Below, piece by piece: positions 1 to 64,000 of a DNA stretch of 64,000 nt. Each line of letters starts with the position of its first letter. Position 1 is the first letter of the stretch. The notes under the pieces are model-generated. The model saw nothing but the letters and a program-made list of their open reading frames with translations, did no database searches and was not told the DNA's origin. The DNA is from Gammaproteobacteria bacterium (GTDB taxonomy: Bacteria; Pseudomonadota; Gammaproteobacteria; Steroidobacterales; Steroidobacteraceae): positions 1 through 64,000 of the forward strand of contig PLAH01000181.1 in the NCBI GenBank assembly GCA_003134045.1, read 5' to 3'. Both the position numbers and the translations under genes were made by a program.

Positions 1-2
1 CA

Positions 3-1178
3 AAACCCATCGTCCTCGCCCTATTACTGCTCGCCGGCTGCGGGTCGAAAATGAGCCCTCATCCGATGATGGAGGCGACGGAGGTGGGCGTGACGACGTT
101 GCAGCCGGAATCTGTTGCTCTGCAGTCCGAGCTGCCCGGCCGAACGGTGGCCTTCAAGATGTCGGACGTTCGCCCCCAGGCTTCCGGCATCATAAAGGAG
201 CGCCTGTTCGAGGAGGGCAGCACGGTCTCCGCCGGCCAGGTCCTCTATCTGATCGATCCATCCTCCTATCAGGCGGCATACGATCAAGCCAATGCGGATG
301 TCGCCAATGCCGAGGCCATCGAGGCGTCTTCCGAGCTCAAGGATGAGCGCTATAAGCAGCTCATGGAAATGCAGGGAGTATCCCGACAAGAGGCGGACGA
401 TGCACGCGCCACGCATCTGCAGGCCCTCGCCAACATTGCACTAAAGAAGGCGGCGCGCGAAAGCGCTCGGATCAATTTGGGGTACACGCAGATTCGAGCA
501 CCGATCTCGGGCCGCATCGGCAAATCGAGCGTCACCGTCGGCGCGCTCGTGACGGCCAATCAGGACACCGCGCTCGCCACCATACGCGCACTCGATCCCA
601 TCTATGTGGATCTGACGCAGTCCAGCACCCAGGTACTGCAGCTGCGCCGGTTACTCGGTACGGACGGCATGCAGTCCGGGAGCCGCAAGGTGAGCCTGAA
701 ACTCGAGGATGGGACCGAGTATGCGGAATACGGCACGCTGAAATTTCAGGAAGTGGCCGTGGACCAGGCTACTGGTTCGGTCACGTTGCGCGCCCAGTTC
801 CCGAACCCTCGCGGCGATCTGCTTCCCGGTATGTACGTGCGCGCCGTGCTCGACGAGGCGGTGAACTCCTCTGCCCTCCTTGCACCGCAGCTGAGCATCT
901 CTCGCGACGCCAGAGGAAATCCCGTCGCGATGATCGTCGGCAAGGACGATCAGGTGGAGCAGCGCGAGGTCGTTATCGCGCGCACGGTGGGCAACAATTA
1001 CCTGATTAGCTCAGGTCTCAAGTCCGGCGACCGGCTCATCGTCGAGGGACTGAACAAGATTCACGTCGGGGACAAGATTCGGGCGGTGGCCGTGCAATCG
1101 AAGGCCGCGAATTCGGCGACCGCGAGCGCACCCGACCGACAGCCCGCGACATCTAAAGCGCTGATCGGACGCCGCTGA
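3..1178 (+). CDS. RND efflux periplasmic adaptor (membrane fusion protein), 5' truncated
   Basis: This is the periplasmic adaptor of a tripartite RND pump, linking the inner-membrane pump to the outer-membrane channel. The reading frame is open from position 3, upstream of the first ATG at 51. The edge codons encode a hydrophobic stretch ending in LAGC, a lipobox, so this is a lipoprotein whose start lies outside the window. Further along are the lipoyl-like half (VRPQASGIIKERLFEEG), an alpha-helical hairpin and a second lipoyl half (GYTQIRAPISGRIG). It stops 2 nt before the pump gene, so the two are cotranscribed. Family assignment is secure (AcrA/MexA type); the substrate is unknown. Confidence 0.93.
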   Translation, partial: KPIVLALLLLAGCGSKMSPHPMMEATEVGVTTLQPESVALQSELPGRTVAFKMSDVRPQASGIIKERLFEEGSTVSAGQVLYLIDPSSYQAAYDQANADVANAEAIEASSELKDERYKQLMEMQGVSRQEADDARATHLQALANIALKKAARESARINLGYTQIRAPISGRIGKSSVTVGALVTANQDTALATIRALDPIYVDLTQSSTQVLQLRRLLGTDGMQSGSRKVSLKLEDGTEYAEYGTLKFQEVAVDQATGSVTLRAQFPNPRGDLLPGMYVRAVLDEAVNSSALLAPQLSISRDARGNPVAMIVGKDDQVEQREVVIARTVGNNYLISSGLKSGDRLIVEGLNKIHVGDKIRAVAVQSKAANSATASAPDRQPATSKALIGRR

Positions 1179-1180
1179 TC

Positions 1181-4100
1181 ATGCTCGCGCGTTTTTTCGT
1201 AGACCGCCCGATTTTCGCTTGGGTGATCGCCATCTCCATCATGTTCGCCGGAGCTCTGTCGATTACGACACTGCCCGTCGCGCAGTATCCGAACGTCGCT
1301 CCGCCTACCGTGACGGTGTCCGCGACCTATCCCGGCGCGTCCGCGGAAACGGTCGAGAACAGTGTCACGCAGATCCTCGAGGAGCAACTGACGGGCATCG
1401 ATGGCCTTCTCTATTTCTCCTCGAGCAGCGACTCGTCCGGCAATGCCGCCATCACGATCACCTTCCAACAAGGAACCAACCCCGACACCGCACAGGTGCA
1501 GGTGCAAAACAAGATCCAGCAGTCCACGGCTCGTTTGCCTACCGAGGTGCAACAGCAGGGCGTGACGGTCGCGAAGGCGCAGAGCGGTTTCTTGATGGTC
1601 ATTGGCCTCTACGACGAGACCGACCGGACGTCATCGAATGACGTCTCGGATTATCTCGTCAGCAATTTCCAGGATCCCATTGCCCGCTTGGAAGGAGTCG
1701 GCGGCACCACCATCTTCGGCGCGCAGTACGCCATGCGCATTTGGTTGGATCCGATCAAGCTCGCCTCGTTCAATCTCATGGCCTCCGACGTGCAATCCGC
1801 CATCGCGGCGCAAAACATCCAGGTGTCGGCGGGCAGGATCGGCGGCATGCCGGCCCCTGCCGGACAGCAACTGACCGCGATCGTCAGAGCGCAATCAAAG
1901 CTCTCCACGCCCGATGCATTTCGCCAAATTATCGTCAAGCACGACACGTCGGGAGCGACCGTGCGCCTGCTCGACGTGGCCCGCGTCGAACTCGGCAGCG
2001 AAAGCTACGACGTGCAGTCACGCGCCAATGGGCATCCTGCCTCAGGGATGGCCATCCAACTCTCCTCCGGCGCCAATGCGCTGGCGACGGCTGAACGAGT
2101 GCGCGCACGGATCGCGCAGTTCGAGCACTCCTTGCCGCCGGGATACAAGATCTTCTACCCACAGGACAATACCCCGTTCATCAAGATATCCATCGAGGAG
2201 GTCATCAAGACGTTGGTCGAGGCCATCGTGCTCGTGGTCATCGTCATGTACTTGTTCCTGCAAAACTGGCGGGCCACCCTGATCCCGGCGATTGCGGTAC
2301 CGGTCGTTCTGCTGGGAACGTTCGCCGTGTTGAAATTGCTGGGCTATTCGATCAACACGCTCACGATGTCCGGTATGGTTCTCTCGATCGGGCTGCTGGT
2401 GGACGATGCCATCGTGGTCATCGAGAACGTGGAGCGCGTCATGCGCGAGGAGTCCCTATCGCCGCGCGCGGCGACACTTCGATCCATGCAGGAAATCACG
2501 GGCGCATTGATCGGCATCGCGACCTCGCTGGCGGCGGTGTTCTTGCCCATGGCGTTTTTCACCGGCTCCACCGGTGTCATCTACCGGCAGTTCTCGGTAA
2601 CCATCGTCTCGTCGATGGCGTTGTCGGTATTCGTGGCGTTGACGCTGACGCCTTCCCTGTGCGCCTCGCTGTTGCGGCCCATTCATGGCGCCGAGGGCAG
2701 TCATGCGTTCTTTGGCTGGTTCAATCGTGCCCTCGAGCGCTTCGGAAGCGCACTTGGAAACCGCGTCACTCGCATCACACAGCGGCCCTTGCGCTGGATC
2801 ATCGCGTACGGGGTCATCGTGGGCATGTTGGCAATACTGTTCGTGCGACTTCCCTCGAGCTTTCTGCCCGATGAGGACCAGGGCAACATTTTGGTCATGT
2901 TCATGCTGCCGAGCGGCGCCACGTTGTCTCGCACCGAGGAGGTCACACGCCAGATCGAGAATTATTTTATGCAGAAGGAAAAGGACGACGTCGATGGCCT
3001 CATGGCGGTCAATGGATTCAGCTTCGCAGGTCGCGGCCAGAATGCCGGCGCCATGTTCGTACTTTTGAAGGACTGGAGTCAGCGTAAAGGGGCGGCGAGT
3101 CACGCCGACGCCATCGCGATGCGTGCGACCAAGGCATTGTCCTCGATCCGAGACGCGCAGGTGTTCACCCTCAACCCCCCGTCGATTTCGGGGCTTGGTC
3201 AGGTCGGCGGCTTCGAGTTTCAGCTGCTGGCAAACGGTGGAACCAGCCGCGAGACATTGGAATCGAGGCGCGATGCCCTGCTCGCGAGCGCGAGCCGCGA
3301 CGATAAGCTCATGGCAGTGCGCCTCGGATCGCTCGCCGACACACCGCAGCTACAGGTCGACATCGATCAGGCGAAGGCGAGCTCACTCGGCCTGTCCCTG
3401 TCGGACGTCAATTCGACCCTGACCGCCGCATGGGGTGGGACCTATGTGAACGACTTCATCGACCGAGGCCGCATCAAACGAGTCTATATCCAAGGCGAAG
3501 CTGGGTCGCGGGCTGGCGCGGATGATTTGAATCGATGGTTCGTGCGCGGGAGCAACGGCACGATGACGCCCTTCTCTGCCTTCGCGACGACACGATGGAC
3601 CAATGGCCCTGAGACGCTCTCGCGTTTCAATGGCCTGGCCTCCTACACCATACAAGGCTCCGCGGCCCCGGGCGTGAGCTCCGGTGAGGCGATGGATGAG
3701 ATCGACTCCTTGGCTAGCAAATTGCCTGCGGGCACGAGCAGCGCGTTCAGCGGCCTGTCGTACCAGCAACAACTCGCGGGCAGCCAGACCACCCAGCTCT
3801 ATACCATTTCCGTCATCGTAGTCTTCTTGTGCCTCGCGGCCTTATATGAGAGCTGGTTCGTTCCCATATCCGTGCTACTCGTCATCCCGTTGGGGGTGTT
3901 CGGCTGCGCACTGGCCACGAGCGCGCGCGGCCTGGAGAACGACATCTACTTCCAGGTGGCGCTGCTCACCACTATCGGCCTGTCGGCCAAAAACGCCATC
4001 CTCATCGTCGAATTCGCGGAGGAGCGCTATCGCCAGGGCGCAAGCCTGGTGGAGGCCGCCCTTCATGCGGCGCGACTGCGACTGCGTCCCATCTTGATGA

Positions 4101-4327
4101 CATCCCTGGCATTCGTCGCCGGCGTGTTACCGCTTGCCGTGTCGACCGGTGCCGGCGCCAATGGGCGCATTGCCATAGGAACCGGCATCGTCGGGGGCAC
4201 GGTATCGGCGACGGCTCTGGCAATCTTCTTCGTACCGATGTTCTTCGTCTTGGTACGCCGGTTGTTTCCCTCCAGGACCTCGCATCCGCAGGAACTGCCG
4301 GGCAACAAGGAAGCGTCGCATGCGTAG
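1181..4327 (+). CDS. RND efflux pump, inner-membrane transporter (AcrB/MexB type)
   Basis: This 1048-residue proton-driven transporter has the usual length for a hydrophobe/amphiphile efflux RND pump. The N-terminus MLARFFVDRPIFAWVIAI is typical. The proton-relay residues are visible: the paired Asp in GLLVDDAIVVIENVER (about residues 407-408) and the Lys in GLSAKNAILIVEFAEE near residue 940. Two large periplasmic loops separate the two sets of membrane helices. It lies 2 nt after the adaptor gene, and its last 8 nt overlap the outer-membrane factor gene, so the three form one operon. In a catabolic neighbourhood it could export toxic aromatics, but that is inference. Confidence 0.96.
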   Translation: MLARFFVDRPIFAWVIAISIMFAGALSITTLPVAQYPNVAPPTVTVSATYPGASAETVENSVTQILEEQLTGIDGLLYFSSSSDSSGNAAITITFQQGTNPDTAQVQVQNKIQQSTARLPTEVQQQGVTVAKAQSGFLMVIGLYDETDRTSSNDVSDYLVSNFQDPIARLEGVGGTTIFGAQYAMRIWLDPIKLASFNLMASDVQSAIAAQNIQVSAGRIGGMPAPAGQQLTAIVRAQSKLSTPDAFRQIIVKHDTSGATVRLLDVARVELGSESYDVQSRANGHPASGMAIQLSSGANALATAERVRARIAQFEHSLPPGYKIFYPQDNTPFIKISIEEVIKTLVEAIVLVVIVMYLFLQNWRATLIPAIAVPVVLLGTFAVLKLLGYSINTLTMSGMVLSIGLLVDDAIVVIENVERVMREESLSPRAATLRSMQEITGALIGIATSLAAVFLPMAFFTGSTGVIYRQFSVTIVSSMALSVFVALTLTPSLCASLLRPIHGAEGSHAFFGWFNRALERFGSALGNRVTRITQRPLRWIIAYGVIVGMLAILFVRLPSSFLPDEDQGNILVMFMLPSGATLSRTEEVTRQIENYFMQKEKDDVDGLMAVNGFSFAGRGQNAGAMFVLLKDWSQRKGAASHADAIAMRATKALSSIRDAQVFTLNPPSISGLGQVGGFEFQLLANGGTSRETLESRRDALLASASRDDKLMAVRLGSLADTPQLQVDIDQAKASSLGLSLSDVNSTLTAAWGGTYVNDFIDRGRIKRVYIQGEAGSRAGADDLNRWFVRGSNGTMTPFSAFATTRWTNGPETLSRFNGLASYTIQGSAAPGVSSGEAMDEIDSLASKLPAGTSSAFSGLSYQQQLAGSQTTQLYTISVIVVFLCLAALYESWFVPISVLLVIPLGVFGCALATSARGLENDIYFQVALLTTIGLSAKNAILIVEFAEERYRQGASLVEAALHAARLRLRPILMTSLAFVAGVLPLAVSTGAGANGRIAIGTGIVGGTVSATALAIFFVPMFFVLVRRLFPSRTSHPQELPGNKEASHA

Positions 4328-5777
4328 AGGCACAGCGATCCTGTTATCGACTCTTGGGCTCACTGCCTGTATTTCCCTGGATCCGACCTACCACCGCCCT
4401 GTCTCACCCGCGGCGACGACCTGGCCGTCAGGGCCGGCCTATGCGGCCCTGCAACCGAACTCCACGAACGCGGCAGACATCCCGTGGCGCGATTTCGTGA
4501 AGGACGAGAAGCTGCGCGAGGTCGTCGATCAGGCGTTGGGCAACAGCCGAAATCTACGCAAAGCGATCACCAGCATCGAGTCCGCGCGCGCGCAATACCG
4601 CGTCCAACGTGCCAATTTGTTTCCACAAGTCAGTGCCTCGGTCAATGTCGACGAATCGCGGACTCTCAATCCTTATGCCGGCACTGGCACTGGCACCGGC
4701 AGTGGCAGCAGCAGTAGTGGCAGTGGCAGCGGCTCGGCCCTGACCATGACGAACGATACCGCGCAGGTGGGATTGAGCTCCTACGAGATCGATCTGTTCG
4801 GCCGAAATCGCAGCCTGACCCGAGCGGCCTACGAGAGCTATTTGTCCACGGCGGAAGCGGCGCGTGCGACGCGAATCAGCCTGATCTCGGAGACGATCAC
4901 GGCCTATCTGACCCTCGCAGCCGATCAGACGACGATGGGCATCGCGCAAGCCACGCTGCAGAACGCCCTGCGCTCAATGCAGGTGACGGGGAGCCGGCTC
5001 GCGGCCGGCGTCGCCTCATTGGTGGACGTCAAGCAGGCTGAGACGATTTACCAGCAGGCCCGCTCCGATGTCGCCAGCCTCACCGCGAGCGTGGCGCAGG
5101 ATCGCAACGCGCTCGAACTCCTCGCGGGCAGCCCGATCGACGAGGCGCTGTTGCCCGCCGAGTTGCCCGAAAAAGGCGAGTGGTTGGCCGATATCCCCGC
5201 AGGCATCTCATCCGATGTACTGCTGAACCGCCCGGATGTCCTCGAGGCGGAGCACACCCTCAAATCAGCGAATGCCGACATCGGTGCTGCCCGGGCGGCT
5301 TTCTTTCCGTCTCTCTCGCTCACGGCCAGCGAGGGTCGCGCGAGTTCGTCCCTGTCGCAGCTCTTCAGCGGACCGACGGTCTGGTCATGGGCCCCGAGCT
5401 TAAGCTTGCCCCTCTTCACCGGCGGGGCCAATTCCGCGAGTCTCGCCAACACCAAGGCACAGCGCGATGGCTATGTGGCCGCCTATGAACTCGCCATACA
5501 AACCGCGTTCAAAGAAGTCGCCGATGCCCTCGCCGTGCGGGGGACAATCCAAGAGCAGCTCGACGCTCAAGCGGCACTCGTGGATGCCGCCACGGAAAGC
5601 TATCGACTCGCCGATGCCCGTTACACCAAGGGCGCAGACTCCTTCCTCAACGCCCTGATCTCACAACGCACGCTTTACAGCGCGCAAAAAACCCTGGTGA
5701 CCACGCGCTTGACCGCACTCGAGAATAGGGTGACGGTCTACCGCGCACTGGGGGGAGGGCTCGCCGAGCGCAGCTGA
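4320..5777 (+). CDS. Outer-membrane efflux channel lipoprotein (OprM/NodT family)
   Basis: This 485-residue outer-membrane factor completes the RND tripartite pump. The N-terminus MRRGTAILLSTLGLTAC ends in a lipobox, giving a lipidated outer-membrane protein. Family landmarks include VSPAATTWPSG near the N-terminus, SSYEIDLFGR, GVASLVDVKQAE, LLNRPDVLEAE and PSLSLPLFTGG. The gene starts inside the pump gene, overlapping it by 8 nt. A Gly/Ser/Thr-rich stretch at about residues 121-139, just before the SSYEIDLFGR strand, corresponds to an external beta-barrel loop in OprM and is encoded by a simple repeat. Confidence 0.95.
   Translation: MRRGTAILLSTLGLTACISLDPTYHRPVSPAATTWPSGPAYAALQPNSTNAADIPWRDFVKDEKLREVVDQALGNSRNLRKAITSIESARAQYRVQRANLFPQVSASVNVDESRTLNPYAGTGTGTGSGSSSSGSGSGSALTMTNDTAQVGLSSYEIDLFGRNRSLTRAAYESYLSTAEAARATRISLISETITAYLTLAADQTTMGIAQATLQNALRSMQVTGSRLAAGVASLVDVKQAETIYQQARSDVASLTASVAQDRNALELLAGSPIDEALLPAELPEKGEWLADIPAGISSDVLLNRPDVLEAEHTLKSANADIGAARAAFFPSLSLTASEGRASSSLSQLFSGPTVWSWAPSLSLPLFTGGANSASLANTKAQRDGYVAAYELAIQTAFKEVADALAVRGTIQEQLDAQAALVDAATESYRLADARYTKGADSFLNALISQRTLYSAQKTLVTTRLTALENRVTVYRALGGGLAERS
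4680..4733 (+). repeat. Simple 6-bp repeat encoding a Gly/Ser/Thr loop in the efflux channel
   Basis: Near-tandem GGCACT/GGCAGT/GGCAGC units encode alternating Gly with Thr or Ser within the outer-membrane factor. The array stays in frame, because gains or losses of a 6-bp unit would preserve reading. It falls at the predicted surface loop between the first two barrel strands. Confidence 0.8.
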
Positions 5778-6084
5778 CCGAGACTCCGGGCCTGACCCTA
5801 GACGACCCGACGGCGGCTCGCGGCACACGAGCTCATTTGTCCCGTACTAAAAGCGCTTTTGGGATAGACTAAATCGATATAAATCTGCACTGACGGTGCC
5901 GACAAAAGTGAGCTGCCCCGTGACTGGCCGCAGCACTCAGCAATGACCATCAACAGCACCACCGTGAAACTCATACATGTGCTTGCCGGCTCACGTTGTC
6001 GAGTTTCACGGATGGCGCCCCGGATTCGTCAAACACCACGGTCTCGACTTCGAGCGCTCCCGCGGCCGTTGATTCGTCAACCTT
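5778..6084. other. Intergenic region between convergent genes, no gene seen
   Basis: The stretch between the efflux operon and the convergent minus-strand secreted-protein operon carries no convincing coding frame. The only structured element I see is the 12-bp palindrome described separately. Confidence 0.6.
5849..5860. promoter_or_regulatory. Perfect 12-bp palindrome AAAAGCGCTTTT, operator-like
   Basis: The perfect palindrome has a central CG, the pattern found in LacI/GalR-family operators. It could instead be a weak terminator element, because a T run follows the stem. No LacI-family gene is in the window, so the role is a guess. Confidence 0.25.
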
Positions 6085-7095
6085 CTACGGCTTCCCCGGC
6101 GGCACAGCCGCGGCGTCTCCATTTGTACTGGGGGGGGTAGGGGGGCCGCCACGACCGGGTCCACGCGGCGTGCCGCCACAGAACTGCTGGCAATAGCCTT
6201 TTGGCGGCTGGTATTCGGCGGCAATTTGACGAGCATATTCCGGATACATCGTCTGTGGACCTCCCAGTGCGGCGGCGTGCGGAATATTGTATGTGGTCGT
6301 CATACCCATGAGACTCGGATTGTCCTCCGGCGTCAGATAGCTGGGCACATTGCCGTTCAGAACGCTTTGCACCGTCTCCCCCGGCATGCAGGTGGAGGGG
6401 CTTGTAGCGCCGAGCACGAAATCCATTGGGCGGCTGGCATCGGCTTTGAACACCGTCGATAACACGTACGGTGCTGCAAGATTGACCGGATCCCGAATCA
6501 CCGCCGTGATCAGCAACAAGGGACCTTGACGCGTCATGAACATCGTCAGGGTTTCCTGGTCACTGACAGGAATACCATTGCGGGTGAGGAGACCGTCTTG
6601 CATGTGTCTCGTGGTGGTCACCAGGGTGTTTCCTTGCCAAGTACCGGTGGTAAATCCGGCTGGCGTTGCCAAAGCCTGCGGCGACGGAGGACTGCGCCCG
6701 TCCATCCAAATTGTCGTCGGATGACGATCGATGGCCCCGGTCATGTTCCATGCGACGGTGGCCCCCGTCTCGGGGTCAACCGTCGGCCACATGCGAAAGC
6801 CCCACGCTGCCTGCATCAGGTAATGCAGCGAATAGGGATGGCACTGACGTTGGAGCTCATCAATGGTTTCCGGGGTGTAGTTCAACGCGCCGGCGCGTGC
6901 TTGCTCGGTGATGGGGATTCCCGCGTAGTCCACGAAATTGGGACCTTCGACCGCGGTTTGCGCTTCTTGATCGACGCTGTTGGAGTAACTGCCAGACAAG
7001 TCGACCTGCGCGTGCACACTCTGCATGGACCAGATGGCCAGGCAGCCCAACGACAGTCGGACAAGCGTTCTCTTGCGGTCAGGTATGTTACTCAA
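6085..7095 (-). CDS. Secreted protein of unnamed WxGDTLxVxT family
   Basis: The function is unknown. The proposed start is the TTG at 7095, which overlaps the stop of the preceding gene (TTGA) and sits after a GAGGT ribosome-binding site; an ATG at 7131 is the alternative. A signal peptide ends at SVHAQ. The core motif GTWQGNTLVTTTRHM is followed by LLTRNGIPVSDQETLTMFM, the same plan as four other proteins in this window. The C-terminus is Pro/Gly-rich (PRGPGRGGPPTPP). It is the last gene of a minus-strand operon below an MBL-fold gene and a TonB receptor. Confidence 0.75.
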   Translation of the reverse strand: MSNIPDRKRTLVRLSLGCLAIWSMQSVHAQVDLSGSYSNSVDQEAQTAVEGPNFVDYAGIPITEQARAGALNYTPETIDELQRQCHPYSLHYLMQAAWGFRMWPTVDPETGATVAWNMTGAIDRHPTTIWMDGRSPPSPQALATPAGFTTGTWQGNTLVTTTRHMQDGLLTRNGIPVSDQETLTMFMTRQGPLLLITAVIRDPVNLAAPYVLSTVFKADASRPMDFVLGATSPSTCMPGETVQSVLNGNVPSYLTPEDNPSLMGMTTTYNIPHAAALGGPQTMYPEYARQIAAEYQPPKGYCQQFCGGTPRGPGRGGPPTPPSTNGDAAAVPPGKP

Positions 7096-8105
7096 TTGGC
7101 GGACCTCAATGTGCAGGCGGCAGGATGCCACTTCGAGCCGTCCGGCTCGCGCATGAATATAGGTGTCGTCGTGTAATCCCGCGTCAAGTAGACGGGATCC
7201 GAAACGATCGACGTGATGCTCAGGTATTCGAGATCAGGCGCCACACGCAAGACCTTCCAATATTCGGTGAGCGTGGCTTGATTGCTGTAAGGCACACCAT
7301 TCTTCCTCAGTAACCCGGGAAGGAGATCCGTGGTGAGCACCTTGAGCGTTCCCCATTTTGGCGCGGCGCCAGCAGCCGGTCCCGGTCGACCCGGACCGTT
7401 GCGTTGACCACCACCCGGTAAACCCCCGGGGGGCGCACCGGCGCTCGCTCCCGGCATGGCGCCCCCCGGTGGTGCTCCCGGCGGGCCTCCGGCGGCGGCA
7501 CCCGGTGGGGGACCTAGGGGCATTCCCCCCGGTGGCGCACCCAGGGCCGGGTCCGGTTGCTCACCCGGCGCACCCGGGATTCCGAGCATCATGGAAGGCG
7601 CGTAAGGGAGCCACGTCGCTTGCGAATTGCCTTGAATGCTTGGCGCGCCTTTCCCTGCCTCCTTCTCGAAGCGCAGCAGCCGCGTCTGCGTGCCGGAATC
7701 AGTATCCACGCGTAAGGTGTTATTGTCCGGCCACGTGATGTGCAGCCGCTCCGGGATGCGCATCAGCGCGGGAGCACCGTAAGCCTCACAGGCTTTTCCC
7801 GCCGCGTCATCCGTTTCTGCATTGAAATTATCAGAGAATTTCTCGGCCGAGTGATTGAGGGGGATGCCGCCAAACTCGCCGTTGCCCGGCACAACCATTC
7901 GATAGCGCCAGTCCTGGGTGACGAGTGAGACCCAATACCCCGCAAGTTCAAAGGGGGCTTGTGTCTGGGCCGTTCGGCTGGGGAGTTCTGCGGCTCGAAC
8001 CGTTGCGTTGTTGGCCAGCATGAGCGTGCCGATCAACAGCAGTGCGCTGAACCCTTGCTTCGTGCCCACATCCGTCGGCGTGTCCAAGCCTGGAAGACTT
8101 TTCAC
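7092..8105 (-). CDS. Secreted Pro/Gly-rich protein, WxGDTLxVxT-related family
   Basis: The function is unknown. The GTG at 8105 follows GGGAGAAC and gives a clean signal peptide (FSALLLIGTLMLANNATVRA). A GTG at 8156, overlapping the stop of the upstream gene, is the alternative start. The mature protein begins ELAGYWVSLVTQDWRYRMV and has a long central Pro/Gly/Ala/Met-rich tract. A C-terminal part (WGTLKVLTTDLLPGLLRKNG, then QATLTEYW) resembles the neighbouring 6085-7095 protein. The overlap with both flanking genes indicates translational coupling. Confidence 0.72.
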   Translation of the reverse strand: MKSLPGLDTPTDVGTKQGFSALLLIGTLMLANNATVRAAELPSRTAQTQAPFELAGYWVSLVTQDWRYRMVVPGNGEFGGIPLNHSAEKFSDNFNAETDDAAGKACEAYGAPALMRIPERLHITWPDNNTLRVDTDSGTQTRLLRFEKEAGKGAPSIQGNSQATWLPYAPSMMLGIPGAPGEQPDPALGAPPGGMPLGPPPGAAAGGPPGAPPGGAMPGASAGAPPGGLPGGGQRNGPGRPGPAAGAAPKWGTLKVLTTDLLPGLLRKNGVPYSNQATLTEYWKVLRVAPDLEYLSITSIVSDPVYLTRDYTTTPIFMREPDGSKWHPAACTLRSAN

Positions 8106-8152
8106 CAACCCAGTTCTCCCATGTTGAATAATTGCCGACCCTCGTGCCCACC

Positions 8153-9232
8153 TCACGACTTATCTCCGCGCTGCAAGCTTTTGTAGACAGCTTCGACGAA
8201 CTCACGGGTAGTCCAAGAGCCGCTATTCGAACCAAATCGACCTGCATAGCCCCGGGTCGGATCGGCCGCCTGCACCTGTTCAAGGGTGCGGCCCTGCTTC
8301 AGTAACGCAGCAACACGGTCGCGTATGACGGTGAGCATATCGCGATACATCACCAGATCGGCTTGGTCACAAAGATGTCCTCGGCCAGGGATTACCAATG
8401 TGCCGTACCAACCCGCCCACTTGGGTACAGGTGGAATGGTAAGTTCATCGACCAAGCGATTCAGTGCGTTGATCTCGCCTTGGATGCTGCCTCCGTTCGC
8501 CAAATCGATAACGGGAAAATGTGTGTCATCGAACAGGTTGCCTGCCGCGATCACATCCGCCTGCCGAAATAGCACCAAGATGTCGCCATCCGTGTGGGCT
8601 GGGGTGAACAATGCCTGGATGCCCTGTCCTCCCACGGAAAAACTCACCGTCGAGCGCGTATTGCCTTCGCTCGGCAGATTTTTCGCACCTGGCAGCTGCG
8701 ACAGCCGAAGAAGCGTGTGCTCGTTGGCGTAGACCGGCGCCTTTTCCGACTTGGGTGGTCCGCGCATATTCAGGGCACCATACTGTTTGCCCGCACTTGA
8801 CAGCGCATCGACGCACCCCACCCGATCCGGATCCCCGCTTGTCTCGAACACGTACCGAATCGGGCCTCGCGCCACCTGCTTCGCTGCCGCGACCACGGCC
8901 GCGCAGTCGCCTCCACCGCTATCGACCACCACGCTGCCTTGCGGCCCCGTCAGCAGCGCGAAATTCGCCCCCTGCGCGGTGGTCAACATGTACACGTTCG
9001 GCCGCACTTGCAGTACGCTCACCGGCCCCATGATGACGGCTTGGTTTGCCGGTAGCAGAGTGCTCGCCGTTGCCTTCGTGTCAGGCTGGATCACCGACGG
9101 CGCCGCGGCGTCGTTGGGACCCAGTCCAGGCGTCATGTCAATGCTGGCGGCTTCATCCACTTGCGCGAATCCCGGCGTCGCCAAGGCCCATCCCATCAGC
9201 GCCGCAGCGCCCACATAACATCTGATTCTCAT
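8153..9232 (-). CDS. Secreted MBL-fold protein lacking the HxHxDH motif
   Basis: This resembles metallo-beta-lactamase-fold hydrolases of about 360 residues. The start ATG at 9232 is chosen because GGAAGG lies 5 nt upstream and it opens the signal peptide (AALMGWALATPGFAQ). The fold is visible in NVYMLTTAQGANFALL, GSVVVDSGGGDC, LFTPAHTDGDILVLF and VIPGRGHLCD. At the position of the first metal motif THxHxDH the sequence reads ETSGDPDRVGC, so that His cluster is missing, although later His residues remain. It may bind a single metal or be non-catalytic. It overlaps the next gene in the operon. Confidence 0.8.
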   Translation of the reverse strand: MRIRCYVGAAALMGWALATPGFAQVDEAASIDMTPGLGPNDAAAPSVIQPDTKATASTLLPANQAVIMGPVSVLQVRPNVYMLTTAQGANFALLTGPQGSVVVDSGGGDCAAVVAAAKQVARGPIRYVFETSGDPDRVGCVDALSSAGKQYGALNMRGPPKSEKAPVYANEHTLLRLSQLPGAKNLPSEGNTRSTVSFSVGGQGIQALFTPAHTDGDILVLFRQADVIAAGNLFDDTHFPVIDLANGGSIQGEINALNRLVDELTIPPVPKWAGWYGTLVIPGRGHLCDQADLVMYRDMLTVIRDRVAALLKQGRTLEQVQAADPTRGYAGRFGSNSGSWTTREFVEAVYKSLQRGDKS

Positions 9233-9396
9233 AACAGCCTTCCGCAAACGGGTAACAGGTACGATAGATCGGGTCGCCATACGCTCAACACTTTACTCGC
9301 ATTGAGTATTCTCTCTCGTACCCACACGTTACCCAGTTTACGTCGGTCACAGCCAGCCCGGCGAGCGCGACCACGGGGTTGCACCGCCGCGCCGGC

Positions 9397-11595
9397 TTAG
9401 AAACGAGCATTCAGCACGATTCCGTAGGTTCGCGGGTCGTAGGGTATGGTGGTGTAAACATTTTGCTGGACCATCAAGTAGTTCTTGTACTGGTTGTTGC
9501 CGACGTTTCTCAAGTAGGTAGTCACGAAATACTTCTTGTCGCTGGATGCCCACATGAGGTTCAAATCGCCCACCACCTGACCAGCGACATGGTTATAAGG
9601 CAACCACCCCGGATCGATGGCGGGCACATAACTGAGCTCATGGGCCGAGAGAAATCTCACATCACCGTGGAACGTGAGTGCGGAACCGCCCGGGAGCCTG
9701 AAGGAATGGTCATAGTATAGATTGGCAGTGAATGGAACGACCATGGGTATGCGGTCGAGGGAGAAGAAATCTGCAAACGTCACATTGGACCCCGGCCCAA
9801 TCGCTATTTCCGTGCCGTTCTTGTCCGTATATCTGGCATTCACGTATGAGAGATCGAGGCCGACGCGATCATCGGATGTGATCTTGTAGATCGTTTCCAG
9901 TTCCCCACCAAAGGACTGGGCCGGGGAGGATAAACTCACATTGGTGGGCGTGAGCCCGTTCGGCGTCACATTCACATCGGTCGTTTGGTAGCCGCTGTAG
10001 TGGTAGAAGTACGTAGCCCCGTTGACCTGCAGCGTATCGCCGAGGAAACGATTCTTGGAGCCCACCTCGTACGCGGTCAAGGTCTCCGCCTTCAACTCCA
10101 GGACAATGGGATTATTATCGGAGCCGGTGGCCACCGCGATATCCCCGGGCGAGAAGCCTGTAGACACCGACCCGTAAACCAAGTTCTTTGGGGTGAGATC
10201 GTGCTCGAGACGCACTTTATAGGTGACGTTGTTGAAGCGCCGAATACCGGCCTCTCCTGACAAGTTCTTCGTTTCCAGAGAGGACGATGTGTAGTTCTGA
10301 TCAACTCCGACGCGGGTATTGTCATAGCGCGCGCCGGCAGTCAGCCGCCACGCATCGGCGAAGTGATAAGTCGCCTCGCTGTACAGGCCCAAAGCCCGCG
10401 TGTTCTTGTCGAGCAATTCCGAGTCGAAGGCCAAGCCTGTCAGCGGGGGAGTGACGATGTCCACGATGTTCGAGTTCGCCAGATCGTTTTCATAGTACAT
10501 CGTCCCTACCTGCCAAGTGACCTTTTGATCATTATCAGAGGTCAGACGCAATTCTTCGGTATGAAAGTGATCCCGAGGCGTATTGGTGGTCTGGTTGAGC
10601 AACAGAAAAGACTGGGTGTAATTATTGTTATGAGACTCCCAGGTGCGTAAGGCAGGTTCGTAGGTCAAGGTGGCGAACCCGAGATTCCAATTGACGGTCG
10701 CCCAGTACTGCCGGAACTGATTGTTGCCGGTACCCGTGGGCGTGGCGACAAAATCATATGTATTCGGCTTCCCCGGTGGCAAAAGGACCGTCGTATCCCC
10801 GTTCCGGGTGACGTTATTTTCACCGGCCACCCCCACCAGCACGGACAGGTCGGAATTCGGCTGGTAAAGTAGCTTGACTCTGCCGTCGGTGGTGGTCAGC
10901 GCATTGTTATCGTCGCCGTAAAAGCCATCCCGCTGATAGCGATTGGCCGCGATACGTACCGCAAAGACATCGTCCAGCGGCAGATTCACCGCCCCCGTGT
11001 AGTGCTGCAAGGAATAATCACCGGCTTCCAGTGACACATCACCCCCGAACTCGTCCAGGTGCGGATCGGCCGTATGGATGGCGACGAGGCCGGACGTCGC
11101 GCTGCGGCCATACAATGTCCCCTGCGGACCACGCAGCACCTCGACGTGGTCGATGTCGTAACCTCCGCCGACCCCCTCATACACGCCATCGACGTACACG
11201 GCGGCAGCCGGCGCAGCGCTCACGCTCATCGCGCCCTGGTTCGATTGAATACCGCGAATCGTAATGTTGGAGGCCGCAGTGTCTGATCCGCTGGCAGTAT
11301 TGTTCGCTAATATCTGCGTGCCTTGCACTCCCGCAACATCTTCTAGAATTTGCGAGAGGGCATAGCGTCCCTCACTCCGAAGCTCGCCGCCCTCTAATAC
11401 GGTTAACGAGTCAGCGGTCTTTTGCACATCGGAGAGCCGGTGCTCCGCCGTGACTACAATTTCCATAAGTTGATCACTGCCGGAGGCGTCCGCGGCAGAC
11501 TGCGCTGCCTGCTGCGAATGGGCAACCGGTACATTGGCACCGAGGCACGCGATCGCGCCGAGCGCTGACGCAACAGTTAATTTATTTACAGTCAT
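9397..11595 (-). CDS. TonB-dependent outer-membrane receptor
   Basis: This 732-residue receptor imports a ligand across the outer membrane using TonB energy. A signal peptide (IACLGANVPVAHSQQ) is followed by a TonB-box-like region (QLMEIVVTAEHR). The plug domain has LRGPQGTLYGRSATSGLVAI. The beta-barrel ends in the terminal aromatic NARF. The start is supported by GGGGAGAAACAAG before the ATG. The 34216-36414 receptor is a close paralogue of the same length. The downstream secreted proteins on the same strand probably share its operon and ligand; the ligand is not identifiable. Confidence 0.93.
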   Translation of the reverse strand: MTVNKLTVASALGAIACLGANVPVAHSQQAAQSAADASGSDQLMEIVVTAEHRLSDVQKTADSLTVLEGGELRSEGRYALSQILEDVAGVQGTQILANNTASGSDTAASNITIRGIQSNQGAMSVSAAPAAAVYVDGVYEGVGGGYDIDHVEVLRGPQGTLYGRSATSGLVAIHTADPHLDEFGGDVSLEAGDYSLQHYTGAVNLPLDDVFAVRIAANRYQRDGFYGDDNNALTTTDGRVKLLYQPNSDLSVLVGVAGENNVTRNGDTTVLLPPGKPNTYDFVATPTGTGNNQFRQYWATVNWNLGFATLTYEPALRTWESHNNNYTQSFLLLNQTTNTPRDHFHTEELRLTSDNDQKVTWQVGTMYYENDLANSNIVDIVTPPLTGLAFDSELLDKNTRALGLYSEATYHFADAWRLTAGARYDNTRVGVDQNYTSSSLETKNLSGEAGIRRFNNVTYKVRLEHDLTPKNLVYGSVSTGFSPGDIAVATGSDNNPIVLELKAETLTAYEVGSKNRFLGDTLQVNGATYFYHYSGYQTTDVNVTPNGLTPTNVSLSSPAQSFGGELETIYKITSDDRVGLDLSYVNARYTDKNGTEIAIGPGSNVTFADFFSLDRIPMVVPFTANLYYDHSFRLPGGSALTFHGDVRFLSAHELSYVPAIDPGWLPYNHVAGQVVGDLNLMWASSDKKYFVTTYLRNVGNNQYKNYLMVQQNVYTTIPYDPRTYGIVLNARF

Positions 11596-11883
11596 CTTGT
11601 TTCTCCCCTCAACGTTCTATATCTTTTCTAGAGCGATGCCAGCACTAAATGCGACAGCTGTGACGACTATATCAGCAAAGAAATCGCGATTTATTTCGTA
11701 AACGCGAATACACCGCTCGGGTCTAGCCCCTAATGCATGAACTTCGTCATGAGTTAACATCTGACCAAGAATGCTGTGGGACCGCATGATTGCTGTTGCA
11801 ATCGAGCCCCCAACAACATCGAACATCAGGTAGCCAGCAAGAGCCGTGCGAGGCGCTATGCTTAAGGCCGCATCACAGGGGGA
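11596..11883. other. Divergent promoter region, no gene seen
   Basis: The stretch separates the minus-strand TonB receptor from the plus-strand NTF2-fold genes and should hold both promoters. A minus-strand open frame at 11617-11826 has no recognisable protein features. Confidence 0.5.
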
Positions 11884-12600
11884 ATGTCAATGTCCAAGAA
11901 TAAGCTCTCGCGCCTGCTGCCCTGCCTGGCGGCCGGTGCTGCATTATTGCTCGCCGCCTCCCCCGCAACTGTGGTGGCACAGCCACCGCCCCCGGGCACC
12001 CCACCTGCAGGCGCGCCCGGCGCACCCCCGCCCGGCGCACCGCCGGGAGGATTTAAATTCCCGGGATTGCCAAGACAAGGGTTCGACAATAACGGGCAGA
12101 ATCCGGCGAGCTACAACGCGGACGAGAAGGCGGCTGTTGCCGTCGCAGAGAAGTGGATCGAGACCATTAATAGCCGCGACGCCGACGGCCACATGGCGCT
12201 CATTGCCGACAATATCCTATTCCGGGCTGACCCCACACAACAACCGATGCGCGGCGCCCGCAAATACTGCTCGCATATGGTGGGTATCGGCGGCGCACCT
12301 TCTCCGGAAGTAAATACGTCCTTCACCATGTCGGAACTCTACGTCGTCGGTGGCAAGGGAGAGGCCCAGGTATTATTTTACCGCCATGACATCAATGGCC
12401 CGGCCGGCACGGCGGGCTTTTTGGGCGGCTATCGTGTCCCTGTGGCAGTGTTTTTGCGCATTCGTAATGGCAAGGTCATCGAGTGGTACGACATGCCGAC
12501 CAATAAGATCTCGATTGGGGCTTTACCTTTTTCTATCCCAACGGGCATGGCGGACAGAATTCCCCCTCAGTGCGCGAAATTCCCCGAAGGGAGCACTTGA
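11884..12600 (+). CDS. Secreted NTF2-fold (SnoaL-like) protein with Pro-rich N-terminus
   Basis: The 238-residue protein has a signal peptide ending at VVAQ, then a Pro/Gly/Ala tract (PPPPGTPPAGAPGAPPPGAP). A SnoaL/limonene-epoxide-hydrolase-like domain follows: AVAVAEKWIETINSRDADGH, then FLRIRNGKVIEWYDMP. In this fold the pocket may be catalytic or a simple ligand binder, and the chemistry cannot be deduced. An in-frame ATG at 11890 is an alternative start. The next gene begins 1 nt after its stop. Confidence 0.75.
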   Translation: MSMSKNKLSRLLPCLAAGAALLLAASPATVVAQPPPPGTPPAGAPGAPPPGAPPGGFKFPGLPRQGFDNNGQNPASYNADEKAAVAVAEKWIETINSRDADGHMALIADNILFRADPTQQPMRGARKYCSHMVGIGGAPSPEVNTSFTMSELYVVGGKGEAQVLFYRHDINGPAGTAGFLGGYRVPVAVFLRIRNGKVIEWYDMPTNKISIGALPFSIPTGMADRIPPQCAKFPEGST

Positions 12601-12601
12601 T

Positions 12602-13162
12602 ATGTCACAAATGAAACGTCGACGAGTCCACTGGACCGCGCTTGCGGCGGTCGCCAGCTTGATGATCGGTGGTGTGGCGGCGCCCGCACGCGCCTTGAGC
12701 TATCTGTACGCCACCGAAAAACCGGAATATTTTTTCAATCCCTTCGAGGAATCTGCGGCGCAGGCCGTCCGAGCGTGGTTTGCTTCGTGGCAATCGGGCA
12801 ACCCTCTGTTGCTCGGCGCGTTTGTGGATCCGAAGGTGACCTTCCGCAGCCGCCCGTCGGAATCATTGGGACACGGTCGCGACAACCTGCTGAGAGAGGT
12901 CTGCGGCTCTTTGGGTGGGAAACGCAACCTAATTGATCTGTTTGTCATCGGCGGTGATTATGATGCCGCGGTTCTCACCCGGTGGGAGGAAACCGATACT
13001 AAGGGCCAGGTGTCCCACATGAGCAGCTTCTTTCGTGTCCAGAAGGGGCTGATTGTCGAGTGGTCTGACATGTCCGACGATGCCGTCAGTCCAGCAGCGA
13101 AGGGCGCCGGCAATTCGGATGCATGCCGTGCGGTCGATACCGCGCTTCACCCAGCTAGCTGA
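12602..13162 (+). CDS. Secreted NTF2-fold (SnoaL-like) protein
   Basis: The start is the ATG one base after the preceding stop, because frames extending upstream would read through the previous gene. A 186-residue product results, with a twin-Arg-like MKRRRVHWTALAAVASL signal sequence. The body has AVRAWFASWQSGNPLLLGAF, DPKVTFRSRP, HGRDNLLREVCGSLGG and FRVQKGLIVEWSDM, the same fold as the preceding protein. The two are probably ancient tandem duplicates and may form a heterodimer. Confidence 0.72.
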   Translation: MSQMKRRRVHWTALAAVASLMIGGVAAPARALSYLYATEKPEYFFNPFEESAAQAVRAWFASWQSGNPLLLGAFVDPKVTFRSRPSESLGHGRDNLLREVCGSLGGKRNLIDLFVIGGDYDAAVLTRWEETDTKGQVSHMSSFFRVQKGLIVEWSDMSDDAVSPAAKGAGNSDACRAVDTALHPAS

Positions 13163-13294
13163 ACGTTTGCACCGTGCCCTACAGTCTGTCCGAAACTTCG
13201 CGCCGGAAGGTGGGTTCTCGCCAAATTGTCTCATCCGATGATAGAGGCGCAACCATGGCTGGGTACACGGGCTGCGCCTGCTGCGACACACGTC

Positions 13295-13420
13295 GATCGC
13301 GTGAAGGACATGCCAGTGCTCGCCGCCTACCAGGCGCGTTGCGAGGCGCGGCCCGCGTTCATACGTGCGCTGGCCAGCCAGCTCGCTCACTTCGAGAGGA
13401 ACGCGCCGATGGCGGCCTGA
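13295..13420 (+). pseudogene. Glutathione S-transferase C-terminal fragment
   Basis: The frame DRVKDMPVLAAYQARCEARP followed by AFIRALASQLAHFE matches the C-terminal helix region of bacterial GSTs. No thioredoxin-like N-terminal domain precedes it; upstream codons are unrelated. It is a decayed remnant. Confidence 0.6.
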
Positions 13421-13525
13421 TCAGCCGATATCTCTCCGCGACACGATTGCTGCCAGCCGCAGTTGCCGGGATCGGCGCCGGCAATGCATATTGTCCGACG
13501 AATTGACTATCAGCGGAAGGGTAGC

Positions 13526-14113
13526 ATGACCAGTTCAATCAGTGCGCTAAAGTGGTCGGTACTATTCGCGTGCACGTCGCTACTGAGCGCATGCGGCAGC
13601 ACTGCACCATCCGCCTCCGCCGACAGGTCCGCGGGCGATGCAGCGTCCGCAGCCGCCGCAAGAAGCCCCTATAAGCCCTCGTCCACATTCCAGGAGATCA
13701 TGGATTCGGTAGTCGATTTCTCCGGAGACTACATCTGGAATGCAGTTTCCACGACGGTCGACGGGCAAGGCACACACGAGACGCAGCCGCACACCGACGA
13801 GGAATGGCATGAATTCCGCCGCCGTGCGGTGCTACTGGTCGAGGCCGCGAATCTCATCGCCGTTCCAGGGCGTAAGGTGGCCCACGGCGACAGGACCGTC
13901 GAGGACAAGCAGCCGCTGGACGTGACAATGATTCAGCAGCGGCTGGATACCGGCCACGAACAACTGGTGGGTTTCGCCAGTGCGCTGCGCGAGGTGTCAT
14001 TGAAGCTGGTAGATGCAGCCGACAAGCGCGACTTGGCGGCAATCACCGATCTGGGCGGCACGCTGGACGAAGTCTGCGAGTCCTGCCACAAGGTTTTCTG
14101 GTATCCCGATTAG
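13526..14113 (+). CDS. Lipoprotein with C-terminal CxxCH haem motif (cytochrome c'-like)
   Basis: This is a 195-residue exported protein. The ATG at 13526 is preferred over an upstream ATG at 13463 because GGAAGG lies 5 nt before it and it opens the signal sequence, which ends in a lipobox (LLSAC). The helical body has DEEWHEFRRRAVLLVEAANL and a C-terminal CESCHKVFWYPD. A single C-terminal CxxCH after a four-helix-like body is the layout of cytochrome c'/c-556 proteins, which transfer electrons or bind small gases. The mature protein would be membrane-anchored by lipid. Confidence 0.75.
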   Translation: MTSSISALKWSVLFACTSLLSACGSTAPSASADRSAGDAASAAAARSPYKPSSTFQEIMDSVVDFSGDYIWNAVSTTVDGQGTHETQPHTDEEWHEFRRRAVLLVEAANLIAVPGRKVAHGDRTVEDKQPLDVTMIQQRLDTGHEQLVGFASALREVSLKLVDAADKRDLAAITDLGGTLDEVCESCHKVFWYPD

Positions 14114-14408
14114 CCGGCCGGCAGCCCCAGCCAAGTAATCGCGGCTTAAGGGCTGACCCTGCCCGATATCCACGTCGATCAGACCTGTGCAGCTGCAAGG
14201 CTGCGCTCGAAATCTGCAGGTGATCGATAGTCGATGGCCGAGTGCAGACACCGCACAAAATGTTGGGAGCATGCGCGCTTGACAGCTGCGTATCGCGGAC
14301 ACGCACGGGCACAACCGCGCAACGACGAGGATACTCAGACTACTGGCCAGGCTCTGTGCGACACCGTATGTACGCAGGCTGAACTTCCGCGACTTGGTGC
14401 CGGCCCGG
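14114..14408. other. Gene-free stretch
   Basis: I see no convincing coding frame or structured RNA here. It leads into the fragment-rich region on the right. Confidence 0.5.
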
Positions 14409-14774
14409 CTATTGACCGGCAAGCAACGCATGCGACCTGCGGGCATTCACCTGATTCAAAGTCCGTCGTGGTTTAATCAGAAAGTCCCAGGTGTCGTCAC
14501 CAGCGTTTGGCATGCAAGCCATCGCGGGAAGTTGTCGATATGAATATTCCGGCTGATACGTCGATACGCGTTCCCCACGCATGTGGATGCGATGCATCTT
14601 GATCGGCTCGGACTGCATCGCATCCTCGGGTAGTTCCCCGCGAACATCGTCGGGCGCAGTGATGAAGGCCTGCTGCGGATTGTTTTGCTCGACCTTGAGG
14701 TTCAAGTCCTTGATCTTGGCCAGCGTCTCCGGCGCGCTCTTCACGTGGAATCCGAAATGGTTCTTCGCGGCGGT
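14409..14774 (-). pseudogene. VOC/glyoxalase-type protein fragment
   Basis: In one minus-strand frame the sequence reads KNHFGFHVKSAPETLAKIKD and later NNPQQAFITAPDDVR, typical of secreted VOC (glyoxalase/bleomycin-resistance) proteins. The N-terminal half and start codon are missing, and the tail after about 14470 looks unrelated. It lies directly downstream of an intact two-domain VOC gene and may be the remnant of a tandem neighbour. Confidence 0.7.
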
Positions 14775-14786
14775 ATGTAGGCTCCG

Positions 14787-15815
14787 CTATTGCGCCCCGC
14801 GGGAGATGAGCTCATACATCAAGCCGTTAATGTCGCGAACAAAGACGTTGCCGGTGCCGTTCGCGCGCTTTATGGCCTTGCCGCCAGTCGAGAAAACCGT
14901 ACCGCCGGCCTTCTTCCATTGATCGACAGCGGCATCGATGTCCCGCACGACCATGGTGAGTGCAGGCGAACCCGGATCCGCGGCGGCAGGTGCAGCCTTC
15001 GCACGCGGAACGCCGACGTATTCGATTAAACCGAAGTCCAGCGTCGTGCCCGCAATGCTGCCGTGTGTGATGCGCCATTGCGCTCCGGGCAAGTTGATAA
15101 GAGTGGCGGCGACCGCACTCGTCCCCAATTGCCCTGTCGGTCGCGAGACGACGAAACCGATCGCATCCTGCAGAAATGTCACGGTGCGCACAGAGTCTTC
15201 GATCGACAGATTCACCGAGCCGCCCAGAACCATATCGGCGGAATTCGCGGCGGACGCGGGCAGCGGATCCGGCTGGATGAGCTGAATAAAGAATCCGTCG
15301 GGGTCGCGAACGACCAGTCCACGCATCTTGCTGCCCGGGTTGCCGGATGGATTCACCGGCTCGCCACCTGCCGTCACAATGGTCGTCTTCGCGGCCTTGA
15401 GTTTCGCGAACATCTGGTCCATGTCGCGGATCTGAAGAACCAACGTGACGACGCCCGGGTCCTGAAGGTTTGGCACAAAGTTCTTCCGGGTTGTTCCGGT
15501 GAATTCCGTGAGTTCAAAACCAAACGGTGCGTTTGGAACACTGAGGACCGCAGCGCGGAGCTTCGCGCCTTGCGTCCCGGTGAACTTCGACATGTCTTCG
15601 TTGAGAGCCGTCGGCTGTGTCGCTAGCGGGTCGCTCGCTCCAACCGTCAATCCGATCACATCGCGATAAAACGGCACGGTCTTCTCGAGACTGTCCACAG
15701 CGTGCGCAAGATTCTGAAACTGGATAACCGGAGTTGCCGGGGTCTGTTGTCCAAGAAGCAGGACGGGTAGCGTCAGTCCTACCATGGTAAGCGTCAAGAG
15801 TGTTTTTGGAGACAT
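14787..15815 (-). CDS. Secreted two-domain VOC (glyoxalase/dioxygenase superfamily) protein
   Basis: The real start is the ATG at 15815 (MSPKTLLTLTMVGL, a signal peptide); the longer open frame to 16154 is a transposase remnant. The 342-residue product carries two VOC modules: FQNLAHAVDSLEKTVPFYRD to VVRDPDGFFIQLIQP, and VNLSIEDSVRTVTFLQDAIG to FVRDINGLMYELISRG. Metal ligands are not fully conserved, so catalysis is uncertain. A similar secreted VOC protein is encoded at 18239-19342. Confidence 0.78.
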   Translation of the reverse strand: MSPKTLLTLTMVGLTLPVLLLGQQTPATPVIQFQNLAHAVDSLEKTVPFYRDVIGLTVGASDPLATQPTALNEDMSKFTGTQGAKLRAAVLSVPNAPFGFELTEFTGTTRKNFVPNLQDPGVVTLVLQIRDMDQMFAKLKAAKTTIVTAGGEPVNPSGNPGSKMRGLVVRDPDGFFIQLIQPDPLPASAANSADMVLGGSVNLSIEDSVRTVTFLQDAIGFVVSRPTGQLGTSAVAATLINLPGAQWRITHGSIAGTTLDFGLIEYVGVPRAKAAPAAADPGSPALTMVVRDIDAAVDQWKKAGGTVFSTGGKAIKRANGTGNVFVRDINGLMYELISRGAQ

Positions 15816-15919
15816 GCGCGGCAGTATAACCCGGGGAGGAGGATTGGGAAGGATAAGCACACTTTTCGGTAGAAGCCACTGTGCCGGGCAGCTCAGCGAG
15901 TAGCAATCCCCTGCGCTGA

Positions 15920-16306
15920 CCGCCGCCGTATGCGAGCGCAGCTTGCTGTTCGGCGCAAACACGCCGTGATAGCGAGTGAGGTTCACTAGCGGCTTCGGCA
16001 CCAGTGAGGCAAGGCGTGCGATGAAGTCGAGCGGATCGAAAAAAACATGCGTGGTGCCATCTCGATACGGGGTCTTGAGCGTGTAGCGCACATGACCGCA
16101 CTCGGTCAGCGCGATGCGTTCTTGGAGACGGCCGGACGGGCGATGTAGCGGCACAGCCGTTCGAGTTTGGCGCGGTCATTCGCGCCCGCCCATACACCCG
16201 TATGCAGCGAGAAGCCATTGGCTCTGGCGAGCGCTGCGTCACTGTGCGATTCACCGGCGGGGAGCGTCCGTAAGGTAAAGGCCTTCTTGCCAACATGCCA
16301 GCCCAT
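15920..16306 (-). pseudogene. IS91-family transposase remnant, frameshifted
   Basis: Two frames together spell the C-terminal part of an IS91/IS801-type transposase: GKKAFTLRTLP, NGFSLHTGVWAGANDRAKLE, RLCRYIARPAV, then after a frameshift near 16140 ERIALTECGHVRYTLKTPYR, DGTTHVFFDPLDFIARLASL and HGVFAPNSK. The N-terminal region and element ends are absent. It abuts a trpA fragment. Confidence 0.82.
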
Positions 16307-16314
16307 GGCAATAC

Positions 16315-16520
16315 GGTACCGGTAACGGATTGAGATAGCTCATCAACACCAATGGCGCCTTGGGCTTTTCCTTGGCCTCAGTCAGTGTGTTGAGAATCCA
16401 CTTGAGCGATGCACCCTGTTGTAACGCGGCGCGACTGCAACGCTGAATGGCCAGCCCATCGGCCATGGGATCGGAGAACGGCATACCGATCTCCATCACA
16501 TCGGCCAGCAGGCGCAGAGC
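16315..16520 (-). pseudogene. trpA: Tryptophan synthase alpha chain (trpA) internal fragment
   Basis: The minus-strand frame reads DVMEIGMPFSDPMADG, then AIQRCSRAALQQGASL and PLVLMSYLNPL. This is the substrate-binding region of TrpA, with the family catalytic Glu and Asp in MEIGMPFSDP. Only about 60 residues are present, sandwiched between two IS91-type remnants pointing away from each other. Confidence 0.8.
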
Positions 16521-16522
16521 CC

Positions 16523-16720
16523 GGCCCGCTGGATGACCTGCTCGGTCACTCGATCACGTATCGGATTGCAGTGGGGCCAACGGCCGGGCAGAAGCTGTTC
16601 ACGTTGCAGACGGTTCCGCCCAGGCTGCAGGGACTGGAAGGCGACCCGAACGGCGCGGCCCGCGCGGGCGGGTTTTCATTGCATGCCGGCGTGGACATCG
16701 CGCCCCAGCAGCGCGACAAG
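16523..16720 (+). pseudogene. IS91-family transposase remnant, opposite orientation
   Basis: The plus-strand frame reads LLGHSITYRIAVGPTAGQKL, FTLQTVPP and GGFSLHAGVDIAPQQRDK, the same transposase segment as the minus-strand copy at 15920-16306 but diverged in sequence. It runs in frame into a different protein fragment, giving a chimera. Confidence 0.78.
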
Positions 16721-16722
16721 AA

Positions 16723-16906
16723 CACCGGTGGATTGCGCGCCAAGGTGCGCATGAAGGCGGGCGATGTGGCGGCGATGCCGGCCGACATCCGCCATCAGGG
16801 CTACTCGCGCAAGCGCTCCATGCTGCTGGTGTGGGAAAACGCCACGCCCGGTCTCCCGGAGATGTACGAGACCGGAAAGCTCGAGCCCTACCCGATCGAG
16901 TTCTGA
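16723..16906 (+). pseudogene. C-terminal fragment of an unidentified (cupin-like) protein
   Basis: The frame reads LRAKVRMKAGDVAAMPADIR, HQGYSRKRSMLLVWENATPG and ends LEPYPIEF. The pattern of pGD, aMPADIRH and a terminal strand resembles a cupin-type barrel end, but I do not recognise the family. It follows the transposase segment without a stop, so no native start exists. Confidence 0.5.
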
Positions 16907-17710
16907 GCGCAGGGCGCAGGACCGTGATGCACCGAGCCGCACCGCGCGCACATGGCGACGCGGTGCGGCTGATCCACCGGAGCTTTCGCGCTGGCCGCTG
17001 CCGTTGACGACACGCCGTTGCTGCGGTGCGCAGGGCCCCTTGCCGCACGCCTTCATGCCCGGCGTCGCCCCCGTGGCCCCCGGCCAAGCCGTGCAAACAC
17101 CAGTCGATGCTCAGCATTCGCGAAACGCGAATGCTGAGATTGCAGAGCCAAAGGTGACGGCGGTGACCGTTCAGGTACATTCGGTACTTGCTAAGAACAA
17201 TACAGGCAGGCGCAATTCGACTTTGGAGCGCAGCTGATCGACGGGGGCGAAATGAACGGGCGCAACGGGGCATGTATGAGTCTGACGCTGTCGGGACACG
17301 GCGCGCCGGCGCAGTCCCATCATTCATTTCCCGTCGCCTGCATGAATCGTTCGATCGGTTGCACAGGCGGAAGGTGCGCGTCAGCACCGACGCGGCACGC
17401 TGAGCCGGCGCGGGCGGCAAGGCAGAAGAGCTGGGGATGGCTTGGGGCCAGCCGCAGCGTTGGGGACAGTACGGAGGCGGTTGGCGGCAGTCGGCATTCG
17501 GAGCCGACGTCAACCGCGTCTGTGGGGCGCCACTTGGGCGCATTGATAGGGGGAAAGCATGTACGCATCGAATAAGCAGGCCACCGGCCGGTGCCCGTCA
17601 TTGAGGGCTGTCCGGTGCCGTTTTCCAATTCGCGGCCGCATCTGCCGCTGATACACGTTCCTGCTTCCTAATCGAGTCAGTTGATCCAAACAAATTGGAG
17701 GGGAGTTGAG
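16907..17710. other. Gene-free stretch with a perfect hairpin
   Basis: No recognisable coding frame is present over about 800 nt. The notable element is the perfect hairpin at 17110-17138. The region looks like debris from the mobile-element rearrangements to its left. Confidence 0.5.
17110..17138. repeat. Perfect inverted repeat, 13-bp arms with AAA loop
   Basis: CTCAGCATTCGCG and its exact reverse complement are separated by AAA. No T run follows, so it is not a classic terminator. It could be the end of a mobile element (IS91-type ends contain hairpins) or a recombination or protein-binding site. Confidence 0.75.
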
Positions 17711-18061
17711 ATGATTATTCGCAATTCGCGTGGTGCCCTCGGCGCCAGTTCGCTGGCCTGCGTGGTGGGTTCGCTGTTGCCGATCAGCTGGGCGCATGCC
17801 CAGGGAGCCCAGCCGGCTGCCGCCGACGGCCAGCTCGAAGAGGTGGTCGTGGACAGCGGTGGCACCGACTGCGACTCTGTGGTCGCGGCGGTGAAGAAGG
17901 CGCTCGTCGGACCGCTACGCCATGTAATGGAGACCGGAAGTGATCCGGATCGCATCGGCTGCGCGAGCGCCCTGGCTGCGCTGCGTCCGCAGCCGGCTCG
18001 TCGAGGAACCGATCGTGCCCCCCACTCCGACGATTTAACGTTTGGGAGGATGAAGAAGTGA
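17711..18061 (+). pseudogene. Chimeric remnant: TonB-receptor-like leader fused to MBL-fold fragment
   Basis: A good ribosome-binding site (GGAGGGGAGTTGAG) precedes an ATG and a signal peptide ending AHAQ, followed by ADGQLEEVVV, the usual start of a TonB-dependent receptor. At the VVV the frame switches to VVVDSGGTDCDSVVAAVKKA, then GPLRHVMETGSDPDRIGCAS. This matches the internal MBL-fold segment of the 8153-9232 protein, including its unusual ETxxDPDRxGC. It ends in unrelated residues after 117 codons. It is probably a deletion fusion and non-functional. Confidence 0.75.
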
Positions 18062-18096
18062 TCTGTGATTTAACGTCCGGGAGGATGAAGAAGTGA
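18032..18096 (+). repeat. Tandem duplication of a 30-nt ribosome-binding segment
   Basis: Two copies (18032-18061 and 18067-18096) of GATTTAACGT followed by GGGAGGATGAAGAAGTGA are separated by 5 nt and differ at two positions. The first copy holds the stop of the chimeric remnant; the second provides the SD and GTG of the next small ORF. Confidence 0.85.
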
Positions 18097-18168
18097 ATCG
18101 ATCTAAGTTGTACGGCGCCGGACTTGCCCTCACGCTACTGCTCAGCGCCAGCACCGCGTGGGCTCAGG
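18060..18168 (+). repeat. Dispersed repeat, copy 1 (RBS plus signal peptide)
   Basis: About 105 nt nearly identical to 19423-19524: GATCTGTGATT, the GGAGGATGAAG ribosome-binding site, the GTG and the codons for the signal peptide through GCTCAGG. Copy 1 has a few extra bases before the GGAGG. Confidence 0.85.
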
Positions 18169-18242
18169 GCCAAAACAACGCAGGCTTTACGGACCCAAAT
18201 GCGGTCCCAGGGGCTGCCGCAGGGCCCGGGAGGCAGACATGA
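18093..18242 (+). CDS. 49-residue signal-peptide ORF, possibly a leader remnant
   Basis: The GTG at 18093, behind GGGAGG, encodes MNRSKLYGAGLALTLLLSAS and TAWAQ, a complete signal peptide, then about 24 residues ending GPGRQT. Its first 25 codons duplicate the start of the 19449 gene. The stop overlaps the ATG of the next gene (ATGA), so it could couple translation of the VOC protein. It is more likely a truncated gene than a functional secreted peptide. Confidence 0.5.
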   Translation: MNRSKLYGAGLALTLLLSASTAWAQGQNNAGFTDPNAVPGAAAGPGRQT

Positions 18243-19342
18243 AGTGGACGGCAGGCATGATTGGACGCACAGTGGCGGCACTTGGGTTGGTTGGGCTGAT
18301 GGCGTCTCCCACCGTGGCCGTGGCTCAGAACCGCGTCGGTCTCGCGCCCGCGGGGGATGTGGTCGGGGCCGGCAACTTCATTCACATGGTGGCCGACATG
18401 GAGCGCACGGTGGGGTTCTACACGATCCTGCTGGGCGTTCAGGCCAACGACGAGGCGAGGAACTGGCCGTATTACCGGGACTTCAAGTCCGTCCCCGGGG
18501 TCGACGTGATGTACAACGCGCCGGGCGGCAAGTTCAAGAATACGACGTTCACCGTGTCCAATTCAAACCTCGTGCTCGAATTCTTCGAGTGGGAGGGCAA
18601 CAGCAAGAGGCCACCCGTCGAATCGCGCGTCTTCGATCTGGGGGTGCCGATGATCCTCATGCAGGTGCGCAATATCGACGCGGCCATCGAGGCGGTCAAA
18701 GAATACGGCGGCTCGTTCGTGACGCCGAACGGTGTGCCGGTGCGGTTCGGGAACCGGCAGGTCCTGATCGTCCGGGATCCGGACGGGTACTTCATCCATC
18801 TCACCGCTCTGGACGCGCCGCCCCCGGCGGCCGAACCCGGTAACTCCATCGGCGCCACGCTCCGCCTGACGGCGGCCGATGCCAACCAGGCGGCGCACTT
18901 CTTCGAGACCGTCTTCGGCTTCAACGTGTACAAGGCTTCTGAGCTCACCGACGATCCCCTGATGGGCCGGGCGATGGGGCTCAACACGCTGAAGCAGCGA
19001 TGGGCAGGGAGCACGGTGCCGGGGAGCACGCTGCCGATGCAGTTCGCCGAGTACGACAAGCTCGATGGCAAGAAGGTCGATCAGGCGCTGCCGCGGCCCG
19101 GTACGGCGATGTTGCGCATGAGGGTGCGTGACTTCGACGCCTCGCTGGCGAAGGCCATGACCGCTGGTGCGACCGTAGCACCGGGCAACGAAGCTCCCAC
19201 CGTGCTCGGCAACAATACGCGCATCCTCGTGATCGTGACCCCGGACGGCCAGTTGCTGCAGCTCGCCGAGGAGGCGCCGAGGCCCCGGCTACCACTTCGC
19301 CCTACCGGCAAGACCGACTCGCGTCAGCCTCCGCTGAAGTGA
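18239..19342 (+). CDS. Secreted two-domain VOC (glyoxalase/dioxygenase superfamily) protein
   Basis: The ATG at 18239 overlaps the upstream small ORF stop and opens the signal peptide (TVAALGLVGLMASPTVAVAQ). The 367-residue product has two VOC modules: NFIHMVADMERTVGFYTILL to VRDPDGYFIHLTAL, and LRLTAADANQAAHFFETVFG to VTPDGQLLQLAEE. It shares family and layout with the 14787-15815 protein. Export of VOC proteins is unusual, as most are cytoplasmic. Substrate unknown; metal-ligand conservation is incomplete. Confidence 0.8.
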   Translation: MKWTAGMIGRTVAALGLVGLMASPTVAVAQNRVGLAPAGDVVGAGNFIHMVADMERTVGFYTILLGVQANDEARNWPYYRDFKSVPGVDVMYNAPGGKFKNTTFTVSNSNLVLEFFEWEGNSKRPPVESRVFDLGVPMILMQVRNIDAAIEAVKEYGGSFVTPNGVPVRFGNRQVLIVRDPDGYFIHLTALDAPPPAAEPGNSIGATLRLTAADANQAAHFFETVFGFNVYKASELTDDPLMGRAMGLNTLKQRWAGSTVPGSTLPMQFAEYDKLDGKKVDQALPRPGTAMLRMRVRDFDASLAKAMTAGATVAPGNEAPTVLGNNTRILVIVTPDGQLLQLAEEAPRPRLPLRPTGKTDSRQPPLK

Positions 19343-19422
19343 GTTTTCGAGCATCAAATTGACCGCCCAGTGCAGCACACTGCGGAGTCTGTGAAGGTTA
19401 GATGCACCGGGCGGCGGTATTC

Positions 19423-19524
19423 GATCTGTGATTGAGGAGGATGAAGACGTGAATCGATATCAGTTGTACGGCGCCGGGCTTGCGCTCACGCTAGTGCTCA
19501 GCGCCAGCACCGCTTGGGCTCAGG
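19423..19524 (+). repeat. Dispersed repeat, copy 2 (RBS plus signal peptide)
   Basis: This is the second copy of the 18060-18168 cassette, here attached to a full-length 450-residue secreted protein, so this is the likely donor. Confidence 0.85.
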
Positions 19525-20801
19525 CCGAAAAAAAAGACATCGCAACCTTTGCGCCCACATCTACCCTGGGCGCCTTCGGCGTCGGTCCGGTCTGGGAGGC
19601 AGCGGACGGACCGCTCCCCCCGGCCGCCGGCACCGAAGTGCATTACGATTTCGACCCACTGCACCCCTTCGCCGGGCTGAAGACGGCCAAGAAATGGGCG
19701 AATCTATTCAAGCGGACAGCGGAGGTGGATCCGAACGATCCGTTCCACAATCTGACGCCTTTCGAGTGGTGGAGCGCTCTTCCGCCGCTGCCCATGACGT
19801 GGCGCGGCGCGTGGGCGAACGCGGTGCGGAAGGGAACGTCTTTCAAGGACTTTTACAATACACTGCAGGGCAGCGCGGGCGACGGCTTCACGGCCGAGGC
19901 CCGGAGCCCCTACCCGTTCGAGACCGCCGAGGAGCATTACAACGCCTGGCTCAAGGCGGCCAAGGGCGGTACCAAGCATACCGTCGTCAATCTGCCCGAC
20001 TGGTCAGGCGACTGGCGCGACCCGCCCCAGGCCAGCGGCTTTCCAATCGTTCTTGTTCGCGACTTCTGGCGGGCGGTCTCCGACGCCTACAAGCCGCGCT
20101 ACGAGCTGATGCTGCAGGCCGAGCTCGAGGGCCGGCACTGGTGGCCGGCCGACTCCTGCGTGCCGGAATCGTTCTCCGCAAGCGGCCGCTTCCTGATGGT
20201 GACGCCTACCATGGTCCTCATGAACTCCACCGGCCAATACCAGCACGACCGCTATATCTTCACCGACGGTCGTGGCTTCCTCGACGCGGAACACGCCATT
20301 CCGCAGTGGTTGGGCGAATCCCAGGGCTTCTGGGACGGTGATGAGCTGGTGGTGTGGACCAAGAACATCATGGCGAACACGCGCGGCCACGGTGCGCCTG
20401 AGAACTCCGACCAGCTTCAGGTCATCGAGCGGTACAAGAAGATCGGAAACGAAATGCTTGTGGACGTGACCTGGTACGACCCACTGGCCTTCTCGTTCCC
20501 ACTGCACGGGACGTCGATCCAGACCAAGGCCTCCGATGCGGTCGATGCGTGGAAGCGCACTACTGTCACGTTGAACGAGTGCGTCTCGAGCAACCTCGTC
20601 TACCACAACGAACTGGGCCTACTTGCCGACTTCGCGATCGGTGACCCGCGCTATCACGACCTGTTCGACCAGACGCCGTGGACGACGGTCTTCAAGAAGG
20701 GCGAGAAGGCGAAGCTCGAGGGTAAGATCCCGGCGGCTCCGTCGTTCCTCAGCCTCTCGGGGGTTTCAACCCTGCCGGCTGACCCGTCGACGGTGAAGTA
20801 G
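19449..20801 (+). CDS. Secreted protein of unnamed WxGDxLxVxT family, long form
   Basis: The GTG at 19449 lies 8 nt after GGAGG and opens the signal peptide (LTLVLSASTAWAQ); an ATG at 19428 would add seven acidic residues. The 450-residue product is Trp-rich (FEWWSALPPLPMTWRGAW) and contains GFWDGDELVVWTKNIMANTR, followed by SDQLQVIERYKKIGNEMLVD. That motif and spacing match the shorter family members at 6085, 36615 and 37697. The function is unknown. It is followed by DUF6152 and DUF6644 genes on the same strand. Confidence 0.8.
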   Translation: MNRYQLYGAGLALTLVLSASTAWAQAEKKDIATFAPTSTLGAFGVGPVWEAADGPLPPAAGTEVHYDFDPLHPFAGLKTAKKWANLFKRTAEVDPNDPFHNLTPFEWWSALPPLPMTWRGAWANAVRKGTSFKDFYNTLQGSAGDGFTAEARSPYPFETAEEHYNAWLKAAKGGTKHTVVNLPDWSGDWRDPPQASGFPIVLVRDFWRAVSDAYKPRYELMLQAELEGRHWWPADSCVPESFSASGRFLMVTPTMVLMNSTGQYQHDRYIFTDGRGFLDAEHAIPQWLGESQGFWDGDELVVWTKNIMANTRGHGAPENSDQLQVIERYKKIGNEMLVDVTWYDPLAFSFPLHGTSIQTKASDAVDAWKRTTVTLNECVSSNLVYHNELGLLADFAIGDPRYHDLFDQTPWTTVFKKGEKAKLEGKIPAAPSFLSLSGVSTLPADPSTVK

Positions 20802-20889
20802 GGTTGGATTAGCGAGAACCGAAAGTCACAACACCAAGAGTGGATGGTCAAGAGATTGGCCATCCAATGATAAAGAAAGGAGAAAATCG

Positions 20890-21303
20890 ATGAAGAAGAT
20901 TGTTCTGGCCGCGTCGTTTGGAGGGCTGGCCGCGCTGTGTTTAGCAGCTTCGGCCTATGCGCACCATTCGCACGCGATGTTTGACTCGGACAATGTGAAG
21001 ACGGTTACGGGAACGGTTGTCGCGGTCCGTTTCCAAAACCCGCACGTCTACATTCAGCTGCGAGACGCATTTTATGGCGAGGGCGGAACGACTATGCCTA
21101 TCTACAACCTCGAGATGTCCGCCGTTGGCCATATGGTCAGCATGGGCGTCACCACGACGACATTCCAGGCGGGCGAGAAGGTGGTGTTGGACGTCCAACC
21201 GCTGCGCAGTGGTGCCCCGGGCGGCGCCTACGTCGGCATCCGCTCGGTCAACGGCATTGCGAACGCCGATACCACCATGAAAACCTGGAAGCCGGCTCCG
21301 TAG
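20890..21303 (+). CDS. Small secreted DUF6152-like protein
   Basis: This 137-residue protein has an AAAGGAG ribosome-binding site and a signal peptide ending AYAHH. The mature start HHSHAMFDSDNVKTVTGTVV and FQNPHVYIQLRD are the hallmarks of the family called DUF6152, a small periplasmic beta-rich domain of unknown function. The paralogue at 38427 has AHHSFAAYD and APHSSVVVVIK in the same places. The paired N-terminal His could bind metal once the signal peptide is removed; this is inference. Confidence 0.8.
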   Translation: MKKIVLAASFGGLAALCLAASAYAHHSHAMFDSDNVKTVTGTVVAVRFQNPHVYIQLRDAFYGEGGTTMPIYNLEMSAVGHMVSMGVTTTTFQAGEKVVLDVQPLRSGAPGGAYVGIRSVNGIANADTTMKTWKPAP

Positions 21304-21447
21304 AAGCGCGCGGTGATGGACTATATTGTCGGGAGTCAGCGAGCAGAGTAATTGCCAGGCTGTTTGTTGCGAACGAGCGTCTACCTAGAATTCGATTCCG
21401 AGACTTGCCTCGGCTTCGCCGGGGCGGATGACTCGAGGAGGTCTTTC

Positions 21448-21945
21448 ATGTGGTTGCAGGATTTTTCCACGTGGCTAGCTGCCACGCCCGCGAGTTTGTT
21501 CATCCAGGCCACGGACGCGATCATTCCGGCTGTGCAGACAATTCATATTCTCTGCATTGCAGTGGTTATTTCGGCCGTGTTGCTGGTTCACCTGCACACA
21601 CTCGGTATTGCGATGCGCTCCCAGTCCGGCGCGGCGCTCGCAAAGCGCTTTTTCCCTTGGCTGTGGTGGGCGCTGGCACTGCTGCTACTGTCCGGCACTA
21701 TCCTGATTATTGCTGAGCCGGATAGATCGCTGTCCAACTGGGTGTTCCAGCTGAAAATGCTGCTGGTGATTGCCGCCGTCGTGTTGACATTCCTGTTCCA
21801 GCAGCCACTGCGCAAGGACCCCGACTATTGGCAAAAAAGTGCCGCGCGCCGCACGAACGCCGGGGCGATTGCCATTGTCTCGCTGTGTGTGTGGGTTGGC
21901 ATCGTATTTGCGGGGCGTTGGATCGCGTATGCCATTGCCTATTGA
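21448..21945 (+). CDS. Integral membrane protein, DUF6644-like (first of pair)
   Basis: The ATG at 21448 follows GAGGAGG and gives 165 residues. About four membrane segments are visible: IHILCIAVVISAVLLVHLHT, LWWALALLLLSGTILIIAE, KMLLVIAAVVLTFLF and GAIAIVSLCVWVGIVFAGRW. It pairs with the next gene, which has the same topology. A decayed third copy lies at 24318-24467. The function is unknown. Confidence 0.75.
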   Translation: MWLQDFSTWLAATPASLFIQATDAIIPAVQTIHILCIAVVISAVLLVHLHTLGIAMRSQSGAALAKRFFPWLWWALALLLLSGTILIIAEPDRSLSNWVFQLKMLLVIAAVVLTFLFQQPLRKDPDYWQKSAARRTNAGAIAIVSLCVWVGIVFAGRWIAYAIAY

Positions 21946-21995
21946 GACCGGTGCAGCCACCGCTGTCCCGGACCATTCCTTAATCGAGATCTGAC

Positions 21996-22487
21996 ATGTC
22001 ATCCTCGCAGGCTTTTTTCAGTTGGATTCAACACTCCGCGCTCAGCTCGACCATTCGTGGGAGCACCAGCCTGTTTCCCTGGCTGGAAAGCATTCACGTG
22101 CTGGCGATTACGACAGTCGTCGGAACGATCGCAGTCGTGGACCTGCGTCTGGTGGGGCTCGCGTCCCGCGACCGCCCGGCTTCCGAACTGATGGCAGACA
22201 TCCTGCCGCTCACCCGTGCCGCGTTCGCGCTCGCCGTCCTAACCGGCAGTCTGCTATTCGCGTCGAATGCGTTGGACTACCTGCACAAAGCCCCGTTTGT
22301 CGCCAAGCTCATTCTGCTATGCGTCGCGCTGCTCAATATCGCAGTGTTCCACAGGCTCACCGTTCGGGACATCCAGAGATGGGATACCGCGCGGTCACCG
22401 CCGCTCTCAGTAAAACTGGCGGGTGCAATCTCCCTGGCTGTCTGGATTGGCGTCGTCGCATGCGGCCGCTGGACCGGCTTCGTTTGA
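21996..22487 (+). CDS. Integral membrane protein, DUF6644-like (second of pair)
   Basis: The 163-residue protein has four likely membrane segments, including FPWLESIHVLAITTVVGTIA, FALAVLTGSLLFASNAL, AKLILLCVALLNIAVFH and AGAISLAVWIGVVACGRWTG. The last segment ends in C/AGRW like its neighbour. It lies 50 nt after the first gene; the two probably act as a heteromer. Confidence 0.75.
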   Translation: MSSSQAFFSWIQHSALSSTIRGSTSLFPWLESIHVLAITTVVGTIAVVDLRLVGLASRDRPASELMADILPLTRAAFALAVLTGSLLFASNALDYLHKAPFVAKLILLCVALLNIAVFHRLTVRDIQRWDTARSPPLSVKLAGAISLAVWIGVVACGRWTGFV

Positions 22488-23457
22488 TTGCCCGCCGCGG
22501 AGCATAGCAATAGATCAATTAGGAGTCGGCGGTGAGTATGTCTGCTTTGCCGCGCAGATACCTGTAGGTCGCGTTCTTGATCTTTTCCTGCGCCTCCGTC
22601 TTGATGTCGGCCCATACCCGGGTACGCACAGCGTCGTAGTCCAGAAGTTGCGGGGCCCTGCGCTCGTTCATGACCACGATATGGATCCCATCGCTGTCAA
22701 CTATGGGGTCCGACACATCGCCGCCCAAGAGCGTCATGGCTGCCTCGTAGACTTTGGGGTCCAGATTGGCCTGCGCTCCAAACTCAAAGATATCGCCAAG
22801 GTCGGCGGAATGTCGGCGTCGCGGCAGCGTTGCCGGCGGAGCCGGGAGTGTAATAACCCAAATTGCCCGAAGGCCTGCTGCGCTGGGCTGCAGGAGCGGG
22901 TACGGCGGGCGGCATACGGCAAATTTTCAGTCATTGGCGACCCTGGAATGGGGAATGGTCGCCCGGGAGCCGACGCTCGGGCCTTAAGGTAGGATATGCG
23001 TGGGGAACGCGAACGAAGAGTCCGCGCATGGGTGAACGCGCCGAACCAACAAGTCTTCAGGAAGCAATAAGGCCGCATTGATGGCGGCCAGATTCGTAGA
23101 CTGCCTGATCCACCGGGAAGAACAATGACCGCCATTTGTTTGCCAATGCCAACCGCCGAAGAGGGGCGAGTCGCTTTTTGAATATGCACTTCGCGTCTGG
23201 CATTTCTGGTGGAAGGTAAAAAAAGACAGTCGCGAGCCCTTGGTCCACGCATGCATACTTGCCGTGCTGCTGGACTATCGGCTCATAAAGCGGCGCAATA
23301 CGCTGGCAGATAGGATCTTCTTTCCCACCCCAGGCGCGAAAAACACCAAACATATCGGTAGTTAGACAAAGAATCGATAATAGATGTATGATTAGTGTGA
23401 GCGGACAGCGGAGCTGTACCGTTTGAATCCGCTGATACAGAACCGGGGTGCAGTTGC
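22488..23457. other. Degenerate region before catabolic cluster A
   Basis: Apart from the PpiC-type fragment at its left end, the stretch holds no intact gene that I can recognise. Minus-strand open frames at 22734-23492 show no family features. The last 120 nt are AT-richer and should carry the promoter of the plus-strand cluster. Confidence 0.5.
22519..22830 (-). pseudogene. PpiC/parvulin-type prolyl isomerase C-terminal fragment
   Basis: The minus-strand frame reads ADLGDIFEFGAQANLDPKVY, EAAMTLLGGDVSDPIVDSDG and IHIVVMNERRAP. This matches the latter part of a parvulin domain, where a GDL..F..G motif precedes F..A...L..G.vS.pv....G.Hii. The N-terminus and start are missing. Confidence 0.62.
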
Positions 23458-24303
23458 ATGAAATTGTGTCGATTTGTCGAGGGCGGTCGCACGCGTATCG
23501 GTCGCGTGGCCGACGATCAGGTGGTCGATCTCAGCGAGATCGTGGGGGTAGGGGGGTCGATGCGCGAACTGCTGGCCAATCTGCCGGCGCTGCGTACGGC
23601 CGTGGAGAACGCCAAAGGACCGCGCTTTGCGTTGTCCCAAGTAAAGCTCGCCGCCCCGATTCACGACCCACAGAAATTCCTCGCCATTGGGATGAATTAT
23701 GTCGCCCATGCCAATGAGGCCGCAGCGGCGGGTATTCCCATCCCGAAATCCCAGCTTTGGTTTAACAAACAGGTCAGCTGCATCACCGGGCCATACGACG
23801 ACGTTCAAGTGCCAAAAGTGTCTGACAAGGTCGACTATGAGGCGGAGCTCGCCTTCGTCATCGGCAAGCGTTGCCGCCATGTGTCGGCCCAAGATGCGCG
23901 CAAGGTCATCGCCGGATATCTCGTGTGCAACGATGTGACCGCGCGCGACTGGCAGCAACGCTCACCCACCTATACTCTAGGCAAGAGCTTCGATACCCAT
24001 GGTCCAATCGGCCCGTGGATCACCACGGACGATGAGATCGACGATCCGCATGCGCTGACGATGTGGCTCACGGTCAACGGAGAGGAACGGCAGCGAGGCG
24101 GGACTGGGGGCATGATTTACAACATCTACCAGCAGATCGAGTATCTCTCGACTGTGATGACTCTGGAACCTGGAGACCTCATCGCTACCGGCACGCCCTC
24201 GGGGGTCGGCATCGCGAGTAACCGGTTCCTGAAGCCCGGTGACGTCGTGCGCGTCGAGATCGAATCGCTGGGTGCCATCGAGAATCGCTTCGTGGCGGAA
24301 TAG
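23458..24303 (+). CDS. Fumarylacetoacetate hydrolase (FAH) family protein
   Basis: This 281-residue cytoplasmic enzyme belongs to the family that hydrolyses, hydrates or decarboxylates beta-diketo acids and their enols after ring cleavage. The metal-site residues are visible in DYEAELAFVIGK (ExE), and active-site segments in FLAIGMNYVAHANEA and LGKSFDTHGPIGPWI. The C-terminal signature is DLIATGTPSGVGIA. It is the first gene of cluster A, upstream of a decayed DUF6644 fragment and the extradiol-type gene. Five FAH homologues occur in the window. Confidence 0.9.
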   Translation: MKLCRFVEGGRTRIGRVADDQVVDLSEIVGVGGSMRELLANLPALRTAVENAKGPRFALSQVKLAAPIHDPQKFLAIGMNYVAHANEAAAAGIPIPKSQLWFNKQVSCITGPYDDVQVPKVSDKVDYEAELAFVIGKRCRHVSAQDARKVIAGYLVCNDVTARDWQQRSPTYTLGKSFDTHGPIGPWITTDDEIDDPHALTMWLTVNGEERQRGGTGGMIYNIYQQIEYLSTVMTLEPGDLIATGTPSGVGIASNRFLKPGDVVRVEIESLGAIENRFVAE

Positions 24304-24317
24304 TCGGTCGTGCGGGG

Positions 24318-24467
24318 CCCGCGAGATGCTTATTTTCGTGCTTGTGGGTGGGACTGTTGGTGCTGCTCTTATCGGGACGTATTCTGGTGGTAGCCGAGCC
24401 TGGTCGTTCACTGCCGAACCAGATTCTTGAATTGAAGAGGGTACTCATGCGCGCCGCGGCACAATAG
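24318..24467 (+). pseudogene. DUF6644-like membrane protein fragment
   Basis: In the third plus frame the sequence reads ARCLFSCLWVGLLVLLLSGR, ILVVAEPGRSLPNQILELK, then a stop at 24467. It parallels LWWALALLLLSGTILIIAE of the 21448 protein. Only the middle portion survives, sitting between two catabolic genes. Confidence 0.7.
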
Positions 24468-24546
24468 TCGAATTGTTTTTATACTATGCCTTTGCTGACG
24501 CAATGCACGAGAGGCGCTGTCCGTACGCAACCCGCTTGGAGTCACG

Positions 24547-25380
24547 ATGACTATCGACGCTAGGTTGGAACGTTTGGTCATCTCGAGTCCGGATGTTGAA
24601 CGAGTCGCCAAGTTCTACGTTGACACTTTCGGCTATTGTGCCGAGATGCATGGAGACGAAGCGCGCTGCGAGGCCCCTGGGCGATCGTTGTGGATCAGAT
24701 CGGGCCGCGTCAATCAGCTGCTCGAATCGCATTTCGTGTTTGCCAACTCGGCGGCCCTCGATTGCTACATCGAACGCCTTGAGAAACGGCGGATCACGTT
24801 TACTCGCCAACACGGGGAAAGCGGCATTTCGATCCGAATACAGGATCCTGACGGTCGAAGCGTATGCTTCGCGGTAAATGTCGAGAGTCGACCGGTGGCG
24901 AGCGTTGGGGCTGGCGAGAAGCACTCTGCGCGCCTGCAACATTACGCGGTTCGTAGCCCCGTCCCGCAGGTGTTGCTCGACTTTTATGCGAACTCACTCG
25001 GCTTCACGGTGTCTGATCTCGTGCGAGATCAGGCCGGCGATTTGACTGCGGCGTTCCTCCGCAGCGATGCGGAACATCATTCGCTCGCCATTTTTCGTGC
25101 CGCCGAGCCGCGCTTCGATCATTTTTCGTGTGAGACGCAGGACTGGCATTCCTTGCGCGACTGGGCTGACCTCATGGCGCGCCGATCGGTCCGCCTTGCC
25201 TGGGGCATCGGCCGGCATGGACCCGGGAATGACACATTTTTCATGGTGCTGGATCCGGACGGCAACCTTGCCGAGATTTCCTCGGATCTCGAGCAGTGCG
25301 CGCCTGAGCGAGCAGTGGGCAGTTGGGATCATCGAATGGAAACGCTCAATCAGTGGGGCGTGGCCATCATGCGTAGTTGA
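24547..25380 (+). CDS. Type I extradiol-dioxygenase-like (VOC) ring-cleavage enzyme
   Basis: The 277-residue, two-domain VOC protein matches extradiol dioxygenases, which open catechol rings next to the diol using Fe(II). The expected 2-His-1-Glu triad is present in the C-terminal domain: His in RLQHYAVRS, His in RFDHFSCE and Glu in NLAEISSDLE. DPDGNLAEI matches the family's C-terminal signature. The paralogue at 52608-53474 has the same triad. It is followed 28 nt later by the aldehyde dehydrogenase. The preferred catechol is not evident. Confidence 0.82.
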   Translation: MTIDARLERLVISSPDVERVAKFYVDTFGYCAEMHGDEARCEAPGRSLWIRSGRVNQLLESHFVFANSAALDCYIERLEKRRITFTRQHGESGISIRIQDPDGRSVCFAVNVESRPVASVGAGEKHSARLQHYAVRSPVPQVLLDFYANSLGFTVSDLVRDQAGDLTAAFLRSDAEHHSLAIFRAAEPRFDHFSCETQDWHSLRDWADLMARRSVRLAWGIGRHGPGNDTFFMVLDPDGNLAEISSDLEQCAPERAVGSWDHRMETLNQWGVAIMRS

Positions 25381-25408
25381 ATCGTCGTTGTCAGAAGGAG
25401 AACGTAGA

Positions 25409-26914
25409 ATGAGCACCGTATCCGATAAAGTGGCTTTCGCAACGCCGGTTCCCGGTGGACTTCTCGACGCGAGCGTCTGGGGTAGCAAGGTGTACACGGG
25501 CGGCGAGTGGCGCGGCACCGCTTCGACTCTGCGGGTGCGCGAGCCCGCGACCGGCGAAACGCTCGGTGTGGTGGGCGAGTCTCAGCCCACCGATCTGCCG
25601 GCAATCGTCGAGCATGCGCAACGCGTGCAGGCGAAGTGGGCGCTCAAACCCGCCGAGGAGCGTGCCGCATTGATGCGCCGTGCCGCTCGGGTTTTTGAAG
25701 ATGCGCGGCCTGCTTTGTTAGATGCGATTCAGCGCGAGACCGGCGGCGTTCGCGGGAAGGCGGAAGTCGAACTCGGCGGCTCCATCGATGAGCTGTACCA
25801 CGCGGCGGCGTTGCTGATCCAGCCGGAAGGACAAATCCTTCCGAGCTCGAACCCTGAGCGGTTGAGCCTCGCGCGGCGCGTACCCTTGGGTGTCGTGGGG
25901 GTCATTGCGCCTTGGAATTTTCCGCTGCTGCTGGCCATGCGATCGGTCGCGCCTGCCATTGCGCTCGGCAACGCGGTCATTCTGAAGCCCGATCCGCAGA
26001 CGCCAATCGTCGGCGGAGCAATCATCGCACGCGCTTTCGAGGAGGCGGGGCTGCCGGCGGGCCTCTTCAATCTCATCAATGGCGGTGCGGCGGTGGGCGA
26101 GGCGCTGGTCGAGGCGCGCGGCGTGCGCATGATTACCTTCACCGGTTCGACGGCGGTCGGCCGGCGAGTGGGCGAGCTGGCGGGAAAACACATCAAGCGC
26201 GTTGCGCTCGAACTCGGAGGCAAGAGCCCATTTATCGTGCTCGACGATGCGGATCTGGAAGCGGCGGCCGCCGCCGGTGCCTGGGGTTCGTTCTTGCATC
26301 AGGGCCAAATCTGCATGGCCATCGGCCGGCACATCGTGCTTCGCAAGGTGGCCGATGAATATGCGGAGATTCTCGCTCGCAAAGCCCGCGCGCTGCCGGT
26401 GGGCGACCCGTTTCGCGAGCAGGTCGCCATCGGGCCCCTCATCAACGAGAAGCAGCTGGCGCGGGTCGATAAGATCGTGCAGGACTCGGTGGCCAGCGGC
26501 GCGCAGTTGCTCGCCGGTGGAACGCACAAGGGTCCGTACTACAACCCGACCGTGTTGCATCACGTGACACCCTCGATGTCGGCGTACGAACTAGAGATCT
26601 TCGGGCCGGTGGCGCCAATTGTCGTGGCTGAGGACGAGGAGGACGCAATTCGTATCGCCAACGATACCGACTATGGCTTGTCGGGTGCGGTCCAAACCGG
26701 CTCGCTCGAGCGGGGGCTGCGCGTGGCGCGCCAGATCCGGTCTGGTCTGGTGCACATCAATGACCAGACCATCCACGACTTTGCCGGCATCCCCTTTGGC
26801 GGTCGCGGGACATCAGGTAACGGCTCGCGCTTCGGCAGCGTCAGCAACTTGGACGAGTTCACCGAGTGGCAGTGGATGACGGTGGGCGGCAAGCCGACGC
26901 CGTATCCGTTCTGA
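25409..26914 (+). CDS. NAD(P)-dependent benzaldehyde/vanillin-type aldehyde dehydrogenase
   Basis: The ATG at 25409 follows AGAAGGAG, giving 501 residues. The catalytic Glu lies in ALELGGKSP and the Cys in [12 protein letters not shown]; cofactor contacts lie in IAPWNFPL and [10 protein letters not shown]. The C-terminal signature [20 protein letters not shown] and PYPF is characteristic of benzaldehyde and vanillin dehydrogenases. Its place just upstream of a benzaldehyde lyase homologue fits oxidation of released aryl aldehydes. It is cytoplasmic. Confidence 0.9.
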
Positions 26915-26982
26915 ACCGCGGACTCTCTCTCGGGTTCACAATTTGAAGGTCCCTTGCGTGAGGGATCTTCACGAGGAACGGT

Positions 26983-27807
26983 ATGAGTACAGTTTTAATT
27001 ACTGGGTGCGGCTCCGGTTTCGGCGAGGCGCTCGCGCTCGCTTTTGCCAAGCGCGGCGATAATGTAATTGCCACGATGCGGCGGCCTGAAACGGCGCCGG
27101 CATCGATCAAGAATCTCGTCGCGGAACGACCGTCTGCCGTGACCATCGCGGCATTGGATGTCAACGACGCAGACGCACGTCGCCGAGCCGTCGACCTGGC
27201 AGTGAGCAGGTTCGGGCGCTTGGACGTTCTCGTCAATAGCGCCGGGGTGGGCGCTTCGGGATCGCTGGAAGATATGCCGACGAGCACTCTGAACACCATT
27301 TTCGCCACTAATTTCTTTGGGCCGCTGGAACTCATGCGGCTCGCGCTGCCCGTTATGCGAAAACAGGGCACGGGCCGCATCATCAACATCACTTCCGTGG
27401 CGTCGTTGTTCAGCACGCCATTCATGAGCGCGTACTGCGCGAGCAAGCAAGCTCTCGATGCCGCATCGATTGCGCTCGATATCGAGTCGCGAAGTTTTGG
27501 CGTGCGCGTTGCTGCGATTGTTGCTGGTCCGTTCAAGACGAGCTTGCCGGCGAAGTCGCTTGATATCCCGCCGAGCGAGCCCTATGCGGCCACTCACGGG
27601 CACTTCAAAAACGTGTTTGCGGAGCTCGAAAAGCACGCGGCGGAAGACCTGTCGCCGCTCGTGAAAACCGTCTTGGCGGCGTCCAGCGAGGCGAATCCGT
27701 CGTTACGCTACGTGGTAGGGACCGACGGCATCCCCTTCATTCCGAATCTGCTGAAAGCGCTGGAGCCTGAGCAGATTTTTGCTCTTCGCCTGACGGGTCA
27801 GCAGTAA
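26983..27807 (+). CDS. Short-chain dehydrogenase/reductase (SDR)
   Basis: The 274-residue classical SDR has the nucleotide motif TGCGSGFGEA, NSAGVGASG, the catalytic Ser region (ITSVASLFSTPF) and YCASKQALD. Its stop overlaps the start of the next gene by one base (TAATG), so it is translationally coupled to the benzaldehyde lyase homologue. It may interconvert a benzylic alcohol and ketone of the acyloin substrate; this role is inferred from position only. Confidence 0.9.
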   Translation: MSTVLITGCGSGFGEALALAFAKRGDNVIATMRRPETAPASIKNLVAERPSAVTIAALDVNDADARRRAVDLAVSRFGRLDVLVNSAGVGASGSLEDMPTSTLNTIFATNFFGPLELMRLALPVMRKQGTGRIINITSVASLFSTPFMSAYCASKQALDAASIALDIESRSFGVRVAAIVAGPFKTSLPAKSLDIPPSEPYAATHGHFKNVFAELEKHAAEDLSPLVKTVLAASSEANPSLRYVVGTDGIPFIPNLLKALEPEQIFALRLTGQQ

Positions 27808-29501
27808 TGCCGATTACGGGCGGCGAACTCGTGGTCCGAACCCTGCGCGCAGCGGGTGTGGATCGCCTATTCGGCCTGCACGGCGCGCACATAGACGCGA
27901 TCTTCCAGGCGTGTCTCGATGCCGGCTTGCCCATCATTGATACTCGGAACGAAATGAATGCGGGACATGCCGCCGAAGGCTACGCACGTAGCCTTCGGCG
28001 GGTCGGCGTGGCCCTCGTCACCGCCGGTGGCGGCATGACCAATGTCGTCACGTCGCTGGCGCAGGCGCGTCAGGATCGCACGCCGCTCCTCGTGATTGCG
28101 GGATCCGGGCCACTGCGCGACGATGAAACCAATACGCTTCAGGCAGGAATCGATCAGGTGGCGATCGCGACGCCCGTCACCAAATGGGCGCACCGCATTC
28201 GCGCGGTGGAGCACATCCCCCGCTTGGTCGCTCAGGCCATCCGCATCGCCACTACCGCGCCACGCGGACCGGTCATGCTCGACATCCCCTGGGATATCCT
28301 GACCGGGCAAGTCGAGGAGGCCGTCCTTGGCCCGCCGCCGTCGGTGTATCGGGCCGCCGGCAGCGCCATTGCCTCGGCAGAGCTGGCTCGCACTCTCGAT
28401 ATCCTTCGAACGGCGGCCCGTCCCGTCATTGTGGTCGGTTCCGAGGCGAAGGCGGGCGGGGCGCACGAGAGCCTGGGAAGGCTGGTCGCCGCGAGCGGCG
28501 TCCCCGTGTTTTCCGACTTCGAAGGACTGGGGCTCCTGCGGGATATACCGGCGACACACCGCGGCGGTCTGGTCCAGGCTCTGTACGGTCTCGCCGCGAA
28601 AGGCGCTGCGCCTGACGTAGTACTTCTCTTGGGGACACGCTTCGGGCTCAACACCGCGCATGGGTCGGGCCTTCTCTTGCCGCTCGACGCGCGCATCGTC
28701 CAGATCGATCCGGACGGTCGTGAACTCGGCAGGCTGCAGGCCGTGGAGCTCGGCATTGCCGCCGACGTCGCGCCATCGATCGCGGCGCTCGCCGATGCGG
28801 TTGAATCGGTGGTTTGGGCGGATCGCGGCGCTTGGCGAAGTCTGCTTCGCAACCACATAGAAGCGCGGCGCGCGAAAGTGGCAGAGCGAGCGAGCGGTAC
28901 CCCCAGGCTGCATCCGTTTCATGCGTCCGAGATCGTCGCACGCCAGGTGGGCCGCAAGACCACCGTCGTGGCGGACGGAGCCCTCACCTACCTCTGGCTG
29001 AGCGAGGTGATCAGTGACGCCACGCCAGGAGAATTCTTGTGCCATGGCTATCTGGGATCGATGGGCGTGGGTTTCGGAGTCGCTTTGGGCGCACAGGCTG
29101 CCGCCTCGAGCACGGGACAGCGCACCATCCTCGTCACCGGCGATGGCTCTATCGGTTATAGCCTCGCGGAGTTTGACACTGCGGTACGGCATCATCTGCC
29201 GCTCATCGTGGTGATCATGAACAATCGAAGTTGGGGCGCGACTCTTCATTTTCAGGAGCTGGCGGTGGGGCCTGATCGGGTCACCAACACGCGATTGGAT
29301 AATGGCGCCTATCACGACGTGGCCAGAGCGCTCGGCGCCGACGGTTATCACGTCACCGATAAGGACGGGTTGGAGCGCGCATTGACCGAGGCGTTGGCGA
29401 AAGACCGACCGGCCTGTATCAACGTCGAAGTCGATATCGCCCCGATACCGCCGGAAGAAATGCTCCTGATCGGCCGCGACCCGTTTGAGCGCCAGGAATA
29501 G
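27807..29501 (+). CDS. Benzaldehyde lyase homologue (ThDP-dependent)
   Basis: The 564-residue enzyme closely follows Pseudomonas benzaldehyde lyase, which cleaves benzoin-type acyloins to aldehydes with thiamin diphosphate and Mg. Visible matches are ITGGELVVRTL, LFGLHGAHIDAIFQAC, TNTLQAGIDQVA, ADGALTYLWLSE and the ThDP motif TGDGSIGYSL...MNN. The expected active-site His28, Glu49 and the Gln of TLQAG (His29, Glu50, Gln113 in the reference numbering) are all present. It is coupled to the SDR upstream and followed by a VOC gene 3 nt later. A close paralogue sits at 49758. Confidence 0.88.
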   Translation: MPITGGELVVRTLRAAGVDRLFGLHGAHIDAIFQACLDAGLPIIDTRNEMNAGHAAEGYARSLRRVGVALVTAGGGMTNVVTSLAQARQDRTPLLVIAGSGPLRDDETNTLQAGIDQVAIATPVTKWAHRIRAVEHIPRLVAQAIRIATTAPRGPVMLDIPWDILTGQVEEAVLGPPPSVYRAAGSAIASAELARTLDILRTAARPVIVVGSEAKAGGAHESLGRLVAASGVPVFSDFEGLGLLRDIPATHRGGLVQALYGLAAKGAAPDVVLLLGTRFGLNTAHGSGLLLPLDARIVQIDPDGRELGRLQAVELGIAADVAPSIAALADAVESVVWADRGAWRSLLRNHIEARRAKVAERASGTPRLHPFHASEIVARQVGRKTTVVADGALTYLWLSEVISDATPGEFLCHGYLGSMGVGFGVALGAQAAASSTGQRTILVTGDGSIGYSLAEFDTAVRHHLPLIVVIMNNRSWGATLHFQELAVGPDRVTNTRLDNGAYHDVARALGADGYHVTDKDGLERALTEALAKDRPACINVEVDIAPIPPEEMLLIGRDPFERQE

Positions 29502-29503
29502 AT

Positions 29504-30049
29504 ATGCGTACCTTCGGCTTCGGCCAACCTGACAACAGCATCATTCAACTCGCCTATGTCGTGACCGACCTTGCCACGGCGATGGAGGAATGGCGCACGT
29601 TGCTGCGCATCGGGCCGTGGTTTGTCCTGCGCCAATTCGCGGGAATGGATCCGCGCTACCGCGGTGAACCGGCGCTCGCGCGCTGCGATGTCGCGTTTGG
29701 ATTCGCGGGGCACATGCAATATGAGCTCATCCATCAGACCGACGACCATCCATCGATTTACCGCCGCGAGGATGGGAGCTTGAAACTTGGTTTTCATCAC
29801 TACGGAATGGCGTCCGCGGATTTTATGAGCGATGTGATGCGGTTGGAGGCTCGTGGGTTCGAGAAGCAATTCACGGCTGTCGTGCCGTCCGGTGGGCGAG
29901 TGGCCGCTTACGATACGAAGGGAGTTCTCCCCGGCATGATCGAGTTGATCGAGTCTGACACCGCTCTCGACGAGATGTTCACCGGCATGTATCGAGCCAG
30001 CGTCGACTGGGATGGCGCCAACCCGGTTCGTGAAATTGCGATGTCTTGA
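29504..30049 (+). CDS. Single-domain VOC family protein
   Basis: This 181-residue cytoplasmic protein begins IIQLAYVVTDLATAMEEWRT and has LGFHHYGMASADFMSDVMRL and PGMIELIESD, the pattern of a glyoxalase/methylmalonyl-CoA-epimerase-like VOC domain. His and Glu residues suited to a metal site are present. It starts 3 nt after the benzaldehyde lyase homologue, so their roles are probably linked. A decayed copy of its C-terminus lies before the second benzaldehyde lyase gene. Confidence 0.8.
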   Translation: MRTFGFGQPDNSIIQLAYVVTDLATAMEEWRTLLRIGPWFVLRQFAGMDPRYRGEPALARCDVAFGFAGHMQYELIHQTDDHPSIYRREDGSLKLGFHHYGMASADFMSDVMRLEARGFEKQFTAVVPSGGRVAAYDTKGVLPGMIELIESDTALDEMFTGMYRASVDWDGANPVREIAMS

Positions 30050-30103
30050 ACCCACACGTCCTGCTAAACTTTATTTACAGCACGCGATTTAAGGGGATTT
30101 GTA

Positions 30104-30961
30104 TTGAAACTAGCCACATTCGCTACCGTGGGGTCCGATGAGATCGGTATCGTAAAAGACGGGCGCATCCTGTCGATCACACGCGCGTTGCCCCAGGCGC
30201 CACGCACTATGATCGAGCTGATTGGCCGCTTTGATGAGTTTCGTGCACAGATCCAACAGCTCGAGAGTTCGAGCGACGGTTGGCTTGCCCTGGGTGATGT
30301 GAAGCTTCGCGCCCCAGTCAGTCGGCCGGGTAAGATATTGGCCATCGGATTGAACTATGCGGATCACATTGCTGAGACCGGGCGCGAGGCGCCAAAGGAA
30401 CAGATGTGGTTCATGAAGGCATCAAGCTCCGCTTCCGGTCCCTACGATGCGATTCAAATTCCCAAGGCCTCGCCCGAGAGCGTCGACTACGAGGTGGAAC
30501 TGGTCGCCGTCATCGGCAAGGGCGGCCGCCACATCACCCGTGAAGCAGCACCGAAGGCGGTGTTCGGATATTGCGTCGGCAACGATGTCAGCGTGCGTGC
30601 GTGGCAGCGTCATTCGCCGCAATGGTCAATCGCCAAGTCCTTCGATACCCATTCGCCATTTGGCCCGTGGATCACGCTCACCGATGAGGTGCCCGATCCG
30701 CACGGTCTCGCAATTCGATGCACGGTTAGCGGCGAGGAGCGTCAGGTGTCGAATACCAAGAATCTTGTGTTCGATCTTTGGGCGCAGATCGAGTACCTGT
30801 CGAAGGCCATGACGCTCGAGCCCGGGGATCTGATTTTCAGCGGCACGCCGGGCGGAGTCGGCTGGGCGCGCAAGCCTCCCGGATTGCTGAAGGCCGGGGA
30901 TGTCGTACGCTGCGAAATTGACCGTCTCGGCTACATTGAGGGCAAGTGCGAGGACGAGTAA
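30104..30961 (+). CDS. Fumarylacetoacetate hydrolase (FAH) family protein
   Basis: The 285-residue protein begins at TTG (30104) after AAGGGGA; no in-frame ATG is available upstream. The N-terminal MKLATFATVG matches that of the other FAH proteins here. Metal-site ExE is in DYEVELVAVIGK; other segments are ILAIGLNYADHIAETG, AKSFDTHSPFGPWI and DLIFSGTPGGVGWA. It would act on a ring-cleavage product as a C-C hydrolase, hydratase or decarboxylase. It is the last enzyme of cluster A before the YceI gene. Confidence 0.88.
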   Translation: MKLATFATVGSDEIGIVKDGRILSITRALPQAPRTMIELIGRFDEFRAQIQQLESSSDGWLALGDVKLRAPVSRPGKILAIGLNYADHIAETGREAPKEQMWFMKASSSASGPYDAIQIPKASPESVDYEVELVAVIGKGGRHITREAAPKAVFGYCVGNDVSVRAWQRHSPQWSIAKSFDTHSPFGPWITLTDEVPDPHGLAIRCTVSGEERQVSNTKNLVFDLWAQIEYLSKAMTLEPGDLIFSGTPGGVGWARKPPGLLKAGDVVRCEIDRLGYIEGKCEDE

Positions 30962-31355
30962 CGTCTCAAATCGTTTCATTGGTTTCCCAAGGCTGTTCGC
31001 GGTGTCGTCGAGCCTGCTGGCTACTGCCATGCGCACCCCGATCACCTTCGCTGCAACTCAAACGGCGCCAGGGCCAGGGAATATGACAATGATTGCGAAT
31101 TGTTACATGGCGCTCGATCGTGGCGACGCGGCCGACTACTCAAGGGCGCGTATGCGGGTCATAGCTGACACGTAACGCTCCCGCGCGTTGCTCGCGGGAC
31201 GTGCTGCGGTTAGGCAACGGTTTGCAATATGTAGTAAATTGACGAGGATCGATTATTCGTAAAACAATCGAAGGAATGAGGCGGTACCGATCGCCTGATT
31301 TAGGCCTCACGATCTCAGTTCTTCTGCAATCATCACCGTCTATTAGGAGTGGCAA
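30962..31355. other. Gene-free stretch upstream of the YceI gene
   Basis: No convincing gene is present. The right part is AT-rich and probably holds the promoter of the YceI gene. A short frame containing MALDRGDAADYSRAR is too brief to call. Confidence 0.45.
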
Positions 31356-32024
31356 ATGATTCGATACCCGGCGCTGGCCTGCGCGCTCATGATAAGTGGC
31401 TTTACCACAGCCGCGCTTGCGGTTCCCCAGGTCTATACCGTCGACCCGCTTCACACCTTCCCGACTTTTTTTGCCGCACATCATGGCGTTTCGCATTGGA
31501 GCGGTAAATTCAACAAGACTTCCGGCAAGGTTTGGCTCGACCGTGAGCATTCCACCGGCAAGATCGACATCACGATCGATACAAGCTCGATAAATTTCGG
31601 TGTTCCCATCCTGGACAAGATCATGCAAGGCGTGGACTACTTCGACACCGCTAAGTATCCCACCGCGACCTATAAGTCCGAGTCGATCACTTTCTCGAAT
31701 GGTATGCCGGTCGGCGCTGACGGGCAGCTGACGCTGAAAGGCGTTACCAAGCCGGTAAAACTCAAGATCGACCACTTTGCCTGCATTAAGAACCCCATGT
31801 TCAATCTTGAGGAATGCGGTGGCGATGCCAGCGCCGACTTCGATCGAGCGCAATTCGGTTTGACCAAGGCGGTAGAGGGAGGCGACTCCACTGTGCACCT
31901 CGTAATTCAAGTAGAGGCTTACTTGGGCGATTCGCTGCCGCCGATGCCGCCAATGCCGCCTGGCATGGGAGCGCCGGGAGCGGCACCTCCAGGCGCGCCT
32001 CCCGGTGGTCGCCCCCCCGGCTAA
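31356..32024 (+). CDS. Secreted YceI-family protein with Pro/Gly-rich tail
   Basis: The 222-residue protein has a signal peptide ending AALAV and a YceI lipocalin-like domain: YTVDPLHTFPTFFAAHHGVS, FNKTSGKVWLDRE, MQGVDYFDTAKYPTATYKSE and LTLKGVTKPVKLKI. YceI proteins bind isoprenoid-like or amide lipids in the periplasm. Two Cys in HFACIKNPMFNLEEC could form a disulfide. The C-terminal 30 residues (PPMPPMPPGMGAPGAAPPGA onward) are a Pro/Gly/Ala tract like those in other secreted proteins nearby. Confidence 0.9.
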   Translation: MIRYPALACALMISGFTTAALAVPQVYTVDPLHTFPTFFAAHHGVSHWSGKFNKTSGKVWLDREHSTGKIDITIDTSSINFGVPILDKIMQGVDYFDTAKYPTATYKSESITFSNGMPVGADGQLTLKGVTKPVKLKIDHFACIKNPMFNLEECGGDASADFDRAQFGLTKAVEGGDSTVHLVIQVEAYLGDSLPPMPPMPPGMGAPGAAPPGAPPGGRPPG

Positions 32025-32290
32025 TCGCCTACGAAGGCTCCACCTCGGAGCGATTGATTCGTCACGGCGCGTTCTTGGCGCTCGGTTCGGTTTGGCCGTA
32101 CCGAGCGCCACTTTGTCGAGCCACGGGTAATTGGCCGACTCCGCCGACGAAGCGAACCTTTCGCGGGCGCTCGACGAGTCAAGGCCGTGTCGCTACCTGG
32201 AGGAAAAGTGCAAGTTCCAGCAATATTTGTGCATTGTGGAAGGCTAAGAGGAGCCTAAGCTCGCCTCGAGCAGTCACTGAAGCCAATACT

Positions 32291-33454
32291 ATGTTCACCT
32301 TTGATCCCTATTTACCTGCCATCGACGCCGATCCTTTTCCGGTGTATGCGCAATTGCGCGACTTATATCCATGCTTCTGGAGCCCGCAGGCGCAGATGTG
32401 GGTGTTGTCGCGGTACGCAGATATCCTGGCGGCTGGGCTTGACTGGAAGACGTACTCATCGGCGAAAGGCAACCTGATGACAGAACTGCCGAATCGCGCT
32501 GGTGCGACACTTGGAACTACTGATCCACCGCGCCACGATCGACTGCGCGGATTGATCCAGCACGCCTTCATGAAACGCAATCTCGAGGGATTGAGCGAAT
32601 CAATTCGCGACATAGCTCGGAACACCGCTGAGACGTTACGCGGTCAATCTCAGTTCGACTTTATCGCGTCCTTTTCGTCCAAGTTCACTGTGAGAGTATT
32701 ATTTGCTGTGCTCGGGCTGCCTCTGGGCGACGAGCAAACCGTGCGTGACAACGCCGTTCTCATGGTGCAGAGCGACCCCGACACACATTCCAAAGGTCCG
32801 AAGCATATCGCTGCATATGAGTGGATGCAGGATTATGCGGCGCATGTGATTGCCGATCGGCGCAAGTCGCCGCAAAATGATTTGATTTCTCTCTTCAGTG
32901 CCGCCGAGATCGATGGTGATCGACTTGACGAGCGGGAAGTGCTGCTCACCACCACGACCTTGATCATGGCCGGTATAGAATCCCTCGGTGGGTTCATGGC
33001 GATGTTTGCCTTGAACATGGCGGAGCACCCCGACCCGCTCGCCGTCGTGGTGGCCAATCCGTCCCTGCTTCCTGATGCGATCGAGGAGTCGTTGCGGTTC
33101 AATACCTCTGCCCAGCGCTTCCGACGCTGTCTGCAAAAGGATGTCACGCTGCATGGGCAAGAGTTGCGGGCGGGCGATTTCGTCTGCCTTGCGTATGGGT
33201 CTGCCAACCGAGATGAGCGACAGTTTCGCAACGCCGACGTTTATGACATCACGCGCAAGCCGAAGGGTCACTTGGGATTCGGGGGAGGCGTACATGCCTG
33301 TCTGGGCACAGCGATTGCGCGCTTGTCTGTTAGGATCGCCTTCGAGGAATTACATAAGGTCCTTCCGAGGTATGCTCGCGTCGAAGGGCCGCTACAATGG
33401 ATGCCATCGTCTACGTTCCGAAGTCCGCTACGACTAGAATTGCAAATTCCCTAG
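32291..33454 (+). CDS. Cytochrome P450
   Basis: The 387-residue soluble P450 starts at the ATG at 32291 (MFTFDPYLPAIDADPFPVYA, the usual bacterial start); the upstream open frame is a shadow of the YceI gene. Motifs are the I-helix LIMAGIES, EESLRFNTS (ExxR) and the haem loop FGGGVHACLGTAIAR with the Cys ligand. The I-helix has Ser where the conserved oxygen-activating Thr usually lies. No ferredoxin or reductase gene is nearby. It could hydroxylate or demethylate an aromatic, or work on a terpenoid. Confidence 0.92.
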   Translation: MFTFDPYLPAIDADPFPVYAQLRDLYPCFWSPQAQMWVLSRYADILAAGLDWKTYSSAKGNLMTELPNRAGATLGTTDPPRHDRLRGLIQHAFMKRNLEGLSESIRDIARNTAETLRGQSQFDFIASFSSKFTVRVLFAVLGLPLGDEQTVRDNAVLMVQSDPDTHSKGPKHIAAYEWMQDYAAHVIADRRKSPQNDLISLFSAAEIDGDRLDEREVLLTTTTLIMAGIESLGGFMAMFALNMAEHPDPLAVVVANPSLLPDAIEESLRFNTSAQRFRRCLQKDVTLHGQELRAGDFVCLAYGSANRDERQFRNADVYDITRKPKGHLGFGGGVHACLGTAIARLSVRIAFEELHKVLPRYARVEGPLQWMPSSTFRSPLRLELQIP

Positions 33455-33524
33455 AATCTGACGTGTATACCCGCCTATCGCACCAAGCGAATCGGCAGCC
33501 GCGCCTCTGTCGACGGATTCTGGC

Positions 33525-33722
33525 CTAGTCTCGTTTCCGAAATGCCCGCTGCACGAAACCGCGAATCCAAGGGAAGTATAACGCTACAACGGCTGCCACG
33601 AGCAGAAGTAACAGGATCACGACCACCTGCATTATCGAATATCTGATCTCATCGTGAGGTGACACGAGCCAGCCAGCGATGAGACCGGCACACGCAAGCA
33701 AAATTCTAGCAAGCCAGGTCAT
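33525..33722 (-). CDS. Small two-helix membrane protein
   Basis: The ATG at 33722 follows GGAAGG at good spacing and encodes 65 residues with two hydrophobic segments (MTWLARILLACAGLIAGWLV and MQVVVILLLLLVAAVVALYF) and a basic C-terminus (RAFRKRD). No family is recognised; it resembles small inner-membrane accessory proteins. A longer upstream frame is unlikely to be used. Confidence 0.55.
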   Translation of the reverse strand: MTWLARILLACAGLIAGWLVSPHDEIRYSIMQVVVILLLLLVAAVVALYFPWIRGFVQRAFRKRD

Positions 33723-34215
33723 GTCATCCTTCCCGTATGTTGAACGAGGTTGTAGCTTCCGCGGTTGATTCGGTGTGCCGCCGCGATGGACTTGCGATAG
33801 CAGGCTCGCGTGTTGAGACTGGTACTGCGCTAGCGGCGGCAACGTTGTGCTGGGGCCGTCGCGGGAGAGTCTCACTCATCGATGGATTTCAACAAGATGC
33901 GGATTGTCCGGGGTACTGCCGGCAGAGCATGAGCCATTCCCCCCATACTTCAATCCGGGGTTGTACCTATGCGCTGGTATGGCGCCGCTATGACGCTGCG
34001 CCCAGCGATCGAAGATCGCCTGCATTTACTCCTGTAGGCGAGCACCGCGGCGCTCGCCTCGGCGAGTCGACGTTCGTCCCCGGCTCAGCGCATCGCTTGG
34101 CGCACGGTAGACGCCGAGAGTGGCGGTATCCGGCGCGCCGTCTCTGCCGCCGACATCGAGGCGCGATGCGCCAAGATGCCGGCATACAGCATCAGCAACT
34201 CGTTGGATTCGGATC
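33723..34215. other. Gene-free stretch
   Basis: Neither strand shows a frame with recognisable features. It separates the small membrane protein gene from the 3' end of a minus-strand TonB receptor. Confidence 0.45.
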
Positions 34216-36414
34216 TCAGTATTTGAAGGTGAGGATCATCCCGAAGGTGCGCGGATCACTGAGGAAGGAGCCGGAGGAGGTTACCGGACCGGCACTGGTC
34301 ACGACCCAGTTGTCCGGAATGAAACGATCGTCCGTAATATTCCGAACGTAGGCGCTTATCCCGTAGTGGGGACCGAGCCACAAGGTGGAATTGAAGTCGC
34401 CGATGGCCTGGGAAGCGACATGCACATAGGGTGCGGCGCCCTGCTGAGCCCACACTACCGGAATTGACGAAGTATCGTGACCCGTGAAGAAGCGGACATC
34501 GCCGCGCAGCTCCAGAGTCGCGCTGCCGATGGGGATGCGATGGTCATAGGCCAAAGTTCCCTGAAACGGGGCTACGCCAGGGACCTCGCTCTTGGAGAAC
34601 AAGTACTGATATTGGCCGAAGCTGCCGTATCGGGCGTCGGTGTAGGACGCGTTGAAGCTGATCGCGCCGTTCTCCCAGGGGCGCACCAGCACCTCCAACT
34701 CGGCGCCATGGGACCTCATCGGAGCGGAGAGCGTACTGAAGGTCGACATCGCCGGATTTGAGGGGTTGGTATTGATCCCCGCGGTCTGGTAGGCGCCGTA
34801 ATCGTTGTAATAGATGTCACCGTTCACTTGCAGGCGACTGTCCAGGAACCTGTTCTTTGAACCGATCTCGTAGGCAGTCAGGGTTTCAGCCTGCAGTACC
34901 TGGACCTGAGGCTGGAAAACCTGGTTCGTGGTGATGGTGACGTCGCCCGGTGAGAAGCCGGTGGAGATCGCCGCGTATAGCAGATTCTGTGGGGTCAGAT
35001 CGTGTTCCAGACGCACCTTATTGGTGACGTTGTTGAAGGTTCTCAGGCCTTCATCGCCGGTCAGCGACAGATAGGGGCCGCCAAAGGCCGAGTAGTCCTC
35101 GGTATTGAGAGTCCTGGTGTGGTCGAAGCGGATTCCTGTGGTCAGGCGGGTGTCAGGGGCAAAGGCATAGGTGGCTTGGGCGAAGACGCCTTCAGCCGAG
35201 GTGGTTTTGTGCGAGTCCGACTTGAACGCGTATGGCCCGACCGGAATGAGGAACAGGTTGTTCACATTGCTCAGGGAGTTGTCGTAGTAGAGGAACCCGG
35301 CCTGCCATGTAAGGTTAGAATCGTTGTCCGTATTGCGAATCCGCAGCTCGTGGGTCATGAACCAATCGGTCGGCGTGTAGAGGGTCTGGTTGGCGCTGAA
35401 TACGCCGCGACCGTAGACGACCGTGTCCCCGTACCAGGTGCGATACGCCGGGATGTAGGTGATCGCCACAGGACCTAGTTCCAGATTGAAGTTGCCCCAA
35501 TACTGGCGGGAGTCGTTCTTTCCCGTTGGGCCTACCACTACCGGCGTGTAAACGAAGTTGCTCGGTGAGTTGACTTGGCCGATCGCCACCCCCCCGGTGT
35601 GAGTCAGGATGTCTTCTAGGGCGTAGCCGAACAGGGCGGTGAAATTGTCGGTCGGGGTCCAGAGGGCTTTCGCTCTGAAGTCTGTGTTCTTACGCGCATC
35701 CCCTTGGGCTGAATAGTAGCCGTCCCGCTCGGCCAAGTTGCCTGACAGCCGCAGCGCCAGCTGGTCCGAAATCAGCGGGAGGTTCACGTCGCCGGTATAG
35801 TGGCGCAGGTCGTAGTTGCCGCCTTCCACCGTGCCTTCGGCGCTGAATACCGTGGCATCGGGCTCGCGGGTGTGGATGGCGACCACGCCCGATGTCGCGC
35901 TGCGGCCGTACAGGGTACCCTGCGGTCCGCGCAGGACTTCGACGCGGTCGATGTTATAGCCGCCGCCGATGCCGCTGAAGACGTCGTCCACGTAGATTGC
36001 CGCCGCCGCAGCGGTCGAGGTGATGCTCCCGCCGCCGCCGCCGTTGGACTGCACGCCGCGAATGGTCAGACCCGAGGCCGGATTGTCCGTACCACCGGCC
36101 CGCGTTGAGGACGTACTCGTGGCGGCGCCGCCCACCACGCCAGGCACATCCTCGAGGATGTCCTTGAGTTCGTAGCGGCCTTCGGTGAGCAGGTCCTCGC
36201 CGGACCTGACGCTGACGGAGGCGGCCGTCTTCTGCGCCGTACTGATTCGGCGCTCCGCCGTGATCACTATTTCTTCCAGAATTTGGCTGTCCTTCGACGG
36301 CTGATTTGACGCCGAAGCCGCCGCCGGGGCGGATGTGTCTTCGGCGAACGCGGGCTGGACCATGACGGCGCAGCCGAGCAGCGCTGTCGACAACGGCAAG
36401 CGAATTCGATTCAT
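34216..36414 (-). CDS. TonB-dependent outer-membrane receptor (paralogue)
   Basis: The ATG at 36414 is preferred over 36429 because GGGGAG lies upstream and it opens the signal peptide (STALLGCAVMVQPAFAE). The 732-residue receptor has ILEEIVITAERRISTAQKTA at the plug entry, LRGPQGTLYGRSATSGVVAI and a terminal TFKY. Domain wording and length match the 9397-11595 receptor, so they are duplicates with probably related ligands. Unnamed-family and DUF6152 genes lie upstream on the same strand, echoing the first locus. Confidence 0.93.
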   Translation of the reverse strand: MNRIRLPLSTALLGCAVMVQPAFAEDTSAPAAASASNQPSKDSQILEEIVITAERRISTAQKTAASVSVRSGEDLLTEGRYELKDILEDVPGVVGGAATSTSSTRAGGTDNPASGLTIRGVQSNGGGGGSITSTAAAAAIYVDDVFSGIGGGYNIDRVEVLRGPQGTLYGRSATSGVVAIHTREPDATVFSAEGTVEGGNYDLRHYTGDVNLPLISDQLALRLSGNLAERDGYYSAQGDARKNTDFRAKALWTPTDNFTALFGYALEDILTHTGGVAIGQVNSPSNFVYTPVVVGPTGKNDSRQYWGNFNLELGPVAITYIPAYRTWYGDTVVYGRGVFSANQTLYTPTDWFMTHELRIRNTDNDSNLTWQAGFLYYDNSLSNVNNLFLIPVGPYAFKSDSHKTTSAEGVFAQATYAFAPDTRLTTGIRFDHTRTLNTEDYSAFGGPYLSLTGDEGLRTFNNVTNKVRLEHDLTPQNLLYAAISTGFSPGDVTITTNQVFQPQVQVLQAETLTAYEIGSKNRFLDSRLQVNGDIYYNDYGAYQTAGINTNPSNPAMSTFSTLSAPMRSHGAELEVLVRPWENGAISFNASYTDARYGSFGQYQYLFSKSEVPGVAPFQGTLAYDHRIPIGSATLELRGDVRFFTGHDTSSIPVVWAQQGAAPYVHVASQAIGDFNSTLWLGPHYGISAYVRNITDDRFIPDNWVVTSAGPVTSSGSFLSDPRTFGMILTFKY

Positions 36415-36614
36415 TACATTTCTCCCCATCTATCTGACCTTGCCCCGGTCAGTAATTGTTGACATTCGAAGAACCGACGAGCAGGTCCGTGTGAGCGGAC
36501 TCTCGCTATGCTGTGCGCTTCGGGATTCTCTCTGGCGTTAATCTGCGACCGTGCATAGACTTGTTGAAGCCATTTTCATCCTCGTTTCCACCCGGGAAAG
36601 CGACCGGCGCCATC

Positions 36615-37700
36615 TCAATCCTTCGGTTCGGGCACCAGTCCAGAGCTCGTGATGTAATCGGGGCGATTAACCGAATATTCGCAGTCGAATTCACTAATGG
36701 GCGCCTTATCCGGCCGCCAGACATAGGCGGTCGCCCACGACCATGGCCTCGTGTAATAAGTGGGGTCGTCAACGGTGGTGATGACCTCGAGCGACCAGTC
36801 GCCTTGCTGTGCACCTTGGTGCATTTTGCGAATACGATGCGTGAGCTTGGCGTCGGTCGAGACCGGTGTCCCGTTGATGTCCAACCAAAGCGCCTGCTTG
36901 AAGCCACTTGTCTCGACGACCAATGTATCGGCTTCCCAATGCCCGACCGAGCGTCCCATGTAGGAGCGAACGCTACCGCTTGGTTGCATTGCTGGATCCA
37001 ATACCACCGTCCAGGCGCCGTGGTATTGATAGAACAAAAATTGGACCCACCCCTTATTTTGATGGATTACGAAGGGCAGGTTGATTTCGAGTTGCAGGGG
37101 CTGTCCCGGCGGGAGGCAGACGGCCGAGGCATTCACATACGGAGTACCTGCGTGCGCCGCGGCCACGCGCTTTGCGAGAAGTGAGCGTCCCGCAGCGTTG
37201 AGCGGCGTCTTTGCGCCGTACATATCGGTGGAACGCTCTAGCGGAAGCATATTGTATTGTCGCCAGACGCCTTCGAGATTTTTCGGATCGGGCGATGGTG
37301 ACGGCCACTTACCCGAGAGTGGCAGCAAGTCCGCCGCCAATTTGTCCCGGAAAGCGGCGATGGCCCCCTCGGGCAGCCCTCCGTCCGGCGATGGGCCAGT
37401 TCCTGGCGGTGGCCCAGCAACACCGGGGGGTGGACCGCCAACACCTGGCGGTGGGCCCGTAACCCCGGGCGGTGGGCCAACACCTGGCGGCGGGCCCGTC
37501 ATACCGGGAGGCGGGCCAATGCCCGTTGGAGGGGCAGCAACGCCTGGCGGGGCCGTGCCGCTTGCGGGGAAAGGGCCCTGTGCGTCGGCATACTGCACGG
37601 ATGCGACCACGCCAGCGATGCCTAGGGCCGTCAAGACGCCTCGGTGCAACACACTTGCGTAGGCAGAGAATTTAACGTGAGCGAACACCGGCATCCTCAT
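36615..37700 (-). CDS. Secreted protein of unnamed WxGDTLxVxT family with PPG repeat tract
   Basis: The ATG at 37700 overlaps the stop of the preceding gene (ATGA), so it is coupled. The 361-residue product has a signal peptide (LGIAGVVASVQYADAQ), then about 60 residues of repeated GPPPGV/VGPPPGM units. The conserved core is SVGHWEADTLVVETSGFKQA, then STDAKLTHRIRKM and TTVDDPTYYTRPW. The same core occurs in the adjacent 37697-38407 protein. Function unknown. Confidence 0.8.
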   Translation of the reverse strand: MRMPVFAHVKFSAYASVLHRGVLTALGIAGVVASVQYADAQGPFPASGTAPPGVAAPPTGIGPPPGMTGPPPGVGPPPGVTGPPPGVGGPPPGVAGPPPGTGPSPDGGLPEGAIAAFRDKLAADLLPLSGKWPSPSPDPKNLEGVWRQYNMLPLERSTDMYGAKTPLNAAGRSLLAKRVAAAHAGTPYVNASAVCLPPGQPLQLEINLPFVIHQNKGWVQFLFYQYHGAWTVVLDPAMQPSGSVRSYMGRSVGHWEADTLVVETSGFKQALWLDINGTPVSTDAKLTHRIRKMHQGAQQGDWSLEVITTVDDPTYYTRPWSWATAYVWRPDKAPISEFDCEYSVNRPDYITSSGLVPEPKD

Positions 37701-38407
37701 TTTGGCGGCAATGGCAGCTGTCCGGCTTTGAGCCGGTCGATGCATACATCTTCTGGAAACGGCGCGTCCGGCTGACGGTTATATTTGATAATCGCCTCCC
37801 ACGGCCGGGTAAAAGTCTGCGGATCCTCTATCGTGAGATGATCTTCAAGCGTATTGGAATCGAGCAGCCTGAATCGCTGCGTCAATTTCAATTCATCGCT
37901 GTGCGGCACGAGCGAGTCGATCAATGTTTGATCGGTGAAATCGTCCGTCTTGACGATCAGCGTGTCACCTTGCCACTGCCCTTTTGATACGCCGATGTTG
38001 ACGCCGACCAGCAGAGGTGCGGTCTCGCGATCGGTCATGTCGACTTGGTAAAAGAGCCGGTTCCACTCGAACTGGAAAGTGATCCATTCGGGCCGTTGCC
38101 AGATATGAAAGCGATCCGGCGTCAACATCAGGCGCGGAAGCCCCGGCGTTGAGCACAGTGTTTGAACGAGGTCGTAATCGTAACGTTTGGAGGCGCGCGA
38201 GCGCTTGTTGGCCTCGTAATGTTTGCGCGCCTCGGGCGTGAACGGGACAGCGCCGTCTATCGGATCCAGAATCGCGCGCGGCCGTGCGACTTGCCAAGTC
38301 CCCTCCAGATTGACTTCGGCTGATGCTGCTTGCGTCCAGGCGGAACAACAGAGAACGCCGAGGCTCGAACACACGAGCGAGGCAAAAAATGGATATAAAC
38401 GTTTCAT
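37697..38407 (-). CDS. Secreted protein of unnamed WxGDTLxVxT family
   Basis: The ATG at 38407 opens a signal peptide (FFASLVCSSLGVLCCSAWTQ), giving 236 residues. The core reads GQWQGDTLIVKTDDFTDQTL, then SDELKLTQRFRLLDSNTLED and IEDPQTFTRPWEAI. This follows the 36615 protein closely, so they are tandem paralogues. It lies 19 nt after the DUF6152 gene and overlaps the next gene by 4 nt. Confidence 0.8.
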   Translation of the reverse strand: MKRLYPFFASLVCSSLGVLCCSAWTQAASAEVNLEGTWQVARPRAILDPIDGAVPFTPEARKHYEANKRSRASKRYDYDLVQTLCSTPGLPRLMLTPDRFHIWQRPEWITFQFEWNRLFYQVDMTDRETAPLLVGVNIGVSKGQWQGDTLIVKTDDFTDQTLIDSLVPHSDELKLTQRFRLLDSNTLEDHLTIEDPQTFTRPWEAIIKYNRQPDAPFPEDVCIDRLKAGQLPLPPK

Positions 38408-38426
38408 TTCGGCGAACTCGTCAACA

Positions 38427-38855
38427 TCATGGTGGCGACGTGGAGGGCGGTGGCGACGGCGAGGCGCCAAAGGATTCTCGATCCGTGAATTTTCGCCCGT
38501 CCGGCAAGGTGAGGCCGGCCAGTGAGCCGCCGGAAGAGCCGTTGATATTCGGGTGATAGGTCACTTCTACCTTGTCGCCGGCGCGCAAGCTCTTCGGCGC
38601 CATGCCTTGGCGAAGGAAGATGTCGGGAGGCCCTGTAACCAAATTCAGCTCCTGCGACTTCCCGTTGGCCAACTTGATCACGACGACGACACTCGAGTGC
38701 GGTGCGCTCCATCGGAACTCTTTGACGGTCCCCTGCACCGTCACGCTGCGGGTCATGTCATAAGCGGCGAAGGAATGGTGGGCATCGACGGCTCCAACCC
38801 AGCTCACTCCGAGCAAGGTGATCGCCACTGCAGTGCCTCGCGTTTTTGCGCTCAA
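38427..38855 (-). CDS. Small secreted DUF6152-like protein (paralogue)
   Basis: I choose the TTG at 38855 because GGGGAGGAG precedes it and it opens a compact signal peptide (AVAITLLGVSWVGAVDAHH); an ATG at 38936 would add 27 residues. The mature protein begins HHSFAAYDMTRSVTVQGTVK and has EFRWSAPHSSVVVVIK and LRAGDKVEVTYHPN, the DUF6152 pattern also seen at 20890. The C-terminus is Ser/Pro-rich. It heads the minus-strand operon with two unnamed-family genes. Confidence 0.78.
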   Translation of the reverse strand: MSAKTRGTAVAITLLGVSWVGAVDAHHSFAAYDMTRSVTVQGTVKEFRWSAPHSSVVVVIKLANGKSQELNLVTGPPDIFLRQGMAPKSLRAGDKVEVTYHPNINGSSGGSLAGLTLPDGRKFTDRESFGASPSPPPSTSPP

Positions 38856-38966
38856 CCGACAACTCCTCCCCACATCAATCCTTGCTGTGCCTCGTGACGG
38901 GCTAATCGTCTCCCGAAACGCGCGGACCATTTGCAATCCGATCTTTGTCCGCCCGATCAGGCGCTA

Positions 38967-39965
38967 CTATGGCTTTGGGGAGTCGTCGGGACCAATGCTG
39001 AGTTCGACTTTTTCCATATTAGAGTGTGATGGGTCGCCGTCGGCGGTCTGCGACCAGGGGCTCGCTTTGAAACTGAAACGGCCGTCCTGCGTCAGCCGGT
39101 CGAACTCTCCCTCGATGAGTTCCTGCACGAGCGAAATGGCGGGGGTCGGGGGTGCATCAGCACGAGTCGCCAAGGCGAGTTGACGATTGAGTTGGACGGA
39201 GGAGATTTCCGACACAGTGAGCCGGGCCGGCTCCGCGACGTCCTTGAACACGGAGATTGGCATGATGGTCGCCCATTGCCCCCTGCAGACCAGTTGGCGG
39301 ATGGAGTCGACCGAGTCGATTTCCCAATGGACGTTGAGTGAGAGGCCGAGAATACGCAGCTGCTGCTCGACGATGCCTCTGTGCAGGCTGGTCATGAGCA
39401 GAGGAATGCGCACGATCTGGTGGATGTGCACCAGTTCGCCGTAGCCCATGTCGCGGTTTGACACCAGCGCGAAGGGCTCGCTGAGCAACGGCTGAAAGGA
39501 CAAGGCGCGGCCGCCGTCGGGATTGGTCACAATCGCCATGTCGATCACGCCGCGTTCAAGCCACTCCAGCAAAACGGGGGTGAAGGCCTCCCGGGTCCGC
39601 AGCTCAATGCCCTCCAAGGTGTGCGAGCAGGTCTCGAGCAGACCGGGCAGGAGCAAGCCGGCCAGGGTGGGCGGAGCGCCGATGGTCACTGCGGCCTTGC
39701 CGGCGAACTGGGCGCGGTTCAGTGTCTTCCGGACGCGGGCAGCCTCGGCCAGTATGCGCCGGGCCGAGGCGTAGAAGGTCGCACCGGCCGCGGTAAGCAC
39801 GACCCCTCGCGGCCGGCGCTCGAGCAACTTCACCCCCAAGTCGATCTCCAGCTCCCGCATTTGTCGGGTGAGCGCCGGCTGCGCAATGGGGATGGCGGCG
39901 GCCGCGCCAGTAAAGCTGCCGGCATCCGCAATCGCGACAAAATACTTGAGAGTGCGCAGGTTCAA
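38967..39965 (-). CDS. LysR-family transcriptional regulator
   Basis: The start is assigned to TTG 39965 (LNLRTLKYFVAIADAGSFTG), where the winged helix-turn-helix begins (PIAQPALTRQMRELEIDLGV). The 332-residue product has the usual co-inducer domain (VTIGAPPTLAGLLLPGLLE onward), plus a longer than usual C-terminal tail. It is divergent from the 40074 gene with a 108-nt gap, the classic layout for control of cluster B. The inducer is probably an aromatic acid or ring-cleavage product; inferred. Confidence 0.88.
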   Translation of the reverse strand: MNLRTLKYFVAIADAGSFTGAAAAIPIAQPALTRQMRELEIDLGVKLLERRPRGVVLTAAGATFYASARRILAEAARVRKTLNRAQFAGKAAVTIGAPPTLAGLLLPGLLETCSHTLEGIELRTREAFTPVLLEWLERGVIDMAIVTNPDGGRALSFQPLLSEPFALVSNRDMGYGELVHIHQIVRIPLLMTSLHRGIVEQQLRILGLSLNVHWEIDSVDSIRQLVCRGQWATIMPISVFKDVAEPARLTVSEISSVQLNRQLALATRADAPPTPAISLVQELIEGEFDRLTQDGRFSFKASPWSQTADGDPSHSNMEKVELSIGPDDSPKP

Positions 39966-40073
39966 GGGTGGGCTCGGATTAAGAGAGGGCGGTCGAAAGC
40001 ATACCCAAGCGATATGGGGGGGCGCAAATTTGGCATTGGCAGACGACGGCGCGGATGACGTAAGAAGCCGGGG
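39966..40073. promoter_or_regulatory. Divergent promoter between LysR gene and cluster B
   Basis: The 108-nt gap separates the LysR start from the first plus-strand gene of cluster B. LysR regulators normally bind such gaps at T-N11-A sites. I did not assign an individual operator. Confidence 0.5.
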
Positions 40074-41141
40074 ATGAATGAACATTCCATCCCCGCCGCG
40101 GCCGCGCATCGATTCATCCGCGCGGCATTCGAGAGCCAGGGATTCGACACCAGCACGGCGGACACGCTTGCTGCGCTGATGGTCGAGGCGGACCTGTACG
40201 GGTCCGACGGCCACGGGATCATTCGCCTGCCGCAGTACATCAAGCGCATTCGAGCCGGCGGCATCAACAAGGAACCGCACATACGAGTGGTCCGGGAACA
40301 CGTCTCGACCGCCCTGGTCGACGGTGACAACGGCATGGGTCATCTCGTGGTCTCCTTCGCGACGACATTGGCGATGCGCAAGGCGCGCCAGAGCGGGATG
40401 GCGTGGGTCAACACCCGGATGAGTAACCATGCCGGTCCCGCTTCCCTGTACGTGCGCCGAGTGGTTACCGAAGGGCTGATCTGCCTCTACTTCGCCGTAG
40501 GCAACGCCAATCACTTAGCGCCCTGGGGCGGGACCGAGCTGATGCTGTCGACCAACCCGATCGCAGTCGGCCTGCCGACGCGGGACGAGCCGCCCGTCAT
40601 ACTGGATATGGCCACGGCCATGGCCGCCTATGGCAAGGTGAAAGCCAAGGCCAAGCGGGGTGAGATGATGCCGCCCGGTTGGATGATCGATCGCCAGGGC
40701 CAGCCCATCCTGGATCCCGCCCGATCCGCCGAGGGCCTGTTGCTGCCGATCGGTGGCCATAAGGGCTATGGCTTGGCGCTGGTGGTGGGTTTCCTCGCAG
40801 GGACCCTGGGCGGGGCCGCGATGGGACGGCAGGTCATCGACTTCAACGCCGATCACACGAGCGTGACCAATACGGGCCAGACGGTGGCCGTCATCGACCC
40901 GGCCGCTTTCGGCGACGCGGAAGAATTTCGCAAGTCGGCGGACACGGTGGTGCGTGACATCCGCTCCAGTGAACGGTTGCCGGGCGTGGATAGAATCTGG
41001 CTCCCCGGCGAACAGAGTTTCGAGAAGCACGCCCGCTACGCCGTTGCCGGCTTTCCCCTTTCCCAGGGCCTGCTTGACGAGCTGAACGCCCTTGCCCAAG
41101 AAATCGGCATCGCGCCGCTCGCCGAGTTGGCGGCGGCATGA
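40074..41141 (+). CDS. Malate/L-lactate dehydrogenase family oxidoreductase
   Basis: The 355-residue NAD(P)-dependent 2-hydroxyacid dehydrogenase belongs to the Ldh/MDH2 (YlbC/ComC) fold, unrelated to classical malate dehydrogenase. Visible signatures are DLYGSDGHGIIRLPQYIKRI, MSNHAGPASLYVRRV (active His), STNPIAVGLPT and LLLPIGGHKGYGLALVV. It would reduce a 2-oxo acid from ring cleavage or oxidise the hydroxy acid. Its stop overlaps the next small gene by ATGA. Confidence 0.88.
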   Translation: MNEHSIPAAAAHRFIRAAFESQGFDTSTADTLAALMVEADLYGSDGHGIIRLPQYIKRIRAGGINKEPHIRVVREHVSTALVDGDNGMGHLVVSFATTLAMRKARQSGMAWVNTRMSNHAGPASLYVRRVVTEGLICLYFAVGNANHLAPWGGTELMLSTNPIAVGLPTRDEPPVILDMATAMAAYGKVKAKAKRGEMMPPGWMIDRQGQPILDPARSAEGLLLPIGGHKGYGLALVVGFLAGTLGGAAMGRQVIDFNADHTSVTNTGQTVAVIDPAAFGDAEEFRKSADTVVRDIRSSERLPGVDRIWLPGEQSFEKHARYAVAGFPLSQGLLDELNALAQEIGIAPLAELAAA

Positions 41142-41413
41142 TGGCGCGATGCAAAGAGCCGACGGTGCTCGACGCGGTCACGCCCGAGGTGACCGTAGCG
41201 CGCGGGCAGACCAGCGGTCCAGCTGCGACTATACTGCGGTGGCATGACGCATCCGAGGCCGAGCGGGTCGCGAACGGCACTCCCTTCCGCCTGCGAGCCG
41301 ATGTCTCCGTCGGCGGTGCCAAAGAGTGGCAACACGGCCGCGAAATCGGGATCCTGGGCGCGCGCGAGTTCACCAATCCCAAGACTGTCTGGACCGGACC
41401 TGCGAGGCTCTGA
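41138..41413 (+). CDS. Small protein of unknown function, coupled to dehydrogenase
   Basis: The 91-residue frame starts within the preceding gene's stop (ATGA) and ends 2 nt before the cupin gene. Composition matches its neighbours. It shows ATILRWHDASEAERVANG and GREIGILGAREFTNPKTVW, but no family I recognise. Tight coupling on both sides argues it is a real gene; the function is unknown. Confidence 0.5.
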   Translation: MMARCKEPTVLDAVTPEVTVARGQTSGPAATILRWHDASEAERVANGTPFRLRADVSVGGAKEWQHGREIGILGAREFTNPKTVWTGPARL

Positions 41414-41415
41414 TC

Positions 41416-41865
41416 ATGTCAACCACCCCCACCGCCCAAAATGTCTCCGACGAGCCTACTGAGCGGGCTATTTACGCCGTGCTCCGCCCGGAGCGGATGG
41501 CGAGTCACGACCGTGGCGGCGGCGCGCGAACTACGCCCCTGGTGGTCCCTTCGGTGGGGGAGGCGTCGTTCATCAACGGTATTACCGAGTTTGCCGGCGG
41601 AGCGGCTGTACCTTTCCACAGCCACAACTGCCCGGAGAGCGTCATGCTGCTCAGCGGCCGAGCCTGCCTGGACGTGGCGGGCACCACCCACGAGCTCGAG
41701 CCTTTCGATACGACCTATATCGCGCCCAACATCTCCCACCGGTTCCGCAACCTGTCGTCAACCGAGCCGATGAAGATCCTGTGGATCTATGCGCGGCCGG
41801 ATGCGACCCGCACGCTCACCGAGACGGGCGAGACTCGCCCTATCGCCGTCGAACACGCCTCCTAG
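41416..41865 (+). CDS. Cupin-domain protein
   Basis: The ATG at 41416 gives 149 residues. The cupin metal motif is seen in VPFHSHNCPESVMLLSG (HxH, then Glu) and the last His in NISHRFRNL. Such single-domain cupins serve as dioxygenases, isomerases or binding proteins. It sits 2 nt after the small gene and 22 nt before the VOC gene. Confidence 0.8.
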   Translation: MSTTPTAQNVSDEPTERAIYAVLRPERMASHDRGGGARTTPLVVPSVGEASFINGITEFAGGAAVPFHSHNCPESVMLLSGRACLDVAGTTHELEPFDTTYIAPNISHRFRNLSSTEPMKILWIYARPDATRTLTETGETRPIAVEHAS

Positions 41866-41887
41866 CATCGATATCGAGGACGCCATC

Positions 41888-42430
41888 ATGGGTCTGCGCT
41901 TTCTGGAACATCTATTGATCCTAACTCATGACCCCGAGGGCACGCGCGACTGGTTCGTGAACAATCTGGGCTTCCGCGAAGGCCACCATCCGGAATTCGG
42001 TTTCCCCGTCTATTGGCTGTACATCGGCGACCAGGACGTGATCCACATCGGCAACGCCCACTTCTCCGACCACCAGGATACCTATCTTGAGACGCCCAGC
42101 GATGTGGACGGAACGGACTATTCCGCGGGCGGCGCGCTTGGCTCGGGACGCATCGATCATCTTTGTCTGAATTGCGAAGCGATCGAGGAGTTCATCGAGC
42201 GTCTGACGCGTAACGGCGTTGAGTTCAACGAGCGCAAGGCGCACAACTCCAACCTCTACCAGCTGTTCATGCGCGAGCCGATCAACGGGATAAAGGTCGA
42301 ACTCAACTTCGCCTGGCATGAGGCCGTTCGCATCGGACGCGTGCCGGCTTGGACGGATATGGGGAGCAACGACAAGCCTGCCGCCGAGGTGATGACCGAC
42401 GAGGCGCCCATTTCCATTTCGAGCTTCTGA
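41888..42430 (+). CDS. VOC family protein, ring-cleavage dioxygenase-like
   Basis: The ATG at 41888 follows GAGGA, giving 180 residues. The VOC pattern runs RFLEHLLILTHDPEGTRDWF, SGRIDHLCLNCEAIEEFIER and PINGIKVELNFAWHE, with His and Glu at the metal positions. It is single-domain and could be an extradiol-type or lyase-type enzyme. It is in tandem with the fumarylpyruvate-hydrolase-like gene. Confidence 0.78.
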   Translation: MGLRFLEHLLILTHDPEGTRDWFVNNLGFREGHHPEFGFPVYWLYIGDQDVIHIGNAHFSDHQDTYLETPSDVDGTDYSAGGALGSGRIDHLCLNCEAIEEFIERLTRNGVEFNERKAHNSNLYQLFMREPINGIKVELNFAWHEAVRIGRVPAWTDMGSNDKPAAEVMTDEAPISISSF

Positions 42431-42444
42431 CAGGATTTCACCAT

Positions 42445-43173
42445 ATGCCTATAGCCACATCCGCCGCTTCCACGAAGGGGCAACTCCTTTTCGCAGCGCC
42501 TGCGCCTGTTACGATTCCCGTAACAGGCTGCTCGGCGTTGTTTCCTGTCCACCGGGTATATTGCGTGGGCCGCAACTACGAAGATCACGCCAAGGAGATG
42601 GGTTTCACCGGGCGGGAGCCGCCATTCTTTTTTATGAAGCCGGCGGATGGTCTGCTCGTGGTGGAGGAGGGTGCCGTCGGCGCCATGCCCTATCCTGCGC
42701 TGACCAAGAATCTCCATCATGAGATCGAATTGGTCGTAGCGCTCGACAAGGGCGGCCGTGACATCAAGGCGGTTGACGCCATGGCGCTGGTGTTCGGCTA
42801 TGCGGTCGGCCTGGACATGACGCGTCGTGATTTGCAGAACGACATGAAGAAGCAAGGTCGGCCGTGGGAGATCGGCAAGGCCTTCGAACACAGCGGGCCC
42901 ATCGGGCCGATCACGCCCAAGAATGAGGTCCCGGACATCGGCACTGCAGGCATCTCGCTCGCAGTCAACGGGGCCATTCGCCAGAGGGGCAGCATCTCCC
43001 AACTGATCTGGAACATTGCTGAAACGATCGAGCATCTGTCTGCGGCGTGGGAGCTCAGGCCGGGCGACTTGATCTTCACAGGGACGCCGGAAGGTGTCGG
43101 TCCGGTCACCTCGGGGGACCGGCTGGACGGGACGATCGAGGGTCTCGTCGAACTGCAGGTGCGCGTCGACTAG
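42445..43173 (+). CDS. FAH family, fumarylpyruvate-hydrolase-like
   Basis: The ATG at 42445 gives 242 residues, shorter than the other FAH proteins here. YCVGRNYEDHAKEMGFTGRE, PPFFFMKPADGL and HHEIELVVALDKGG (ExE) are the marks of the fumarylpyruvate/acylpyruvate hydrolase branch, which splits the gentisate ring-cleavage product. The C-terminus has DLIFTGTPEGVGPV. This suggests that cluster B may end in a gentisate-like route; that assignment is inference. Confidence 0.86.
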   Translation: MPIATSAASTKGQLLFAAPAPVTIPVTGCSALFPVHRVYCVGRNYEDHAKEMGFTGREPPFFFMKPADGLLVVEEGAVGAMPYPALTKNLHHEIELVVALDKGGRDIKAVDAMALVFGYAVGLDMTRRDLQNDMKKQGRPWEIGKAFEHSGPIGPITPKNEVPDIGTAGISLAVNGAIRQRGSISQLIWNIAETIEHLSAAWELRPGDLIFTGTPEGVGPVTSGDRLDGTIEGLVELQVRVD

Positions 43174-43224
43174 GACGCGCCACGCCCGCAACTTGCCTTT
43201 GCCTACTGCCTGGAGAACCGCCGA

Positions 43225-44061
43225 ATGATGGTTGTCGACGCCCAGATCCACCTCTGGGAAAATCCTGGGGCGCCGCCTGCGCATGGCGAGCGATTCACCT
43301 ATACCGAAGCCCTCGCGCGCATGGACGAGGCGGGGGTGGACATCGCCATCGATTGTCCGCCAGTCTGGGACGAGGCCTCGCTCGCCTATGCGGTCGAGGC
43401 CCATCGCGCCCACCCCGACCGTTTCCTGATTCACGGCTGGGTCGATCTGCTCGAACCGGATGCGCGTGAACGGCTGCAGGCCTGCGCCGCTGTGCCGGGT
43501 ATGATCGGCATGCGCTTCATCACCGCCTCGCCAAAGGCGCCGCCCGGCGAAACCTCCACCCTGAGCCGGATCCGTTGGCCGAGTGACGGCAGCCTGGACT
43601 GGTTCTGGCGGGCCATGGCCGACAGCGGCCTGCCGCTCGCGGTCTGTGGCGGCGCCATTCTTCCGCATGTCGAGGAGGCAGCGCGACGGCATCCCAATCT
43701 CAAGATCACCATCGATCACTTCGGCGCCGCGGCCATGGGTCCGGGCCTGACGCAATTCGCCGGACTTTTCGATCTCGCCAAGCTGCCCAACGTGGCGGTC
43801 AAGCTCACCGGCGGACCCGGCTATTTCAATGAGGACTATCCCGTCCCTTCGCTTTCGAACGAAGTGCGGCGCCTCTACGACGCATTCGGCCCCGAGCGGC
43901 TGTTCTGGGGCACCGACATTACCCGCATGAAGCTCAGCTGGCGGGAATGCATTACGGTCTACACCGAGCATATGCCCTGGCTGCCTCCCGCCGATCTGGC
44001 CCTGATCATGGGCGAGGCCTGCCTGCGCTGGCACGGGATCGCAATGCATGCACCCCAATGA
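43225..44061 (+). CDS. Amidohydrolase-family TIM-barrel protein
   Basis: The 278-residue protein begins MMVVDAQIHLWENPG. It has TIDHFGAAA, VAVKLTGGPGYF and LFWGTDITRMK, typical of the COG3618-like amidohydrolase/lactonase group that includes lactone hydrolases and decarboxylases of aromatic pathways. The first motif is QxH rather than HxH, a recognised variant of this group. It likely opens a lactone or hydrates an intermediate in cluster B. Confidence 0.83.
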   Translation: MMVVDAQIHLWENPGAPPAHGERFTYTEALARMDEAGVDIAIDCPPVWDEASLAYAVEAHRAHPDRFLIHGWVDLLEPDARERLQACAAVPGMIGMRFITASPKAPPGETSTLSRIRWPSDGSLDWFWRAMADSGLPLAVCGGAILPHVEEAARRHPNLKITIDHFGAAAMGPGLTQFAGLFDLAKLPNVAVKLTGGPGYFNEDYPVPSLSNEVRRLYDAFGPERLFWGTDITRMKLSWRECITVYTEHMPWLPPADLALIMGEACLRWHGIAMHAPQ

Positions 44062-44166
44062 GCGGGGTGGTCCTGTGAGGCATGATCAGCGTCCAGGCCG
44101 GTCCGGCGGCCAAACCCCGCGTCGTGCGGATCGCCGTCGAGTCGAGGTTCATGAGAGGACGTCGGT

Positions 44167-45675
44167 ATGAAGCCAGTGGACGTAGTGGTCGTGGGCGCAG
44201 GCCCGGTCGGCATGACGCTGGCCTGCGAACTGGCGCGGCACGGCGTCGGCTTCCGGCTCATCGATCGCGTACTGCGGCCGTTCGATGGCTCGCGCGGCAA
44301 GACGCTTCAGCCGCGCACGCTCGAGCTGATGGACGATCTGGGCGTAATCGCCCGGATCCTGGCCCGCGGGGAATGGACCCCGGCGATCCGAGTACACCAG
44401 CCAGGCGGCGAAACCGCGATCGAGCACCTGTTTGGCGGTCGTCTGCCCACGTCCGACACCCCCTATCCGCGCCCCTTCACCATCGCCCAGAATCTGACCG
44501 AGGAGATCTTGCGCGGGCGGCTGACGGAGTTGGGCGGCCGGGTCGAGTACGGCGTGGAGCTCGAGGGGCTGGAGCAGACCGACGAGGGAGTCGTCCTTAC
44601 CCTGTCCGCGCCGACGGGCCAAGAGCTCCAGCGCGCATCCTACGTCGTCGGCTGTGACGGCGGACGCAGCACCCTGCGTGGCCTACTCGGCGTGCCCTTC
44701 GAGGGCGATACCGACGAGACGCGCCGGCTCTATGTGGCCGACGTACGCCTCTCGGGTCTGGATCGAACGAGTTGGCACAGCTTCCGCGGGCGAGGCGGAA
44801 TGCTCAACCTCGCGCCGCTGGCGACCACCGACCTCTTCCAGTGCCAGGCGGCCGTCCCGCCGCAGGCACCCGACCAGCCGACCCTCCCGCTCCTCCAGTC
44901 CATCATCAACGAGCGCACGGGCTGCGATGATATTCGGCTGCTGGACATGGCCTGGGGCACGGCCTGGCGGCTGAACGTGCGACTGGCCGCGCGCTATCGC
45001 GTGGGACGGGCGTTTCTCGCCGGTGACGCTGGCCACGTCCATTCGCCGGCCGGGGCCCAGGGTCTCAACACCGGCGTGCAGGATGCCTACAACCTCGGCT
45101 GGAAGATCGCCGGCGCGCTGCGGGGAGCCCCCACCGCGCTGCTCGACAGTTATGAAGCGGAACGGCGACCGATCGCGGCCTGGATGCTGGGGATGACCTC
45201 GGCGTTGGAGGCGCAGTCATTCGAGATGAAGGGGCTTCCGACCGGGCGCGACGACAGCATGTTGCAGCTGAATCTCGCCTATCGGGGCGGCGTGCTGGCG
45301 CGGGAGCAGCGCGCCGCGCCGGGCTACGTCGTGGCTGGCGACCGCATACCGGACGCCACCGGTCTCATCTGGAACGGCACGCCCGCGCGGCTGTTCGATG
45401 TGCTGCGCGGGCCACGTCCGACGGTCCTGGCCTTCGGCGACCGTTGGGGCGAGGCGCTTGCAGCACTCCGCGCGCACTTCCCCGAGCCGCAGCTCGCGCT
45501 GGTTCAGGTCAGCCCGAATGGCGAGGTGGTGGACGCTGAAGGCCATCTGCGGGCCAGCTTGCAGATTACCGGCGCGCCCCTGCTCGTCATCCGCCCGGAC
45601 AAGTACCTCGGCCTGGCGACCGACCGCGCCGACGCGGCCGAGGTCGAGGCCTATTTACGGAGTCTGATCGGCTGA
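44167..45675 (+). CDS. FAD-dependent aromatic monooxygenase (PHBH/MhpA group)
   Basis: The ATG at 44167 follows GAGAGGA, giving 502 residues. The FAD dinucleotide motif is VVVGAGPVGMTLACELARHG, the DG motif is VVGCDGGRSTLRGLLG and the second FAD motif is AFLAGDAGHVHSPAGAQGLN. This group hydroxylates phenolic rings with NAD(P)H and O2. The C-terminal thioredoxin-like part is present. Its stop overlaps the next ATG (TGATG), coupling it to the C-C hydrolase. Confidence 0.9.
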   Translation: MKPVDVVVVGAGPVGMTLACELARHGVGFRLIDRVLRPFDGSRGKTLQPRTLELMDDLGVIARILARGEWTPAIRVHQPGGETAIEHLFGGRLPTSDTPYPRPFTIAQNLTEEILRGRLTELGGRVEYGVELEGLEQTDEGVVLTLSAPTGQELQRASYVVGCDGGRSTLRGLLGVPFEGDTDETRRLYVADVRLSGLDRTSWHSFRGRGGMLNLAPLATTDLFQCQAAVPPQAPDQPTLPLLQSIINERTGCDDIRLLDMAWGTAWRLNVRLAARYRVGRAFLAGDAGHVHSPAGAQGLNTGVQDAYNLGWKIAGALRGAPTALLDSYEAERRPIAAWMLGMTSALEAQSFEMKGLPTGRDDSMLQLNLAYRGGVLAREQRAAPGYVVAGDRIPDATGLIWNGTPARLFDVLRGPRPTVLAFGDRWGEALAALRAHFPEPQLALVQVSPNGEVVDAEGHLRASLQITGAPLLVIRPDKYLGLATDRADAAEVEAYLRSLIG

Positions 45676-46787
45676 TGGCGCATTCCCCCATCGTTGAACG
45701 CCACGCTTTCCGGCGCCGGCCGCCCGCCTTGCCGGACGGTTTCGACCAGCTGTCGCCGGAATCCCAGGCGGCCCTGCGCCAGTTCGGTCCTGAGCGCCTG
45801 GTCGCCTATGGGCTGGCGCGGGAGGACGCGGACGAGCTCTCGAGCCGGGTGGCGCAGGGCGATGGATGGCGGGCCGCGGCCTGCGAGCTGGGCGATCGCT
45901 TGCCCGACCCCGGTCCGGGCGTCGCGCCGGCGACCGCCGCCGGGATACTGTTCCGCAAGGCGGCCCTGGCGCGCGCCTCGCAAATGATGATGATCGCGGA
46001 CACGGCCGAGCGGCGGGACATCTTCGCCCGGGCCGCGGACCTCTATGCCTCCGCCGGAGCGATCGCCGGGGACCGCGCACGCTTGGTTCTGCGCGGTGCG
46101 CAAGGGATGACCCTCGCGGGCTGGCGCTTTAAGGCGGCGCAGCCGATCGCCGCAGCGGTGGTGTGGGGCGGCGTCGAGGGCTGGGCAATGGATTTCGCCG
46201 CCATGGGCCAGGCCCTGGCCGCGCGGGGGATCGTCGCCTACCTGATCGACGGCCCCGGACAGGGCGAGACGCGCCTTGACCACGGCCTCTATTTCGGCCC
46301 CGACTGGCAAGCTCACTGGCGTGCGGTGGTCGACCAGGTCGAAGCCGAGACGCACGGCCTGCCCCTGATCATGGTGGGCAACAGTATGGGCGGTTGCCTG
46401 ACGATGAACTATGCGCCGCATGACCCGCGCATCCGCGCGGTCTGCAGCAATGGCGGTCCCCTGCGCCCGCCGCCGCTCACGGGCGAGTTGCCGAGCAAGC
46501 TGCGCAAGTTCGTCGTCTTTTGCGGCGAGGCGGATGCCGGCGCTGTCTGGGGCGCCCTGGATTCGGGACGGGAAATGGCGTGCTCGTCCCAGCCGCTGTT
46601 GATCCTGCACGGCGGGGCGGACCCACTCGTGACCGAAGCGGAGGTCCTGGAAATCGCGGCCCGGGCGGGCGCCGACGATGTGCGGGTGGTCGTCTACTCC
46701 GATGGAGACCACTGCATCTACAACCACCCAGCCGACAAGCACGACCGGATCGCGGAGTGGATTCGCGCGGCAGTGCGCCGTGCCTAG
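45675..46787 (+). CDS. Alpha/beta hydrolase, C-C bond hydrolase-like
   Basis: The 370-residue enzyme has an all-helical N-terminal cap and an alpha/beta core with nucleophile GNSMGGCLTM, acid ILHGGADPL and His SDGDHCIYN. The size and YLIDGPGQGET segment suit the family of 2,6-dihydroxypseudooxynicotine hydrolase and polyketide-shortening hydrolases, which cut carbon-carbon bonds next to an aryl ketone. It overlaps the monooxygenase gene by one base. Substrate not shown. Confidence 0.82.
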   Translation: MAHSPIVERHAFRRRPPALPDGFDQLSPESQAALRQFGPERLVAYGLAREDADELSSRVAQGDGWRAAACELGDRLPDPGPGVAPATAAGILFRKAALARASQMMMIADTAERRDIFARAADLYASAGAIAGDRARLVLRGAQGMTLAGWRFKAAQPIAAAVVWGGVEGWAMDFAAMGQALAARGIVAYLIDGPGQGETRLDHGLYFGPDWQAHWRAVVDQVEAETHGLPLIMVGNSMGGCLTMNYAPHDPRIRAVCSNGGPLRPPPLTGELPSKLRKFVVFCGEADAGAVWGALDSGREMACSSQPLLILHGGADPLVTEAEVLEIAARAGADDVRVVVYSDGDHCIYNHPADKHDRIAEWIRAAVRRA

Positions 46788-46853
46788 CATCGAGGAGCTC
46801 GAACAAACGCCCGGGATACGGGCCAGCAATAGATCGGATAGGGAGAAGATGCC

Positions 46854-48092
46854 ATGATCCTGCGAGACCCCCGTGCTCCGGCGCCCCCCGGCGCGGTCGG
46901 AACGCCCGCCATCTTGGCGCTGACCGTCGCCGTCTGCTTTGTTCTGATGCTGGCGGAAGGCTATGACGTGCAGGCGATGGGTGTCGCTGCACCGAAGCTC
47001 ATGCCGGCCCTGCACATCGCCCTTACTCAAAGTGGCGAACTCTTCGGCATAGGGCAGTGGGGCGTGGTGCTGGGCGCGGTGACCGGCGGCTATTGCGCGG
47101 ATCGTTGGAGCCGCCGCAATACACTCGCGGTGGCCGTGGCGATCTTCGGGGCGATGACTCTGGCGACGGCGCTCGCCGGCACCTTCGCAGGCCTGCTCGC
47201 TGTCCGCCTCACCGCCGGGCTCGGCCTGGGTGCGGCGATCCCTTGCGTAATCGGCGTTGCCTTGGACTACGCCTCGCCGGCGCGGCGCGTACGCACCGTC
47301 ACCATGATCATGGCCGGCCTGCCCATCGGCGGCGCGGTGGCGGCCGCCATAGCCGCGGCGACCCTGGAGCGGTGGGGCTGGAAGACCATCTTCTACCTCG
47401 GCGGCGCGTTGCCTTTGCTTACGCTGCCGATTCTGCTGTTGCTGCCCGATCTTCGGTTCGCCTCGCCCGACCCTCAACGCAAGGGTCCCTCGTTCGCCAT
47501 GCTGTTTGGGGAGGGGCGGACCTTGATGACCCTGTACATCTGGATCATCTATTTCATCACCTTGCTGATCATCTACCTGTTGCTCAACTGGCTGCCGACC
47601 CTGATGATCAGGCAGGGCTTCGCACCCGCTCAGGCCCAGCTTTTGTCGCTCGCTTTCAACCTGGCGGCGGCGGCCGGCAGCGTCCTGCTCGGTAGGGCGA
47701 CCGATCGCTTGGCTCCCGTCCGCACGATCCCGCTCGCCTACTTCCTGATGCTCGCCGCCGCTGCCGTTGTCGCGGTGGCAAACAGTTATGGTGCCTACCT
47801 CGCGGGCTTCACGGCGATGGGTTTTCTGCTGCTCGGCGGCCAGAACTGCCTCAATGGCGTGATCCCGAACTTCTATCCGGCAGAGGCGCGGACCCTGTCT
47901 GTGGGCGCGGCGGTAGGAGCCGGCCGCATCGGTTCGGTCATGGGACCGCTCTATGCGGGGTTCGTCTTGGCAGGGAGCTACGGCGCACGCGCTGTCCTTG
48001 GATCGATCGTGATACTCGTTGCCATCGCGGCGGTCCTCGTGTTGTTTCTGTTGCGCGGCGGCCGGCGCCGCGCCGCTGATTTTGGCCAATAG
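46854..48092 (+). CDS. MFS transporter, aromatic acid:H+ symporter-like
   Basis: The ATG at 46854 follows GGGAGAAG. The 412-residue protein has about 12 membrane helices. The first helix has EGYDVQAMGVAAPKL where AAHS-family members such as PcaK have DGxD, and the loop motif is GGYCADRWSRRNTL. It should import an aromatic acid into the cytoplasm to feed cluster B. It is the last gene of the GC-richer block. Confidence 0.87.
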   Translation: MILRDPRAPAPPGAVGTPAILALTVAVCFVLMLAEGYDVQAMGVAAPKLMPALHIALTQSGELFGIGQWGVVLGAVTGGYCADRWSRRNTLAVAVAIFGAMTLATALAGTFAGLLAVRLTAGLGLGAAIPCVIGVALDYASPARRVRTVTMIMAGLPIGGAVAAAIAAATLERWGWKTIFYLGGALPLLTLPILLLLPDLRFASPDPQRKGPSFAMLFGEGRTLMTLYIWIIYFITLLIIYLLLNWLPTLMIRQGFAPAQAQLLSLAFNLAAAAGSVLLGRATDRLAPVRTIPLAYFLMLAAAAVVAVANSYGAYLAGFTAMGFLLLGGQNCLNGVIPNFYPAEARTLSVGAAVGAGRIGSVMGPLYAGFVLAGSYGARAVLGSIVILVAIAAVLVLFLLRGGRRRAADFGQ

Positions 48093-48168
48093 GACAGGCC
48101 CGGGCCTCCTGGCGTTCGACCCACAGTAGGCGATGAAGTTACAACGCGCGTCCTCTATCTAACCAATA

Positions 48169-48185
48169 TTATCACAAGATGATAA
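48169..48185. promoter_or_regulatory. Inverted repeat TTATCA-N5-TGATAA in AT-rich promoter region
   Basis: Perfect 6-bp arms lie 55 nt upstream of the SDR remnant. The surrounding sequence resembles 51573-51600 upstream of the cluster C FAH gene (both contain ATATTAT and end in ATAG near CTAG). The IclR gene between them makes it a candidate regulator. Confidence 0.45.
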
Positions 48186-48239
48186 CATAGACCCTAGTCA
48201 AGTCGCGCTGTGTGTTGTCTCTAGGGAGGAAGGTCCGGA

Positions 48240-48543
48240 ATGAAAGACTTAATCGGCAAAGTCGCGTTTATAACGGGCGGCGCGAGTGGCCTCGGACTGG
48301 TGATCGCGCGCCGAAGAATGCCATATACTTTCGACGGCTTCGGCGGCCGGTTTGGTTGCCTCTGAGAACGTCGGCATCTATGTGGGTGCGAAAATGGCGG
48401 TCGTAGGGATAATGGAAGTGCTGCGAGCGGAAGTCGCGTCCGAGTCTATTGGTGTTTCCGTAGTGTGCCCACATCTGATGCGCACGAACATCTATGAGGA
48501 ACGCCTCGCTCGAGAAGGGCGCTTTGCCGTTCTCTTCGATTGA
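48240..48543 (+). pseudogene. SDR gene with internal deletion
   Basis: The start MKDLIGKVAFITGGASGLGL is an SDR nucleotide-binding region behind GGGAGG. After about 24 codons the frame breaks, and in another frame the C-terminal half resumes with VASENVGIYVGAKMAVVGIM, then EVLRAEVASESIGVSVVCPH. The middle Rossmann strands and catalytic Ser are gone, and the end is truncated where the convergent IclR gene begins. Confidence 0.82.
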
Positions 48544-49340
48544 CGGAGATCCCCGGCTTTGCGATCGGAATTCCCGGTATGTCCGGAAGCAAGTACGCAA
48601 AGTGCCCAATGAATTTCTTCGCTCGCCTTGGATAAGTCTTCGTGCGCCGTCGCAATGAATTTCTGTGTCGTGTACCGTATGGGTGTCACAAACGAGATGC
48701 TCCCGACCACATCCCGTTGCGGATCGAACAAGGGAACCGCGATCCCCGCCATACCAACATCCAATTCCGAATGGGTGACGGCGCTCCCGGCGGCGCGAAG
48801 GTCCCGCAGCCGCGTTTTAACCTGATCCCAGGTGGCCCCAAGCCCGGCCTGTCGCATATCGAGAGAATAACGTCCCTGCAGCGCCTTTGCCGTACGCGAT
48901 GACATGTTTGCCAGGATGACTTTGGATGAAGCACCCCGGAAAAGAGACATAGGGCGTCCACGTTCGTAACTGATTGCAAAATCCACCTGCCCGGCGCTTT
49001 CTTGATGTACACACATCACGTGATCGCGATATAGGCGGCATAACAGTACAACCGCATGCGGCGGTGCCATGGCCGCCAAGCGCTTCATAATCGGCTGAGC
49101 CGTCGTGACCAGCGGATCAAGAAAGCGCATTTGGCGATCGTATTGGGTAATCGCGGGCCCCAGGACGTAGCGGCCAGGGATGAGCGCGGCTAGCAATCCT
49201 GCACGCGACAGGCTGCGGAAGTATCGGTACGTGGTGCTGACGGCAAGGCCAAGTTCCTCGGCTGCCTTCTCCACGGTCCACTCCGGCCGTTCCATCGAAA
49301 AAAGCGCCAGTACGCTAAGGACCTTATCGGCTGTCGTCAC
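48492..49340 (-). CDS. IclR-family transcriptional regulator
   Basis: The 282-residue protein begins MTTADKVLSVLALFSMERPE, then a winged helix-turn-helix (KAAEELGLAVSTTYRYFRSL) and an IclR ligand domain (LFRGASSKVILANM, SELDVGMAGIAVPLFDP). The C-terminal 30 residues are basic and unusual (KRTAKRPSRARRSS). Its 3' end overlaps the SDR remnant. It probably controls cluster C and perhaps the degraded promoter to its left. Confidence 0.88.
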   Translation of the reverse strand: MTTADKVLSVLALFSMERPEWTVEKAAEELGLAVSTTYRYFRSLSRAGLLAALIPGRYVLGPAITQYDRQMRFLDPLVTTAQPIMKRLAAMAPPHAVVLLCRLYRDHVMCVHQESAGQVDFAISYERGRPMSLFRGASSKVILANMSSRTAKALQGRYSLDMRQAGLGATWDQVKTRLRDLRAAGSAVTHSELDVGMAGIAVPLFDPQRDVVGSISFVTPIRYTTQKFIATAHEDLSKASEEIHWALCVLASGHTGNSDRKAGDLRQSKRTAKRPSRARRSS

Positions 49341-49581
49341 GCAAATCCCCGAAAGACAACAAAGTTACCATAACCGCAAGCTGAAAATCGTGACGTGGGC
49401 CGTTACTGGACTCGTTCGGAACGATTCTCAATATATGACAATTGCGATCATATTAACGGCGGCGTATATTGCAAGGCCGCTGGTATCTCAAAACAATCCT
49501 CTCCCGAAAGCGTATGTTGCCACTTTTTTACTGCTGCGCGGCCCCTCATTGTCGGCACGTCGGTTGCTGCATAAGACGACG

Positions 49582-49668
49582 ATGACGTCAGTCGGCGAGC
49601 CTCTGTTGAAAGGTTTCGAGCAGGCGTCCATCGATTGGGATCGCCGCGATCCGTTGCGAACCTTTTAA
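49582..49668 (+). pseudogene. VOC protein C-terminal fragment
   Basis: The frame MTSVGEPLLKGFEQASIDWD then RRDPLRTF resembles the C-terminus of the 29504 VOC protein (MYRASVDWDGANPVRE). It lies just upstream of the second benzaldehyde lyase gene, as if a VOC gene once stood there. The rest of the gene is unrecognisable. Confidence 0.5.
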
Positions 49669-49684
49669 CTTGTGGAGGCTGAAA

Positions 49685-49756
49685 ATGAATCTGCTCGATG
49701 ATCTAGACGTTGCCAAATCTGACGGCCGAGCGAAATGCTTCGCCCGGCATTATTGA
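49685..49756 (+). CDS. 23-residue leader ORF before benzaldehyde lyase homologue
   Basis: TGGAGG precedes ATG at 49685; the frame MNLLDDLDVAKSDGRAKCFA ends RHY. Its stop is 1 nt before the ATG of the ThDP enzyme, and that gene has no good ribosome-binding site of its own. It could couple translation, or be the start of a deleted gene. Confidence 0.35.
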   Translation: MNLLDDLDVAKSDGRAKCFARHY

Positions 49757-49757
49757 G

Positions 49758-51443
49758 ATGTCGATGATCACAGGGGGCGAGATCGTCGTACGTACCCTCG
49801 CCAAAGCGGGTGTCGACACATTATTTGGGATCCATGGCGCTCACATCGATACCATTTTCCAAGCATGCCGCGACCACGATTTGCGTATAGTCGATGTACG
49901 GCATGAAATGGCGGCGGGGCATGCCGCGGAAGGGTACGCCAGGGTTAAGCGCACCCTGGGGGTCGCGCTGGTTACTGCAGGGGGTGGATTCACCAACGTT
50001 ATCACGTCGATCGCGAACGCGTTTCTTGACCGCACTCCCGTGCTTTACATTACCGGATCTGGTGCGTTGCGGGATACTGAGACAAACACGTTACAGGCCG
50101 GCATCGACCAAGTCGCGGTGGCATCACCCATTACCAAGTGGGCACATCGGGTAGTCAGCACTGATCAGATCCCACGCCTCGTGGCTCAAGGCATACGCAT
50201 CGCGCGGTCGGCGCCGCGGGGCCCAGTCCTATTGGACATTCCATGGGATGTATTAACAAGCCAGGTCGACGAAACCACGGTAACAATTCCCGCGATCCCT
50301 CCGACGCACGGCGCGTCGCCTCATCCAGCAGATATTGCTGCGGCCCTTGCGTTACTAGGCAGCGCGCAACGCCCGATCATCGTCGTGGGGTCGGAAGCAA
50401 GCCGCAGCAATGTCGGACCCGTCCTCGAGGAATTTGTCTCCCGGACCGGCATACCCGTGTTTGGCGACTACGAGGGCCTCAACCTCCTATCCGGCCTCGG
50501 AGAGGCGAACGCAGGTTTGATCCAAGGCCTGTACGGATTCAATTCCAACGGTGCCGCGCCGGACGCCGTACTTCAACTCGGCGTGCGTTTTGGCCTGAAC
50601 ACGGCGCACGGATCGGGTGCCTTGCTGCCGCTTTCTGCGCGCATCGTGCAAATCGATCCTGATGCGCGCGAATTAGGTCGGCTCCAATCCATAGAGCTTG
50701 GCATCGTCGCCGACGTCGGCGCGGCGCTGGAAGCCCTGACGCTGGCAGCCGCGAAGTTGCCCTGGAAACACCTTCACGACTGGCGAAGTCGTGTAAACCG
50801 GCTGGTCGAGGCGCGTTACCACAATCTCGCACGAAGGATCGATGCGGGAACACCCATTCACCCTTTCGAAGCATCACGCATCGTAGCGGCCAACGTCGAC
50901 AATACGACGGCAGTCGTGGCCGATGGCGCACTGACTTACCTCTGGTTGAGCGAGACGATGTCCAAGGCGTGTCCGGGCGCCTTTCTTACGCACGGCTATC
51001 TTGGTTCGATGGGGGTAGGCTTCGGTACCGCAATCGGCGCACAGCTAGCGGCCCCGCCCGGAAGTTGCACGATCCTCGTCACCGGCGATGGCGCGGTTGG
51101 CTATAGCCTCGCCGAGTTCGATACCTTGGTTCGGCAGGATATCGCGATTATAGTCATCGTCATGAACAATCGAAGCTGGGGCGCCACCCTTCACTTCCAG
51201 CAATACGTGGTTGGGCCTGATCGAATTACCAACACTCGACTGGAAAACGGGCAGTACCATGAAGTAGCCGCAGCGCTTGGAGCCGATAGCTACTTTGTGG
51301 ACGAACCTTCGACATTTGAGAATGCGTTGCGGACCGCGCTAGCCAAGCGTCGCCCGGCGTGCATTAACGTGCGAGTGAGGCTCGACCCCATTCCGCCGGA
51401 GGAGTGCCTGATGATCGGGAAGGACCCTTTTCCGTCGCTTTAA
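49758..51443 (+). CDS. Benzaldehyde lyase homologue (ThDP-dependent), second copy
   Basis: The 561-residue enzyme starts MSMITGGEIVVRTLAKAGVD, aligning from the first residue with Pseudomonas benzaldehyde lyase, which supports the ATG at 49758. Active-site positions His29 (FGIHGAHID), Glu50 (DVRHEMAAGHAAEGYAR) and Gln113 (NTLQAGIDQV) are all conserved, as is the ThDP motif TGDGAVGYSL...MNN. The predicted reaction is cleavage, or reverse formation, of benzoin-type acyloins. It is followed by FAH and extradiol-type genes, mirroring the first copy's neighbours. Confidence 0.9.
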   Translation: MSMITGGEIVVRTLAKAGVDTLFGIHGAHIDTIFQACRDHDLRIVDVRHEMAAGHAAEGYARVKRTLGVALVTAGGGFTNVITSIANAFLDRTPVLYITGSGALRDTETNTLQAGIDQVAVASPITKWAHRVVSTDQIPRLVAQGIRIARSAPRGPVLLDIPWDVLTSQVDETTVTIPAIPPTHGASPHPADIAAALALLGSAQRPIIVVGSEASRSNVGPVLEEFVSRTGIPVFGDYEGLNLLSGLGEANAGLIQGLYGFNSNGAAPDAVLQLGVRFGLNTAHGSGALLPLSARIVQIDPDARELGRLQSIELGIVADVGAALEALTLAAAKLPWKHLHDWRSRVNRLVEARYHNLARRIDAGTPIHPFEASRIVAANVDNTTAVVADGALTYLWLSETMSKACPGAFLTHGYLGSMGVGFGTAIGAQLAAPPGSCTILVTGDGAVGYSLAEFDTLVRQDIAIIVIVMNNRSWGATLHFQQYVVGPDRITNTRLENGQYHEVAAALGADSYFVDEPSTFENALRTALAKRRPACINVRVRLDPIPPEECLMIGKDPFPSL

Positions 51444-51572
51444 GTGTCGCTCATGACAGGAGTGTGCGCTGGCCCGCAGGCACGGGCAGTAATCGAGGGT
51501 CGAAAACGGGCGTACGAGCCCGGCTTTGCCCAGCACGACGGTATGCTCGCCGAGAAGGTCAAATTACTAATG

Positions 51573-51600
51573 ATATTATTATCGTGATATGAGAATATAG
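51573..51600. promoter_or_regulatory. AT-rich promoter/operator-like element
   Basis: ATATTATTATCGTGATATG followed by AGAATATAG is similar to the element at 48162-48190. It lies about 130 nt upstream of the FAH gene in a 284-nt gap and contains a TATC-GT-GATA core. Confidence 0.4.
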
Positions 51601-51727
51601 TCTAGCAGCCGACGCCTCGCCCGAGCGGGATGTCTCCGTGTATCGTAGCGTCTAACCCACACAAAGTATGACCACCGATACGGAGTGAAACGAGAGCCGT
51701 ATTTAGTCCTTTTTTCGCGGAGCACGT

Positions 51728-52594
51728 ATGAAATTGGTTTCGTTTACGCATGAAGGCCGCGATGCAGTGGGATTGCTCCGAGCGGACCGACTCATCGACC
51801 TCAGTCCTTTGAAAGGCCGCTTCAGTGGCACCCTGAAGAATTTGTTGTTGAATGGCGGGGCGGGCGAACTTCAGGACACGGATGTCGACTCATTGCCAGT
51901 GCTGTCGTTGGCGCAGATACGGTTTCAGCCAGTAATCACCGATCCCGGTAAGATTCTATGCATCGGCATCAATTATGCTACCCACATGAAGGAAGCGGGA
52001 CGCGCCATCCCGCAGTACCCGATGGTATTCACCCGCTTCGCCGATTCTCAGGTGGGGCATAACGAGCCCCTGCTACGCCCCCGCAATTCCATCCAATTTG
52101 ATTTTGAGGGTGAACTTGCCGTCGTCATCGGTCGCCCGGCGCATCACGTCAAGGAAGCCGATGCCTTGAATGTCGTTGCCGGCTATTCCTGTTACAACGA
52201 TGGCAGTCTCCGCGATTGGCAGAGGCATACGAGCCAGTTCACGCCTGGGAAAAACTTTCCCCAAACCGGTGGGTTCGGCCCCTGGTTGGTCACTGCCGAT
52301 GAAATTGCGGACCCATCAAAATTACATTTGCAGACGCGCCTCAATGGCGAGGTGATGCAGGATACGGACACTTCGGACATGATATTCAGCGTAAGCAAGC
52401 TTATTGAATATTGCTCGAGCTTTACGCCGTTGGCTCCCGGCGACGTGTTGATCACGGGGACCACGGGAGGGGTTGGAGCATTCCGTCAACCTCCCGTATG
52501 GATGAAACCGGGCGATGTTGTGGAGGTCGAGATCTCGGGCATCGGTACTTTGCGTAACACGGTCGCCGACGAGTCATCCTGGGACCGATCTTGA
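51728..52594 (+). CDS. Fumarylacetoacetate hydrolase (FAH) family protein
   Basis: The 288-residue protein begins MKLVSFTHEGRDAVGLLRAD. It has ILCIGINYATHMKEAGRAIP, DFEGELAVVIGRP (ExE), PGKNFPQTGGFGPWL and DVLITGTTGGVGAF. It resembles ring-cleavage-product hydrolases, and is closest in plan to the 60169 FAH protein of this window. It precedes the extradiol-type dioxygenase by 13 nt. Confidence 0.9.
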   Translation: MKLVSFTHEGRDAVGLLRADRLIDLSPLKGRFSGTLKNLLLNGGAGELQDTDVDSLPVLSLAQIRFQPVITDPGKILCIGINYATHMKEAGRAIPQYPMVFTRFADSQVGHNEPLLRPRNSIQFDFEGELAVVIGRPAHHVKEADALNVVAGYSCYNDGSLRDWQRHTSQFTPGKNFPQTGGFGPWLVTADEIADPSKLHLQTRLNGEVMQDTDTSDMIFSVSKLIEYCSSFTPLAPGDVLITGTTGGVGAFRQPPVWMKPGDVVEVEISGIGTLRNTVADESSWDRS

Positions 52595-52607
52595 GGTGAT
52601 TCACAGC

Positions 52608-53474
52608 ATGGAAGTCTCGACCGTTAAGTCGCGCCGACCAGAAACATGCCTGACGGCAACGCTACATCACCTAGTGATTGCGAGCCCGAGCCCGGCGTTG
52701 CTGGCAACGTTTTACCAAACTGCGTTGGGATACGACATTGCCGAACGAGACGGAATGTTTTTCGCGAAGGCGCTCGACCGACAACTTCTCTTTGTCGCGG
52801 GACGGGCCAAAATCCTCGAGGCCGCCGGATTCGCGGTGCCCGATCGGGCCGAACTCGAACGCCTGCGACGGCGGATCGATGCCTCCCATTGGCCTTGCCG
52901 CCCGGGCGGTTCGCCGCTCTTTGTTGAATCGATTTCGATCCGAGATCCCGACGGCACTGAGTTGATCTTTGGTGTAGCACAGCAGCAATCGGCGCCGCTT
53001 TTGGAGGCGCAAATGTGGCCCGCACGCCTACAACACGTAGTCATGTCCAGCCGAGACCCGGAACGTGTCGTTCGATTTTTCATGGAGGTACTTGGGTTCA
53101 CTTTATCGGATAACGTCATTGATCCAGAAGGAGGAGTGAGAACCTCATTTCTGCGTTGCAGCCATGAACACCACAGCTTCGCGGTCTTCAAGGCATCCGA
53201 GGATCGATTCGATCATCATTGCTACGAGACCAAGGACTGGAATCAGATTCGCGATTGGTGCGATCACATGGCGAAGCAAAATATTCCGATTCAGTGGGGC
53301 CCGGGCCGTCACGGTCCCGGAAACAACCTGTTCATGTTTGTGCACGACACCGATGGTAATTGGGTTGAAATATCGGCGGAACTGGAAGTCGTCGAACACG
53401 ACCGGCCGGTAGGCCAATGGCCGCATGAGCAACGTACTCTCAATAGCTGGGGACAAGGTCTGCTACGCAGTTGA
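52608..53474 (+). CDS. Type I extradiol-dioxygenase-like (VOC) enzyme, second copy
   Basis: The ATG at 52608 gives 288 residues in two VOC modules. The metal triad is present: His in RLQHVVMSS, His in RFDHHCYETKDW and Glu in NWVEISAELE. RHGPGNNLFMFV and the C-terminal LNSWGQGLLRS match the first copy's RHGPGNDTFFMV and LNQWGVAIMRS. It should cleave a catecholic ring using Fe(II) or Mn(II). The hydroxylase gene follows 41 nt later. Confidence 0.84.
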   Translation: MEVSTVKSRRPETCLTATLHHLVIASPSPALLATFYQTALGYDIAERDGMFFAKALDRQLLFVAGRAKILEAAGFAVPDRAELERLRRRIDASHWPCRPGGSPLFVESISIRDPDGTELIFGVAQQQSAPLLEAQMWPARLQHVVMSSRDPERVVRFFMEVLGFTLSDNVIDPEGGVRTSFLRCSHEHHSFAVFKASEDRFDHHCYETKDWNQIRDWCDHMAKQNIPIQWGPGRHGPGNNLFMFVHDTDGNWVEISAELEVVEHDRPVGQWPHEQRTLNSWGQGLLRS

Positions 53475-53515
53475 AGACGCCCGTTGTTTGTCGGCCAGAG
53501 CACCCTGATTCAGCC

Positions 53516-55168
53516 ATGAGCGCCTCTATTGTCGCAACGACGGACCACCAAGTTATCGTGGTAGGCGGTGGACCCACAGGGCTTACGACGGCCAATTTAC
53601 TCGGTCGCTATGGAATACGCACGCTGTTGCTCGAACGTAACTCGACGACGGTGCAGGAGCCTCGCGCAGTATCCATTGACGATGAATCACTTCGGACGAT
53701 GCAAGCCTTCGGCGCCATCGATACGGTGCTCAGCCGCGTCGTTGCGGGCTACGGCTCCGAGTACTTCACGCCCGCCGGCAAGATGTTTCTGAGGGTGGGC
53801 CCGACTGCGGCGCCGTACGGCTATCCTCGCCGTAATGCCTTCCGTCAGCCGATCCTCGAAGCACAGTTGCGAAAGCATTTGGCGGCATTCCCTTGCGTCG
53901 AGACGTTGTTTGGTTGGCATGTGGAAACACTCACTCAGAGCGATGCGGGCGTCACGCTTGAACTGCGCGGACCAGGGCATGAACGACGGCGAGCGCGAGG
54001 CGCTTACGTTGTCGCCGCAGACGGCGCGAGTAGTTCAGTCCGCGCCAGCCTTGGACTCCGCTTGGATGGCGAGACGTTCAATCAAAAATGGCTCATTGTT
54101 GATCTGGAGGATTCGCCGGCACCCAGCCAGGAAACATTGGTCTTTTGCGACGTGCGGCGCCCCTGCATCGCGCTTCCGGGCCCGAACGACACCCGCCGCT
54201 TCGAATTCAAGCTTGTTCCGGGCGATGATCCAAGCAGGATGACGGACGCCGACGTAGTACAAGGGCTTCTTCGTAGTCACGGCGCGGCGCCGCAGAGTCG
54301 AATTGCCCGAAAAACCGTCTACACCTTCCACGCGCGGTTGGCCTCGCGATGGTCCCGCGGTCGTGTGTTCTTGGCCGGCGACGCCTGTCATTTGACGCCT
54401 CCGTTCGCGGGTCAGGGTATGAACAGCGGTATTCGAGATGCGCATAATCTTGCATGGAAATTGGCCTGGGTCGTGCGTGGTCTTTTGCCGGCCGGGATCC
54501 TCGACACCTATGAAGAGGAGCGTCGCGACCACGCGAAGGAGATGATCAATCTTGCATTGCGGATGGGCAGAATCATGGGTCCTCGTCATTGGCTTAGTGG
54601 GTTTGCTACACAATCGCTGTTTCGTCTCCTCGGCCGCTTCCCGGCGATCCGCGATTATTTTGCCCAAATGAAATACAAGCCGAAGCCACGCTTCCGTCAG
54701 GGGCTGCTATTGCCCGACGGGCGAAGCAAACGCGTGACGTCCGTCGGCCGCTTGATTCCCCAGCCAGCCGTCAAGACACGGGCAGGCGAACGTCGTCTCG
54801 ATGACGTGCTAGGCGACGGTTTTGCGTTGTTGGGCTTCCTGGATGACATTAGCCTATTCGAACGCTCCATCCCTCATGCTAGTTTCAGGGCAATTTCTGC
54901 GCGGCGGGTTTTGGTTTCCGAAACACTATTCCAGTCGCAGTACGCGGGATCCGTCGAGGTAATAACGGACCCGACGTTGTCGCTCATCCGTGGGTTGGAT
55001 TGCGCAAAGGGCCGTATCTTCGTCGTGAGGCCGGATCGTTATGTCTTAGGGGCATTTGCCCCTGCGGGTGCCGATAAATTTGCGGAGCGGCTCACGGCCC
55101 TCATCCGAGCAATTGCCGCTGCGGAGTCGAGCGGCCGGAAACCCGACACGGCATCGCACACCTTCTGA
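53516..55168 (+). CDS. FAD-dependent aromatic hydroxylase (MhpA-like)
   Basis: The ATG at 53516 gives 550 residues. FAD motifs are VIVVGGGPTGLTTANLLGRY and VFLAGDACHLTPPFAGQGMN, with the DG motif VVAADGASSSVRASL. The length and MNSGIRDAHNLAWKLAWVVR suit 3-(3-hydroxyphenyl)propionate hydroxylase relatives that add an ortho-hydroxyl to a phenol before extradiol cleavage. It follows the extradiol-type gene, so the pair could work in sequence. The convergent minus-strand cluster D begins downstream. Confidence 0.88.
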   Translation: MSASIVATTDHQVIVVGGGPTGLTTANLLGRYGIRTLLLERNSTTVQEPRAVSIDDESLRTMQAFGAIDTVLSRVVAGYGSEYFTPAGKMFLRVGPTAAPYGYPRRNAFRQPILEAQLRKHLAAFPCVETLFGWHVETLTQSDAGVTLELRGPGHERRRARGAYVVAADGASSSVRASLGLRLDGETFNQKWLIVDLEDSPAPSQETLVFCDVRRPCIALPGPNDTRRFEFKLVPGDDPSRMTDADVVQGLLRSHGAAPQSRIARKTVYTFHARLASRWSRGRVFLAGDACHLTPPFAGQGMNSGIRDAHNLAWKLAWVVRGLLPAGILDTYEEERRDHAKEMINLALRMGRIMGPRHWLSGFATQSLFRLLGRFPAIRDYFAQMKYKPKPRFRQGLLLPDGRSKRVTSVGRLIPQPAVKTRAGERRLDDVLGDGFALLGFLDDISLFERSIPHASFRAISARRVLVSETLFQSQYAGSVEVITDPTLSLIRGLDCAKGRIFVVRPDRYVLGAFAPAGADKFAERLTALIRAIAAAESSGRKPDTASHTF

Positions 55169-55314
55169 GTTGGGCTCAGACTGTCGCAAGTGCGTCAGCA
55201 ATGCCGTTGCGCAAGCAACCGAACCCGCGGCTCGAGACGGTGAACCCCTCAAACTCAATCAAATTCCACCCCACATGCATGTAGGAGCTTAGGGGGCTCA
55301 CGAGCTATCGTAGC

Positions 55315-57027
55315 CTAGGCGTGGCCGTCCGACACACCAAACGGCTTCCACGTGTTCTGCGGCAATGCGTCGGCGCCCGTACGTACATCGATCACCGCCG
55401 GAACATCGGACGCCAGCGCTTGCCGGAAGGCGGCGACGAATTCCTTGCTGGTCTCGACCCGCATGGCGCGGCAGCCGAAACCTTGCGCCACTTGGGTGAA
55501 ATTAGTGTCGCGGAACCGCCAGTTCGAGGCGAACGCGGGATCATCACCCCAAAACACCTTCTCTTGGTTCATGCACACATTATTATTGACGATGGCGATG
55601 ATCTTCTTGCCGTATCTGACCGCCGTCTCGAGTTCTGCGATGTGATATAGAAACGACGCGTCTCCTCCAAAGCAGATCACGTCTCGTTCCGGCGCCGCGC
55701 ACTTGGCACCTATCGCCGCTGGAAGCGACCACCCCAAGGACCCATCCGCACGAATAAACTGCTGATCGGTTGATCGAACCGCAATATTCTGGGCGAGCCA
55801 TGCCGCTGCGTGACCGGTGTCGCCGACAACTATCGCGTCCTGCGGCAGTAGATCAGACATTAGCCGGCACAGCCTTTCTGGACGCATCACCGGCCTTTCG
55901 TTCAGTTCGAACGGCTCGACGGCCCGGCGCCATTCTGCACGGAACTCGGCACAGGTTTTCAACCACCGCCCGCGGTCGCTGCGAGCCGGTGCGGCAGCGA
56001 TTAACTGTTCAAGCACTGTGCGAGCGTCGCCAAGGAGGGGCACACAATTCCGATAGTTTCTGCCGATGGATTCCGCGTCGATATCAAGGTGAATAACCCG
56101 AGTTTCCACAGGCGGCAGAGTCCAATTCAGCGTCGTCAGTCCTCCGGTCGGTGTCCCTACAAAAAAAACCAAGTCCGCTTGAGCTAACGCTCGATTGGCC
56201 GGCGTTTGGGAATATTCGCCCGCGCACCCCACCCCCAGGGGATGGTCGTCAGCAATGACGCTCTTCGCGTTTAGCGACGTGGCCACCGGAATTTGCATCC
56301 GTTCCGCCAAGGCGCGCAGGGCCTCCGCGGCCTGTGACGATTGGACCCCTCCGCCCGCCACGATGACCGGCCGTTCGGCCGCTTTGAGCTCGCCGATCGC
56401 CGCGTCAACATCTTGCGCCGAGGCCTGGGGACGAAACGCGGGGAAACTGCCGAATCGTCGGTCCGCTGCCATCCGCACTTCAAACTCGCCAATCAGGGAT
56501 GCCGCGTAGAATCCGTCGAGCTGCAGATGGACAGGGCGCGGCATCCCGGTCGTGGCCGCTCGAAAAGCCGTTGCCAGCAAATCCGGGAGTCGCTCGACCG
56601 AATCAACGCGCGCATTGAACTTGGTCAACGCCGCGAATACCGGAAGATCGTCGAACTCCTGGTACGCTTGGCGGTAGCGGGTCGCCGCCGTCGGTCCGCC
56701 GGTCAGTGCCAGGACTGGCGTTCGTGATAGGTAGGCATCCCGCAACCCAGCCGCAAGATTGGTCCCGCCGATATTTTGGGCCCCGCATACGCCGACTCGA
56801 CGCGCCACGCGGGCATACCCGTCCGCCATGTACGCCGCTGCCTTCTCACCATGGGTCACGATCGGCTGCAAGCCTAAGCGTGTGAGTTCTTTCATTGCCT
56901 CCGGCGCTAGCACCGGCACGTAAAAAATATGGGTTACACCTAAGTCCTTCAGCACTCGGGCCAAATAAGCATTGCCCGACATATTCACGGGTGCGATATC
57001 GTCCGACATCGTGACACCGTGGCTCAC
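55315..57027 (-). CDS. ThDP-dependent enzyme, acetolactate-synthase-like
   Basis: The 570-residue protein has the catalytic Glu in THGEKAAAYMADGYAR, QNIGGTNLAAGLRDAYLSRT, and the ThDP motif GGDASFLYHI...VNNN. It is not the benzaldehyde lyase type: HGAH is replaced by FYVPVLAPE, so it is more like 2-oxoacid decarboxylase/lyase enzymes. The GTG at 57027 overlaps the aldehyde dehydrogenase stop; the ATG at 57009 is an alternative start. It may release an aldehyde used by that dehydrogenase. Confidence 0.84.
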   Translation of the reverse strand: MSHGVTMSDDIAPVNMSGNAYLARVLKDLGVTHIFYVPVLAPEAMKELTRLGLQPIVTHGEKAAAYMADGYARVARRVGVCGAQNIGGTNLAAGLRDAYLSRTPVLALTGGPTAATRYRQAYQEFDDLPVFAALTKFNARVDSVERLPDLLATAFRAATTGMPRPVHLQLDGFYAASLIGEFEVRMAADRRFGSFPAFRPQASAQDVDAAIGELKAAERPVIVAGGGVQSSQAAEALRALAERMQIPVATSLNAKSVIADDHPLGVGCAGEYSQTPANRALAQADLVFFVGTPTGGLTTLNWTLPPVETRVIHLDIDAESIGRNYRNCVPLLGDARTVLEQLIAAAPARSDRGRWLKTCAEFRAEWRRAVEPFELNERPVMRPERLCRLMSDLLPQDAIVVGDTGHAAAWLAQNIAVRSTDQQFIRADGSLGWSLPAAIGAKCAAPERDVICFGGDASFLYHIAELETAVRYGKKIIAIVNNNVCMNQEKVFWGDDPAFASNWRFRDTNFTQVAQGFGCRAMRVETSKEFVAAFRQALASDVPAVIDVRTGADALPQNTWKPFGVSDGHA

Positions 57028-58520
57028 AGTTTGATCGAGACAGACTTGGTCTCATAGTAGAGCTCGATGCCTTCCCGTCCGTTCTCACGACCCCAGCCGG
57101 ACTGCTTGAGGCCACCGAACGGCAGCGCCGGATCGAGGTCCACGCCGCCGTTGATTCGAACCGAACCCGATTTGATACGGCGTGCTAGCGTGTGGGCGAT
57201 ACTTAGATCGCGGGTCCACACGTAAGCGGAAAGGCCATATTCGGTATCATTAGCGGCGCTCACCAAGGCATCCAGGTCAGCATTGCTCATTCGCATAGCG
57301 CACAATACTGGTCCGAAAATCTCCTCGCGAACGACCCGCATATCAGGGCGCGTGTTTGTCAAGATCGTGGGTTGCATGAAATATCCGTCCCTGGCGATGA
57401 CGTTGCCACCGGCGACAATCGTCGCCCCGTCGGCCACGCCGGACCCGATATAGGCCTTGACTCGTTCTCGCTGAGCTTCGGAAATCAACGGTCCGATATC
57501 GTTTGCTGGATCGAGACCAGAACCGACGGCCAATGAATCGGCGCGCCTCGCGATACCTTCGACGACCTGGTCGAAAACCGCTTCGTGTGCATAGAGCCGG
57601 GATCCTGCGACGCAAATCTGTCCGGAATTCCAGAAGATGCCATTGCTTGCCCCGACGATCGCAGCTTCGATATCGGCATCCGGCATGATGATGACCGGCG
57701 ATTTACCCCCCAGCTCGAGCGACACCCGTTTCAGATTGCCCGCGGCGGCTCGGACGATCGATTTTCCGGTCGAGGTCGACCCGGTAAAGGTGATCTTGTC
57801 GACTCCACGATGCTCGGCGAGCGCCTGACCCGCCGTATGCCCGAAACCCGTCACTACGTTGATTACACCGTCAGGTATGCCCACTTCCTGGGCAAGCTTT
57901 GCAAAACGAATTGCGCTTAGCGGCGTCAATTCCGCCGGTTTGACCACGATGGTGCAGCCCGCCGAGAGCACCGTCGCAACCCGCGTCGCGATCATTCCCA
58001 GCGGTCCGTTCCACGGCAAGATCGCGCCGACGACCCCGACGGGTTCGCGCAGCGTATACACGTGTTGATTCGGCATGCTGACCACCGGCGTTTCGCCATT
58101 GATCTTTCCGATCCAGCCCGCGTTATAGCGAATCGCCTCAGCCGCGACGTTGACCGCGAAGAAGTGCGCAATATTCACCGGCATCCCATTATCGAGGCAA
58201 TCTAGAAGCGCCAGCTCCTCGGCGGACGCCTCCAGCGCGTCCGCCAACCTGAGCATGAGCGCGCGCCGCGCAGGAGGGAGCATCGACCCCCAGGGACCGA
58301 CATCGAATGCCCGGCGGGCTGCCGCTACGGCCGCGTCGATGTCGCCTGCTTCGCCGGCGGCCGCATGGGCTATCACGAGACCCGTTGCCGGATCACGCAC
58401 TTCAAATGTTTTTCCCGAGAACGCATCGACCCACTTCCCGTCGATAAACAGTCGAAGCGGCGCAGCAGCCAGGGTAGTCCTCGTTTGCGCTAGAAACCGG
58501 GCGGATATCTCGACAGCCAT
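57024..58520 (-). CDS. NAD(P)-dependent aldehyde dehydrogenase
   Basis: The 498-residue enzyme has VGAILPWNGPLGMIATRVA, ITFTGSTSTGKSIV, catalytic Glu in [12 protein letters not shown] and Cys in NSGQICVAGSRLY. The C-terminus has PFGGLKQSGWGRENG. It is of the general betaine/acetaldehyde type, unlike the benzaldehyde-type enzyme in cluster A. It lies between the GMC oxidoreductase and ThDP genes, with coding overlaps on both sides. Confidence 0.9.
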   Translation of the reverse strand: MAVEISARFLAQTRTTLAAAPLRLFIDGKWVDAFSGKTFEVRDPATGLVIAHAAAGEAGDIDAAVAAARRAFDVGPWGSMLPPARRALMLRLADALEASAEELALLDCLDNGMPVNIAHFFAVNVAAEAIRYNAGWIGKINGETPVVSMPNQHVYTLREPVGVVGAILPWNGPLGMIATRVATVLSAGCTIVVKPAELTPLSAIRFAKLAQEVGIPDGVINVVTGFGHTAGQALAEHRGVDKITFTGSTSTGKSIVRAAAGNLKRVSLELGGKSPVIIMPDADIEAAIVGASNGIFWNSGQICVAGSRLYAHEAVFDQVVEGIARRADSLAVGSGLDPANDIGPLISEAQRERVKAYIGSGVADGATIVAGGNVIARDGYFMQPTILTNTRPDMRVVREEIFGPVLCAMRMSNADLDALVSAANDTEYGLSAYVWTRDLSIAHTLARRIKSGSVRINGGVDLDPALPFGGLKQSGWGRENGREGIELYYETKSVSIKL

Positions 58521-60163
58521 TAGTGTATCTCTCCGCTGAGAATGCTTGGGGACCGAGGCTCGAGTCCCATGCGAATCAAGTCGGCCGCCTTCTCGCCGAT
58601 CATGATGACCGGTACATTGGTATTACCGCCCGGCAAGTCGGGCATGATCGAGGCATCCGCCACGCGAAGCCCATCGATTCCGTGAACCCTAAGCTCGGCG
58701 TCGACCACGGCGTCAGGACCGTAACCCATGGCGCACGTGCCGACGGGGTGCTGGCCAAGTCCGGTGCCGGCGCGAACGTAAGCCGCGAGCTCTTGGTCCG
58801 TGGTCACGGCAGAGCCGGGGGCGAGTTCGTCCGCAAGCCACCGACGCTGCGACGCCTGGCCATATATCTGACGGGCAATCCGGATACCCTCGACCATTCC
58901 CTTCAAGTCTGTCGGGTCCTCGTAGAGGTTATATTGAATCCGCGGCAAATCGCCCGGATTGTTAGACCGAAGCGCTATATGTCCGCGGCTTACCGGATGG
59001 AGGATTCCCACGATCGAGACAAACCGATGGACTGGAGGAGGGGTGAGGTACGGAAACCAAGCCCGTGCATCGAGTCCCACGGCGCTTGCTACGATCTGCA
59101 GATCCGGCCGCATCAATCGCGGTCGCGAACGAATACAGATGTTGGCGTAGCAGGCGTTGGTCGTCAGCGGCCCCTGTTTGCGGATTAACCACTGAAAAAA
59201 GGCCACCACAGCGCGGTCCATACGGAGATACTTCAGAAACGTATCTGACGTGCGCGACCTCCAAGTGACTGGAATGATCGGGTGCTCGCCCAAGTTGCGG
59301 CCAACGCCCGGAAGATCGTGTATCGGCGCGATTCCGTGACGTCGCAGATCGTCAGCGCGACCGATCCCTGAGAGCATCAGGAGCTGCGGCGAGTTGAACG
59401 CGCCCGCCGAGAGGACGATCTCCCGATCGGCATGAACGATCTCGAGATTTCCCGCGTGCTTCATCTCGACCGCACGTGCATGGTGGCTTTCAATGAGAAT
59501 GCGGCCGACGACCGCATCAGTTATTACGGTCAGATTCGTGCGGCGTCTCGCCGGCTCCAGGTAGCGGGCGGCAACGTCCGAGCGCTCGCCGTTTCCCACC
59601 GTGATTTCCAGACGCCCAATCCCTTCGGGCGACTCGCCGTAGAGATCGTTCGTATGCGGATAACCAGCAGCCATCACAGCGTCACGGATAGACTCAAAGC
59701 GCATGATAGGGTCATCGACCGGCGTTACAGCGATCGGTCCATCGGCTCCGTGGAACTCGCTCGCACCCCGCCAGCTCGTTTCCAGTTTGCGGAAGTACGG
59801 CAGGACATCACGATAGCCCCAGCCGTGGAGCCCGGAGTCCCGCCACAGGTCATAGTCGGTTCGGTGCCCGCGCGTATAGATCAAACCGTTGACCGCTGAG
59901 GACCCGCCCAGCACCCGACCGCGAAAGATATCGAGCGCGCGACCCCCGAGCCCCGGCTCGGGTTCAGACAGATATCGCCAACTGAAGCGCGGCTGCCGGT
60001 GCGCAAATACAAAGGCGAGCGGGATACGTAATGCGAACGCACGAGAGTGCCGACCCGCTTCTATCAGCAACACGGATACATGGCGATCTTCCGTTAAACG
60101 GTTCGCGATCACGGCGCCTGCGGATCCTGCACCGACGATCACATAGTCGAATCGTCGTCGCAA
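58520..60163 (-). CDS. GMC-family FAD alcohol oxidoreductase
   Basis: I place the start at TTG 60163 (RRRFDYVIVGAGSAGAVIAN), since an ATG at 60232 lies inside the upstream FAH gene. The roughly 547-residue choline-dehydrogenase/alcohol-oxidase-like enzyme has FRGRVLGGSSAVNGLIYTRG and the active His in GLGQHPVGTCAMGYGPDAV. Together with the adjacent aldehyde dehydrogenase it could oxidise an alcohol to an acid. The start is the weak point. Confidence 0.85.
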   Translation of the reverse strand: MRRRFDYVIVGAGSAGAVIANRLTEDRHVSVLLIEAGRHSRAFALRIPLAFVFAHRQPRFSWRYLSEPEPGLGGRALDIFRGRVLGGSSAVNGLIYTRGHRTDYDLWRDSGLHGWGYRDVLPYFRKLETSWRGASEFHGADGPIAVTPVDDPIMRFESIRDAVMAAGYPHTNDLYGESPEGIGRLEITVGNGERSDVAARYLEPARRRTNLTVITDAVVGRILIESHHARAVEMKHAGNLEIVHADREIVLSAGAFNSPQLLMLSGIGRADDLRRHGIAPIHDLPGVGRNLGEHPIIPVTWRSRTSDTFLKYLRMDRAVVAFFQWLIRKQGPLTTNACYANICIRSRPRLMRPDLQIVASAVGLDARAWFPYLTPPPVHRFVSIVGILHPVSRGHIALRSNNPGDLPRIQYNLYEDPTDLKGMVEGIRIARQIYGQASQRRWLADELAPGSAVTTDQELAAYVRAGTGLGQHPVGTCAMGYGPDAVVDAELRVHGIDGLRVADASIMPDLPGGNTNVPVIMIGEKAADLIRMGLEPRSPSILSGEIH

Positions 60164-60168
60164 GTCGT

Positions 60169-61038
60169 TCAGCTCGTCGCAGCGCCGATTGGATTGCGCA
60201 CGCAGCCGATACTCTCGATCTCGACCTCGCACACGTCTCCTGGCTTCATGAACAACTGCGGCTTGCGGGCGACGCCAACCCCAGAAGGAGTTCCCATGAC
60301 CAGAAGATCCCCGGGCTCAAACGTCATGCATTGCGATAGTAGAGCAATCGTCTCCGCTACGCCAAACAACATGTCGCTGGTACTGGCGCTTTGGACGACC
60401 TGTCCGTTGAGCCGCGTTTCGAGGTGTAGGCCCGCCGCGCCGCCCGGCAATGCGTCTGCTGTCACCACGGTGGCGCCCATGGCGCCCGTCGCATCAAAAT
60501 TCTTTCCCACGGTCCATTGGGTGGTTTTGCGCTGATAGTCGCGCATGGATCCATCGTTAAAAACGCCATACGCCGCGACGCATGCGAGGGCATCTGCCTC
60601 GGAGACGTCACTCGCTCGCGTGCCGACAATTGCGACGAGTTCCCCTTCGTAGTCCAACTGAGTCGATACCCGCCGCACCCGGATGGTCTCACCATCCGCT
60701 AACAGCGATGTGGTGGCGCGAAGGAAGACCATTGGATATTCCGGTTTGGCATTGGGCGATTCCGCGACATGAGAGGCATAGTTCAATCCCAAACACACAA
60801 TCTTACCAGGACGGTCAACCGGAATCATGGGACGCACTGTGCTCCGTGCGAGGCGATCCGTTGGCTTCGCAATTGCCGCCGCGGCCACGGCCGCGTTCCT
60901 CCCGCGCTCGCCCATTTGCAGAAATGCGATCAAGTCGGTCGGAATATCGGCATCAACTGCGGCCAGGTCAATTACGTCCTCGCCCTGGACCAGACCGAGT
61001 CTTCGTCCCGCCTGAGTCTGAAACGCCATCAGTCTCAT
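60169..61038 (-). CDS. Fumarylacetoacetate hydrolase (FAH) family protein
   Basis: The 289-residue protein begins MRLMAFQTQAGRRLGLVQGE. Metal-site ExE is in DYEGELVAIVGTR; other segments are IVCLGLNYASHVAESPNAKP, VGKNFDATGAMG and DLLVMGTPSGVGVARKP. It is the first gene of the minus-strand cluster D operon. The usual role is hydrolysis or hydration of a ring-cleavage product; the substrate is unknown. Confidence 0.9.
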   Translation of the reverse strand: MRLMAFQTQAGRRLGLVQGEDVIDLAAVDADIPTDLIAFLQMGERGRNAAVAAAAIAKPTDRLARSTVRPMIPVDRPGKIVCLGLNYASHVAESPNAKPEYPMVFLRATTSLLADGETIRVRRVSTQLDYEGELVAIVGTRASDVSEADALACVAAYGVFNDGSMRDYQRKTTQWTVGKNFDATGAMGATVVTADALPGGAAGLHLETRLNGQVVQSASTSDMLFGVAETIALLSQCMTFEPGDLLVMGTPSGVGVARKPQLFMKPGDVCEVEIESIGCVRNPIGAATS

Positions 61039-61344
61039 AATTTACCTGCCGATCTCGATGAAAATTCCATCATTACGTTGCCCACTAGTTTGATCGACTA
61101 TTAAGTCTTCGAGTGCCTTGCATGCCATAACAGGGCGGTTGCAGCGTGCGAACCGGAACCTCAGGCACAGTAGGAATTCAGGGATCGCGCAACGTTCGCG
61201 CGCAACGTCAATTTCCGTTGATTTCGACACTCCCGCACCAAAATACTATCCCGTTCAGCGTGGTCGCGGCATCACAATTATTAGGGCGAGATATCTAATA
61301 AAGTGGGATGGACGTGTGCGCGGATGGGCGTATGTTGGCAAGTT
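61039..61344. other. Divergent promoter region between cluster D and thioesterase
   Basis: No gene is seen. The region should hold promoters for the minus-strand FAH operon and the plus-strand thioesterase gene, and includes the inverted repeat at 61278-61301. Confidence 0.5.
61278..61301. promoter_or_regulatory. Inverted repeat TTATTAG-N10-CTAATAA
   Basis: Perfect 7-bp arms lie 44 nt before the thioesterase ATG in an AT-rich patch of a divergent promoter. The size and spacing suit a dimeric regulator, but there is no direct evidence. Confidence 0.4.
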
Positions 61345-61791
61345 ATGTGCCGAACCCCGAATCCTGATCAGCAGTTGCTGCACGCCTTTGCCAACGGCGC
61401 GCCCCCCTGCGCGATTGACTCCAATCCGTTGGCAAAGTTGCTGGGTACGACCCTGATCGAACTGAACCGGGATGCACGCACTGTGCGGCTAGGGTTTGCT
61501 CCCACGTCGGGCCTTCTGCAAGGGGCGGGCGTCGTTCAAGGAGGACTCGTTTGTGCAATGCTGGATTTTGCTATGGCATTCGCGACCCTTGCGTGTTTGG
61601 AGGAGGGCGATGCGGCCGCGACTGCCAACCTCAACGTGTCGTATTTACGCGCTGTGCGGGACGAGAATCTTTTGGCGACCGGCTCCATTGACCACCTAGG
61701 CAAAAAACTGGCCTTCGCGCGCGCTGAGCTATTGGCGGCGAACGGTACCCTGTTGGCGACGGCAAACAGCACGCTCGCCATCTTTCGTTGA
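61345..61791 (+). CDS. PaaI-type hotdog-fold thioesterase
   Basis: The ATG at 61345 gives 148 residues. The hotdog signature is FAPTSGLLQGAGVVQGGLVC followed by AMLDFAMAFATLACLEEGDA, and NLNVSYLRAV. PaaI-type thioesterases hydrolyse aryl-CoA esters in the cytoplasm. It is convergent with the flavin reductase gene and divergent from cluster D. Which acyl-CoA it uses is unclear, and no CoA ligase gene is present in the window. Confidence 0.85.
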   Translation: MCRTPNPDQQLLHAFANGAPPCAIDSNPLAKLLGTTLIELNRDARTVRLGFAPTSGLLQGAGVVQGGLVCAMLDFAMAFATLACLEEGDAAATANLNVSYLRAVRDENLLATGSIDHLGKKLAFARAELLAANGTLLATANSTLAIFR

Positions 61792-61802
61792 TACGACTTG
61801 CC

Positions 61803-61819
61803 GGCCGTCGCCCACGGCC
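61803..61819. terminator. Hairpin between convergent genes
   Basis: GGCCGT-CGCCC-ACGGCC forms a perfect 6-bp stem between the thioesterase and flavin reductase stops. There is no T run, so it is at best a bidirectional pause or terminator element. Confidence 0.3.
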
Positions 61820-61829
61820 ATCGGGCACT

Positions 61830-62381
61830 CTACGGATGATAATACATCTGAGGTGGCTCATCAGCGGTCGCCACGAGATCGGGCGCCGCTGTTCCTCCCT
61901 TCCCGTCCAGTTGGCGATATTCCCCGCGAAAGAACACCAGGGGCCGATGCGGCGGCAGGCCCCGGTGAAGCTGCCGCACATGGACCGTCACGAGCCAATG
62001 ATCGCCACCGTCGTACACCCTATGTTTCGTGCCCAGCAGCGACGCCATGCTTCCTTCCAGACGCGGTATTCCGTCCGAGGTCACGAATCGAAAATGCGGT
62101 GCGGGCGAGTTCGGCTGGCGTCCCGCAAAATAGTTTGACACGGATTCTTGCTCGTACCGAAGGAAGTTGATTGAGAAGCGCTCGGCATTAGGCAGTAGTT
62201 GCGAGAATCGGGTTTGTTTCCCCGGACAAAATAGAACCAGCGTCGGCTCGAGGGAAAGGGATGAGACCGCATTCACCGTCATGGCGTGTACGCGCCCGTT
62301 GAGCTCCGTCGCAATTACGGCAACACCGGTCGCAAACAGGCCGAGGGTTTCGCGAAAGGCTTTGGCGTCGAGTTCTAGCAC
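61830..62381 (-). CDS. Flavin reductase, HpaC-like partner of the hydroxylase
   Basis: I place the start at GTG 62381 (VLELDAKAFRETLGLFATGV); frames reaching further upstream run into the hydroxylase gene. The 183-residue product has the flavin-reductase-domain signature GLFATGVAVIATELNGRVHA, MTVNAVSSLSLEPTLVLFC and GDHWLVTVHVRQL. It supplies reduced FMN/FAD to the HpaB-like oxygenase encoded 28 nt upstream, making a two-component system. Confidence 0.85.
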   Translation of the reverse strand: MLELDAKAFRETLGLFATGVAVIATELNGRVHAMTVNAVSSLSLEPTLVLFCPGKQTRFSQLLPNAERFSINFLRYEQESVSNYFAGRQPNSPAPHFRFVTSDGIPRLEGSMASLLGTKHRVYDGGDHWLVTVHVRQLHRGLPPHRPLVFFRGEYRQLDGKGGTAAPDLVATADEPPQMYYHP

Positions 62382-62409
62382 GCGGTTTGGCGGCCCCAAA
62401 AGGAGGCGA

Positions 62410-63921
62410 TCAGCGGACGTCCGCGAACGCCTCGTCTCGCCCTTGTTGAACGAAGCTACGTACCCGGTCAGCCTGAGCCCGAATTTGCGCTTGATGTCCC
62501 GCGACGAGCGCGCCCGCCATACGCACTGGATCCCCAAAGAAAAAGCGCTCGTAGAGAACCTGTCTCGACCCGAAAGCCGACATGGAGACATCCCAAGCCA
62601 GGCGAAACAAGGGAATGCGGTCATGCGCCTCGGCACGCGCCGCTTGATAGTAGTGTTTGATGTCATCGGCTAGTGAGCCTATGACATCCTGTGCTACGGG
62701 CATCGCGACGAGGCCGGATGCGCCGATCTGCTGAATGATCTCAACCATCCGTGGGTACAGGCGAGGAAATAAATTGCGGGCGGCATCCAGGGGATTCCAG
62801 GCCGGTCGCAGTACACCCCATTCATCCAGAGCGGCATCCGCTTCCGCCGCACGCAAAAAGGCCTTCATGGTCTCCATGCCGATCCAAATTTCAGCCAGCT
62901 TCTCATGGATATGCTGGAATCCCTCTGCGCCGATGCTATCGACCAGTAAATGGGCAAGGCCCAGCATGAACTCGGATTTGGCGATGTTCTTCACGACCAC
63001 CTGATGCGCCATGTGCACGGCGGCACCGGTCCGGGCGTAGGCTTGGTTGCAGCGATCCACGTCGCGATATAGGAATACGTTTTCCCATGGAACAAACACA
63101 TCGTCGAAGATCACCACAGCGTCCATCTCCTCGAAACGAGAACCGAGTGGGTGATCGAAATGGGAACGACCATAATCGACGCTTTCGCGGCAAACGAAGC
63201 GCAGCCCCGGCGTACAACAAGGGATTGAAAAGCCGAACGCGTAGGGCGCGTCTTCCTCGACATTTTTTAGCAATGTCGAGGGAAACACCATGATCTCATC
63301 GCTGAAGGGTAGCGTTGCAAGCATTCGGCATCCGCGAATGACAATTCCGGCATCGGTTTCCTCTTTGACCCGTGCGGCCAAAAAAGGATCTGCCTGTCTC
63401 GCCATAGTGGCCGCACGGTTTGCCTGCGGTGGTATGAGCGTGTGTGTGAGACATAAATCGTTTTCGCGCAAATATTCGTGATAACGCACGGCGTTGGCAC
63501 CGAATCGCGGATCCCCCTCGCCGAGGAACGCCGCGCCGGCAGCATAGCCCGTCATGGCACGATTGATATAGTCGGGCACGCGACCCATCATGCCATGCGT
63601 GTAGTCCTCCCATACTTTCATCGAGAGGGAGATGCTTCGTAGCTCCTCGGGCGTTTTAGCGATCATGAATGAGCGACCGACCTTGTTTCCGCTGGTCGGA
63701 GAAACGAACAACATCTCATCCGACCGCTCCCACTGCAGATCGTAAAGATGTGCGAGGGTGTGTACACCGCCTCGCAGAGCCGCGTGCGCGGTGACGTCCC
63801 TCACCAATTCCCCGCCATACCAGAGAGGCGGGGGCCGATCTCGCAGACGCTGTAGGACTTGAGCCCCCGTTCGGGCACCCGTGGCGAAGTCCTGACCTGA
63901 TTGTGGGAGAAGGGCACTCAT
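62410..63921 (-). CDS. 4-hydroxyphenylacetate 3-monooxygenase-type oxygenase (HpaB family)
   Basis: The 503-residue oxygenase adds an ortho-hydroxyl to a phenol using reduced flavin. Family landmarks are RDRPPPLWYGGELVRDVTAH, LTHTLIPPQANRAATMARQA, VIRGCRMLATLPFSDEIMVF, FVPWENVFLYRDVD and the helical C-terminus. The ATG at 63921 follows TAGGAG. The partner reductase lies just downstream. It may use a different phenol from 4-hydroxyphenylacetate, because the rest of the hpa operon is absent. Confidence 0.92.
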   Translation of the reverse strand: MSALLPQSGQDFATGARTGAQVLQRLRDRPPPLWYGGELVRDVTAHAALRGGVHTLAHLYDLQWERSDEMLFVSPTSGNKVGRSFMIAKTPEELRSISLSMKVWEDYTHGMMGRVPDYINRAMTGYAAGAAFLGEGDPRFGANAVRYHEYLRENDLCLTHTLIPPQANRAATMARQADPFLAARVKEETDAGIVIRGCRMLATLPFSDEIMVFPSTLLKNVEEDAPYAFGFSIPCCTPGLRFVCRESVDYGRSHFDHPLGSRFEEMDAVVIFDDVFVPWENVFLYRDVDRCNQAYARTGAAVHMAHQVVVKNIAKSEFMLGLAHLLVDSIGAEGFQHIHEKLAEIWIGMETMKAFLRAAEADAALDEWGVLRPAWNPLDAARNLFPRLYPRMVEIIQQIGASGLVAMPVAQDVIGSLADDIKHYYQAARAEAHDRIPLFRLAWDVSMSAFGSRQVLYERFFFGDPVRMAGALVAGHQAQIRAQADRVRSFVQQGRDEAFADVR

Positions 63922-64000
63922 AATATCTCCTATGATGGAACCGGCCTCGACAAAATGTACTCTAATGACATTGATGACACAATACGTAACTCTATTGACG
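63922..64000 (-). promoter_or_regulatory. Upstream region of the hydroxylase gene
   Basis: The last 79 nt hold the TAGGAG ribosome-binding site and AT-rich sequence likely to include the promoter for the HpaB/HpaC pair. The window ends here, so the regulator is not visible. Confidence 0.4.

Follow-up and report, generated by a model that had tools for sequence, protein, structure and literature searches.

The window, a stretch of 64,000 nucleotides, contains a gene block of about 8.8 kb common to its bog bacterium and the bog MAG bog_1223 (PLUE01000039.1), followed some 16 kb downstream by a second gene run:

23291..32138, +, shared block (blastn of locus L011, from bog_1223, against the window)
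23458..24303, +, FAH1, fumarylacetoacetate-hydrolase-family protein (PF01557, 1.1e-73)
24547..25380, +, VOC1, two-domain extradiol-dioxygenase-like protein (PF00903, 8.5e-19; alignment to 1f1r)
25409..26914, +, ALDH1, aryl-aldehyde dehydrogenase type (PF00171, 1.5e-152; PDB relatives)
26983..27807, +, SDR1, short-chain dehydrogenase (PF00106, 3.2e-46)
27807..29501, +, BAL1, benzaldehyde lyase homologue, ThDP enzyme (PDB score, identity, sites, tree)
29504..30049, +, VOC2, 181-aa VOC protein, methylmalonyl-CoA-epimerase/glyoxalase-like (PF13669, 2.2e-10)
30104..30961, +, FAH2, second FAH-family protein, TTG start (PF01557, 7.3e-66)
31356..32024, +, YceI-family protein, final gene of the shared block (PF04264, 1.4e-32)
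32291..33454, +, cytochrome P450, outside the shared block (PF00067, 8.1e-22)
48492..49340, -, IclR-type regulator of a family recurring in BAL loci (homologues in L013, L014, L016 and L018)
49758..51443, +, BAL2, second benzaldehyde lyase homologue (805 bits to 3d7k)
51728..52594, +, FAH4, FAH-family protein after BAL2 (homology to a FAH of the Rhodoblastus BAL locus)
52515..53474, +, VOC4, extradiol-like two-domain VOC protein (HpaD and catechol 2,3-dioxygenase models)
53471..55168, +, FMO2, MhpA-type aromatic ring hydroxylase (NCBIfam MhpA equivalog NF004831)

The block shares 89-96% DNA identity with bog_1223 (blastn: 96.0% along 6,778 bp, followed by 897 bp at 93.0% and 948 bp at 89.3%), beyond which the window and the bog_1223 stretch show weak scattered matches only, at 64-71% identity. 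An earlier note on this DNA had placed FAH, VOC, ALDH, SDR, ThDP, VOC and FAH genes here, and all of these positions were confirmed, all on the plus strand, as were the start of ALDH1 2.4 kb before that of BAL1 and the coupling of SDR1 to BAL1, the junction of which reads TAATG. The shared block is larger than the cluster delimited in that note (23458-30961) and includes the YceI-family gene, a 90% identical copy of which is present in bog_1223. The P450 has no match in the bog_1223 stretch compared; a 75% identical P450 lies on a Rhodoblastus contig (L044), about 20 kb from its BAL. No convincing mobile-element-type repeats were found at the block ends by a repeat search, which returned two families reflecting the FAH1/FAH2 paralogy, a 27-nt inverted pair (78%; 22714-22740/30806-30832) and an 18-nt pair within BAL1. 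The 5 promoter-like sites are close to the 3.3 expected by chance, and the 4 terminator-like sites fall short of the 8.9 expected.

BAL2 starts its own gene run (48.5-55.2 kb). IclR domains were found in the L013 member of the regulator family, and FAH4 is 53.5% identical to the FAH gene located between the SDR1 and ALDH1 counterparts in the Rhodoblastus BAL locus. VOC4, the true start of which is probably 52608, matches the HpaD and catechol 2,3-dioxygenase models below their cut-offs, and FMO2 scores 608 bits against NF004831 (cut-off 546). BAL2, FAH4, VOC4 and FMO2 probably form a parallel run for a related substrate.

Identity of the two ThDP enzymes

By homology, BAL1 is a member of the benzaldehyde lyase family, as the earlier note had held for the ThDP enzyme at 27807. 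In a PDB search, BAL1 and BAL2 scored 764 and 805 bits against 3d7k, which, together with 2AG0, we take to be the benzaldehyde lyase of Pseudomonas fluorescens (PfBAL). The next relatives are 8y7s/8y8m (about 600-633 bits), which are listed without a functional name and were left out of the tree; apart from these and the BAL and formolase entries, the best-scoring chains reach 205 and 194 bits. Identity to the crystallised Pseudomonas enzyme is 63.5% for BAL1 and 66.4% for BAL2. At 26 selected pocket and cofactor sites, BAL1 matches PfBAL at 25, BAL2 at 23 and ReBAL, the Rhodococcus enzyme considered below, at 21. Residues A28, H29, E50, Q113, W163, Y397, H415, M421, A480 and F484 of PfBAL are conserved in both window proteins, Q476 is replaced by R in both, and BAL2 also carries L25I and L487Y. 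The ThDP motif (G447 D448 G449, N475) is kept, and Glu50 is also conserved.

The earlier note had relied on His28, Glu49 and the Gln at 112, which are indeed present in BAL1, but two acetolactate synthase (ALS)/2-hydroxyacyl-CoA-lyase-like outgroup rows carry all three, so this trio alone cannot identify a BAL. Outgroups L005 and L009 share PfBAL positions 29, 50 and 113 and differ from it at 28, 163, 397, 415, 421, 480, 484 and other sites; BAL1 is therefore identified by the other pocket residues and by the tree. The latter separates 13 BAL-type rows from 8 ALS-like outgroup rows by a branch with support 98/99, the split being recovered in 100% of 200 bootstrap trees, and the node holding exactly the 13 BAL-type rows has support 97/96. 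Both window proteins group with PfBAL and ReBAL, and the placement with acetolactate or oxalyl-CoA enzymes that would have spoken against the earlier assignment was not obtained. This tree includes L003 (BAL-like, 47%, at a contig end), which was left out of the neighbourhood counts, and ThDP3; ThDP_L038, likewise long, was omitted. It replaces a tree with very long rows and a misframed outgroup (out_L010), which did not unite the BAL-type rows (2 changes; united in 1% of bootstrap trees); that tree was set aside and rebuilt with correct-strand outgroups.

That BAL1 is instead an acetolactate synthase, oxalyl-CoA decarboxylase or 2-hydroxyacyl-CoA lyase is extremely improbable. Its top NCBIfam match is the acetolactate synthase PRK05858, but the score of 291 bits is far below the cut-off of 587, and that to TIGR00118 is also under its own (267 against 538); a BAL model is absent among the best 25 of the 53 NCBIfam families matching BAL1. 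The PDB scores, pocket sites and tree point to a BAL, and the tree contradicts these rival identities. The tree contains no oxalyl-CoA decarboxylase row, and PDB scores to such enzymes are at most 205 bits against 764; an acetolactate or oxalyl-CoA identity was rejected on the scores and the tree.

ReBAL is listed in an available excerpt of a review as a benzaldehyde lyase cleaving (R)-benzoin. It is 50.5% identical to BAL1, lies on its side of the tree and, among the 26 sites, differs from PfBAL at 24, 397, 419, 484 and 487. The enzyme was reportedly described by Peng et al. in 2021, and by strain and annotation we take it to be locus L023, on plasmid pLRE138 of Rhodococcus erythropolis R138. 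That stretch also contains ALDH, SDR, FAD monooxygenase and IclR regulator genes, with Rieske/VanB-type, formaldehyde and folate C1 genes in place of FAH and VOC, as expected for methoxylated aromatics.

Partner enzymes and recurrence of the gene set

ALDH1 is indicated to be an aryl-aldehyde dehydrogenase: of the 12 PDB sequences reached at E <= 1e-90, 9 carry the name of a 4-hydroxybenzaldehyde, benzaldehyde, salicylaldehyde or vanillin dehydrogenase and three are unnamed or uncharacterised aldehyde dehydrogenases; the best solved relative scores 400 bits. This agrees with the benzaldehyde/vanillin dehydrogenase type proposed earlier. The solved relatives of SDR1 (best 119 bits in the PDB) give no substrate hint. 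The BAL loci of Methylocella and Rhodoblastus contain homologues of SDR1 (58-60%) and FAH1 (60-63%), and the best solved relative of FAH1 is the HpaG isomerase/decarboxylase 1gtt (194 bits). Residues H132, H192 and E243 of VOC1 align with what we take to be the 2-His-1-Glu iron ligands of homoprotocatechuate 2,3-dioxygenase 1f1r, and two further active-site His residues of that enzyme are also kept; its active-site Tyr, presumably Tyr257, is absent, with Met at the aligned place. The homoprotocatechuate meta-cleavage models HpaD, HpaE and HpaG match VOC1, ALDH1 and FAH1/FAH2, all below curated cut-offs, and the solved relatives of ALDH1 are benzaldehyde-type dehydrogenases. No ring hydroxylase was identified inside the BAL1 block, whereas the BAL2 run has FMO2.

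Ten other BAL loci (L011-L018, L023 and L043) were compared, with BAL1 and BAL2 themselves uncounted and L019 and L020 (23-26% identity), judged not to be BALs, excluded from every count; the scan is not exhaustive, as it rests on two short peptide patterns. Methylocella and Rhodoblastus share the core of ALDH, SDR, BAL and, directly 3' of BAL, a small VOC protein, and sphingomonad loci have this core with other ALDH and SDR types. At broad-family level, ALDH and SDR homologues each occur in 8 of the 10 surrounding stretches. Among the loci, only those of bog_1223, Methylocella and Rhodoblastus have close homologues (58% or more) of ALDH1 and SDR1; the ALDHs of sphingomonads and Burkholderia share 33% identity with ALDH1, so the genes around BAL are in part different ones of a similar kind. 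FAH genes are present in 4/10 loci and a VOC2 homologue lies directly 3' of BAL in 5/10, hence ring opening and VOC2 are not part of a universal core. BAL itself is rare, being found in none of 397 other genomes in the phylum sample (E <= 1e-110) and in 1 of 396 other genomes in the Sphingobium family sample (E <= 1e-130); a plasmid scan gave three records, two of which (38-39%) belong to a sister clade.

The alignment of VOC2 shows Q15, E74, H98, H99 and E147 to be invariant, and a structural model (pLDDT 67.7) places Q15, E74, H99 and E147 on strands 13-20, 71-78, 97-104 and 145-150. This Q/E/H/E pattern is, we assume, the metal-ligand pattern of human glyoxalase I. Fold comparison of this model gave matches to glyoxalase I (Z 9.3, rmsd 4.1, 125 aligned), MCE (Z at most 8.8, rmsd 4.2-4.9), hydroxymandelate synthase (8.6) and HPPD (at most 8.4). 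VOC2 relatives are found in genomes lacking BAL too, which does not support VOC2 as a BAL-only partner.

Proposed pathway and alternative readings

By homology, the 23.3-32.1 kb block is probably a horizontally shared aryl-acyloin catabolic operon, with substrates likeliest to be lignin- or plant-derived, such as Hibbert-type aryl-propanone ketols or diaryl benzoins. SDR1 would bring a diol or diketone side chain to the ketol level, and VOC2 might, more tentatively, move or invert the ketol into a form accepted by the lyase. BAL1 is predicted to cut the bond joining the C=O and CHOH carbons, releasing a second aldehyde together with an aromatic one; the latter would be oxidised to the benzoate by ALDH1, judged by its enzyme type. 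VOC1 and FAH1/FAH2 may then act on ring-cleavage products, or the acids may pass to the LigAB-type dioxygenases of the genome. The earlier note had proposed acyloin cleavage, aldehyde oxidation and ring opening; on sequence grounds the acyloin lyase and the aryl-aldehyde oxidation are well supported, but ring opening by the block is only plausible, as VOC1, though it keeps the iron site, is without the Tyr and no ring hydroxylase was identified in the block.

The same contig carries homologues of the sphingomonad Lig pathway (LigD/L/N, LigE/F, LigAB), about 45 kb from the BAL1 block in the case of the LigF-type genes:

contig 78961-79719, strand not given, LigF-type GST (190 bits to LigF)

The nearest solved relative of this putative enzyme is LigF, other GSTs scoring 68.5 bits; also on the contig are a homologue of Lig C-alpha dehydrogenases (227.5 bits) and a second LigF-type GST, which scores 146 bits against LigF. 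The window's genome has 6 LigA matches (0 of 14 control genomes have any) and 9 LigB matches (4 of 14 controls have them). In 60 genomes, this one included, all three with a BAL-family enzyme (E <= 1e-150) are among the eight with a LigF-like GST, a co-occurrence with a chance of 0.0016 under independence, which overstates the association because the sampled genomes are related. The data do not support LigF as a universal BAL partner, a LigF-like gene being present in 3 of 8 BAL genomes outside the window's lineage and not found in the other 5. The lignin-type substrates suggested earlier draw support from the contig and genome, but not from most of the other BAL carriers.

A narrower form of this explanation, in which the lyase acts on an aryl-alkyl ketol and not on a two-ring benzoin, is a serious possibility, if somewhat short of an even chance. 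BAL makes and splits 2-hydroxypropiophenone-type ketols, and the Hibbert ketones 2-hydroxy-1-aryl-propan-1-one and 1-hydroxy-1-aryl-propan-2-one would yield a vanillin-type aldehyde and acetaldehyde. The Lig C-alpha-dehydrogenase homologue on the contig is consistent with this, since, in the sections available of a study of Novosphingobium aromaticivorans, such dehydrogenases form the ketol GP-2 by reducing the Hibbert diketone, the vanillin-releasing enzyme being left as a question mark, with no acyloin lyase named (PMC8612281); the window has a BAL. Nothing in the sequence, however, distinguishes one-ring from two-ring ketols. A pathway for stilbenoid or bibenzyl plant phenolics, in which epoxidation or benzylic hydroxylation and epoxide hydrolysis would give a diaryl diol, SDR a benzoin and BAL two benzaldehydes, is unlikely. 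It would fit the P450s adjoining the block and on the Rhodoblastus contig, the VAO/p-cresol-methylhydroxylase-type oxidase and cytochrome c gene of the Methylocella locus, and one alpha/beta hydrolase family in the BAL loci of Sphingobium and Alteraurantiacibacter (about 7.5 kb from BAL) and Agrobacterium vitis (0.8 kb); but the Sphingobium hydrolase falls below NCBIfam cut-offs (best name haloalkane dehalogenase, 78 bits against 265) and has no match seen in the window block. For a flavonoid/isoflavone reading of the FMO, VOC and FAH genes, the word 'thiamine' was not found in the available portions of PMC11069340 and PMC8552027; PMC9557007 and PMC12247030, likewise available in part, are further literature.

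The BAL reaction is reversible according to the review excerpt, which would allow the enzyme to run in the ligation direction, for detoxification or biosynthesis, in a non-catabolic cluster. This is very improbable, as the neighbourhood looks catabolic, with its transporters, TonB receptors, ring hydroxylases and dioxygenase-type genes besides the aryl-aldehyde dehydrogenase, and no biosynthetic genes were noticed there.

Beyond the aryl-acyloin operon proposed here, a bolder and rather doubtful reading is that lignin and plant acyloin catabolism is the natural job of the whole BAL family, with BAL the missing C-C lyase for Hibbert ketones and VOC2 a new metal-dependent acyloin isomerase/epimerase. 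Through enediol chemistry at its glyoxalase-I-like Gln/Glu/His/Glu site, VOC2 would give the stereospecific lyase access to either enantiomer and either regio-isomer of the ketol. BAL, the parent of the designed formolase, is a much-used biocatalyst known mainly as a laboratory tool; no natural pathway for it was described among the literature matches listed, and neither an operon with this gene set nor an operon description for PfBAL was found in the literature searched, whereas the window BAL sits in a recurring gene set. BAL is also a candidate for the missing enzyme that releases vanillin from Hibbert ketones. Because the gene set recurs in cultured species (Rhodoblastus sphagnicola, Methylocella silvestris and Sphingobium cupriresistens), its physiological substrate is directly testable, and the loci offer new natural BALs for synthesis.

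Gene layout and lyase identity

The window covers positions 1-64000 of contig C118 (81,431 bp), in an assembly of 5.5 Mb and 197 contigs, and carries three thiamine diphosphate (ThDP) enzymes in the following settings:

23458-30961, + strand: FAH1, VOC1, ALDH1, SDR1, BAL1, VOC2 and FAH2, seven genes in this order (the BAL1 block)
49758-51443: BAL2, with FAH4, VOC4 and FMO2 after it and an IclR-type regulator gene in divergent orientation (the BAL2 run)
55315-57027, - strand: third ThDP enzyme, acetolactate-synthase-like, with few BAL sites

SDR1 and BAL1 meet in the sequence TAATG, and VOC2 starts 2 bp past the end of BAL1.

Among PDB sequences, BAL1 and BAL2 matched the benzaldehyde lyase chain 3d7k with 764 and 805 bits; below the BAL and formolase entries, 8y8m and 8y7s (named 'thiamine pyrophosphate-binding protein') reached at most 633 and 602 bits, followed by oxalyl-CoA-type enzymes (205 and 194 bits). 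Identity to the Pseudomonas enzyme (PfBAL) was 63.5% for BAL1 and 66.4% for BAL2, and of a chosen set of 26 pocket and cofactor sites of PfBAL, BAL1 keeps 25, BAL2 23 and ReBAL of Rhodococcus erythropolis R138 21. In an IQ-TREE analysis of 24 rows, a branch supported at 98/99 set 13 BAL-type rows, including ReBAL, apart from eight outgroup rows; this split was recovered in 100% of 200 bootstrap trees, and the node holding just the 13 had 97/96 support. These sequence comparisons show BAL1 and BAL2 to be members of the benzaldehyde lyase family, in which a review lists (R)-benzoin cleavage for ReBAL (PMC9557007). The His/Glu/Gln trio, which the earlier note had taken as the mark of this family, is not diagnostic because the outgroup proteins L005 and L009 (acetolactate synthase- or 2-hydroxyacyl-CoA-lyase-like) carry it too; Ala28, Trp163, Tyr397, His415, Met421, Ala480 and Phe484 are present in BAL1 and BAL2 and missing from both outgroup proteins. 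Acetolactate synthase, the top NCBIfam name for BAL1, scored 291 bits, far under its cut-off of 587.

ThDP proteins from the R. erythropolis BG43 plasmid (L045) and Cupriavidus necator pBB1 (L046) form a sister clade of BAL with 37-41% identity to PfBAL and a pocket that differs from that of BAL. The BG43 gene lies beside IclR, FAD monooxygenase, ALDH, SDR, FAH and MFS genes, a neighbourhood resembling those of BAL, and both proteins are candidate acyloin lyases.

A rare and recurring gene block

BAL is rare: leaving out the genomes already known to carry it, a phylum sample of 397 had none (E <= 1e-110), and a Sphingobium-family sample had one in 396 others (E <= 1e-130). A contig scan with two peptide patterns gave eight loci with 53-98% identity, from the bog gammaproteobacterial MAG bog_1223, Methylocella silvestris, Rhodoblastus sphagnicola, Sphingobium cupriresistens, Agrobacterium vitis, Alteraurantiacibacter buctensis, Burkholderia sp. 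and Sphingomonas canadensis, and two more came from a plasmid search (the ReBAL locus) and the family search (genome G845). By broad family, the fetched stretches of these ten loci held an ALDH homologue in 8/10, an SDR in 8/10 and an FAH in 4/10, and a VOC2 homologue lay directly 3' of BAL in five (L011-L014 and L016). Among the fetched BAL loci, only those of bog_1223, Methylocella and Rhodoblastus held genes closely related to ALDH1 and SDR1 (at least 58% identity), the ALDHs of the sphingomonad and Burkholderia loci having 33% identity to ALDH1. Methylocella and Rhodoblastus share the gene order SDR1-FAH-ALDH1-BAL-VOC2, with a FAH1 homologue further along.

The window matched bog_1223 over 23291-32138 in three stretches at 96.0%, 93.0% and 89.3% identity; outside this region matches were weak and scattered, one of them a DUF6644-type gene located upstream in both. 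Since the atp-operon stretches of the two genomes are 83.9-87.0% identical (one locus pair), the higher identity of the block between weakly matching flanks suggests that it was transferred or gained in one piece.

Also upstream in the window, 20890-22487 holds a DUF6152 gene and two paired genes for DUF6644-type membrane proteins, and related pairs are present in the BAL loci of bog_1223, Methylocella and Rhodoblastus (L011 2344-3363; L012 and L013 ~18.8-19.9 kb). Two-domain VOC/glyoxalase-like proteins at 18158-19342 and 14787-16154 have signal-peptide-like segments near their starts (from translations, with Pfam for 18158-19342) and are possibly exported.

The proposed route and its individual steps

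The enzyme families are already known, and the gene set and proposed route appear to be a new variation. Literature on benzaldehyde lyase genes and physiology, benzoin/anisoin, hydrobenzoin/stilbene, lignin dimers and Hibbert ketone gave no such operon among the matches listed, most subscription papers being outside reach. The aryl-aldehyde (benzaldehyde/vanillin) dehydrogenase previously proposed upstream of BAL1 is supported, as 9 of the 12 nearest PDB sequences of ALDH1 (E <= 1e-90) are named 4-hydroxybenzaldehyde, benzaldehyde, salicylaldehyde or vanillin dehydrogenase, the best being a 4-hydroxybenzaldehyde dehydrogenase (400 bits) and the other three unnamed or uncharacterised. The solved relatives of SDR1 in the PDB (best 119 bits) gave no substrate hint.

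VOC2 (181 aa) is the most specific new element of the gene set, and may act as an acyloin isomerase or epimerase. Residues Q15, E74, H98/H99 and E147, kept in an alignment of six homologues, sit on four strands of the predicted fold (mediocre model, pLDDT 67.7) that would correspond to the metal-holding strands of VOC enzymes. Fold comparison of this mediocre model gave modest Z values for glyoxalase I (9.3) and methylmalonyl-CoA epimerase (up to 8.8), closely followed by hydroxymandelate synthase (8.6) and HPPD (8.4). VOC2-related proteins were present in 16/60 genomes, mostly without BAL, and three of six fetched stretches (L038, L040 and L042) have an SDR as immediate neighbour of the VOC gene. 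At L038 7329-14339 (genome G009) the VOC2 relative has an SDR on one side and a benzoylformate decarboxylase gene (768 bits against a cut-off of 493) on the other, together with a VAO-type oxidase 43% identical to the Methylocella one, possibly representing a sister pathway with another ThDP enzyme.

The iron triad of homoprotocatechuate dioxygenase and two more of its His residues are conserved in VOC1, in which Met replaces the Tyr. The nearest relatives of FAH1 are HpaG (194 bits) and 2,4-diketo-3-deoxyrhamnonate hydrolase (184 bits). The BAL2 run includes an MhpA-type hydroxylase (FMO2; 608 bits, above the curated cut-off of 546), which makes ring opening a more credible proposal there than in the BAL1 block.

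Possible lignin context and probable further catabolic modules

Several facts point to lignin-type aromatics as the substrate. Four GSTs are encoded on the remainder of the contig, and the two compared with the PDB both had LigF as clear best match (190 and 146 bits; next 68), and the adjoining SDR had three Lig C-alpha dehydrogenases as top matches (227.5, 208.1 and 204.5 bits) before an unnamed SDR (198.2); the four GSTs and SDRs just beyond the window (10061-16624 of L021, the contig C118 stretch 64001-81431) are a probable beta-aryl-ether module. The window's genome had six LigA matches (0/14 controls with a match), nine LigB matches (4/14; two of the nine resemble halves of one gene) and five VanA_C matches (4/14), the LigA and LigB matches suggesting many protocatechuate/gallate-type dioxygenases. 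Among 60 genomes, its own included, the three with a BAL-family enzyme (E <= 1e-150) all fell within the eight with a LigF-like GST; the probability by chance is 0.0016 on the assumption of independent genomes, which does not hold here. The ReBAL plasmid carries Rieske/VanB-type, formaldehyde-fixing and folate C1 genes, and the Methylocella BAL locus a flavoprotein of p-cresol-methylhydroxylase/eugenol-oxidase type (449 bits). Against the lignin link, however, a LigF-like gene (E <= 1e-40) occurred in only 3/8 BAL genomes elsewhere (Sphingobium, Alteraurantiacibacter and Sphingomonas), and that of the window's contig is ~45 kb away from the BAL1 block.

In Novosphingobium, Lig dehydrogenases are reported to reduce the Hibbert diketone to a ketol, with a question mark for the vanillin-yielding enzyme (PMC8612281), and a BAL would fit as this missing enzyme for Hibbert ketols. 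Aryl-alkyl ketols are tentatively proposed as the main substrate, a reading held with less than even confidence, and a two-ring benzoin fits equally well.

Near the GST region, a TonB receptor and an MFS protein are 48% and 47% identical to Sphingobium BAL locus counterparts, and LigA and LigB adjoin on contigs C65, C91, C101, C127 and C140 of the window's genome. Two further groups of genes lie within the window:

40074-48092: LDH2-type dehydrogenase, VOC, FAH, amidohydrolase, FAD monooxygenase and alpha/beta hydrolase
55315-63921, - strand: acetolactate-synthase-like ThDP enzyme, StyD-like ALDH, GMC oxidoreductase, FAH5 and HpaB-type hydroxylase

The former, in which translations also read as a cupin and an MFS protein, is a probable further catabolic module. 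In the latter, the StyD-like ALDH scored 560 bits, below its cut-off of 850, and the GMC oxidoreductase is 53% identical to one located ~5 kb from the Sphingomonas canadensis BAL.
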